Virus record (IMG/VR): IMGVR_UViG_3300006919_000237
Coordinates: 1-31,856 of that record
From: a virus
Direction: 5' to 3' (one strand)
DNA length: 31,856 nucleotides
Position 1 is the stretch's first letter. Every line of letters starts with the position of its first letter. Below the pieces are notes generated by a model that searched no databases, was not told the DNA's origin, and saw nothing but the letters and a program-made list of their open reading frames with translations. The position numbers were made by a program, and so were the translations under genes. Shown here piece after piece: positions 1 to 31,856 of the stretch.

Positions 1-294
1 ATTACCTATAGGGGCATTGACCCTGCGAGTGTGTTCTTTATACGTATGGAGAACTTGAATATCTTTTGTCCGTATCATGATAATAAGACCAATTGGCAGA
101 TAGTGAATGAAAAGGAGTCTGAAACGGCACCTTATGTGAGGATTCTAACGAATATGAACAAGTATATGCTACGCCAAGAAGAAAGGTCTTATGCCTGGCT
201 ATGTAATAACTGCACCGTGGCAGATGCTACGCGATTTAGAATACTGACCGACACATTAAAGCAAAACATTAACTCTGGTGAACCGCCTTATTAG
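1..294 (+). CDS. Hypothetical protein, 5' end cut by window edge
   Basis: The reading frame is open from base 1 and reads like protein before the first ATG (T-Y-R-G-I-D-P-A-S-V-F-F-I-R), so the gene probably begins upstream of the window rather than at the ATG at 46 or the GTG at 31. It ends at the TAG at 292-294. The visible part has a CPYH motif and a CNNC motif about 45 residues later, which together could bind one zinc ion, as in small zinc-ribbon or treble-clef proteins. I do not recognise the family. No ribosome binding site precedes the ATG at 46, which supports the partial-gene reading. Confidence 0.6.
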   Translation: MTYRGIDPASVFFIRMENLNIFCPYHDNKTNWQIVNEKESETAPYVRILTNMNKYMLRQEERSYAWLCNNCTVADATRFRILTDTLKQNINSGEPPY

Positions 295-313
295 CATTTC
301 TCCGAAAAATGCT
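293..313 (+). other. Inverted repeat abutting an early promoter
   Basis: AGCATTT at 293-299 pairs with AAATGCT at 307-313, a 7-bp stem with a 7-base loop. It begins within the stop codon of the upstream gene and ends at the first base of the -35 box of the next promoter. There is no T-run after it, so it is a poor intrinsic terminator. It could be an mRNA 3'-end hairpin. Confidence 0.35.
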
Positions 314-341
314 TGACAAATTCAAATTCCGGTGTTAGTAT
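313..341 (+). promoter_or_regulatory. Sigma70-like early promoter
   Basis: The -35 box TTGACA (313-318) is followed after 17 bases by TAGTAT (336-341), with a TG two bases further upstream. It is preceded by GC as in the other early promoters here (consensus CTTGACW). The predicted start near 348 gives the gene at 372 a leader of about 24 bases with a GGAG ribosome binding site. Confidence 0.75.
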
Positions 342-371
342 ACACATATTAACATTTATGGAGAGTTAAAC

Positions 372-647
372 ATGGAAGTAGAAGTAAAAGACTATATTGA
401 ACGTGTCAGAGAGGAAGAAGCAGAGAAAAAAGCTAATGCCCCTAGAAAAGTAAGTAAATCAAACCTACAATGGCAACACCGTCATTATCCTTTAGGTAAA
501 TTTGACTTTGATGTTGTGAGAGAGCGTCTCATAGCTAAAATAGAAGCCGGCGATAAAATAGCCGTTACAACAATTAAGAAAAATATCAAACGAGTTGTAA
601 GAGACAATCCTCACTATGAGGAGTTTGCACAATTGTTAGACCTATAA
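372..647 (+). CDS. Hypothetical protein, 91 aa
   Basis: A short, charged, soluble protein with no signal peptide or membrane segment. The N-terminal third is a Glu/Lys-rich stretch (residues 8-28) likely to be helical, and the C-terminal half also looks helical and basic. The ATG at 372 sits downstream of GGAG (361-364) and of the sigma70-like promoter at 313-341, so it is probably an early gene. It is the first gene of a plus-strand run ending at the terminator at 2885-2911. I do not recognise the family. The promoter context and small size are typical of phage host-takeover genes, but nothing in the sequence shows a function. Confidence 0.7.
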   Translation: MEVEVKDYIERVREEEAEKKANAPRKVSKSNLQWQHRHYPLGKFDFDVVRERLIAKIEAGDKIAVTTIKKNIKRVVRDNPHYEEFAQLLDL

Positions 648-659
648 AGTAGACTTACT

Positions 660-1169
660 ATGGCGACTACTGATTACACACTATCAGCACAAAAAGACTT
701 GGCGACATTTTTGTTCGCCGAGTCTAAGCGATATGATATGTATGACGATGTAACAGTTGAGGACTTAAAGAACCTCTACTCACATAGCATCATAGAGTTA
801 TCTACGGTATGGGAAAACTTAGTTGCTGCCGTAAGAACACATCACGGTAAGCCAACTAAACGTTGTAGTGAGGATGCAATGGATTTGGATAGTGGTGGTG
901 AATGTAAACTCGGTATCCTTAAAAAGAATGACATCTACAGACGTTACGTTATATCTAACGTGATGGGTAAAACAGGAACAATATATTTTATAGGCTGGAA
1001 CTGGTTAATAAATGAGCCACAGTTTCTTGCCATACCTAATTCCGCATATGGACATGGACTAAAAGCAGGCATAAAGATAGGCGTATGTTCTGATTGCGGT
1101 GAAATCAAGAGGGGCAAGTATTGGCCCTATGAAAAGAAAACTTTAATTGAAGCCTGCATGGAGGATTAA
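660..1169 (+). CDS. Hypothetical protein, 169 aa; possible ExK nuclease-type motif
   Basis: A soluble protein of mixed composition. Around residues 75-83 it carries D-L-D-S-G-G-E-C-K, which resembles the D...ExK core of PD-(D/E)XK nucleases, followed by a hydrophobic stretch (GTIYFIGWNWL) that could be the next core strand. A C-S-D-C pair lies near residue 145. The fold assignment is inference from one short motif. It begins 12 bases after the previous stop and ends one base before the next start, with GGAGG overlapping its last codons for the next gene. Alternatives include any small restriction-like or DNA-binding protein. Family not recognised. Confidence 0.65.
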   Translation: MATTDYTLSAQKDLATFLFAESKRYDMYDDVTVEDLKNLYSHSIIELSTVWENLVAAVRTHHGKPTKRCSEDAMDLDSGGECKLGILKKNDIYRRYVISNVMGKTGTIYFIGWNWLINEPQFLAIPNSAYGHGLKAGIKIGVCSDCGEIKRGKYWPYEKKTLIEACMED

Positions 1170-1170
1170 A

Positions 1171-1671
1171 ATGGAAAACGTTAAACTTAATAGAACAGCA
1201 ATATTTGGTTTGGGCATGGGTGCCGGTTGGTTATTTGCTTTACTAGTATTCAGTTCAGGAGCATATGCACAAACAGAAACAATGCAAGTTCCTGTTATAA
1301 AAGCATACCCTGTTATAGAGAAGGTTTATACTAATAGCAGACCTGTTAGAGAATGTCATTATGAATTTGAACCTAACACAGGTAGATATACTACATTACC
1401 CGTTGTGCCTGTTGTTGTAGGGGCTGCTGTAGGTAAAGAACTTGCTGACCAAGATGACAAGGGTGCTATTGTAGGTGGCTTGTTAGGAGCATTGTTTGGT
1501 AGTAAGAAAGCAGACTACAAGGCAAGAGAACATTGTTACAATACATGGGCGTATGATATAAGAGAAGAACTTTTATATTGGGAAGTTACTTACGAACTTT
1601 TTGGTCAGATACGTAATAAAAAGATGTTGACAAATCCAGGTAAATACATTACAATTACGATACAACATTAA
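1171..1671 (+). CDS. Glycine-zipper envelope protein with signal peptide
   Basis: The start at 1171 is chosen over the in-frame ATG at 1147 because GGAGG at about 1160-1164 is well placed and the protein then opens with a signal-peptide-like segment: a basic N-terminus, a hydrophobic core (residues 12-28), then A-Y-A-Q. After the signal comes a Gly/Ala-rich pair of short hydrophobic helices (V-V-V-G-A-A-V-G-K-E and G-A-I-V-G-G-L-L-G-A-L-F-G) separated by a polar turn, typical of glycine-zipper 2TM (17-kDa surface antigen-like) domains. Two Cys flank this domain. Such proteins sit in the periplasm or outer membrane. In a phage, a role in envelope remodelling or superinfection exclusion is plausible but not shown. 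Confidence 0.8.
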   Translation: MENVKLNRTAIFGLGMGAGWLFALLVFSSGAYAQTETMQVPVIKAYPVIEKVYTNSRPVRECHYEFEPNTGRYTTLPVVPVVVGAAVGKELADQDDKGAIVGGLLGALFGSKKADYKAREHCYNTWAYDIREELLYWEVTYELFGQIRNKKMLTNPGKYITITIQH

Positions 1672-1684
1672 ACATTAATTTATT

Positions 1685-1828
1685 ATGGCAGTAAAATTTA
1701 AAAAACAAGGTTCCAGTATATCACATATTAAAAAAGGAACAAGTATTGGTCGGCGTCCTAAATCTATGGCGACAATGAACAAAAGTAAAAAACGTTCTTA
1801 TAAAAAATATCGTGGTCAAGGTAAGTGA
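1685..1828 (+). CDS. Small very basic protein, 47 aa
   Basis: An ORF beginning ATG-GCA-GTA-AAA and ending TGA at 1826-1828. About a third of the residues are Lys or Arg, with S/G-rich linkers and a C-terminal K-K-Y-R-G-Q-G-K, so it probably binds nucleic acid or ribosomes. Its stop overlaps the GTG start of the metallopeptidase gene (aaGTGA), indicating translational coupling. It fills an otherwise empty 150-base gap. The close packing and protein-like composition support a real gene. No strong Shine-Dalgarno motif is visible upstream. Function unknown. Confidence 0.65.
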   Translation: MAVKFKKQGSSISHIKKGTSIGRRPKSMATMNKSKKRSYKKYRGQGK

Positions 1829-2226
1829 TTGATATTGTTGTTACAGGTCAAATAAGAAATAGAAAGAAGTTTACTAGCTTTACTGAGGACTGTATGTCTT
1901 GGCTGGTGCCTAATATTAGGCGAGACGTAGACATAACTGTTAAGTTTGTTAAGGAATGTGAAAATAACTATTTAGGTTTATGTTGGGGCGATAAAGATGT
2001 TGCTGAGATAGAAGTGGCAAAAACATTTGAAAGTAAAACATTACCAGAAGAAGAGATAGCCAAAACATTAGCACATGAGTTAGTTCATGCGAAACAATTT
2101 ATTAAAAGACAATTACATCCTAATTTAAAGTGGAAAAATCAAACATACACGGGTTACAAAAGAACACCGTGGGAAAAGGAAGCTTATATGTTAGAAGATG
2201 AATTGTTTGATTTATTTTGGAGTTAA
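1825..2226 (+). CDS. SprT-like zinc metallopeptidase, 133 aa
   Basis: The motif L-A-H-E-L-V-H-A-K-Q (about residues 87-96) is a HExxH zinc-metallopeptidase active site, and W-E-K-E-A-Y about 25 residues later can give the third zinc ligand, as in SprT/Spartan-type minimal peptidases. Spartan-family proteins cleave DNA-protein crosslinks in eukaryotes; phage versions are uncharacterised. The protein is cytosolic, with no signal peptide. It starts at a GTG overlapping the stop of the small basic protein and ends three bases before the next gene, so the three form one transcription unit. The family assignment is fairly safe; the substrate is unknown. Confidence 0.8.
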   Translation: MIDIVVTGQIRNRKKFTSFTEDCMSWLVPNIRRDVDITVKFVKECENNYLGLCWGDKDVAEIEVAKTFESKTLPEEEIAKTLAHELVHAKQFIKRQLHPNLKWKNQTYTGYKRTPWEKEAYMLEDELFDLFWS

Positions 2227-2229
2227 GTT

Positions 2230-2490
2230 ATGGGACAATATAACGATATAGTAGAACAACAAAGGTTATTGTTAAAAGCTGAGGAGTGGGCAGAAGGTGT
2301 AAAATGCCTACATGCACATAGCTTGGATAGTATGGCTTATGCCTCAGATAGAGATGATGGCAAAGTATTAGATATTGAATATAACTCAGGTAGAGTTGTT
2401 CGAGAGATTTTAGCTACAGGTGAAAAAATTGAATTCGGTGAAATCCTTGAAGGTGAAAGGCTCATATGGGCTTATCAAGAACATCATTAA
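2230..2490 (+). CDS. Hypothetical protein, 86 aa
   Basis: A small acidic protein following the metallopeptidase gene after three bases, probably read from the same mRNA. The N-terminal half is likely helical (residues 1-30) and the C-terminal half strand-rich (K-V-L-D-I-E-Y, R-V-V-R-E-I-L). There are no cysteine motifs apart from one Cys, no membrane segment and no signal. I do not recognise the family. It is the last gene before a separate sigma70-like promoter. Confidence 0.65.
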   Translation: MGQYNDIVEQQRLLLKAEEWAEGVKCLHAHSLDSMAYASDRDDGKVLDIEYNSGRVVREILATGEKIEFGEILEGERLIWAYQEHH

Positions 2491-2514
2491 GGTGACCAAA
2501 AAGAACATTAATGC

Positions 2515-2543
2515 TTGACTTTGGCAACAAACGATAGTATAAT
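2515..2543 (+). promoter_or_regulatory. Sigma70-like early promoter, near-consensus
   Basis: TTGACT (2515-2520), a 17-base spacer, then a perfect TATAAT (2538-2543). The predicted transcription start near 2550 leaves a leader of about 25 bases with AAAAGGAG before the ATG at 2575. This is among the strongest promoter matches in the window. Confidence 0.85.
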
Positions 2544-2574
2544 GTGTATGTTAATTACTTAAAAAGGAGAACTT

Positions 2575-2871
2575 ATGACAAGTAAAAATACTACAACAAC
2601 TGTAACCTTCACTTCTAAGAAGTCAAAGTTACTAGGTGCTCTTAAAGCAGGACAAGCTTTAACAGCTGGTGAAATTACAAACAGATTTGGGATTGCTAAT
2701 CCAAGGTCTGCTGTTTCTTCACTACGTATGGATGGATTCCCAATCTATCTAAACAACGGCACCAAAGATGCTAGAGGAAGAGTTAAAGCTTCTAGATATC
2801 GTCTAGGAACTGCTTCTAGAGCCGTTATCGCAGCTGGTTATCAAGCACTAGCAGCCCAAGCTAATAGCTAA
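2575..2871 (+). CDS. Winged-helix DNA-binding protein, 98 aa
   Basis: Residues 20-75 form a helix-turn-helix-like pattern: K-L-L-G-A-L-K-A-G-Q, then L-T-A-G-E-I-T-N-R-F-G-I (second helix), then N-P-R-S-A-V-S-S-L-R (recognition helix), then a hairpin-like wing (F-P-I-Y-L-N-N-G-T to A-S-R-Y-R-L-G). This layout is common in small winged-helix regulators of T4-like marine phages. It has its own near-consensus promoter and strong ribosome binding site (AAAAGGAG) and is followed directly by an intrinsic terminator, so it is expressed as a monocistronic, probably abundant early transcript. A DNA-binding or regulatory role is likely; the target is unknown. Confidence 0.78.
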   Translation: MTSKNTTTTVTFTSKKSKLLGALKAGQALTAGEITNRFGIANPRSAVSSLRMDGFPIYLNNGTKDARGRVKASRYRLGTASRAVIAAGYQALAAQANS

Positions 2872-2884
2872 TATTAGTTAAGCC

Positions 2885-2911
2885 AAAGGGGGCGCGATGC
2901 CCCCTTTTTTT
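2885..2911 (+). terminator. Strong rho-independent terminator
   Basis: GGGGGC (2888-2893) pairs with GCCCCC (2899-2904) around a 5-base loop. The stem extends through AAA/TTT and is followed by a run of seven T. It ends the monocistronic winged-helix transcript. Confidence 0.92.
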
Positions 2912-2920
2912 GGAAACATT

Positions 2921-3250
2921 ATGAAAGACACAGATACAATACAAACAAAATATAAAGGCATGGAACTTTCTGTAGGGGAAATTAAAAACTCCAATAGAAT
3001 ACAAAAAAGTGCTACGCCTAAAATGGATTTAAGTTGGTATGTAAAGTGGGCATCAAGCATCTTTATATTAGGCAGCATGAGTATTAGAGGTGTAGACGGT
3101 TTACAACAATATGACCTTGGACTAAGCCTTATTGGAGTCGCAGGCTGGCTATGGGTCGGACTTCTTTGGAAAGACCGAGCTCTAATATTGTTAAATGGTA
3201 TTGGAGTATTTTTATTCTTAAATACTTTGATTAAAAACTATTGGCTTTAG
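2921..3250 (+). CDS. Small integral membrane protein, 109 aa
   Basis: The ATG at 2921 is preferred over the in-frame ATG at 2897, which lies inside the terminator hairpin. After a polar N-terminus of about 40 residues there are three hydrophobic segments: W-A-S-S-I-F-I-L-G-S-M, L-G-L-S-L-I-G-V-A-G-W-L-W-V-G-L-L-W, and L-I-L-L-N-G-I-G-V-F-L-F-L. They are linked by short loops, including a W-K-D-R-A loop. This suggests a three-helix inner-membrane protein. Similar small membrane proteins are frequent in marine T4-like phages, without known function. The ribosome binding site is weak and it lies just after a terminator, so expression may depend on readthrough. Its 3' end overlaps a tiny minus-strand ORF. 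Confidence 0.65.
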   Translation: MKDTDTIQTKYKGMELSVGEIKNSNRIQKSATPKMDLSWYVKWASSIFILGSMSIRGVDGLQQYDLGLSLIGVAGWLWVGLLWKDRALILLNGIGVFLFLNTLIKNYWL

Positions 3251-3336
3251 CTTATTGGTGCTATTGCAAGAACGCTTACAATAAAGACACATACTAAAAT
3301 AAAAAGTTCCCCTGCTTCTTCTATTTTTGTTTTCAT
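3247..3336 (-). CDS. Candidate 29-aa membrane peptide
   Basis: A minus-strand ORF starting ATG-AAA-ACA (3336-3334), with AGGGAT a few bases upstream as ribosome binding site. A charged N-terminus (K-T-K-I-E-E-A-G-E) is followed by an 18-residue hydrophobic helix (L-F-I-L-V-C-V-F-I-V-S-V-L-A-I-A-P). It is the last possible gene of the minus-strand curli operon and converges with the plus-strand membrane protein, overlapping its last codon. The rest of the gap (about 3337-3423) is AT-rich with no clear gene. Tiny holin- or toxin-like peptides look like this, but its size makes chance possible. Confidence 0.4.
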   Translation of the reverse strand: MKTKIEEAGELFILVCVFIVSVLAIAPIS

Positions 3337-3423
3337 TTATCCCTAAATTAAATATAAATTATTTGTATAATTAGTTATAAATTCTGCTTATACGCTCTTA
3401 TATATAAAAAATAGGTTTTTTAC

Positions 3424-3648
3424 TTAATGAATGTCAACTCCAATTTTTCTTAGCAAGTATTTTGCGACCTGAGTTCCATCCTCATTATCTAAAACTTCCC
3501 AATTGTAAAGTTGGATAACTGTATCCAAATCAGTTAGTGCTTCATCATCATCTAAATATTCATCTAGGTTTAAACGATATAAAGGAACGCCTTTGAAGGT
3601 TCCTGTTATTGCACAAAGTTCAATTTCACTAGGTGTCATTTTCATTTT
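3424..3648 (-). CDS. Hypothetical acidic protein, about 74 aa
   Basis: The frame opens at 3666, but the ATG at 3648 is preferred because GAGGAA lies about 8 bases upstream; a second ATG follows two codons later. The start overlaps the 3' end of the preceding nuclease-like gene. The protein is acidic, with an L-D-E-Y-L-D-D-D-E run in the middle and a C-terminal helix (V-A-K-Y-L-L-R-K-I-G). No signal peptide, membrane segment or known motif. Family not recognised. Its place as the penultimate ORF of the operon suggests co-expression with the curli-like genes. Confidence 0.6.
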   Translation of the reverse strand, partial: KMKMTPSEIELCAITGTFKGVPLYRLNLDEYLDDDEALTDLDTVIQLYNWEVLDNEDGTQVAKYLLRKIGVDIH

Positions 3649-4480
3649 TTGATTCCTCATCATCATTGTCCTGTATCATTTTATTTGGAAACACCGCTTG
3701 GCTTTCTAAAATTGAAGAGGTGTTTGATGTTACAGGTGCTATGTTATAAAAACTTTTTGTTATTCTTCTCATTGTTAATTCTATTGAGGGAGTATAACCA
3801 GGTGCTATTGTTGGGTCGTTACGTTGTTGTTCCCTAATCATTGCACTTTTTATATCATTAGTTTTAATTCTTACTCTAATTCTACATTCATGGTTATTTT
3901 CCCATAAAGGTATGGGTGGATTTTGTCCAATATTAAGTCCTGCAGGGTCATCTCTACCTAAAAGATAAAACCCATGTGTTCCTAATTGAAAATAATGAGT
4001 ATCTTTGGTTTTATAATACCCACTAATTGATGTAGAAGACACAGGAATATAAAATTCTGGGGCATTTTCTATATCTTGTCGGTGTCTTTCTTCTAAATTT
4101 GGCTTGCCTGCATCCTCCCAACGTTTTTTCCACTTATAATCCCTGTCCATACAAGCCCAAATAGGTTTTCTCCACTTGTTTCTGATTAAATTTAGCACAT
4201 TACTTCTTATTGCTAAGTCTATTAAGTAGAGTTTTTCATCTGTAGGGTTATTTTGTGAGAAATCAAAGGTGTTTGTTGCATTTTTGTAATTCAAAGCAAC
4301 TTGTCCGGCGGTTGTAATACGTTTTTTAAGTTCTGCACCGTAACTTTTTCCATTGCAAAGAAATTCTATGTCGGGTCTAGAGTAATCAGCACCCGCCGGG
4401 CGAAAATTTGCATCCGCTAACTTCTTTTTCTTGAGGAATCTTACTGTATTGTCCTCATATAAGTAACCTTCAGGTCTCAT
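3629..4480 (-). CDS. PD-(D/E)XK nuclease-like protein, 283 aa
   Basis: Near the N-terminus, R-P-D-I-E-F (about residues 35-40), a short turn, and then Y-G-A-E-L-K-K (about 47-53) give the D...ExK pattern of the PD-(D/E)XK nuclease core, as in restriction-endonuclease-like and Holliday-junction-resolvase-like enzymes. The rest is mixed alpha/beta with many aromatic residues and an acidic tail. No signal peptide, so probably cytosolic. Its ATG overlaps the preceding stop (ATGA), so it is translationally coupled. A nuclease in a curli/cyclase operon is unexpected; it may be a passenger or act against host or competitor DNA. The exact family is not recognised. Confidence 0.6.
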   Translation of the reverse strand: MRPEGYLYEDNTVRFLKKKKLADANFRPAGADYSRPDIEFLCNGKSYGAELKKRITTAGQVALNYKNATNTFDFSQNNPTDEKLYLIDLAIRSNVLNLIRNKWRKPIWACMDRDYKWKKRWEDAGKPNLEERHRQDIENAPEFYIPVSSTSISGYYKTKDTHYFQLGTHGFYLLGRDDPAGLNIGQNPPIPLWENNHECRIRVRIKTNDIKSAMIREQQRNDPTIAPGYTPSIELTMRRITKSFYNIAPVTSNTSSILESQAVFPNKMIQDNDDEESKNENDT

Positions 4481-4863
4481 AGCTTGTTACATTCCTGTTT
4501 TGCGTCTTTTAAAACATTAAAATTGTTTGCTACTACCACTCCTGTTAAAAGAGTTGTTGGTAGAAGTATTTCGTTTGTTAATTTTTCAGAATTATTAAGA
4601 TTATATAACATGGGTCCTAATATACTTGTTTTTAATGTTATCATTTGATAAATTTTTGGTTTTCTATTTAATAATACATTCGTTTCATAAACACAATCAT
4701 ATTTTATACCCCTATATGTGCTGTATACATCCAAAACCTGAAAAGTATAAAATATAATTAAGTGTTCGGTTGATGCCGGCTCACTTATAGGTATATACGG
4801 ATATACTTTCTGATTTTCCTTTAACTTGTATGCTGTCAACTTTCTTGAATTTTCTTCTTTCAC
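4477..4863 (-). CDS. Small probable membrane protein, start uncertain
   Basis: The convincing part is the last ~110 residues, after the cyclase gene has stopped: hydrophobic L-I-I-F-Y-T-F-Q-V-L-D-V-Y-S-T, then Y-E-T-N-V-L-L and I-L-L-P-T-T-L-L-T-G-V-V-V-A. The D-x-Y-S-T ... E-T-N pattern recalls small membrane proteins with a conserved TM1-D / E-x-N motif, but I cannot name the family firmly. The frame stays open upstream to 5091 inside the cyclase gene. No ATG is well placed, so GTG at 4863 is offered as start with TTG at 4839 as alternative. Either way it overlaps the cyclase 3' end. Its stop overlaps the next ATG (ATGA). Confidence 0.5.
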   Translation of the reverse strand: MKEENSRKLTAYKLKENQKVYPYIPISEPASTEHLIIFYTFQVLDVYSTYRGIKYDCVYETNVLLNRKPKIYQMITLKTSILGPMLYNLNNSEKLTNEILLPTTLLTGVVVANNFNVLKDAKQECNKL

Positions 4864-6616
4864 AGCGTTTATAAGTTTCCTGTCCCAACAACACTCGAAC
4901 CCCATCATAATTTCTTGTTTGACCCTCGAGTCTAGACGCAAGGTTAACGGCGTCTCCAACAACGGAATAATCAAACCGTTCTTCGCTCCCCATGTTTCCA
5001 ACGATGCAATCGCCGGTGTTGATACCAATGCCAACATCAATACGAGGAAGACCTTTTTGTTCCAATTCTTCAGCCAATTTAATTGCTTCAATTTCTATTT
5101 CCCTAGCAGCATTTACTGCTTTTTGAGGATGATTTTCACATTCAATTGGTGCATTCCAAAAAGCCATAATACAATCACCCATAAATTTGTCGATTGTTCC
5201 GCCATGTGATAGAATAATTTTTGTCATTCTGTCTAAGTAACTATTTATTAATTCTACAAGTCCCTCTGGATCGTCCTTATTTTTGTAATATTCTGATATA
5301 GGGGTAAATCCAACAATGTCCATAAACATAAATGTCATGTTTTTCCTATCACCGCCTAATTTCATAAGACTAGGGTCTTTGACTAACATATCAACCATAT
5401 CAGGTGATAGATAAGTTGAAAATTGTCCTTTAATTTGTTGTCTTAGTTTAAATTGTTTGTAAAAGTTATTAAAAGAAGCAGACGTAAACGTTAATATAAG
5501 GGTTATTACGGGAAAACTTATATCTAACAATAGTGAGGTGTTAGTCCAAGCATAATATGCTAATATAGGCGGTGTAAGGAGCGCTAATAGTGTTATAATA
5601 GCACTTATCCACACAGATGCATAGTATACAGCTATAATTACAATAATACTTAATAATAGCGTCCCTAAAAGTTCTATAAAGTCACCATATAATGGTCTAC
5701 TTATATTATCACCATTTATTATTGTTTGCATGGCAGCTGCCTGTAATTTGTGAGGGGGAATTAGGCCCTGTGGTGTTACAACCTGAGTTCCTATACCTTT
5801 TGCTGTTACACCTATTAAAACTGTTTTACCTTTTAGGTCTTTATTTAAGGGTGCCCTCACATAATCTATTTCTTCAAAAGTATAATTAGAATTTAACCAT
5901 ATACTTCCGTCAGGGTCTGTTTTAATTTGAAAGGGGCGTAATATAATTTCTTCAATACCAGCGTCGTTTACTTTTAATGTATATGATAGTTTATCCTGCC
6001 AAGCTCTGATTACTTCTAAAGCCATTGAAGGATAAAGTTGATTATTAATTTGCGATACAAGAGGAATACGTCTTGTTATGTTATCTACTTCTGGTGCACC
6101 GTTAATTAGTCCTGCACCTTGTGCTACATTTTCGATTTCATCAATATTTGTAACAAGTCCGTTATACTTAAAAGCATAAGCATATGGGTCGCCAGTTCCA
6201 AATACAGCTGTTCCTACGTAAGGAGCCTTTTCACTTCTACCATTTGCATCTGCGTCTTGGGCTAATATAATTCCGTTATCTTTTACCCAGGATGCAAATA
6301 CTTCATCGCCTCCAAATCTATCTGCTTCTGGAAACATTATTGTAAATCCTATAAAACCAGCATTAGCCTGTCTTAGATGATTTATCATCATGGCATACTC
6401 TTGTCTAGGCCATGGAAACTGTCCTATTTGCTCTAGGCTTTTTTCACCTATATTAATTAAAACGATGTCGTTTGAATGTTTTGTAGGAAGTGTTTTTATG
6501 TATTGGTCAAACACATTTAGTCTTGTTTGTTCTACTAACTGCGGGTCATTTACTCTAATGCCCAATAATAGGAATGTTAAGAATATGGTTGTCCATATAG
6601 TTGTGATGTATTTCAT
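4781..6616 (-). CDS. CHASE2-domain class III adenylate cyclase, 611 aa
   Basis: A membrane-bound sensor cyclase making cAMP from ATP. Layout: N-terminal membrane helix (residues 7-20), extracytoplasmic CHASE2 domain (about 30-305), three membrane helices (about 315-385), short linker, class III cyclase domain (about 425-600). Catalytic features are intact: metal-binding D433 in F-M-D-I-V-G-F-T, second metal site D481 in D-K-F-M-G-D, adenine-selecting K477 and D555 (S-V-V-G-D-A-V-N), transition-state N558 and R562. That the residues select ATP follows known family rules. The ATG overlaps the stop of the second curlin-like gene (ATGA). CHASE2 cyclases often neighbour FecR-domain proteins in bacteria, as here. 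A full-length sensor cyclase in a phage is very unusual. Confidence 0.93.
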   Translation of the reverse strand: MKYITTIWTTIFLTFLLLGIRVNDPQLVEQTRLNVFDQYIKTLPTKHSNDIVLINIGEKSLEQIGQFPWPRQEYAMMINHLRQANAGFIGFTIMFPEADRFGGDEVFASWVKDNGIILAQDADANGRSEKAPYVGTAVFGTGDPYAYAFKYNGLVTNIDEIENVAQGAGLINGAPEVDNITRRIPLVSQINNQLYPSMALEVIRAWQDKLSYTLKVNDAGIEEIILRPFQIKTDPDGSIWLNSNYTFEEIDYVRAPLNKDLKGKTVLIGVTAKGIGTQVVTPQGLIPPHKLQAAAMQTIINGDNISRPLYGDFIELLGTLLLSIIVIIAVYYASVWISAIITLLALLTPPILAYYAWTNTSLLLDISFPVITLILTFTSASFNNFYKQFKLRQQIKGQFSTYLSPDMVDMLVKDPSLMKLGGDRKNMTFMFMDIVGFTPISEYYKNKDDPEGLVELINSYLDRMTKIILSHGGTIDKFMGDCIMAFWNAPIECENHPQKAVNAAREIEIEAIKLAEELEQKGLPRIDVGIGINTGDCIVGNMGSEERFDYSVVGDAVNLASRLEGQTRNYDGVRVLLGQETYKRCERRKFKKVDSIQVKGKSESISVYTYK

Positions 6617-7170
6617 TGTCTTGTTATTACTGTTGATGAACAGGTAATTGTTGCACAGTCCTGTGAAAAAACGAAGGTGTCGGGAGTCAACTTATCAATA
6701 AACAATTGAACATTGCCGCCGTTTGATAAATTAAGTTGAATGTTGTGTCCGCCATTTCCTCTTGCCTCTACAGCTCCGAAGTTGTTGTTACCCAATAAAT
6801 TAATTTCAACATTATTATCTCCTGAGGTTCCATACCAAGTTCCTGCAAGATTGTTGTTACCAGCAATATTAATAGTGTGAGTGTCGCCCCCAAAGGCCTG
6901 TCCGATGATTTGGTTGTTGGTGCCGGTTACATTTGCAATTAAACTATTTCCGCCCACCCATTGATTGTAGTTTATATAAAGGTAATCGCCCTGGTAATTA
7001 ATATCTATATCATTATCATATCCACGTTGGTCAATGTCTATACGAGAGTTATCACTAGAAACTGTTCCTTGTTGTTCAATGTTTATAACGTTGTCAGCAA
7101 AAATAGTTGTGGTGAGGAATAGCCACCCTAATAGAGTGGCTTTACCTGCATATAGTTTTATATAAGCCAT
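6613..7170 (-). CDS. Curlin-like secreted amyloid protein 2, 185 aa
   Basis: The ATG at 7170 is preferred to the longer frame from 7254: it gives a signal peptide (K-L-Y-A-G-K, hydrophobic core, A-D) and overlaps the end of a small membrane-protein gene. The mature part is rich in Asn, Gly and Gln with curlin-style strand-turn units: N-V-I-N-I-E-Q-Q-G, S-R-I-D-I-D-Q-R-G-Y-D-N, V-T-G-T-N-N-Q-I-I-G, I-A-G-N-N-N-L, L-L-G-N-N-N-F-G, each with a G-x-N-N turn. This matches CsgA/CsgB-type beta-solenoid repeats exported through CsgG. The C-terminus has a C-x4-C pair. It overlaps the cyclase start. Whether it is nucleator (CsgB-like) or fibre subunit (CsgA-like) cannot be told. Confidence 0.82.
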   Translation of the reverse strand: MAYIKLYAGKATLLGWLFLTTTIFADNVINIEQQGTVSSDNSRIDIDQRGYDNDIDINYQGDYLYINYNQWVGGNSLIANVTGTNNQIIGQAFGGDTHTINIAGNNNLAGTWYGTSGDNNVEINLLGNNNFGAVEARGNGGHNIQLNLSNGGNVQLFIDKLTPDTFVFSQDCATITCSSTVITRQ

Positions 7171-7298
7171 TGTAAAAGTAGTATTAGAATAATGCCCTTT
7201 ATAAAAGCTATCCAATAAATATGATAAGGTTCTAATTGCAATAACTCCATCCAAGTTATTACTCTTCTTTCATGCCATTTGATAAATTTACTTAACAT
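7158..7298 (-). CDS. Hidden 46-aa membrane protein inside the curli operon
   Basis: A minus-strand ORF starting ATG-TTA-AGT (7298-7296), preceded by an excellent ribosome binding site (AAAGGAGGAAATTT). A basic, aromatic N-terminal half (F-I-K-W-H-E-R-R-V-I-T-W-M-E) is followed by a hydrophobic helix (I-Y-W-I-A-F-I-K-G-I-I-L-I-L-L-L-Q-W-L-I). Its stop lies just inside the curlin-like gene, so the two overlap by 13 bases and are probably translationally coupled. The ribosome binding site is the best evidence that it is real. It probably inserts in the inner membrane. Function unknown; a helper for the exported protein or a holin-like peptide are options. Confidence 0.7.
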   Translation of the reverse strand: MLSKFIKWHERRVITWMELLQLEPYHIYWIAFIKGIILILLLQWLI

Positions 7299-7315
7299 AA
7301 ATTTCCTCCTTTGTT

Positions 7316-8440
7316 TTATTGTTGTCGGATAAATATAAAGGATTCTTCTCCTTCATTTAAATCTATCACTCCTTCATAACCTTCAACAATGGTTTCTATA
7401 GAAACGTTGGCACCGCTTCTAAGTCTTAATACGATTGTATCGTTTACAATTCTTTGAAATACGATAACTTCGCCTTCCGTAAAAATGTTATATTGACTAT
7501 TACTATTTAGTCCTAAATTTGCTCCTGCGATTGAGACTCCACCGACTGATGATTCTTGTGCCGGGCCAGATCCCTTAACTTTTCTATCTAAAGCCTCTAC
7601 TACATCCAATAAGTCTGTTAGAAAGTCAACGTTTAATAAATCTATATCTAATTCCGTAAATTCTAATTCAGTATCCTCTAATTTATCTTCTTCTAATTCT
7701 GCAAACTCTAAAAAATCTATGTCCAATAAACCTTGGTCGTTGTTTTGTTCATCTTCTAATCCTTCCTGTATTCTATCCAATACTTCTTTGGGAGGATTAA
7801 CAATAAACATATTATCAATCATATTAGGTGTTATACCGACTAATGTAACTGGTTGTGTTGGTAATGAACTAAGGCTAGATACCATTGTAGTTTGATATGC
7901 CTCATTCATTACAATTTCACCTGCTTCGTTTGTTACTGTAATTTCTCCTGAGGCATCTCCATTAGAGTCAGGCAATAAAATAATTAAACTTCTTCCAAGT
8001 TCATCAATAGTTGTTGTGAAGTCTGTTCCACGAATACCTATTGTGGCTGTGGGAGTTTGAATATCAATATTGGCTTTGTTTACCATTGACAGTTTGCCGG
8101 ATGCAAACCTAGCTGTGCCCATTGCAAACTTCATAGTCATTTTAGACTTATTTGGGTCCGGGTCATAATATATTTCATCTATTAAAACTAGCGAATGTTC
8201 TGTTAAAGATAATTGAGCCTCATCTAAAAACTCTAACTTCATTCTTCCTTGAGCTGTCTGTGCGGAATCATATAATTCAACAGGAATAGATGCACCTGAT
8301 ACAACGATATTTTCATCGTTGCGAATTAAAGACGTTACTCCCGTCTGCTCTACAACTTCACCTATAGGCTCTGCATAAACAGAACCCATAAGTAAAAGAT
8401 TAGTCAGAAGTGTCTTTCTGAACGATTTGAATGATTGCAT
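7316..8440 (-). CDS. FecR-domain exported protein, 374 aa
   Basis: An N-terminal signal peptide (K-S-F-R-K-T-L-L-T-N-L-L-L-M-G-S-V-Y-A) precedes a FecR-type domain (about residues 25-170). Typical elements are G-E-V..G-V-T-S-L-I-R, the A-Q-T-A-Q-G-R-M-K-L-E-F region, and T-P-T-A-T-I-G-I-R-G-T-D-F. This last motif is characteristic of FecR-like periplasmic or surface proteins. The middle (about 230-290) is a strongly acidic Leu/Asp/Glu segment, possibly a flexible stalk, and the C-terminal part is strand-rich. It overlaps the first curlin-like gene by 41 bases. FecR-domain proteins are often encoded beside CHASE2 cyclases in bacteria, so it may be the extracytoplasmic partner of the downstream cyclase or a fibre-associated protein; neither is proven. 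Confidence 0.85.
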   Translation of the reverse strand: MQSFKSFRKTLLTNLLLMGSVYAEPIGEVVEQTGVTSLIRNDENIVVSGASIPVELYDSAQTAQGRMKLEFLDEAQLSLTEHSLVLIDEIYYDPDPNKSKMTMKFAMGTARFASGKLSMVNKANIDIQTPTATIGIRGTDFTTTIDELGRSLIILLPDSNGDASGEITVTNEAGEIVMNEAYQTTMVSSLSSLPTQPVTLVGITPNMIDNMFIVNPPKEVLDRIQEGLEDEQNNDQGLLDIDFLEFAELEEDKLEDTELEFTELDIDLLNVDFLTDLLDVVEALDRKVKGSGPAQESSVGGVSIAGANLGLNSNSQYNIFTEGEVIVFQRIVNDTIVLRLRSGANVSIETIVEGYEGVIDLNEGEESFIFIRQQ

Positions 8441-9113
8441 TATCAGATGTTATGTCCAAAGTAATTTCACCTGTGCAAGTAGATACACCTGAGGGACACG
8501 TTCCTGATTGTTGAGTGATATCAATATCAGCCCCATCACCATTAAAGGTAACGTTTTGTTTTTGATAACCACCATCCAACATATTAGAATTAATATTACT
8601 ATTAGAACCTGTAAAGTCCCAATTCCAAGTAGCATCATCGGATTCAAAATCTAAATCCCAAACATTTGAACTACCTACCAATGTAAGGTCAAAGTCTAGC
8701 CTTTCAGCACTAGCAATATAACCTTGGTCAAAATCAAAGGTGTTAGATGACCCTGTAATGTCGATATCAACAACTGAAGTATCGGCACTTCCTATATAAC
8801 CAATATTCCAATCGAATACGTTAGAATCTCCTGTAAATAGTAAATCCCAATCTAATGTATCACCAACAACCGGTCCATATAACAAGTTTGAATTACCTAT
8901 CATATCAATATCAAAGGTAATACTAGAACCTACAATAGTCATTTCAGACCCACCGCTTGTGAAGTCATCTAATCCTATTAAGTTACCGTAACCTACTTGG
9001 TCAATATATAAAGTAAAATTATCACCTGTTTGGTCAATCATAATTTCATTATCTGCTGTATATACTTCTGCTGTAGAAAACAGTAATATAAAAGCGATTA
9101 ATTTATTTTTCAT
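8400..9113 (-). CDS. Curlin-like secreted amyloid protein 1, 237 aa
   Basis: A signal peptide (M-K-N-K-L-I-A-F-I-L-L-F-S-T-A-E-V-Y-T-A) is followed by a D/N/S/G-rich body with regularly spaced G-x-S-N turns: G-N-S-N, G-D-S-N, G-S-S-N, G-S-S-N and G-S-N-S-N. They are spaced 22, 26, 26 and 22 residues apart and separated by alternating hydrophobic/acidic strands (W-D-L-L-F-T, V-D-I-D-I-T, F-D-L-T-L-V). This is a curlin-like beta-solenoid, but unusually acidic and Asp-rich rather than Gln/Asn-rich. Near the C-terminus there is a C-x6-C pair, then another strand pair. The gene follows csgG with a 10-base overlap and has AGAGAGG as ribosome binding site. It is the probable export substrate of the CsgG pore. 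Confidence 0.82.
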   Translation of the reverse strand: MKNKLIAFILLFSTAEVYTADNEIMIDQTGDNFTLYIDQVGYGNLIGLDDFTSGGSEMTIVGSSITFDIDMIGNSNLLYGPVVGDTLDWDLLFTGDSNVFDWNIGYIGSADTSVVDIDITGSSNTFDFDQGYIASAERLDFDLTLVGSSNVWDLDFESDDATWNWDFTGSNSNINSNMLDGGYQKQNVTFNGDGADIDITQQSGTCPSGVSTCTGEITLDITSDNAIIQIVQKDTSD

Positions 9114-9999
9114 TTTTCCTCTCTGTTAGTTTCCAAAGTCCTCTATCCTGACCTTGATATATGAGTTCTAAAACGGCAGCTTCGATTGCTGAACGTGTAG
9201 CATAAGTTACACTCTCGTTTTTACCTACTCCATCCTCATACTCTACAAGCTCGGTGCCTTCTTCAATGAATCTAAATACATCTCCACTTGCACCATAAGA
9301 AAGGATAGTCTTTCTTGCCTGAACATTTAATAAAATTTCTCCAGTTAAAACGGAAACTGCTCTAACAGATACCGTTACAACATCTTTTCTATATTGTCTA
9401 CTTGCTCCTATACCTAAGTAACGAGCTCCCCTACCGCCGGTTAAAATATTAGAATCATATCCTATGATACCGCCTTCTATTATCATACCTGCAAATAATA
9501 ATGGCCCTACATCTGTTGGGTCATCTTCTCCTGCAAACGTTTGTCTAGTAGACCTAACAATTTGTCTTTCTCTTACAAGGTTATCTATACCTTGTCTTTC
9601 AACTACTCTAAACCAAGTTCCATTACCGGCTGTTTTAAGAGCGTCTATTAATAATTCTGTTCCGCCTTGTGTTACTGCTGTTGAGAAGTCTGCTATATTT
9701 TCTTTTGATTTACGTTGTCCTGTTTTATCGCCAAATCCATATACTGCTACAACCGGCATCTGTTCTGCTGGTGGTAAATTAAGTAATTCTAAAAAACTAG
9801 GTAGTTTTACAATTTCAGGAGCATCTACACAAATATATGGCATTGCTCTTTTAAATGTTCTAGGAGCAGATTTAGCCATTGTAAGTAAATCTACTACATA
9901 ACCTTCCTTGTAAGGCTCGCAATCCTCAGGACTATTACTCCATTTAGGAACCGAGGCACACCCCTGCAATAATAAAATTAGAGCAAGTAGATATCTCAT
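9103..9999 (-). CDS. csgG: CsgG, curli outer-membrane secretion lipoprotein
   Basis: A 298-aa lipoprotein with lipobox L-L-L-Q-G-C (C14 lipidated). From about residue 82 it follows the CsgG family closely: V-V-A-V-Y-G-F, D-K-T-G-Q, F-S-T-A-V-T-Q, R-V-V-E-R-Q-G-I-D-N-L-V-R-E-R-Q-I, G-M-I-I-E-G-G-I-I-G-Y-D-S-N, G-G-R-G-A-R-Y-L-G-I-G-A, V-L-T-G-E-I, K-T-I-L-S-Y, F-R-F-I and D-R-G-L-W-K-L. CsgG forms a nonameric outer-membrane channel for curli subunits. The N-terminal region before the domain is about 35 residues longer than in E. coli. In the pore constriction, F105 matches E. coli F56, N55 is replaced by D104 and the Tyr51 equivalent is absent. It starts two bases after csgF. Family certain; that it secretes the two neighbouring curlin-like proteins is inference. 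Confidence 0.95.
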   Translation of the reverse strand: MRYLLALILLLQGCASVPKWSNSPEDCEPYKEGYVVDLLTMAKSAPRTFKRAMPYICVDAPEIVKLPSFLELLNLPPAEQMPVVAVYGFGDKTGQRKSKENIADFSTAVTQGGTELLIDALKTAGNGTWFRVVERQGIDNLVRERQIVRSTRQTFAGEDDPTDVGPLLFAGMIIEGGIIGYDSNILTGGRGARYLGIGASRQYRKDVVTVSVRAVSVLTGEILLNVQARKTILSYGASGDVFRFIEEGTELVEYEDGVGKNESVTYATRSAIEAAVLELIYQGQDRGLWKLTERKNEK

Positions 10000-10000
10000 G

Positions 10001-10543
10001 TTACCCGAAATATCCAGTTCCCATTGGAATTTCTATAATTGTTTCTGTTCCATCCTCGGCGGTGATAGTCATTTTAATTGTTTCACTACCATCTTCTGCT
10101 GTTATAACTTCATATGTTACTATATTGCCTTCAAGTGTGAAGGAACCAAATCTTACTGGATTTTCATTAGCAAACATACTCTCAACTAATTGTTTAGAAA
10201 GTTGAGCATAAATTCTAGATTCCAAGTTACGTATAAACTTAGAAAGTGTAGAGTTATCTTCGGCTCTTGCTGCTGCTTTCTCGGCAGCTTCCAATGCATC
10301 TTTAATTGCCTTCTTTCTACTTGCTTGTTGGTTCTCAATAGTTAAATAATGAGCACCTTGCCCTATGCCACTAAAACTAGGGTTTTTAAATTTGTGAACT
10401 ATCTGGTCAGCCATTACAAGAGGAGCCATTATAAGCATTCCTAATAAACAACCAAAACAAAATATTTTAAACACAGATAGGTTGGACCATAATCCTTGTC
10501 CGGAAAATTGTTTTGCTAACAATTCTTTATCTTTATTTGTCAT
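10001..10543 (-). CDS. csgF: CsgF, curli assembly factor that plugs CsgG
   Basis: A 180-aa protein. After a hydrophobic segment (residues 24-44) ending A-D-Q, the mature start H-K-F-K-N-P-S-F-S-G matches the CsgF N-terminus (F-x-N-P-x-F-G-G), the part known in E. coli to insert into the CsgG pore. It then has Y-L-T-I-E-N-Q-Q-A-S, a helical region with an Ala/Glu-rich insertion, and a C-terminal strand region like that of CsgF. A repeated T-A-E-D-G-S/T-E-T-I unit occurs twice near the end. About 23 polar residues precede the hydrophobic segment, giving an unusually long signal sequence or an uncleaved anchor. Its start overlaps the upstream gene. Encoded directly before csgG. Confidence 0.93.
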   Translation of the reverse strand: MTNKDKELLAKQFSGQGLWSNLSVFKIFCFGCLLGMLIMAPLVMADQIVHKFKNPSFSGIGQGAHYLTIENQQASRKKAIKDALEAAEKAAARAEDNSTLSKFIRNLESRIYAQLSKQLVESMFANENPVRFGSFTLEGNIVTYEVITAEDGSETIKMTITAEDGTETIIEIPMGTGYFG

Positions 10544-10772
10544 TTTTTCTTTTCATGTCCTTCACTACATCTAATTTTTGTTGTAACCTAATCATGTCTT
10601 GGTCTAACATTCTTATTTGGTCAATCAACTTAATCAATGCTATGTGCATAGTTTCTATTTCTGGGTCTAATTTTTCTGTAATAAATTGCCATACAAAATA
10701 AACAAAATAGCCCATACCTACAGCTAAAACAATAGGAAACCCATAATCACTTATCGCTTGTGCAATATCCAT
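10533..10772 (-). CDS. Small TM/coiled-coil protein B, 79 aa (holin-like architecture)
   Basis: One membrane helix (F-P-I-V-L-A-V-G-M-G-Y-F-V-Y-F-V-W-Q-F-I, residues 12-31) follows a short N-terminus (M-D-I-A-Q-A-I-S-D-Y-G). After it comes a heptad-patterned helix (I-E-T-M-H-I-A-L-I-K-L-I-D-Q-I-R-M-L-D) and a basic tail (K-D-M-K-R-K-N-D-K). This architecture is shared with BhlA/XhlA-type holin-like proteins and with small membrane proteins common in marine T4-like phages. The ribosome binding site is AGGAGAG, and the ATG overlaps the previous stop (TAATG). It resembles the gene before it, so the pair may be paralogs. A lysis or envelope role is inferred only. Confidence 0.72.
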   Translation of the reverse strand: MDIAQAISDYGFPIVLAVGMGYFVYFVWQFITEKLDPEIETMHIALIKLIDQIRMLDQDMIRLQQKLDVVKDMKRKNDK

Positions 10773-11068
10773 TAGTCTCTCCTAGTATCTATCTTGCCAT
10801 CTTCAACAAAGTTTTCTGCTCTAGCAAGTCTTTCTATTGGTTGTTCTAAACCAATCTGTTCTGATAGTTTTACATCTATTTTTATAATTTCGTTGTTCAT
10901 AACACTAACTCTGGTTTCCAACATTTTACAAAATCCAGTTAATGTTTTGATATTATCAATGACGCCTTCTAACATTTGGCGTAAGATTATAAAGATAAAA
11001 ACTCCCATGACAAGAGCCCCAGCAATAGGTGCGCCGACATCGGAAATTAATTGAAATACTTCTTGCAC
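10772..11068 (-). CDS. Small TM/coiled-coil protein A, about 98 aa; first gene of the curli operon
   Basis: The longest frame starts at GTG 11092, but that lies upstream of the transcription start predicted from TATAAATA at 11093-11100. GTG at 11068 with AAAGAGG just upstream is preferred, and then the N-terminus (Q-L-I-S-D-V-G-A-P-I) lines up with that of the following gene (Q-A-I-S-D-Y-G-F-P-I). One membrane helix (A-L-V-M-G-V-F-I-F-I-I-L-R-Q-M-L) precedes a coiled-coil-like region (L-T-G-F-C-K-M-L-E-T-R-V-S-V-M-N) and a charged tail. Probable inner-membrane protein, perhaps a paralog of protein B. Its place directly before csgF links it to the curli cluster. Confidence 0.68.
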   Translation of the reverse strand: MQEVFQLISDVGAPIAGALVMGVFIFIILRQMLEGVIDNIKTLTGFCKMLETRVSVMNNEIIKIDVKLSEQIGLEQPIERLARAENFVEDGKIDTRRD

Positions 11069-11092
11069 AATCCTCTTTGTTATTATACCCAC

Positions 11093-11100
11093 TATTTATA
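11093..11100 (-). promoter_or_regulatory. T4-late-type promoter for the curli operon
   Basis: TATAAATA on the minus strand, the T4 late promoter core, with predicted transcription start at about 11087. It is the only strong promoter match upstream of the minus-strand cluster, so the operon is probably transcribed late, through gp55/gp33-type factors. The 80 bases between it and the divergent early promoter (11101-11181) hold no gene; a weak CCTC/GAGG inverted repeat lies near 11149-11159. Confidence 0.7.
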
Positions 11101-11181
11101 CTTTTGGTCACATGAAAAAGGAGTTTTTAACCCTAGGTCTTATAAATCCTCTGTGAGGTTTGTTGTTAAAACTCTATATGC

Positions 11182-11210
11182 TTGACAACTGAACTGAATG
11201 GTGTTAATAT
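11182..11210 (+). promoter_or_regulatory. Sigma70-like early promoter, leaderless transcript predicted
   Basis: TTGACA (11182-11187), a 17-base spacer, then TAATAT (11205-11210). The expected start, about 7 bases downstream, falls at the ATG at 11218. Confidence 0.8.
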
Positions 11211-11217
11211 ACTTTTT

Positions 11218-11571
11218 ATGGGTATGATTAACTTACAAAATTCTTTAAGATACGGGCCAACCGGCAAAAAACGTAAAAAACATTTTACTAACCGCGTCAA
11301 AACCAAAAAACCAGAATTCAAGTCTTACACACCGTCCCCTTCTCAACTAAATACATTAAGAGAAGAACAAGCTAAGCAATATAAATCTATTATGGAAGAA
11401 TATATGGCATCGGGTGACTATCACAAAGTTGTTAGCGACACAACCAAACGTGAGCCTATGAAATATACTGGAACTTTAGTTAAAGGCATTGCCACGATGC
11501 ATAAGTCCAATGCTGTTCCTGTAATCTCCCAACAAGAAGCAGAAGATATTGCTAAAATGAGAAGGAACTAA
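11218..11571 (+). CDS. Hypothetical basic protein, 117 aa
   Basis: The ATG at 11218 is chosen because the promoter at 11182-11210 places the transcript start there; the frame reaching back to 11182 would include the promoter itself. The N-terminal third is very basic (G-K-K-R-K-K-H-F-T-N-R-V-K-T-K-K), then a Ser/Pro patch, then helices with Glu/Lys and a C-terminal E-D-I-A-K-M-R-R-N. It may bind nucleic acid. It lacks a leader, so translation would begin without a ribosome binding site. AAGGA at its 3' end serves the following GTG gene. Family not recognised. Confidence 0.7.
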   Translation: MGMINLQNSLRYGPTGKKRKKHFTNRVKTKKPEFKSYTPSPSQLNTLREEQAKQYKSIMEEYMASGDYHKVVSDTTKREPMKYTGTLVKGIATMHKSNAVPVISQQEAEDIAKMRRN

Positions 11572-12186
11572 GTGGATACAAGAAGTTTATCTAATTGGAT
11601 GAAATTTATTAGATTTCACCCGGATAGAGCAGAACGCTTTATGGATTGTTTTTGGGAATCACAACTAGACTCAAAAATGCGTGTGGTTGAAACCGCACAA
11701 ACACGTCGTTACAATTCCATTTATGTTTTCGGTGGTTGGTATGGTATATTACCACGTATTATGTTAGATTTAGACATGGCAAATTATGTTTATAGTATTG
11801 ATAAGGACCCTGACTGTGAATGGGTCATCAATGATTTAGATAAGGATAGAGATAGGCCTGTTATTGCTATAACCGAATGTGCCTCGCACTTTGAATATAG
11901 TGAACATGAAAATAGCGAAACTATGTTAGTTATTAATACAAGCACAGAACATATGGACCAATTTACTTATAACAAGTGGTGGAATCAAATACCTATAGGT
12001 GCAGATTATATAATACAAGGTAACAACTATTATGATTTAGATGAACATATAAGATGTGCGGACGATATTCATCATTTTAGGCGTATAAATAATTGTGAGT
12101 TATGTGATGGTGCCACTAGTTGGCCATGTGAAGGCACCAATGGCACTTATAATAGATTTATGGCTTGGGGTCGAAATGCAAGATAA
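11572..12186 (+). CDS. Class I SAM-dependent methyltransferase-like protein, 204 aa
   Basis: A GTG start directly after the previous stop, with AAGGA upstream. Residues about 50-80 show a Rossmann methyltransferase pattern: I-Y-V-F-G-G-W-Y-G-I-L-P (motif I, glycine-rich SAM loop), then V-Y-S-I-D-K-D-P (acidic residue after strand 2, binding the SAM ribose). N-T-S-T-E-H-M-D follows near residue 123. A Cys-rich patch (C-E-L-C-D-G) lies near the end. The substrate cannot be read; as the first enzyme of a sugar/metabolite cassette it may act on a small molecule or on a glycan. It overlaps the next gene by 11 bases. Confidence 0.72.
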   Translation: MDTRSLSNWMKFIRFHPDRAERFMDCFWESQLDSKMRVVETAQTRRYNSIYVFGGWYGILPRIMLDLDMANYVYSIDKDPDCEWVINDLDKDRDRPVIAITECASHFEYSEHENSETMLVINTSTEHMDQFTYNKWWNQIPIGADYIIQGNNYYDLDEHIRCADDIHHFRRINNCELCDGATSWPCEGTNGTYNRFMAWGRNAR

Positions 12187-13603
12187 TGTAAACAAAATGC
12201 AGGAGTTGAGAGATACTCTTGATAAAAGGATTTCGCCTACATTTTGTCTAGCCAAATGGCAACATACTCAAATTTACTTACAAACAGGTCAAACTCATTC
12301 CTGTTATCACCCTGCTCCCCATACAATACCTAAAGAAGGCTTATTAGAAAATCCTAGTCAGTTACACAATACCCCTCATAAAAAATTAGAACGTAAAGAA
12401 ATGCTCGAGGGCAAAAAATGTGAGGGCTGTCAATATTGTTGGAATGTTGAAGACATGGGAAGAGACTATGTTTCAGATAGAATGATAAAAACAGGCTCCA
12501 TTTATACTGAGGATAGAGTAAAAGAAATTGAGGACAATCCTTGGGACTTTGATGTTAATCCAGAATATATTGAAATAGTTTTTAGTAATGAATGTAATTT
12601 TAAATGTGGTTATTGTCATCCTATGGCAAGTTCTAGTTATTATCAAGAAATTAAAAAACATGGTCCTTATGATATGGTCAAAAACCATAGACAAGACATT
12701 GATTGGTTTACAGCTTTCCAAGAGGAAGACAATCCCTATGTGGATGCCTGGTGGAAGTGGTGGCCCGAAGTTAAAAAGACATTAAACATTTTACGTATTA
12801 CAGGCGGAGAACCTTTATTACATAAAAGCACATATAGATTATTAGACGACCTTAGAGAAAACCCTGCACCACATTTAAACATTAATATTAATAGTAATTT
12901 AGGAATGAGTAGTAGACACGTTCTTAAAATGACAGAGAGTGTCAACGATTTATTACAAAACAAAAAGATAAAAGACTTTGAACTTTATACAAGTATTGAT
13001 ACATGGAATGAGAGAGCAGAATATTTAAGAACAGGATTAAATTTAAAATTATTTCAAAAGAACATGGACATATATGCTGAGGAAACAAAATGTCCTATTA
13101 ACTTAATGATTACATTTAATGCTTTAGCTGTTACAACATTTAAAAGTTTATTAGAACAAATTTTAGTCTGGCGAGAACGGTATCACGATATAATTGTTCC
13201 TACAGAAACGCATGCTAAAAGGCGTATTAGATTTGATACTCCTTATTTAAAGGAACCGTTACATTATGATATGAACATTTTACCTAAAAGTGAATTCATG
13301 CCATATATGACAGAGTGTTTGGAGTTTATGAAGGAAAACTTAGACGACGATGACCCTAAAAAATTCCAGCAATTAGAATATGAAAAGTTTAGACGTGTTC
13401 ATGATTATATGGCAAAAACACGTTACCCCAAGGACAAATTAAACGAAGGTCGTAAAGATTTTTACAACTGGTTTAACGAGTATGATAAAAGACGTAAATG
13501 TAATTTTTTAGAGACATTCCCAGAGTATGAAGATTTTTATAACAGGTGTGGCAGGATTTCTAGGGAGTCATCTGGCTCAGAAATTCCTATCGTCAACCTT
13601 TAA
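12176..13603 (+). CDS. Twitch-domain radical SAM enzyme, about 475 aa
   Basis: The start at 12176 (M-Q-D-N-V-N-K) overlaps the methyltransferase end; the frame is open further upstream but reads as its shadow. Two cysteine-rich regions are seen. One near residues 80-95 (K-K-C-E-G-C-Q-Y-C-W) could bind an auxiliary Fe-S cluster. The radical SAM site is S-N-E-C-N-F-K-C-G-Y-C-H (C-x3-C-x2-C), followed by I-T-G-G-E-P-L, the glycine-rich SAM-binding turn. N-S-N-L and Y-T-S-I-D-T-W follow as in the TIM barrel. Marine phages often carry this type with an N-terminal 'twitch' part; substrates are unknown. Its last 77 bases overlap the epimerase gene in another frame, an unusually deep overlap. Confidence 0.82.
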   Translation: MQDNVNKMQELRDTLDKRISPTFCLAKWQHTQIYLQTGQTHSCYHPAPHTIPKEGLLENPSQLHNTPHKKLERKEMLEGKKCEGCQYCWNVEDMGRDYVSDRMIKTGSIYTEDRVKEIEDNPWDFDVNPEYIEIVFSNECNFKCGYCHPMASSSYYQEIKKHGPYDMVKNHRQDIDWFTAFQEEDNPYVDAWWKWWPEVKKTLNILRITGGEPLLHKSTYRLLDDLRENPAPHLNININSNLGMSSRHVLKMTESVNDLLQNKKIKDFELYTSIDTWNERAEYLRTGLNLKLFQKNMDIYAEETKCPINLMITFNALAVTTFKSLLEQILVWRERYHDIIVPTETHAKRRIRFDTPYLKEPLHYDMNILPKSEFMPYMTECLEFMKENLDDDDPKKFQQLEYEKFRRVHDYMAKTRYPKDKLNEGRKDFYNWFNEYDKRRKCNFLETFPEYEDFYNRCGRISRESSGSEIPIVNL

Positions 13604-14528
13604 AGTAGCAGGCAACGATACCTTATTGGGTGGGTCATTAGACAATGTCCCCGATGGTGTAGAATTTTATGAGATAGATTGTTGTGATAATCAAGCAATG
13701 GTCGAAGTATTAAAAGATGTTGATATTGTAATCCATTGTGCAGCCACTGCACATGAAGGTCTTTCTGTTTTTAGTCCCTCCTTTATAACAAAAAATATTT
13801 ACGAAGCAAGTGTTTCTGTTATGAGTGCAGCCATACAAAATAAAGTAAAGCGATTTGTTTTTTGTTCTAGTATGGCAAGATATGGAAGTAATATTATTCC
13901 CTTTATAGAAGAACAAGCACCTGCACCTGTTGACCCCTATGGTATTGCTAAAGTAGCTGCAGAGGACACTTTAAAAGTTTTATGCGATACACATGATATG
14001 GAATATAACATAGCAGTTCCTCATAATATAATAGGACCTAAACAGAATTATACAGACCCATATAGAAACGTAATAAGTATAATGGCTAATAGAAATTTGA
14101 GAGGATTGCCCTCAATTATATATGGCGATGGTATGCAGGAAAGATGTTTTTCATATGTTGATGATTGTGTTTCCTGTTTAGAAAAAATGGCTTTAGATAA
14201 AAACATAGTAGGAGAAACTATTAACATAGGACCAGATGAACATACTATTACAATAAATGAGGCAGCTGAGATAGTTGCAAGACAATGTATGTATCAAGAA
14301 GCACCAATACATTTGCCTGATAGACCACGCGAAGTTAAGCACGCTACTTGCTCTAGTAATAAAGCTAGGAGACTCTTAGACTACGAAACAAAGACGGATT
14401 TAGTAACCGCAATACAAAAGACTGTGGAATATATTAGAGAAGCAGGCCCTACGAGTTTTAATTATAACTTACCTTTAGAAATAATAAATGATAAAACTCC
14501 TACAACATGGAAAGATGAGTTAATGTAA
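13527..14528 (+). CDS. NAD-dependent sugar epimerase/dehydratase (SDR), 333 aa
   Basis: An extended-SDR fold enzyme: N-terminal I-T-G-V-A-G-F-L-G-S-H (GxxGxxG NAD-binding motif), D-V-D-I-V-I-H-C-A-A (strand 4), C-S-S-M-A-R (Ser of the active site), and Y-G-I-A-K (YxxxK catalytic pair). Then come P-H-N-I-I-G-P and I-Y-G-D-G-M-Q-E-R-C-F-S-Y-V-D-D, typical of UDP-glucose 4-epimerase and dTDP-glucose dehydratase relatives. It acts on a nucleotide sugar in the cytosol. The start codon lies 77 bases inside the radical SAM gene, and the NAD-binding loop is encoded in the overlap. The stop overlaps the next ATG (TAATG). The exact sugar is unknown. Confidence 0.9.
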   Translation: MKIFITGVAGFLGSHLAQKFLSSTFKVAGNDTLLGGSLDNVPDGVEFYEIDCCDNQAMVEVLKDVDIVIHCAATAHEGLSVFSPSFITKNIYEASVSVMSAAIQNKVKRFVFCSSMARYGSNIIPFIEEQAPAPVDPYGIAKVAAEDTLKVLCDTHDMEYNIAVPHNIIGPKQNYTDPYRNVISIMANRNLRGLPSIIYGDGMQERCFSYVDDCVSCLEKMALDKNIVGETINIGPDEHTITINEAAEIVARQCMYQEAPIHLPDRPREVKHATCSSNKARRLLDYETKTDLVTAIQKTVEYIREAGPTSFNYNLPLEIINDKTPTTWKDELM

Positions 14529-15775
14529 TGAATTTCTTTTTTGAAAATTGGAAACCTATATATGATAGCACAGGTTTGGAAGAACATGCTATGCGGAATT
14601 TTAAAGACTGTAAAGATGTTAATGAATCTGGAATGTCTAGATTTTGTGTTTCTCCTTTAGCAGGAACAATACAGCAATTTGGGTATGAGAATTTAAAGCA
14701 TTGTTATATACAACCAAACTATATTATTTCTGCAGGTGTTCAACATAGTCCTGAAGAATGGGCAGGTAGACCCGAGGATGGAAGAAAGAGTTTTATGCAC
14801 TTTGTAAAAGAAACACATCTTGAAAATTTACAAAACGGCTCTGCTATGTTAATGTTAGATTCCTCATTAGAAGGTTACCATGCACCATGGCTTTACAAGT
14901 TTATGGAAGATGAGTTAGATAAACATAATGTTCCGCATGAGGCAATGGTTTTTGTAACAGGCAATCTGTTAGCAGAAGAGGAATACACGGGAAGAATGAA
15001 AGTTATTTCTTATCCACATTTTGAGAAAGATGTTGGGTGTATGTTACGTTATCAAAATTTAGAAAAGCCCACCTTTGAAAAACATATGGAATACAAGAAT
15101 GTTAATGAAATGAAAACATTTAATGTATTACAAAAAAGACCTAGACGTCATAGATGCTGGTTGTATTCAGCAATACGTTCTGCAAACTTACATCATGATT
15201 GTATAATGAGTATGAATGAGTTTCCTTATAAGGAGTTTCAAGAGTTAGATTATGAGGGTAGACTTTACGAGTATGATTGGATAGGCATAAAAGAAGAACT
15301 TCCTATATTAGTAGGAGGCAAAGACAATGTTTCACTAGGAGACTCTCATTATATAAAAAGATTTAATTTTGATGTATGTTTACAAAGTTGGATAACTGTT
15401 ATAAGTGAGGCATCCTTTTTTGATAGTGATGGAACACAATTTATAAGTGAAAAAACATTTAAAGCATTGGGCTCAAGAACTCCCTTTATTATATTTGGTA
15501 ATAAGGGAAGTTTAAAAAGATTAAAAGAATGGGGTTATAAAACATTTGATACTTGGTGGGATGAAAGTTATGATGAATTAGAATCTTGGGAAAGATTTGA
15601 TGCGATAGTTAAATTATTAAAAGACTTAAATAATCAAAATATGATGACCTTATTTTCTTCAATGGAAGAAACATTAGATTGGAACTATCATACATTATTA
15701 AGAAATTCGTCTAAAGCACCAGATGCTTACTTTAAATTAAAACAACATTATAAGGAGTATTTTAATGTTACCTAA
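14528..15775 (+). CDS. Glycosyltransferase-like protein 1, 415 aa
   Basis: The C-terminal third has F-I-S-E-K-T-F-K-A-L-G-S-R-T-P-F-I, then G-S-L-K-R-L-K-E-W-G-Y-K-T-F and W-W-D-E-S-Y-D. The S-E-K-T ... P-F-I ... G-F/Y-x-T-F ... D-E-S-Y-D pattern is like the nucleotide-sugar-binding half of GT10 (fucosyltransferase-like) and related enzymes. The N-terminal half has no match I recognise. The protein at 16630 shares the same C-terminal pattern, so the two are paralogs or act in sequence. ATG overlaps the preceding stop; ends inside the start of the next gene, whose AAGGAG lies within this coding region. Family call moderate, acceptor unknown. Confidence 0.65.
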   Translation: MNFFFENWKPIYDSTGLEEHAMRNFKDCKDVNESGMSRFCVSPLAGTIQQFGYENLKHCYIQPNYIISAGVQHSPEEWAGRPEDGRKSFMHFVKETHLENLQNGSAMLMLDSSLEGYHAPWLYKFMEDELDKHNVPHEAMVFVTGNLLAEEEYTGRMKVISYPHFEKDVGCMLRYQNLEKPTFEKHMEYKNVNEMKTFNVLQKRPRRHRCWLYSAIRSANLHHDCIMSMNEFPYKEFQELDYEGRLYEYDWIGIKEELPILVGGKDNVSLGDSHYIKRFNFDVCLQSWITVISEASFFDSDGTQFISEKTFKALGSRTPFIIFGNKGSLKRLKEWGYKTFDTWWDESYDELESWERFDAIVKLLKDLNNQNMMTLFSSMEETLDWNYHTLLRNSSKAPDAYFKLKQHYKEYFNVT

Positions 15776-16637
15776 TCCTTTAAAGAAACCATTACTTAAA
15801 ATATTAACTGAAGACCATAAACTTTTAATAGGGTTAGGGTGTAGTTTTACACAGGGGCAAGGTTCATATTCAATAGAAACACAAGAGAAAAGAAATTGGA
15901 ATATTAGAGTTGATGACAATGACGAAGAGCTTGTTAGTGAGGCTTATAATAATTCTTGGGTTAATTTAGTAGCTAAGGAAATAGGCTATATGCCAATTAA
16001 CTTAGGACAAGCAGGTGGTGGTAATAGACAGGCAGCTAAGTCCTTGCATATGTTTCATAACAAAAAATTACAAAATGCAAAAGAAAAAATTGTTATTTTT
16101 ATGATGTCAGGAATAGAAAGATTTAGTTATATTAAAAAAGGGTTTGAACATGCTGGACAGGATTATTGGTTTACTTGTTGGCCTAATGGTGATGTCTCCG
16201 AGGATAATCCTATGAAAAATGTTTGGAGGGGGTATGCATCAGATGTATATTCTGATGATGTAGGATTTTTAGAGGCATATTTAAATCTAATGGAAGTTGT
16301 TACCTGGTGTAAGGCACATAATGCAAAACTTATTCTTACGCCCGCATTTTCTCCTGATTACATTAATGAATTATTTTTACCAGCTTTAGATTTTAATCCT
16401 AATTTTGATTTCTTTTATCCTAAGGGAAGATTAAGTATGTTTCATTATTTACTAGAACAAGATGGCTTTAATGAAAATATACAAAATGGTGGGTATTGGG
16501 AAGAAATAAATTTCAATGATAATTACCCTAAAGGAACAGAACACGTAAGTCGTTGTTGTCATCCTAATCAAAAAGGCCACGAAGTTATAGCTAAAATATT
16601 AATAGAAGAATTAAAAAGGAGAGAGTATATTGGATAA
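15765..16637 (+). CDS. SGNH/GDSL-type hydrolase 1, 290 aa
   Basis: Near the N-terminus, I-G-L-G-C-S-F-T-Q-G (about residues 25-34) matches block I of SGNH hydrolases, with the nucleophile Ser in C-S-F. Then N-L-G-Q-A-G-G-G-N-R (block II Gly and block III-like Asn), and near the C-terminus C-C-H-P-N-Q-K-G-H-E-V-I-A (block V, with the catalytic His). SGNH enzymes are esterases or acyltransferases acting on acylated sugars among others. The gene has AAGGAG upstream of its ATG and overlaps both neighbours. Between two glycosyltransferase-like genes, removal or transfer of an acyl group on a glycan is plausible. Confidence 0.75.
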   Translation: MLPNPLKKPLLKILTEDHKLLIGLGCSFTQGQGSYSIETQEKRNWNIRVDDNDEELVSEAYNNSWVNLVAKEIGYMPINLGQAGGGNRQAAKSLHMFHNKKLQNAKEKIVIFMMSGIERFSYIKKGFEHAGQDYWFTCWPNGDVSEDNPMKNVWRGYASDVYSDDVGFLEAYLNLMEVVTWCKAHNAKLILTPAFSPDYINELFLPALDFNPNFDFFYPKGRLSMFHYLLEQDGFNENIQNGGYWEEINFNDNYPKGTEHVSRCCHPNQKGHEVIAKILIEELKRREYIG

Positions 16638-17865
16638 TCCATATGTATTTAGGCAGGAATGTTTTTGGGTGAATATACCTCACGAAACAAACAAATTAGA
16701 TTTCTTTGCACAATTTATACCCAAAAGATTAGGTGGATTGTTAAATGATAAACCGACAATATTATATACAGGTATTAAAAGAATAAATTTTGGTAAATGG
16801 TTAGAACGTTGGAGCGATGAAACATGGAATGCCTTAAAAGGAAAAGAAGTAAATATTTTTCTATACGAGCCGTCCACGTGGTATTTTCCAGGAAAAGATG
16901 ACGTAAATTTAGGACACTATAGCGAATTCCCTGCTTCATTTAACGAAGTAGTAAGGTCAATGGAATTAGATTCTATAATGGCTTGGAGTAAGGAAAGGGA
17001 TATCATTCCTAACGTTATAACATCGGATTATAATATACGAGAACATGCTAGTAATTATCCTGGTTGGTTTAATCAAAGACTTTACACCTATGATACTTAC
17101 ATAAGACAAATTTCAGGCCCAATGGGCGCAGTTAGATATGGAGAGGAAGAATTAAATACAAGATTCTTTTGTTGTAATAGAAGATATGCACCTCATAGAC
17201 ATATGATGTCGGCTTACTTAGCAGACAAAAGTGCTAATTTATCCTGGCCCTTTGAAATGTCGGGCAAATATGATGATTTTAAAGACTATGCTTGGATGGA
17301 AATGAATAAATTTTCTAAAGAAAGAAGAGCAGAATTAAAAGCAGGATTTAAAAATTTAAATGAAAATACTCATTCTATAGATATGAATCATGGAGGAGAA
17401 AAAACACATTTATATGATTTTCATGTAGCAGGAAGTTTTAGCCCTGACCCAGAACAGGATAATACAGAAGAGTTCATACGTAAATATTCTAGGTCCTGTA
17501 TTGCTGTTGTAAATGAAACTAGGTTTGGGCAACCCACAGGTTATTTTAGTGAAAAAACTTGCGACCCAATTAGATTAGAAGTTCCTTTTGTTTTAGTTGC
17601 CCCTCCTCATACATTAGAGTATATGAATCATATGGGCTTTAGAACTTTTTGGCAACATTGGGACGAAAGTTATGATAAAATAGAAGACCACACAGAAAGA
17701 ATGGAAGCTATTTTTAAATTGCTGGATTGGATGAATGAAATGCCTTTTGAACAATTAAAAGATTTATTTAAAGATACAAGAGAAATTTGTGAACACAATA
17801 GGGAAGTTATACGATATGGTTTATATAACAAGCCGTATCAACAAATATACGAAACTAAGAATTAA
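16630..17865 (+). CDS. Glycosyltransferase-like protein 2, 411 aa
   Basis: A TTG start, supported by AAAAGGAGAG about 6 bases upstream and overlap with the previous stop. The C-terminal part has Y-F-S-E-K-T-C-D-P-I, V-P-F-V-L-V-A, M-G-F-R-T-F and H-W-D-E-S-Y-D, the same series as in the protein at 14528, so both probably share a GT10-like or related sugar-nucleotide-binding domain. The N-terminal half differs between the two and may define the acceptor. A basic/aromatic stretch (F-F-C-C-N-R-R-Y-A-P-H-R-H) lies at about residue 180, as seen before the donor domain in related enzymes. The 3' end converges with and overlaps the minus-strand oxygenase gene by 11 bases. Confidence 0.62.
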   Translation: MDNPYVFRQECFWVNIPHETNKLDFFAQFIPKRLGGLLNDKPTILYTGIKRINFGKWLERWSDETWNALKGKEVNIFLYEPSTWYFPGKDDVNLGHYSEFPASFNEVVRSMELDSIMAWSKERDIIPNVITSDYNIREHASNYPGWFNQRLYTYDTYIRQISGPMGAVRYGEEELNTRFFCCNRRYAPHRHMMSAYLADKSANLSWPFEMSGKYDDFKDYAWMEMNKFSKERRAELKAGFKNLNENTHSIDMNHGGEKTHLYDFHVAGSFSPDPEQDNTEEFIRKYSRSCIAVVNETRFGQPTGYFSEKTCDPIRLEVPFVLVAPPHTLEYMNHMGFRTFWQHWDESYDKIEDHTERMEAIFKLLDWMNEMPFEQLKDLFKDTREICEHNREVIRYGLYNKPYQQIYETKN

Positions 17866-18355
17866 CTTTTGTTCCTGTAATCTGTAACGTATATCTAGGC
17901 TCTACACCTATGTTACTTGCACCATGAGGCACACTTCCTTTCCATAATACGTATTCGCCTCTTTCCCAATTCATACCCGCCTGACCATCTATTTCAAAGT
18001 AATGTCCTGATTTCCAGTCTTCTAAAAATACAACTGCCCTCCAAACATTTTCATAATCTTGTTTAAAAACTTCGCAGTATTTTTTATAGTGGTCTGAATG
18101 AACAGGCATTATATCTAAAAAACTCATTTTATAAAAAACAAATCCGCAGTTTTCTAATCCCAAATTTTTTCCTACTTCATGAGCCCATCTAGGAACAACA
18201 TCTTTACCACCATACATTTTTCCAAATGTTGTATCATGTGTATACCCTTGACGTTTCCATTCCTCAGCTTGAAACCCGGTAATTGGTTCGGGTTTATATG
18301 GAAACGCCTTAAAGGAGTCGTCCCATATCATATCTGTTTTTCCGTTATCCCACAT
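17855..18355 (-). CDS. 2OG-Fe(II) oxygenase-like protein, 166 aa
   Basis: Strand-rich C-terminal half with V-H-S-D-H-Y (HxD iron-binding pair, about residues 91-96), G-S-V-P-H-G-A-S-N (distal iron-binding His) and P-R-Y-T-L-Q-I-T-G (Arg for 2-oxoglutarate). This is the order of the double-stranded beta-helix of 2OG-Fe(II) dioxygenases, close in style to aspartyl/asparaginyl hydroxylase-like phage enzymes. Probable reaction: hydroxylation of a small molecule, sugar or protein side chain. The ATG lies inside the end of the amidinotransferase gene (11-base overlap), so the two are co-translated and may act in sequence. Confidence 0.75.
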   Translation of the reverse strand: MWDNGKTDMIWDDSFKAFPYKPEPITGFQAEEWKRQGYTHDTTFGKMYGGKDVVPRWAHEVGKNLGLENCGFVFYKMSFLDIMPVHSDHYKKYCEVFKQDYENVWRAVVFLEDWKSGHYFEIDGQAGMNWERGEYVLWKGSVPHGASNIGVEPRYTLQITGTKVNS

Positions 18356-19274
18356 TTTCTCTCACCAAATCTAAAGTTACGCAATGGTGACCACCGCCTA
18401 ATGTTCTACTATGTCTTAAGTCTGCCCCTATACAATTTACATTATATTTATTTAACTCTCTCATAAGTTTTTGTTGCTTAGGGTCGCATACAATTTTATT
18501 AGGGTTTATTGTAAGAAAGTTAAGTCCTATATAGTTACTTGCATATGGATAATCTGTAAATGGCTGTTCTACTAAATCTTCCTTACCTATCCAAACTTTG
18601 TCCCAACTTTTTAATGGCTCAGGCACGGTTTCTTCAGATATTCTATCTTTGTTTAAAACTACTAACCCTTCTCTAATAGGACTAATTGTGCTGTCTATAT
18701 GAACACCCGAATAAATGTTATCTAATATATGAACTTTATATTTGTTGCCTAATTGTTTTTGTAACCATTTGGCACCTTCAACATTACCACTATCACTTAC
18801 AAGATATAAAAGGTCACTTCCTAATCTACATACATTAGCTGCATCAAACATTACACCTTCTTCTTTACATTGTATCTGTTGTTCAAAGCCTCCTAAGTAT
18901 TTATCTATAGCATAAATTTCTATTTGTCTAGTAGGATATAACATAGGAGCATCAAATACTTTATCGCCTATTACAAGAGCCCTATCTCTTGGACAATAAT
19001 TATACATTCCATCATGTTTACCGAAATCTATAGTTAACGGCCTTACAACTTCCACATTTTCATTTTCTAAAACTTTTGCTAGATTATCTAAATCTTCATT
19101 GGCTTCTTTAACTATTTTATTAGATACATAGCCTGTTGGCACCGGCGTTTCTTTCCAGCCAGTTGTTTCTTCTAATTTTCTAAACTCTGGACAATTAACA
19201 GGCCAATGTGCGTAGTCGGCAATTCCTACAATTACTTTTTTAAGCGTGTCCCATTCATTATGACTATTTAACAA
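18345..19274 (-). CDS. Amidinotransferase (AGAT/StrB-like), 309 aa
   Basis: Transfers an amidino group, usually from arginine, to an amine. Family marks: Y-C-P-R-D-R-A-L-V-I-G-D-K-V (as in glycine amidinotransferase), A-P-M-L-Y-P-T-R, V-M-F-D-A-A-N-V, G-V-H-I-D-S-T-I (catalytic His and Asp), and near the C-terminus G-G-G-H-H-C-V-T-L-D with the active-site Cys298. It is a little shorter than AGAT and inosamine-phosphate amidinotransferases. TTG start, with AAGGGG about 7 bases upstream; overlaps the aminotransferase gene by 11 bases. A neighbouring DegT enzyme could supply the amine, as StsC-type enzymes do for StrB in streptomycin pathways. The real acceptor is unknown. Confidence 0.9.
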   Translation of the reverse strand: MLNSHNEWDTLKKVIVGIADYAHWPVNCPEFRKLEETTGWKETPVPTGYVSNKIVKEANEDLDNLAKVLENENVEVVRPLTIDFGKHDGMYNYCPRDRALVIGDKVFDAPMLYPTRQIEIYAIDKYLGGFEQQIQCKEEGVMFDAANVCRLGSDLLYLVSDSGNVEGAKWLQKQLGNKYKVHILDNIYSGVHIDSTISPIREGLVVLNKDRISEETVPEPLKSWDKVWIGKEDLVEQPFTDYPYASNYIGLNFLTINPNKIVCDPKQQKLMRELNKYNVNCIGADLRHSRTLGGGHHCVTLDLVRENVG

Positions 19275-19869
19275 TTTGTAATCCCCTTAAATCAGGATAT
19301 TTATTAAATTGATTTGCACCTTCAAAATTATAATCATCCCATTCTTTTAATATTTCACTTCCTTTTATACATTCCTCAGGCACAGGTTTGTAATGATACC
19401 CTACTCTAAAAACACCTTGTTTTTCCCATGGTGTAAAAGCATGAATATTTCTACCGTCATATCCCATACATTTTAAATCTTGATAATGTATGTAGCTATC
19501 ACATAGTATAGCACCACCTCTACCTATTTCTAAGGGCTTATTATACCCGAAACTTATACATTGCATTTGTCCTGGCATATACATATCTCTTTCAAGTTTA
19601 CGGGCACTATCCCATATGTTTGTTCCTTTAAAATTATATTCACCGACCCAGGTTTGTTCTTCCTCATCTTCATAAGAATACTCTACGTTAAGTTTTTCCA
19701 TTAACATAGGAATACTCAAATAGGTATAGGGAGTAAAAGAAGTTTGGTTTATTTTGTTATAAATAAAACATAATTCAATAGCATGGGTGCAACAATCAGT
19801 AGCTATTACATAAGGAGCACCGGTGAATTTACTTAGGTCACTTTCAAATTTAAGAATTTCATCAAACAT
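19264..19869 (-). CDS. Short DegT/DnrJ/EryC1/StrS-type PLP aminotransferase, 201 aa
   Basis: The N-terminus F-E-S-D-L-S-K-F-T-G-A-P-Y-V-I-A-T-D-C-C-T-H-A (in two parts) resembles the helix and cofactor-phosphate loop of sugar aminotransferases. I-W-D-S-A-R-K-L matches the Asp that contacts the PLP nitrogen, and C-I-S-F-G-Y-N-K-P-L-E-I-G-R-G-G contains the S-F-x3-K motif whose Lys binds PLP. Family members are usually about 370 residues; this one is 201 and lacks most of the C-terminal small domain, yet keeps the core and lies in an intact operon, so it may be a minimal active form. The ATG at 19869 lies six bases after TATAAATA, a leaderless late arrangement. Confidence 0.75.
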   Translation of the reverse strand: MFDEILKFESDLSKFTGAPYVIATDCCTHAIELCFIYNKINQTSFTPYTYLSIPMLMEKLNVEYSYEDEEEQTWVGEYNFKGTNIWDSARKLERDMYMPGQMQCISFGYNKPLEIGRGGAILCDSYIHYQDLKCMGYDGRNIHAFTPWEKQGVFRVGYHYKPVPEECIKGSEILKEWDDYNFEGANQFNKYPDLRGLQIVK

Positions 19870-19875
19870 ATAGGA

Positions 19876-19883
19876 TATTTATA
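19876..19883 (-). promoter_or_regulatory. T4-late-type promoter, leaderless, in a 14-bp divergent gap
   Basis: TATAAATA on the minus strand; predicted start 19870, one base before the ATG at 19869. It fills most of the 14 bases between this gene and the plus-strand gene at 19884, whose only signal is AGGA at 19872-19875. Confidence 0.7.
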
Positions 19884-21056
19884 ATGAACAAAATAGCATT
19901 TCTAGGCATAGGTAAATTAGGTATGCCATGTGCAGAAGTTATAGCCGAATCAGGACATGATGTTAAGGGCTATGATATTGCACCTAAAACTTCAAAACTC
20001 ATTTCAATCGTTCCAACAATACAAGAAGCCGTCAAAGACAGGGACATAGTTTTTGTTGCCGTGCCTACTCCACATGATAAAGACTATGATGGTAGAGCAC
20101 CTACAGCACACTTAGAGCCTAAAGACTTTGAATATAATATTGTTAAAGACGTATTAGAAGAAGCAAATAAACATATGACTAAAGACCAACTTTTAGTTCT
20201 TATAAGCACAGTTTTACCAGGAACAGTTAGGCGAGAATTTGTTTCATTAATTACTAATACAAGATTTGTTTATAACCCTTACTTAATTGCTATGGGAACA
20301 GTTGCTTGGGATATGGTAAATCCTGAAATGGTAATGATAGGAACAGAAGATGGAAGTGAAACAGGCGATGCAAAACAACTTGTAGACTTTTACAAAACAA
20401 TAATGCAAAATTATCCACGTTATGTTATAGGAACTTGGGACGAATGTGAATGTATTAAAGTATTTTACAACACATTTATTTCTACAAAAATTGGACTTGT
20501 TAATATGATACAAGACGTTGCTGAGAAACAGGGAAATATAAATGTTGATATTGTTACAGATGCTCTTGCAAAATCAGATTATAGAATAATGGGACCTTCA
20601 TATATGAGAGCAGGAATGGGAGACGGCGGAGGATGCCACCCGAGAGATAATATTGCACTGAGGTATATGGCAAATGAATTAGAATTAGGTTATGATATTT
20701 TTGATGCTGTAATGAATGCGAGAGAAAAACAAGCAAAGAATATGGCTAAGGCAATTTTAAAACACGGTAACAACATATTTTTTACTTCTGATTCTTATAA
20801 GCCAGATGTAGAATATGTAGATGGTAGTTATAGTTTATTAGTTCAACATTACATTAAAGAACTAGGCGGTAAAGTTGTAGATAAAGTAGCAGTAGGATTA
20901 GATTTAAATTATGATGTTGTTGTTAAAGTTCATCCAACTGATAAACTACCCGAACTAAATAAGCCTGTTACAATTTTTGACCCATGGAGAATAACACCAA
21001 AAGCACAATTTGAAAACCACATTAGAGTAATACATTATGGAAATACAAGAAAGTAA
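19884..21056 (+). CDS. UDP-glucose/GDP-mannose dehydrogenase family protein, 390 aa
   Basis: Nucleotide-sugar 6-dehydrogenase family, NAD-dependent. Seen: I-A-F-L-G-I-G-K-L-G-M-P (NAD-binding GxGxxG), V-F-V-A-V-P-T-P, I-S-T-V-L-P-G-T-V (central), E-C-I-K-V-F-Y-N-T-F (conserved Lys and Asn), and G-D-G-G-G-C-H-P-R-D-N with catalytic Cys251. Residues 265-390 correspond to the C-terminal UDP-binding domain, though G-x-x-x-x-P-x-x-x-D-x-R signatures are weak. Usual product: a uronic acid nucleotide sugar. The ATG is close to the divergent aminotransferase start. Ends overlapping the next gene by 20 bases. Confidence 0.88.
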   Translation: MNKIAFLGIGKLGMPCAEVIAESGHDVKGYDIAPKTSKLISIVPTIQEAVKDRDIVFVAVPTPHDKDYDGRAPTAHLEPKDFEYNIVKDVLEEANKHMTKDQLLVLISTVLPGTVRREFVSLITNTRFVYNPYLIAMGTVAWDMVNPEMVMIGTEDGSETGDAKQLVDFYKTIMQNYPRYVIGTWDECECIKVFYNTFISTKIGLVNMIQDVAEKQGNINVDIVTDALAKSDYRIMGPSYMRAGMGDGGGCHPRDNIALRYMANELELGYDIFDAVMNAREKQAKNMAKAILKHGNNIFFTSDSYKPDVEYVDGSYSLLVQHYIKELGGKVVDKVAVGLDLNYDVVVKVHPTDKLPELNKPVTIFDPWRITPKAQFENHIRVIHYGNTRK

Positions 21057-21909
21057 AATTATAGATTGTTCTGATAAGAACGTTACTAGAACGCTTCATT
21101 GGAACTCAGGAGATTCTGAAGACAATTGGAATAAGAATAAGCACTCCACTAAAATGAATCCAAAATATTGGGATAACCCTATAGAATATCATCTAAACTC
21201 CTTAGGCTATCGCTGTAAAGAGTTAAATGAGTATGAGGATAATAACTTTATACTTGTTATGGGGTGTAGTTATACAGAAGGAGTGGGCTTACACGAAGAA
21301 GATTTATGGTGGCATAATATGTCTGAAAAATATAATTTGCCTGTAATGAACTTAGCAATGGGCGGCACAGGTATAGATTTTCAATTTTATAATACAACTC
21401 TTTATGTTAAAAATAAATTTCCTAAGCCTAAATTAGTTGTTGTTCAATATCCTGGTGAATTTAGAAAAACTTTTAATTATCCCAATAGAGTAAACACTTT
21501 AAATCAAAATCAAGTATTAACTGATAATAGACAAATTGGGTTTAGTCAAACAAAATTACAAACATGGGTAGCTTCAGGAGGCAATGTTCCATTGGATGGA
21601 GGAGAAGCTTTTGATGTAGACTGGTATATGAATAGATATATAGTATATCCTGAACAGGCTAATTTATATAACTATATGTATTATCATTCTATAAAAAATA
21701 TATGGGATGCTTTAGGAATTCCCAACGCACATTGGGCTTGGATAGATGATTTTATGCCACAAGATATGAATTTTTTGGGTGTTAATACTGAGAACGCAGG
21801 AGAAGACATGGGGTATTTAGCAAGAGACTTGGCACATCCAGGTGTATGGGCTCATACAGAAGCATGGCAACAAATTGAAAAAGGAGTAGACAAATGCCTA
21901 GGTTTATAA
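21037..21909 (+). CDS. SGNH/GDSL-type hydrolase 2, 290 aa
   Basis: F-I-L-V-M-G-C-S-Y-T-E-G (about residues 69-80) is SGNH block I with Ser in C-S-Y, N-L-A-M-G-G-T-G is block II-like, and R-D-L-A-H-P-G-V-W-A-H near the C-terminus provides the D-x-x-H type block V. The same kind of enzyme is encoded at 15765, with similar length, but the two are only distantly similar. It starts inside the dehydrogenase gene and lacks a good ribosome binding site, so coupling is likely. Esterase or acyltransferase role on a glycan is inferred. The 3' end overlaps a tiny basic ORF. Confidence 0.75.
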   Translation: MEIQESKIIDCSDKNVTRTLHWNSGDSEDNWNKNKHSTKMNPKYWDNPIEYHLNSLGYRCKELNEYEDNNFILVMGCSYTEGVGLHEEDLWWHNMSEKYNLPVMNLAMGGTGIDFQFYNTTLYVKNKFPKPKLVVVQYPGEFRKTFNYPNRVNTLNQNQVLTDNRQIGFSQTKLQTWVASGGNVPLDGGEAFDVDWYMNRYIVYPEQANLYNYMYYHSIKNIWDALGIPNAHWAWIDDFMPQDMNFLGVNTENAGEDMGYLARDLAHPGVWAHTEAWQQIEKGVDKCLGL

Positions 21910-22019
21910 CAAAGATTAAAAATAAAATCCGCAAATTTTTTGAGGATAGAAAACACAAAAAATTAAAAGAAAAAAGATTAAAGGAGTTAAAGAAAAGAGA
22001 CCCCTTTATATATCACTAA
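21894..22019 (+). CDS. Tiny Lys-rich basic protein, 41 aa
   Basis: ATG at 21894 with AAAGGAG about 6 bases upstream, overlapping the end of the SGNH hydrolase gene; stop TAA at 22017-22019, just before the AAGGAG of the carbamoyltransferase gene. More than 40% of residues are Lys or Arg, in a helical pattern (I-K-N-K-I-R-K-F-F-E-D-R-K). The good ribosome binding site and exact fit between two genes support reality. Possible nucleic-acid- or membrane-binding peptide; no known family. Confidence 0.6.
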   Translation: MPRFITKIKNKIRKFFEDRKHKKLKEKRLKELKKRDPFIYH

Positions 22020-22029
22020 GGAGTTAGCT

Positions 22030-23472
22030 ATGATAGAATGGGGAATCAGTGCAGGGACACATGATGCTTCAATCACCGTTGTGGACGGAGAAACAAATGA
22101 AATTCTTTTTGCCTCTCATTCTGAAAGATTTGGTAGAAGAGAAAAAAATGACGGCCAACTAAATTTTCAGTTATTACATGAAGCCAAAAAATATGGTAAA
22201 CCTGATATAATATATTGGTATGAAAATCCTATATTAAAGTTTGGTAGAAAATTATATTCAGGAGAACCAAATAAGTGGTTTAGTCCTAAACAATATTTAA
22301 AAAAATGGGGTATACAAGGGGTTCCTATAAAATGGGGTATACATCATAAAACTCACGCTGCAGCTGGGTATTATACAAGTCCTTTTGATGAGGCAGCTGT
22401 TTTAGTTATTGATGCTATAGGAGAATTTAATACAACTACTATATGGAAAGCTAGAGACAAGTTAAAAAAGGTTTACACAAGAAACTATCCAGAATCCCTA
22501 GGACTTTTTTATTCTGCTATGACACATAGAATAGGATTAAAACCAAATGAAGATGAGTATATTTTAATGGGTATGTCTGCCTACGGTAATCCAGATAATT
22601 TTTATAATAGAATAAAAACAGATTTAATTGATAGTGGTATCTCACATCACAAAGGTGTAATGGATTGGTGTCCTGGATTAGAAGAAAAACATTACTTTGA
22701 TGTGGCAGCTGCTACACAAAAAATATACGAAGAGCTTTATATTGAATTATTACAACTTACTAAAGAAAAAACAAATTCGGATAATTTAGTTCTAATGGGT
22801 GGTTGTGCCTTAAATTGTTTGGCTAATAGACATGCCTCAGACTATTTTAAAAATATTTGGATTATGCCAAATCCAGGAGATGCAGGTAGTAGTTTAGGTG
22901 CTATAGCTGCCTACAAGGAATGTAAACTTCAATGGAAAACTCCTTATTTAGGTTATAATATAAAAGGTAAATATCCAGTTACAAAACTGTTATCAGAATT
23001 AATAGAAAATAAAATGGTAGGAGTTGCAAATGGTAGAGCTGAGTTTGGTCCAAGAGCATTAGGTAATAGAAGTTTACTTGCTGACCCAAGAGGTCAGGAA
23101 ATGAAGGACTTAGTAAACTCTATTAAGAAAAGACAAGAGTTTAGACCCTTTGCACCTGTCATATTAGAAGCAGATGTTCACAAATATTTTGATGTCCCTA
23201 AAGGATTTAAATCTCCATATATGCAATATGTGGTAAAGTGTAGAGACACAGAAAGTTATCCTGCTATTGTGCATAAGGACGGAACAAGTAGAGTGCAAAC
23301 TGTAAATGCCAAAGACCACAAAGGGTTATATAATCTTCTTAAAAAGTGGAAAGAAGTTACGGGCTGTCCTATGTTATTAAATACAAGTCTTAATATTAAA
23401 GGGCAACCTATTGTAAACACAGCAAAAGATGCTGATGAGTTTGAAGCAAAATATGGAGTTAAATGTTTTTAA
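22030..23472 (+). CDS. NodU/CmcH/TobZ-type carbamoyltransferase, 480 aa
   Basis: Carbamoyltransferases of this family use carbamoyl phosphate and ATP to carbamoylate a hydroxyl on sugars or antibiotics (NodU on Nod factors, TobZ on tobramycin). Seen: I-S-A-G-T-H-D-A-S (N-terminal ASKHA-type phosphate loop), H-S-E-R-F, H-H-K-T-H-A-A-A-G-Y (metal-binding His), V-I-D-A-I-G-E, L-M-G-G-C-A-L-N, G-A-I-A-A-Y, G-R-A-E-F-G-P-R-A-L-G-N-R-S and N-S-I-K-K-R-Q-E-F-R-P-F-A-P. The length is slightly shorter than the typical 550-600, but both domains are present. Strong ribosome binding site (AAGGAG). Last enzyme of the plus-strand cassette, followed by a terminator. Confidence 0.95.
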   Translation: MIEWGISAGTHDASITVVDGETNEILFASHSERFGRREKNDGQLNFQLLHEAKKYGKPDIIYWYENPILKFGRKLYSGEPNKWFSPKQYLKKWGIQGVPIKWGIHHKTHAAAGYYTSPFDEAAVLVIDAIGEFNTTTIWKARDKLKKVYTRNYPESLGLFYSAMTHRIGLKPNEDEYILMGMSAYGNPDNFYNRIKTDLIDSGISHHKGVMDWCPGLEEKHYFDVAAATQKIYEELYIELLQLTKEKTNSDNLVLMGGCALNCLANRHASDYFKNIWIMPNPGDAGSSLGAIAAYKECKLQWKTPYLGYNIKGKYPVTKLLSELIENKMVGVANGRAEFGPRALGNRSLLADPRGQEMKDLVNSIKKRQEFRPFAPVILEADVHKYFDVPKGFKSPYMQYVVKCRDTESYPAIVHKDGTSRVQTVNAKDHKGLYNLLKKWKEVTGCPMLLNTSLNIKGQPIVNTAKDADEFEAKYGVKCF

Positions 23473-23626
23473 GTATAGCTCTTACATATTCTGCCTGTAA
23501 CTCTTCAGGAACTTCTTTTAATGAGTTATAATCCATAATGTCTTTTTCATAATGGATAGGCTCTTTAGGAGCCTTTTTTGCTTCTTTATTAGAGTAACGG
23601 ATTACTCTCTTATTATAATACGAAAT
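23459..23626 (-). CDS. Candidate 55-aa protein with an ATT start
   Basis: A minus-strand frame beginning ATT-TCG-TAT (23626-23621), with AAGGAGAG about 7 bases upstream and no ATG, GTG or TTG nearby in frame. The protein is hydrophilic and protein-like (V-I-R-Y-S-N-K-E-A-K-K-A-P-K, Y-N-S-L-K-E-V-P-E-E-L-Q-A-E-Y-V-R-A-I-L). A near-late promoter (TATAAATT) lies about 30 bases upstream of the ribosome binding site. It converges with the carbamoyltransferase gene, overlapping 14 bases, and contains that gene's terminator. An ATT start would be rare (infC is the known example). Confidence 0.45.
   Translation of the reverse strand: MSYYNKRVIRYSNKEAKKAPKEPIHYEKDIMDYNSLKEVPEELQAEYVRAILKNI
23558..23579 (+). 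terminator. Rho-independent terminator after the carbamoyltransferase gene
   Basis: AGGCTC (23558-23563) and GAGCCT (23569-23574) form a 6-bp stem with a TTTAG loop, followed by five more T. It lies about 85 bases after the carbamoyltransferase stop. Confidence 0.8.
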
Positions 23627-23677
23627 AGTATCTCTCCTTACTATGGTATTTCTTTAATTTATAAAAACAGAGTTGCA

Positions 23678-23685
23678 TATAAATA
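23678..23685 (+). promoter_or_regulatory. T4-late-type promoter, leaderless
   Basis: TATAAATA followed by exactly five bases and the ATG at 23691. With T4-late spacing, the first transcribed base is the A of that ATG. Confidence 0.75.
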
Positions 23686-23690
23686 TTTGC

Positions 23691-23981
23691 ATGGGACAAA
23701 TAATTAAATTTCCGCCACAAAGAAAAAACCCGCCATTAGGCTTGCGGATTAATATCTATACCGAAGAACAAATTGAGATAGTGTTATTAGCTGTTAACCA
23801 TTTTGGTGGTTGGCATAAGAAAATAGAGCAAACAGACATACAAAATTTGGACCCTACATTCACCATTAATTCATTAAAACAACTTACAAACTCCTTTTCA
23901 ACTTGGATATTTAGTAAAGAGGCAAAAGACGTAGCTCAAAAATTATTAGATTCAGTAGAAGAAATAACATATAAAGTTTAA
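23691..23981 (+). CDS. Hypothetical protein, 96 aa
   Basis: The ATG at 23691 (M-G-Q-I-I-K-F-P) is preferred over the upstream in-frame ATG at 23673 because the TATAAATA promoter lies between the two. Soluble, with a Pro/basic N-terminus (F-P-P-Q-R-K-N-P-P), then helices, a W-H-K-K motif and S-F-S-T-W-I-F-S-K-E-A. No cysteines, signal or membrane segment. Family not recognised. It is followed by a late-type promoter and an early promoter for the next gene, so it is probably transcribed alone or read through. Confidence 0.65.
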   Translation: MGQIIKFPPQRKNPPLGLRINIYTEEQIEIVLLAVNHFGGWHKKIEQTDIQNLDPTFTINSLKQLTNSFSTWIFSKEAKDVAQKLLDSVEEITYKV

Positions 23982-23986
23982 AAATA

Positions 23987-23994
23987 TATAAATA
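23987..23994 (+). promoter_or_regulatory. T4-late-type promoter upstream of the exonuclease gene
   Basis: TATAAATA with predicted start at 24000, giving a 35-base leader for the gene at 24035. It lies just upstream of a sigma70-like promoter for the same gene, so early and late expression are both possible. Confidence 0.55.
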
Positions 23995-24000
23995 AAACGC

Positions 24001-24028
24001 TTGACTTTATACAATAAGAGTGTATAAT
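24001..24028 (+). promoter_or_regulatory. Sigma70-like early promoter, leaderless transcript predicted
   Basis: TTGACT (24001-24006), a 16-base spacer, then perfect TATAAT (24023-24028). Six bases separate it from the ATG at 24035, so transcription should start on or beside the start codon. Confidence 0.85.
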
Positions 24029-24034
24029 TAGCAT

Positions 24035-24694
24035 ATGTTTATACATCTTAATAAGGCAAAAGACTTCGCAGTTAGTAAGACCTCGCCCGGTGGATCTCGC
24101 AAATACTATCTACCATCGGGGGAGGCATTCCCTTCAGTAACGACTGTTTTGGGTTACTCTACAAAAGACTCCATTAATGAATGGCGCAAACGAGTCGGAA
24201 CAAAAGAAGCCGATAAAATATCTAAACAAGCCTCAACCCGAGGCACAAAAATCCATTTATTATGTGAAAAGGTCTTAGACAATGAGGACATTAATCTAGA
24301 TGATTTATCTTTATTGGATAAAGAGATGTGGTCTAAATTTAGACCTCTGTTAGATAATATTAATAATATACACGCACAAGAAATTGCTCTTTATAGTAAA
24401 CATCTAAGACTTGCTGGTCGTGTAGACTGTATTGCAGAATATGAAGGCAAATTAAGTATAATTGATTTTAAAACATCACGTAAGCCTAAAAAGAAAGAGT
24501 GGATATCAAATTACTTTGCTCAGGCAGCTGCCTACTCAATTATGTATGAGGAAAGAACAGGCATACCCATAAACAGAAGTGTTATATTAATAGCAGTTGA
24601 AGGAGAAGAGCCTCAAGTGTTTATTGATAGGCGAGATAATTATGTGGAAACTTTACTTTTGGCTAGAGACAAATACGAAAGAGAAGTTTTGTAG
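24035..24694 (+). CDS. MGME1/RecB-like PD-(D/E)XK exonuclease, 219 aa
   Basis: Matches the phage exonuclease type common in T4-like cyanophages: P-S-V-T-T-V-L-G, E-W-R-K-R-V-G, R-G-T-K-I-H (conserved helix with catalytic-site His), then A-G-R-V-D-C-I-A and L-S-I-I-D-F-K-T-S-R-K-P-K-K, which give the D...DxK metal-binding core, and Y-F-A-Q-A-A-A-Y (motif with Gln and Tyr, as in RecB/Cas4). Acts on DNA ends or single strands in replication or recombination. The ATG follows its promoter so closely that the early mRNA should be leaderless. Confidence 0.88.
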   Translation: MFIHLNKAKDFAVSKTSPGGSRKYYLPSGEAFPSVTTVLGYSTKDSINEWRKRVGTKEADKISKQASTRGTKIHLLCEKVLDNEDINLDDLSLLDKEMWSKFRPLLDNINNIHAQEIALYSKHLRLAGRVDCIAEYEGKLSIIDFKTSRKPKKKEWISNYFAQAAAYSIMYEERTGIPINRSVILIAVEGEEPQVFIDRRDNYVETLLLARDKYEREVL

Positions 24695-24702
24695 TATAAA
24701 TA
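24695..24702 (+). promoter_or_regulatory. T4-late-type promoter
   Basis: TATAAATA overlapping the region just after the exonuclease stop; predicted start at 24708, inside the UUCG hairpin, so the mRNA would begin with a stem-loop. Confidence 0.6.
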
Positions 24703-24703
24703 A

Positions 24704-24723
24704 AATGAGAGTTCGCTCTCATT
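24704..24723 (+). other. Perfect 8-bp hairpin with UUCG tetraloop
   Basis: AATGAGAG pairs exactly with CTCTCATT around TTCG. No T-run follows, so as a terminator it is weak. It could protect the exonuclease mRNA 3' end or the 5' end of the next mRNA. Confidence 0.7.
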
Positions 24724-24748
24724 GACACACTACACACAGGAGAAAATT

Positions 24749-24985
24749 ATGTCAAATCAAAAATCAGGCTTTGAAATACGAGCCGAGCTACTAGGACAAG
24801 CACAAGGAATCCTAGAAAATAATAGGCATGCCACCATGGATGCTTATCACACCAAAGTCCAAAGATACTTAGACGCCAAGGATGTTCCATGGCCTGAGTT
24901 ACCTGAAGGCTATACAAGAAGCATCTCACCACAAGAAGTAATTGATGTTGCTAGACAACTTAATTCTTTCGTAAACGAGAAGTAA
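24749..24985 (+). CDS. Conserved small T4-like phage protein, 78 aa
   Basis: The ATG at 24749 is chosen for its CAGGAG ribosome binding site; an in-frame TTG upstream at 24722 lies in the leader. It opens M-S-N-Q-K-S-G-F-E-I-R-A-E-L-L-G-Q-A-Q-G, then I-L-E-N-N, and ends with a T-R-S-I-S-P-Q-E-V-I-D-V-A-R-Q-L-N-S-F helix. Small proteins with G-F-E-I-R-x-x-L-L-x-x-A and a C-terminal E-E-V-I-x-x-A motif are widespread in T4-like phages; their function is not known to me. It has a late promoter and a 5' hairpin. Confidence 0.72.
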   Translation: MSNQKSGFEIRAELLGQAQGILENNRHATMDAYHTKVQRYLDAKDVPWPELPEGYTRSISPQEVIDVARQLNSFVNEK

Positions 24986-25016
24986 TTTAAATCACAGCCT
25001 TTGGTAGTCTTAATAC

Positions 25017-25045
25017 TTGACTTATAAGTATAATAACTTTATAAT
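25017..25045 (+). promoter_or_regulatory. Sigma70-like early promoter, leaderless transcript predicted
   Basis: TTGACT (25017-25022), a 17-base spacer, then perfect TATAAT (25040-25045); the ATG at 25053 follows after seven bases. Confidence 0.85.
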
Positions 25046-25052
25046 ATAAGAC

Positions 25053-25901
25053 ATGCACATAGTAGTTACTGGAGGCTGTGGCTTTATAGGCTCTCACCTC
25101 ACACAGAAATTTTTAGACTTAGGATATAGGGTTACAGTTGTTGATGACCAACGACAAGGAACCTATATGATTGACCATTCTCATGTAAAATATAAAATTG
25201 AGAATGTAATGGAAGCTAGTTTTTCAGAACCCATACACGCAATATTTCATTTAGCAAATACTCCGAGAGTTAGAATGTCTTTTGACTTTCCTGTAGAAAC
25301 TATTTTAAATGGTGTAGGTCCAACTACTCATGTGGCAGAGTGGGCTAGAAATCATAAATGTCCTTTATACTTTGCTTGTTCTTCAAGCACAATTCATTCT
25401 GATAAATATTCCAATCCTTATACATTTAGCAAATGTTTGGCTGAGGACGTTTTAAATTTATATGAAGAGTTATGGGGAATAAGATATTACAAAATGTTCT
25501 TTTATAATGTTTACGGGCCAGGTGAGGCAGACTATGGGCCATATAGCACAGTTATACGAGCATTTAAAACTGCCTATTTGGAAGGCACTCCTCTAAAAAT
25601 ATTTGGCAACGGGTCTAAGCAACGAGATTTTACCCATGTAAATGATGTTGTTAATGGCATGGCTAACGGATTATTAGATAGGAAAATGCCTCAAGAAGCA
25701 CACTTTGGTTCCTCAAATCCATATTCAATTAAACAAATTGCAGATTTATTTGATACAAGAATTGTTTATGAATTTGATAAACCCGGTGAAGCACAGACCA
25801 CCTATTGTGCCAATCCGTATATACAAATAGAAAACAATGTGTTAGACTATGTTAAAACTTGGATAAGGAGAAAAAATAATGCCAAAGCTAGTGGTGGATA
25901 A
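25053..25901 (+). CDS. NAD-dependent sugar epimerase/dehydratase (SDR) 2, 282 aa
   Basis: Extended SDR: T-G-G-C-G-F-I-G-S-H at the N-terminus (NAD-binding), V-V-D-D-Q-R-Q-G-T (Asp for the NAD ribose), I-F-H-L-A-N-T-P-R-V, A-C-S-S-S-T-I, and Y-T-F-S-K (YxxxK). V-Y-G-P-G-E-A-D-Y-G-P-Y-S-T-V-I and I-F-G-N-G-S-K-Q-R-D-F-T-H-V-N-D-V are typical of UDP-glucose 4-epimerase relatives. At 282 residues it is shorter than the usual 310-340. Leaderless early transcript predicted. Followed by gp33, which overlaps its 3' end. The sugar is unknown, but it may feed the same glycan as the main cassette. Confidence 0.9.
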   Translation: MHIVVTGGCGFIGSHLTQKFLDLGYRVTVVDDQRQGTYMIDHSHVKYKIENVMEASFSEPIHAIFHLANTPRVRMSFDFPVETILNGVGPTTHVAEWARNHKCPLYFACSSSTIHSDKYSNPYTFSKCLAEDVLNLYEELWGIRYYKMFFYNVYGPGEADYGPYSTVIRAFKTAYLEGTPLKIFGNGSKQRDFTHVNDVVNGMANGLLDRKMPQEAHFGSSNPYSIKQIADLFDTRIVYEFDKPGEAQTTYCANPYIQIENNVLDYVKTWIRRKNNAKASGG

Positions 25902-26193
25902 CCAACCTATGAATACAGAAACAAAAAATATAACAGACGTTTTCCTAATAACAAAGGAGTTCAAAACATCTACAGAATTTTCTCAATACATAGAACGTAA
26001 AGCAAGACGAGGATTAGCTGCTCAAGAGGGTATTGGATATATTGATGTTCTTTGCGACTATTGTATCGAAAGGGAAATTGAAATCGAATCTGTGAAGAAA
26101 CTTTTAAGTCCTTCTCTAAAAGAAAAAATTAAAGTAGAAGCAGAAAATTTAAATCTATTAAAAACTAAACCAAATAAATTGCCTTTAGATTAA
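25879..26193 (+). CDS. 33: gp33, T4-type late transcription coactivator
   Basis: A 104-aa protein with the gp33 pattern of marine T4-like phages: E-F-S-Q-Y-I-E-R-K-A-R-R, G-Y-I-D-V-L-C-D-Y-C, E-I-E-I-E-S-V-K-K-L-L, L-K-E-K-I-K-V-E-A-E-N-L-N-L-L, and an end in L-P-L-D, the likely sliding-clamp-binding tail. gp33 bridges RNA polymerase and the clamp so that gp55-directed late transcription can occur; the TATAAATA promoters in this window agree. The start at 25879 is supported by AAGGAG and overlaps the epimerase 3' end. Its stop overlaps the next start. Confidence 0.82.
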   Translation: MPKLVVDNQPMNTETKNITDVFLITKEFKTSTEFSQYIERKARRGLAAQEGIGYIDVLCDYCIEREIEIESVKKLLSPSLKEKIKVEAENLNLLKTKPNKLPLD

Positions 26194-26450
26194 TGTTCAA
26201 GCCAAAGTGTCTTAATGGTAAAGAGGGATTTATTAATGCAGAAGGTTTTTATAAACCCTGCTGTTGGCGACCTACCAAAGACTACTTTAATAAAGATGAA
26301 TTTAATATTGCAATAGTTGATATAACAGATGCAATATCTTCTACAAAAAAATTTATAGAACTTCAACAAAAACAATCTCCACAGGATTTGGATTTTACCT
26401 GTTATCATCATTGTTATTTAGACAACAATACAGAAAGAGATGTATACTAA
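26193..26450 (+). CDS. SPASM-like Cys-rich protein, 85 aa
   Basis: The ATG at 26193 overlaps the gp33 stop (TAATG). Cysteines: C6, the pair C23-C24 in G-F-Y-K-P-C-C-W-R, and C70/C74 in C-Y-H-H-C. The C-x-n-G-F-Y-x-P-C-C part is like the first half of a SPASM/twitch auxiliary Fe-S cluster site in radical SAM enzymes. The overlap with the radical SAM gene that follows suggests that this is its accessory domain encoded as a separate protein. Small, no membrane segment. Family not firmly known. Confidence 0.6.
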   Translation: MFKPKCLNGKEGFINAEGFYKPCCWRPTKDYFNKDEFNIAIVDITDAISSTKKFIELQQKQSPQDLDFTCYHHCYLDNNTERDVY

Positions 26451-27051
26451 GCCCAAGGACATACATTTAGAAATTACTAGACGATGTCCATTAGCATGCC
26501 CTAAATGTCCTCGCACAATAGAAAAGGGTAGCTATAAAGCTAATACAGATTTATCTTTAGAGTTAATACAAAAGATTATTAAACAAGAATGGCATACAAT
26601 ACGTTTATCAGGCAACCTAGGAGACCCTATATATCACGCCAGAGCATTAGATGTATTTAGACTTGTATCTAAAAATAGTATTCATATGCACTTACATACA
26701 AACGGCACAGGCAAGAAAAATTCTTTTTGGGAGGAATATTATAGTTTTATAAAACCTGAATTAGATGTTACAATATTTGGCATTGATGGATTACAAGATA
26801 CAAGTAAAATTTATAGAGTAAATCAAAATTGGAATAGTTCTTTTAAAGCCATGCAGATAGGTGCAAAATTAGGACATAAAATAGTATGGCAATGGATAGC
26901 ATTTAGACAAAACGAGCATCAAATAGAAGAAGGTAAAAAGATAGCAGAGGATAATGGCATACATTTTATGTTAGTTAAATCTACAAGGTGGGATAAGAAT
27001 GACCCAATGAAACCATTAAATAAGGACTTAGTAGCTAATGGAACCTTTTGA
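26440..27051 (+). CDS. Radical SAM enzyme, 203 aa
   Basis: Near the N-terminus, I-T-R-R-C-P-L-A-C-P-K-C-P-R (C-x3-C-x2-C) binds the [4Fe-4S] cluster. R-L-S-G-N-L-G-D-P-I is the glycine-rich SAM-binding turn, H-L-H-T-N-G-T follows as the third barrel strand, and T-I-F-G-I-D-G-L-Q is the strand-4 motif. It is a short enzyme (about 200 residues) lacking a C-terminal SPASM domain, which the upstream Cys-rich protein may supply. Position between gp33 and gp59 ties it to late or replication gene expression. Substrate unknown; peptide or nucleoside modification are options. Overlaps gp59 by 14 bases. Confidence 0.85.
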   Translation: MYTKPKDIHLEITRRCPLACPKCPRTIEKGSYKANTDLSLELIQKIIKQEWHTIRLSGNLGDPIYHARALDVFRLVSKNSIHMHLHTNGTGKKNSFWEEYYSFIKPELDVTIFGIDGLQDTSKIYRVNQNWNSSFKAMQIGAKLGHKIVWQWIAFRQNEHQIEEGKKIAEDNGIHFMLVKSTRWDKNDPMKPLNKDLVANGTF

Positions 27052-27610
27052 AGTATATAGAATCTATTTAGCATTGCGGTTACACTTCACAAAACCGGAT
27101 TATGATATAACAAAAACTCGAGGGGCAGTTAAGGCAAGTAAAAACGCTTTCTTAAAAAGAAAAGACATTATAGTAATGCGTAGATTAGCAAGAGACTATA
27201 CAAAGAAGGAAGTAATAAATTTCCTAGTTGCTAATTTTGTTGCAGGGGATAAGTGGGGAGGAATGTTTGATGCAAATGCAGAACAAACATATAAGGATTG
27301 GAAAGTTAAAAAGCAGAAACTTGATTACTTAATAGAACAGGATTTTTGTAAGATAGAATTGGAAATGGAAAAAGAAGGAATTGATAATCCGTTAGAAGCA
27401 AAAGAAGGACAGCATCCACTAGTTTATAGATTATATTTTGGTCATCTAATTAACTTAGAAACACTCGTAATACTTGACAAACTCTATAATTATGTTAAAA
27501 TACAAACTGATGATATATTCCTACAGGACGTTAATTTACTTATTAAAAAGTATAGACCCTTTGTCCAAAATGGTCAAAAATTTTCTGAAAGAACATCGCA
27601 ATTTGTATAA
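27038..27610 (+). CDS. 59: gp59, loader of the gp41 helicase
   Basis: A 190-aa all-helical protein (T4: 217). The N-terminus F-E-V-Y-R-I-Y-L-A-L-R-L-H-F, the K-P-D-Y-D-I-T-K-T-R-G-A-V-K-A-S region and F-L-K-R-K-D match T4 gp59, which binds fork DNA and gp32 and loads the gp41 helicase. Adjacent gp32 supports the call, as the two lie together in T4-like phages. Contains a probable promoter for gp32 near 27474-27501. Confidence 0.9.
   Translation: MEPFEVYRIYLALRLHFTKPDYDITKTRGAVKASKNAFLKRKDIIVMRRLARDYTKKEVINFLVANFVAGDKWGGMFDANAEQTYKDWKVKKQKLDYLIEQDFCKIELEMEKEGIDNPLEAKEGQHPLVYRLYFGHLINLETLVILDKLYNYVKIQTDDIFLQDVNLLIKKYRPFVQNGQKFSERTSQFV
27474..27501 (+). promoter_or_regulatory. Sigma70-like promoter inside gp59
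   Basis: TTGACA (27474-27479), 16 bases, TAAAAT (27496-27501), in the same CTTGAC context as the other early promoters. It would give a transcript for gp32 with a leader of about 175 bases. Confidence 0.55.
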
Positions 27611-27613
27611 ATA
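27606..27613 (+). promoter_or_regulatory. T4-late-type promoter for gp32
   Basis: TATAAATA spanning the gp59 stop; predicted start 27619, so this transcript starts inside the first hairpin arm of the leader. Confidence 0.55.
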
Positions 27614-27616
27614 CTA

Positions 27617-27675
27617 TTGTCCGCTTATACAGGACAAAATAATATTAATACAACGCAATACAACGCTATACAAGG
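27617..27675 (+). promoter_or_regulatory. Probable gp32 translational operator (pseudoknot and repeats)
   Basis: TTGTCC (27617-27622) pairs with GGACAA (27632-27637). In the loop, TTAT (27625-27628) can pair with ATAA (27639-27642), forming an H-type pseudoknot. Then come two exact tandem copies of AATACAACGC (27647-27656 and 27657-27666) and a partial third copy running into AAGGAG (27672-27677). T4 gene 32 has the same order: pseudoknot, unstructured repeats, ribosome binding site, and gp32 binds there to stop its own translation. Confidence 0.6.
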
Positions 27676-27684
27676 AGAAAAAAT

Positions 27685-28602
27685 ATGTCGTTTAATTCAA
27701 TTAGTGACCTGAGAAAGGCACGTTCAAACTTCGATAACTTGATGAAAGAAGTCGAGAAAATCGAAACCCCAAAAACCCAAAACCGAGCAGACGAAAGAGA
27801 GTGGAAGCCAACTGTGGACCAAGCAGGAAATGGTTATGCTGTTATTCGTTTTTTGCCTGCACCTAAAGGAGAAGAACTTCCTTGGGCAAGGATTTGGAAT
27901 CATGGTTTTCAAGGACCTACTGGAAAGTGGTATATTGAAAACTCGCTTACAACATTAAATCAAACAGACCCTGTTTCAGAACTAAACAGCGAACTGTGGA
28001 ATAGTGGTGTTGAAGCAAACAAAGATATTGCTAGAAAACAAAAACGTAGACTAGCTTATTATACTAACATCATGGTTGTTAAAGACCCAGGTAACCCTGC
28101 TAATGAAGGACAAGTTTTCCTTTACAAGTTTGGTAAGAAAATCTTTGACAAAATTAAAGATGTTATGCAACCAGAGTTTGAAGATGAGAATCCTTTAAAT
28201 CCATTTGATTTTTGGGAAGGTAGTAATTTCAAATTGAAAATAAGACAGGTTGAAGGTTATAGAAACTATGACAAATCTGAATTTGAATCTACAACAAGTG
28301 CAGTTGCAGAATCAGATGATGACATAGAGGCTATTTGGGCAAAACAATATTCATTAATGGAAATTGTAGACCCTAAAAACTTTAAATCTTACGACGAACT
28401 AAAAGCTAAACTAAATATGGTATTAGCTGGCGGTGCTAAAGTAACAACTGCTGAAAAAATTGCAGAACAAACAGGAGATGTCGAAGATGGCACTTTTGTT
28501 AAGAATGCAACATCAGCTGTAAGTGTTTCATCTAATGTGGATACTTCTGATGATGAGGATGATACATTAAGTTACTTTGCCAAACTAGCAGAAGATGACT
28601 AA
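27685..28602 (+). CDS. 32: gp32, single-stranded DNA-binding protein
   Basis: A 305-aa T4-type SSB that coats single strands in replication, recombination and repair. Seen: N-terminal basic patch (L-R-K-A-R-S-N-F) for cooperativity, core with Y-A-V-I-R-F-L-P-A, G-K-W-Y-I-E-N-S-L-T-T, Y-Y-T-N-I-M-V-V-K-D-P, G-Q-V-F-L-Y-K-F-G-K-K-I-F-D-K-I, F-W-E-G-S-N-F-K-L-K-I and G-Y-R-N-Y-D-K-S-E-F, and an acidic tail (D-D-E-D-D) for partner proteins. It has no cysteine, so the zinc site of T4 gp32 is missing, as in cyanophage versions. Strong ribosome binding site AAGGAG; an intrinsic terminator follows. Confidence 0.96.
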   Translation: MSFNSISDLRKARSNFDNLMKEVEKIETPKTQNRADEREWKPTVDQAGNGYAVIRFLPAPKGEELPWARIWNHGFQGPTGKWYIENSLTTLNQTDPVSELNSELWNSGVEANKDIARKQKRRLAYYTNIMVVKDPGNPANEGQVFLYKFGKKIFDKIKDVMQPEFEDENPLNPFDFWEGSNFKLKIRQVEGYRNYDKSEFESTTSAVAESDDDIEAIWAKQYSLMEIVDPKNFKSYDELKAKLNMVLAGGAKVTTAEKIAEQTGDVEDGTFVKNATSAVSVSSNVDTSDDEDDTLSYFAKLAEDD

Positions 28603-28619
28603 AGTCTAAACTAGTTTTG

Positions 28620-28652
28620 GGGCGATATATTAAGTTATGTCGCCCTTTTTTT
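28620..28652 (+). terminator. Rho-independent terminator after gp32
   Basis: GGGCGATATA (28620-28629) pairs with TATGTCGCCC (28636-28645), including one G-T pair, around a 6-base loop, then seven T. Confidence 0.9.
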
Positions 28653-28659
28653 ATAAATA
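28652..28659 (+). promoter_or_regulatory. T4-late-type promoter for the lipoprotein gene
   Basis: TATAAATA starting on the last T of the gp32 terminator; predicted start 28665 gives a leader of about 48 bases for the ATG at 28713. Confidence 0.6.
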
Positions 28660-28712
28660 TAAATTGGAGTTCGTGTTAAACGAGCAAAATTAATCAAAAA
28701 AGGTATACAAAA

Positions 28713-28982
28713 ATGATTAAAACAATAACAATGTTATTTGCTTTAGCTTTTATTGCTACTGGTTGTGCTACAGTTGGTGCCGTTATTGACGGTGGTAAAG
28801 ACTTAGCTACTTCAACTGTTGATACAGTTGTTACAACCGCTGGTAATGTTTCCGCTTCTGCACTTAGAGATGTTTCTAATGTTACTAAAACAGTAGCAGA
28901 TGCAGCTGAAGGTGTAGTTGATACAGTAGTTACAGAAGTCGATAAACAGACTGATGAATTACAAACTGGAAAACCAGAGTAA
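28713..28982 (+). CDS. Small lipoprotein, 89 aa
   Basis: Signal peptide with lipobox: hydrophobic M-L-F-A-L-A-F-I-A-T-G-C, the Cys being lipidated after cleavage (F-I-A-T-G|C). The mature part is Val/Thr/Ala/Asp-rich and helix-prone in a repeating pattern (V-D-T-V-V-T-T-A, V-T-K-T-V-A-D-A-A, V-V-D-T-V-V-T-E-V-D). It is a single gene between terminators with its own late promoter, so it is expressed independently. Phage lipoproteins of this size often block superinfection or help lysis; which applies here is unknown. Confidence 0.8.
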   Translation: MIKTITMLFALAFIATGCATVGAVIDGGKDLATSTVDTVVTTAGNVSASALRDVSNVTKTVADAAEGVVDTVVTEVDKQTDELQTGKPE

Positions 28983-29001
28983 ATAACACCAGAATAATAT
29001 T

Positions 29002-29029
29002 AAGGGTCGTTTATACGGCCCTTTTTTTT
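29002..29029 (+). terminator. Rho-independent terminator after the lipoprotein gene
   Basis: AAGGGTCG (29002-29009) pairs with CGGCCCTT (29016-29023), with one T-G pair, around TTTATA, within a run of eight T. Confidence 0.9.
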
Positions 29030-29042
29030 GGCTTGTAACTCG

Positions 29043-29050
29043 TATAAATA
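29043..29050 (+). promoter_or_regulatory. T4-late-type promoter, leaderless, for the tail/baseplate operon
   Basis: TATAAATA, five bases, then the ATG at 29056: with T4-late spacing, transcription starts at the A of the start codon. Confidence 0.8.
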
Positions 29051-29055
29051 GTCGT

Positions 29056-29628
29056 ATGGCAAATCCTTTTGAACAAATAAGAGCAAATTCTAACGACCAA
29101 ACTAAATCTATGGATTGGTATATGAAACAAGTTAGAAAAATTAGAGGTGACTTTCAATCACAGGGACAAGTCTATAATTCTGATATAGGTAAAACAACAA
29201 ATAAATTAGAAATAGGACATATGTATATGTTTTTATATGACCCAATATACAAGGAAACTCTACCATATTACGATACGTTTCCTTTATGTTTGCCTTTTGA
29301 GGAAACTAATAATGGGTTTTATGGGCTTAACTTACACTACCTACCTTATTTAATGAGAGCAAAATTATTAGGTAGTTTATTAGAGACAGCAGATTCACCC
29401 ACAATAGGGCCTAAAACAAAGATGCAATATAACTGGTCATTACTTAGCCAGGCATCTAAAAGTCCAATGGTAAAACCGTGTGTTAAGCGTTATGTAAAAC
29501 AGCGTATAGGTTCCAAACTTTTAAAAGTAAATCCAGAAGATTGGAAGGCAGCTATATTTTTACCGGTAGAGCAATTTAATAAAGCAACAAAGAATAAAGT
29601 TTACAGCGACTCTAGGAGAATGGCGTAA
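29056..29628 (+). CDS. T4-like phage structural protein, 190 aa (role unassigned)
   Basis: The core Y-M-F-L-Y-D-P-I-Y-K-E-T-L-P-Y-Y-D-T-F-P, then G-F-Y-G-L-N-L-H-Y-L-P, then R-A-K-L-L, is strongly conserved in marine T4-like phages, in my recollection, among tail/baseplate genes. It is first in a tight operon with the tube-like protein, gp26 and a probable hub gene, so a baseplate or tail role is likely. The C-terminal half is basic (V-K-P-C-V-K-R-Y-V-K-Q-R). It starts leaderless. The T4 equivalent is not clear to me. Confidence 0.72.
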   Translation: MANPFEQIRANSNDQTKSMDWYMKQVRKIRGDFQSQGQVYNSDIGKTTNKLEIGHMYMFLYDPIYKETLPYYDTFPLCLPFEETNNGFYGLNLHYLPYLMRAKLLGSLLETADSPTIGPKTKMQYNWSLLSQASKSPMVKPCVKRYVKQRIGSKLLKVNPEDWKAAIFLPVEQFNKATKNKVYSDSRRMA

Positions 29629-30248
29629 TGTCAAAACGAACACAATTTACACTTAATAATTTTATTTCAAAAATACGTAGGCAGGACTTATCACGTGCAA
29701 GTAGATTTGAATGTATTTTAACAGCCCCAGCAGGCATAAGTATCTCAGGCAGTAGAACAATATCCTTACTATGTGAGGAAGCCTTAATACCTGGGTTACA
29801 AACAACCTATGCACCTGTTAGATTTGGTAACTGGCTAGAACCTAGAGTATCAGGTGTTGAATACTTTATTGATAACGCCACTTTAACATTTTATTTAGAT
29901 AACGAACAGGACGTAAGAACATACTTAGAGGATTGGATGTTCAAAACACAAGCTGACCCAATATCAAAAGAAGTAGGTTTTTATAATGATTATGTAGGGG
30001 AAATTATTATACACGCTTTAGATAGAACAGATAGAATTACAGGTAGTTGGAAACTTGTAGAAGCCTTTCCACGTATTATTAACTTAACGCCTTTAGCTAT
30101 GGCTAATGATACACCGAATAGAGTAAGTGTAATATTTTCATATAAATATTGGGAACGATATGATGGAAGACCAACACCAACTCCACCTGAAAAACAAGAA
30201 CAAACAACTACAACTGAAACACAAGAACAAACAACTACACCCGATTAA
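29628..30248 (+). CDS. Tail-tube-fold protein (gp19/gp54 family), 206 aa
   Basis: N-terminal F-I-S-K-I-R-R-Q-D-L-S-R-A-S-R-F, I-S-L-L-C-E-E-A-L-I-P-G, then strand-rich core (V-E-Y-F-I-D-N-A-T-L-T-F-Y-L-D), V-G-E-I-I-I-H-A-L-D-R-T and S-V-I-F-S-Y-K-Y-W-E-R. This is the order of T4-type tail tube proteins (gp19) and the tube initiator gp54. At 206 residues it lies between T4 gp19 (163) and gp54 (320). The last 25 residues are a Thr/Gln/Glu-rich low-complexity tail with a repeat (Q-E-Q-T-T-T). ATG overlaps the previous stop. The exact role, tube or initiator, is unsure. Confidence 0.78.
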   Translation: MSKRTQFTLNNFISKIRRQDLSRASRFECILTAPAGISISGSRTISLLCEEALIPGLQTTYAPVRFGNWLEPRVSGVEYFIDNATLTFYLDNEQDVRTYLEDWMFKTQADPISKEVGFYNDYVGEIIIHALDRTDRITGSWKLVEAFPRIINLTPLAMANDTPNRVSVIFSYKYWERYDGRPTPTPPEKQEQTTTTETQEQTTTPD

Positions 30249-30266
30249 TTATTGAGGAGATAAATT

Positions 30267-30968
30267 ATGGCATTACCCCAGGTAGACTTACCTTTAAGTG
30301 AGATTAAAGTTCATTCATTAAATAAGAAATTTGATTTCAGACCTTTTAGAGTAAAGGAAGAAAAAATACTTGTTATGGCAAGTGAATCTAACGACATTGC
30401 AGACATGATGAAAGCAACGCAACAGATTGTTACTAATTGTTCAATGGGCAAAGTAGATGGCAGTAAGTTGCCAATGTTTGCTTTACAAAAATTGTTTTTA
30501 GATTTAAGAGCAATTTCAATTTCAAACAATGTAGATTTATCTTTACGTTGTGGAGAATGTAATGAGGAATATAAACATAATGTATTGTTAGATGAAATTG
30601 ATATTACTTATGATGATGAACATAAGAATCCAATTAAGTTAAGTGATAGCTTAGCAATTGAAATGAAATATCCAGATGCTATACAATTACAGGAAATGTT
30701 GAATGGTGAAACAATGGACAAGGTATTTAATACAACTGTTGAATGTATTGAAAAAATCTATAATGGTGACGAAATTATAGAAGCAAAAACAATAGCACAA
30801 GAAGAAATGTTAGAGTGGCTTGAAAATTTAACAATGGAACAGTTTGATAAAATAAAAGATTTCTTTGCTACTATGCCTACATTAGAACACGTAATAGAAT
30901 TTAAATGTGTTAAATGTGAAAAAGAAAATTACTTAGGAATGAATGGGTATTTAAATTTTTTCGTATAG
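30267..30968 (+). CDS. 26: gp26-like baseplate hub protein, 233 aa
   Basis: Matches the T4 baseplate gp26 type: L-N-K-K-F-D-F-R-P-F-R-V-K-E-E-K-I-L near the N-terminus, L-P-M-F-A-L-Q-K-L-F-L-D-L-R-A-I-S-I, then a zinc-ribbon-like pair: C-G-E-C-N in S-L-R-C-G-E-C-N and, at the C-terminus, F-K-C-V-K-C-E. It is the usual T4 length plus about 25. GAGGAG upstream of the ATG. The last codons lie on a slippery run (TTTTTTC), after which the -1 frame is open for 60 further codons, suggesting a frameshifted, longer form. Confidence 0.85.
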   Translation: MALPQVDLPLSEIKVHSLNKKFDFRPFRVKEEKILVMASESNDIADMMKATQQIVTNCSMGKVDGSKLPMFALQKLFLDLRAISISNNVDLSLRCGECNEEYKHNVLLDEIDITYDDEHKNPIKLSDSLAIEMKYPDAIQLQEMLNGETMDKVFNTTVECIEKIYNGDEIIEAKTIAQEEMLEWLENLTMEQFDKIKDFFATMPTLEHVIEFKCVKCEKENYLGMNGYLNFFV

Positions 30969-31144
30969 CCCTTTCGCATGAGACATTAGAAAACTTTTTT
31001 AAAACTAACTTTTTGTTAATGCAAGAACATAAATATAGTATAACAGAAATAGAAAGTTGGATGCCGTGGGAAAGGGAAGTATACATAGCTTTATTATTAG
31101 ATAACATACAAAAGAAAATAGAGAGGAAGAAAAAGAATAAATAA
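30956..31144 (+). CDS. -1 frameshift extension of gp26 (gp51 or tail-chaperone-like)
   Basis: In the -1 frame relative to gp26, the sequence is open from 30920 to the TAA at 31142-31144. The first usable starts (TTG 31013, ATG 31019) lie well inside and lack a ribosome binding site, yet the part before them reads as protein (R-I-A-L-S-H-E-T-L-E-N-F-F-K-T-N). The slippery heptamer T-TTT-TTC (30956-30962), in the right phase, would join the gp26 end to it. The product ends E-S-W-M-P-W-E-R-E-V-Y-I-A-L-L and a basic helix, like the extension of many tail assembly chaperones. The final TAA overlaps the next ATG. Confidence 0.65.
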   Translation, partial: FFRIALSHETLENFFKTNFLLMQEHKYSITEIESWMPWEREVYIALLLDNIQKKIERKKKNK

Positions 31145-31856
31145 TGGCTAAAGTCAAGGACAATAAAGATAAGCCTTCATACGGTTTCACAGGAGCCGTA
31201 AAAGAAAAGCTACTTGGGATAGACCCTGCAACAGTTGGGTTCTCTCAAATCATGTCTGAAACTTTTAATCCAGCAACTATGTTTGGCTCAGAATCTTTCT
31301 TAGCAAAAGCTTTTGCAACTGAAGGACAACGAGAAAGAAGAGCGGGTGTAGAAAAAGGTAAACCCATAGGCTTCACATCTGAGGTAATAGAAAAACAAAC
31401 TCAAGAACAACAAAAAATAACCGAAGAACAAACCAAAGAAATTAAAGAAACTATTAAGGAAACAGTAACCAAAACTCAAACTAAGAAAGAGGACCCTAGA
31501 GAAAAATTAAAAGACCCTGAATTAGAAAACCAAACTGATAGAGTTATTGCTAAATTAGATGAAGTAAAGGCAGCAGTAGTTGCATTCTCTGGTGGCGGTG
31601 GTATGGGTGGTATGGGTATGCCACTTGCTCCTGGACTCCCGGGCAGTAAAGATAAAACGACTAAGCCAGGGGGCAAAACAGGAATTTTTAGAAACACCAT
31701 TAGGAGTATAGGTGCTGGTTTAGGACTTAACAAGATAAAAAATAAATTTTTTCCTAGTGTTAAAGACACCCTACCTAAAGGAACAAAATTAAATTCGGCA
31801 GGAAGATTAATAGACGAAAAAACAGGCAAATTTGTTAAAGAGCCAGATGAGTTAAA
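31144..31856 (+). CDS. Tail/baseplate hub or tape-measure-like protein, 3' end cut by window
   Basis: Open from the ATG at 31144 to the window edge (at least 237 codons). Starts M-A-K-V-K-D-N-K-D-K, then a globular part (F-S-Q-I-M-S-E-T-F-N-P-A-T-M-F-G), a long Gln/Glu/Lys/Thr-rich predicted coiled coil (about residues 80-135), a Gly/Met turn (G-G-G-G-M-G-G-M-G-M-P) and a basic region. A large structural gene directly after a frameshifting chaperone-like gene is the usual place of a tape measure or hub protein. That is inference from order. The ATG overlaps the preceding stop. Confidence 0.65.
   Translation, partial: MAKVKDNKDKPSYGFTGAVKEKLLGIDPATVGFSQIMSETFNPATMFGSESFLAKAFATEGQRERRAGVEKGKPIGFTSEVIEKQTQEQQKITEEQTKEIKETIKETVTKTQTKKEDPREKLKDPELENQTDRVIAKLDEVKAAVVAFSGGGGMGGMGMPLAPGLPGSKDKTTKPGGKTGIFRNTIRSIGAGLGLNKIKNKFFPSVKDTLPKGTKLNSAGRLIDEKTGKFVKEPDEL

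Follow-up and report, generated by a model that had tools for sequence, protein, structure and literature searches.

We found that the 3′ end of a CHASE2-cyclase gene in a phage operon for curli-type secretion appears to encode two proteins, the cyclase itself and a second product read in its +1 frame; this double coding was shown by computation, through an open frame, synonymous constraint and exchange of the shared end as a cassette. The operon lies in the IMG/VR virus record IMGVR_UViG_3300006919_000237, a fragment of 31,856 bases that is covered here from end to end and is referred to as the window. Our best explanation, to which we assign a probability of about 0.6, is that the phage carries a late-expressed curli-type secretion module together with an envelope sensor pair that would make cAMP, and that this phage and about half of its close relatives carry a further gene, overprinted on the cyclase gene's 3′ end. 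It is also likely that a DUF5658-like secreted or membrane protein is double-coded over the catalytic core of the phage cyclase, that a conserved motif of the cyclase itself provides it with a ready start codon and signal segment, and that the double-coded end is traded among marine phages as a single cassette, catalytic end and envelope partner together. As far as the literature and the deposited phage records were searched, neither the overprinted gene nor its exchange together with the end of the cyclase has been reported, and the gene is not mentioned in the searched parts of PMC9599517.

Operon layout and phage context

The window is from a T4-like phage, since its right end carries the genes for gp32, the DNA end protector, the tail tube and the baseplate hub; that the phage is a marine, T4-like pelagimyophage is probable and forms part of the best explanation. 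The operon spans positions 11068 to 4477 on the minus strand, the strand of every operon feature described below, and its adjacent genes overlap or abut almost throughout, which bears out the proposal of the first-pass annotation that this is a single minus-strand operon of a T4-like phage with gene overlaps. It starts with two small single-span proteins, after which come CsgF and CsgG, two curlin-like proteins with a FecR-domain protein between them, and then the CHASE2-cyclase. Among the 80 CsgG loci that we fetched from IMG/VR, every marine one of sufficient length kept this order (tm-tm-CsgF-CsgG-curlin-FecR-curlin-cyclase), the kind of match that the annotation had proposed to look for in marine viral genomes. 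A distant set of loci (L063-L083) was without the second curlin gene and largely without the small membrane proteins, and one of these loci lay on a 297-kb contig with a T4-type capsid gene. Misassembled host DNA, which the annotation had raised as a possible source of the cluster, was ruled out because the module occurs on numerous phage contigs, including 11 that bear the T4 major capsid gene, and because of the phage genes in the window. The stretches at 3629-4480 and 3424-3666 gave nothing convincing in family scans and were left out of the module because they had no relatives in the fetched loci.

The operon begins with a GTG at 11068 that is preceded by AAAGAGG. The open reading frame of the first gene was listed as far as 11092, and its start was taken as this GTG on the basis of the Shine-Dalgarno sequence AAAGAGG. 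Upstream of the operon is the T4-type late promoter element TATAAATA (11093-11100, minus strand). Over the whole window TATAAATA was not enriched (11 found versus 7.5 expected). Nevertheless, 39 of 67 relatives had NATAAATA within the 90 nt that precede their first gene, compared to 1% of control stretches inside the module. This computation shows that the late-promoter element is conserved at the operon head, where the first-pass annotation had placed it.

Proteins of the module

Searches with HMMs upheld the identities that had been given to the CsgF, CsgG, curlin-like, FecR and CHASE2 genes, those of the curlin-like genes at the level of their families. CsgF (10001-10543) matched PF10614 above the cut-off (5.5e-15), and CsgG (9103-9999), the lipoprotein of the outer-membrane secretion pore, matched PF03783 (2.7e-53), its lipobox Cys14 being invariant in the alignment. 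No CsgE, CsgC or CsgD was found among the scanned operon proteins; PMC9599517 reports the same three absent from alphaproteobacterial curli modules.

The two curlin-like exported proteins (8400-9113 and 6613-7254) are homologous to each other, and the first contains six G-x-x-N motifs at a spacing of 22-32 residues. The window's own two proteins score below the Pfam thresholds for the curlin repeat (PF07012, Curlin_rpt), which is matched by 22 of the 34 family members of the first and 13 of the 27 of the second. An AF2 model of the first protein, built from an alignment without two rows from deposited phages, gave a regular all-beta repeat fold (pLDDT 80.7, pTM 0.74). The lack of a solenoid fold, which the annotation had named as refuting its reading, was not borne out by this model, though the model had no significant PDB match and resembled, weakly, only beta-helix proteins and the FapC amyloid.

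The FecR-domain protein (7316-8440; PF04773, 4e-8) is predicted to be exported. Hydropathy scans found no internal membrane span in it or in 56 of its 58 relatives, most of which have an N-terminal signal alone. Exported and without such a span, it is unlike the anti-sigma regulator that named the domain, and it therefore has no cytoplasmic anti-sigma part. The published FecR label, which implies a membrane anchor, fits poorly, as the protein is exported and lacks one.

Small membrane protein A (10772-11068; phrog_18771, 7.4e-19), published as 'HK', and its paralogue B (10533-10772; phrog_18771, 9.7e-25) each show one N-terminal span and a coiled-coil-like tail in the alignment. A Pfam scan of 39 small-protein members detected neither a kinase domain nor a Pfam holin, and 5 of the 39 showed weak similarity to the holin family phrog_4898, the best of these matches (3.8e-5) being that of protein B. 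We take these proteins to be the 'histidine kinases' of PMC9599517, and that label fits poorly with 39 members that have no kinase domain.

The last protein of the published set is a CHASE2 sensor fused to a class III adenylate/guanylate cyclase (4781-6616; PF05226, 4e-40; PF00211, 4.6e-21). The catalytic Asp, Asp, Lys and Arg were present in all 94 homologues and the Asn in 92 of them, and this computation shows the catalytic residues of the cyclase to be intact. An exported FecR-domain protein also adjoins a CHASE2 sensor in a bacterial biofilm operon (PMC5192318), and this analogy suggests that the FecR and CHASE2 proteins may form a sensor pair with cAMP as its output.

Double coding at the 3′ end of the cyclase gene

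The overprinted gene (4477-5091) overlaps the cyclase gene in its +1 frame over about 104 codons and extends about 100 codons past the cyclase stop, and in the window its own stop codon overlaps the ATG of the next gene. The first-pass annotation did not recognize this open reading frame as an overprinted gene. To our knowledge, standard gene finders disallow same-strand overlaps of such length, so the gene would routinely be missed.

IMG/VR showed 308 relatives of the cyclase; we collected 94 distinct cyclase loci and defined the presence of the gene by a homologue past the cyclase stop, without using the overlap itself. Such a homologue was found in 49 of the 94 loci, and each ran on from the end of the cyclase without a break, in the +1 frame. 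The DUF5658-like part was also considered as an independent downstream open reading frame, a candidate that was rejected as no copy occurred elsewhere within 3 kb downstream. Inside the cyclase, the +1 frame was open for 96-147 codons in all 49 loci with the gene, compared to a maximum of 43 in the 45 loci without it. Synonymous-codon shuffling never produced 96 open codons (0 of 1000 shuffles per locus); the 49 loci are related and do not amount to 49 independent tests, each alone giving P ~0.001.

The cyclase codons of the overlap were also constrained at synonymous sites. In loci with the gene, third-position variation was 0.46 in the overlap and 0.63-0.77 over the rest of those genes (Mann-Whitney 3e-6), while loci without the gene showed no third-position drop in the same region. 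The effect was clearest over cyclase codons 540-590, where third-position diversity was 0.26 with the gene versus 0.538 without it, and first- and second-position diversity was nearly equal in the two groups (0.196/0.127 and 0.181/0.127). Among divergence-matched pairs, the third-position difference inside versus outside the overlap was 0.233 versus 0.451 with the gene and 0.539 versus 0.460 without it. The third-position result was repeated in each of two separate groups of with-gene loci. A natural loss was found at locus L098, which has kept a cyclase end of the with-gene type; its downstream part is gone and stops have appeared in the freed frame.

Product, candidate start and apparent exchange of the overprinted gene

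The product is predicted from its sequence to be a secreted or membrane protein, with a signal segment, a short loop domain that contains Cys-Cys and is under selective constraint, and a C-terminal, three-helix DUF5658-like membrane domain; its structure model has a signal helix and a loop that is poorly predicted, and the three helices at the C-terminus are modelled with confidence. The protein of the window scored 18.2 bits against DUF5658, below the cut-off of 25.2, and 35 of the 49 members matched at E<0.01 (best 1.7e-6). A fold search gave no match, nor did a search of 50,697 deposited phage records, and 289 alphaproteobacterial genomes yielded partial matches only, chiefly to the cyclase's alternate frame and mostly with stops.

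The candidate start in the window would be a TTG. In nearly all loci (48 of 48 in a first count), the constrained stretch comes after an in-frame ATG and a hydrophobic, signal-like segment. Loci without the gene also had an in-frame ATG (21 of 24) and the hydrophobic segment, and we dropped these features as proof of the gene. They are evidence neither of selection nor of the start, because both follow from the cyclase's own sequence; this origin may instead explain how a secreted protein could arise in the frame in the first place. The start has to fall between cyclase codons ~509 and 540, because there are stops upstream in most loci and strong constraint sets in at codon 540.

In a tree built from the part of the cyclase outside the overlap, presence of the gene changed at least 8-10 times. 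The cyclases of near-sister pairs with and without the gene were 73-88% identical (mostly 80-88%) over residues 20-500 and 52-57% identical over residues 516-609. Given this fall in identity, recombination that swaps the catalytic end of the cyclase and the overlapping gene together is the simplest reading, and the 3′ end of the cyclase and the overprinted gene appear to be traded among phages as a unit.

Two other accounts of these data were weighed. The low synonymous variation of the overlap might reflect recent spread of a cassette by recombination and not double coding, an idea to which the apparent exchange of the cyclase 3′ end and the sister-pair identities lend some support. We regard it as extremely unlikely: the non-overlapping part of the overprinted gene has a mean amino-acid identity of only 0.33 and normal synonymous variation (0.72), which excludes recent common ancestry as the cause of the low variation, diversity at the first and second cyclase positions matches that of loci lacking the gene, and the open +1 frame would itself be left unexplained. 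The other account denies a separate gene and supposes either that translation is limited to the part past the cyclase stop, beginning at an internal start, or that the frame is fused to the cyclase by programmed frameshifting. The start codon and signal-like segment are indeed by-products of the cyclase sequence, and a Shine-Dalgarno-like motif occurs in only 23 of the 49 with-gene loci. However, synonymous constraint from cyclase codon 540 on, together with a frame open to codon ~509, excludes a late internal start. Frameshifting would replace the catalytic Asn and Arg of the cyclase, which stay conserved, so a fusion could be at most a second product. We consider this second account rather improbable, and favor a separate gene that is double-coded with the cyclase end.

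Proposed function of the module

We propose that a T4-like marine phage expresses a curli-type (type VIII) secretion module late in infection. CsgG and CsgF would form an outer-membrane pore, through which the two curlin-repeat proteins would be exported to the surface of the infected cell, where they may form a fibre or amyloid. The exported FecR-domain protein would pair with the cyclase's periplasmic CHASE2 domain to form an envelope sensor, cAMP presumably being made by the cyclase, and the two small single-span proteins would sit in the inner membrane. The overprinted product could work in the envelope as a partner of either the cyclase or the sensor, a role that we infer because the overprinted gene and the cyclase are firmly linked and move between phages together. 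The likeliest benefit would be a change of the cell surface by which sibling cells stay attached to one another or competing phages are kept out. Counting against this explanation, the authors who described phage Melnitz saw no clumping of infected cells (PMC9004378).

Those authors proposed, from structure models and gene position (PMC9004378, 2022), a pore that times lysis. CsgG-CsgF would then be a gated pore that times or triggers lysis in the manner of a pinholin or secretin, with the curlin-like proteins as plugs or of secondary importance, and the similarity of small protein B to phrog_4898 points the same way. That similarity is weak, however, with no Pfam holin among the members scanned; an outer-membrane pore would not serve an endolysin that has to cross the inner membrane, and the two curlin-repeat proteins, FecR and the cyclase are retained beside the pore in all long-enough marine loci, which together make a lysis pore unlikely. 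An alternative put forward in PMC7029224 and PMC9599517 is uptake of scarce nutrients such as iron or cobalamin through the pore, with FecR as an iron-dependent regulator, as its label would imply. This is highly doubtful, given that the FecR protein here is exported and, like nearly all its relatives, has no internal span and hence no cytoplasmic anti-sigma part, and that uptake leaves the curlin-repeat proteins unexplained. Curli-type export with an envelope sensor pair remains our preferred reading.

The curli module is known from some of the commonest ocean phages; a component that was missed alters what needs testing. Our results put in question two labels that have steered functional guesses, the histidine kinase and the iron regulator. 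They also offer a natural example of overprinting that is well controlled: the gene is present at some loci and absent from others, one locus has lost it, and the cassette has apparently been exchanged. They suggest, too, that a signal segment can arise in another frame from a catalytic motif.

Comparison with known systems

The first-pass annotation took the cluster to be richer than those known, a view that did not survive comparison with the literature. The module is of a known kind, the same set and order having been published from pelagiphages in 2020-2022 (PMC7029224, PMC9004378 and PMC9599517). PMC9599517 (2022) describes HK, CsgF, CsgG, CsgA/B, FecR, CsgA/B and adenylate cyclase in pelagiphages of both the myo- and podo- types, and reports that these genes are expressed in the ocean. 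The pelagiphage type VIII secretion (curli) module of that paper and of PMC7029224 (2020) has the same genes and order as the window; the differences are that the small proteins here have no histidine kinase domain and that FecR has no membrane anchor.

Gene order is identical in the Pelagibacter phage HTVC008M (NC_020484) and the Methylophilales phage Melnitz (MZ577097), whose CsgG proteins are 50% and 43% identical, respectively, to that of the window. Both differ from it in having no overprinted gene, stops in the +1 frame of the cyclase and different flanking genes.

Alphaproteobacterial curli operons, like the window, combine CsgF-CsgG with curlin-repeat genes. Most bacterial CsgG relatives, mainly from alphaproteobacteria, have CsgG with CsgF and/or curlin genes and no adjoining FecR or cyclase. 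Among the clearly bacterial loci fetched, neither FecR nor the CHASE2 cyclase lay beside CsgG, except in Hyphomonas sp. TMED17 (L171). There CsgF-CsgG-curlin-FecR-cyclase is found among chromosomal genes, so the set exists in a cellular genome. The BiofilmReg operon of Burkholderia (PMC5192318) shares with the window an exported FecR-domain protein beside a CHASE2 sensor; as described, it contains no curli genes and its output is a histidine kinase and response regulator, whereas the output in the window would be a cyclase.

Additional genes of the window and occurrence of the curli module in other contigs

Immediately 3′ of the gene overprinted on the cyclase coding sequence, the minus strand at window 3629-4480 encodes a protein of 283 amino acids, which weakly matched phrog_26930 (6e-7). 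This protein contains a PD...ExK-like motif (RPDIEF...GAELKK), and the motif suggests that it could be a PD-(D/E)XK-type nuclease. At window 11572-27051 there is a variable island encoding radical SAM proteins, epimerase-like ORFs, a carbamoyltransferase, a UDP-sugar dehydrogenase and a fragment of a DegT-like aminotransferase, and its genes likely serve surface polysaccharide. Within the family of the second curlin-like protein, a PA14 domain was matched in one member (2.7e-6), and the protein of Pelagibacter phage HTVC008M (L002, 7639-8964) carries a long N-terminal extension that the other members lack.

The phage-type curli module, together with the small membrane genes, was also present in marine MAG contigs labelled as various bacteria (L164-L170), which are likely to be phage contigs binned with bacteria. 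One large contig (L066, 297,258 bases) carries the curli-FecR-cyclase module and a distant T4-type capsid gene; this contig may represent a jumbo phage. In Hyphomonas sp. TMED17 (L171, 8459-14482), a CsgF-CsgG-curlin-FecR-cyclase set is surrounded by ordinary chromosomal genes and is possibly a cellular relative of the phage curli module.
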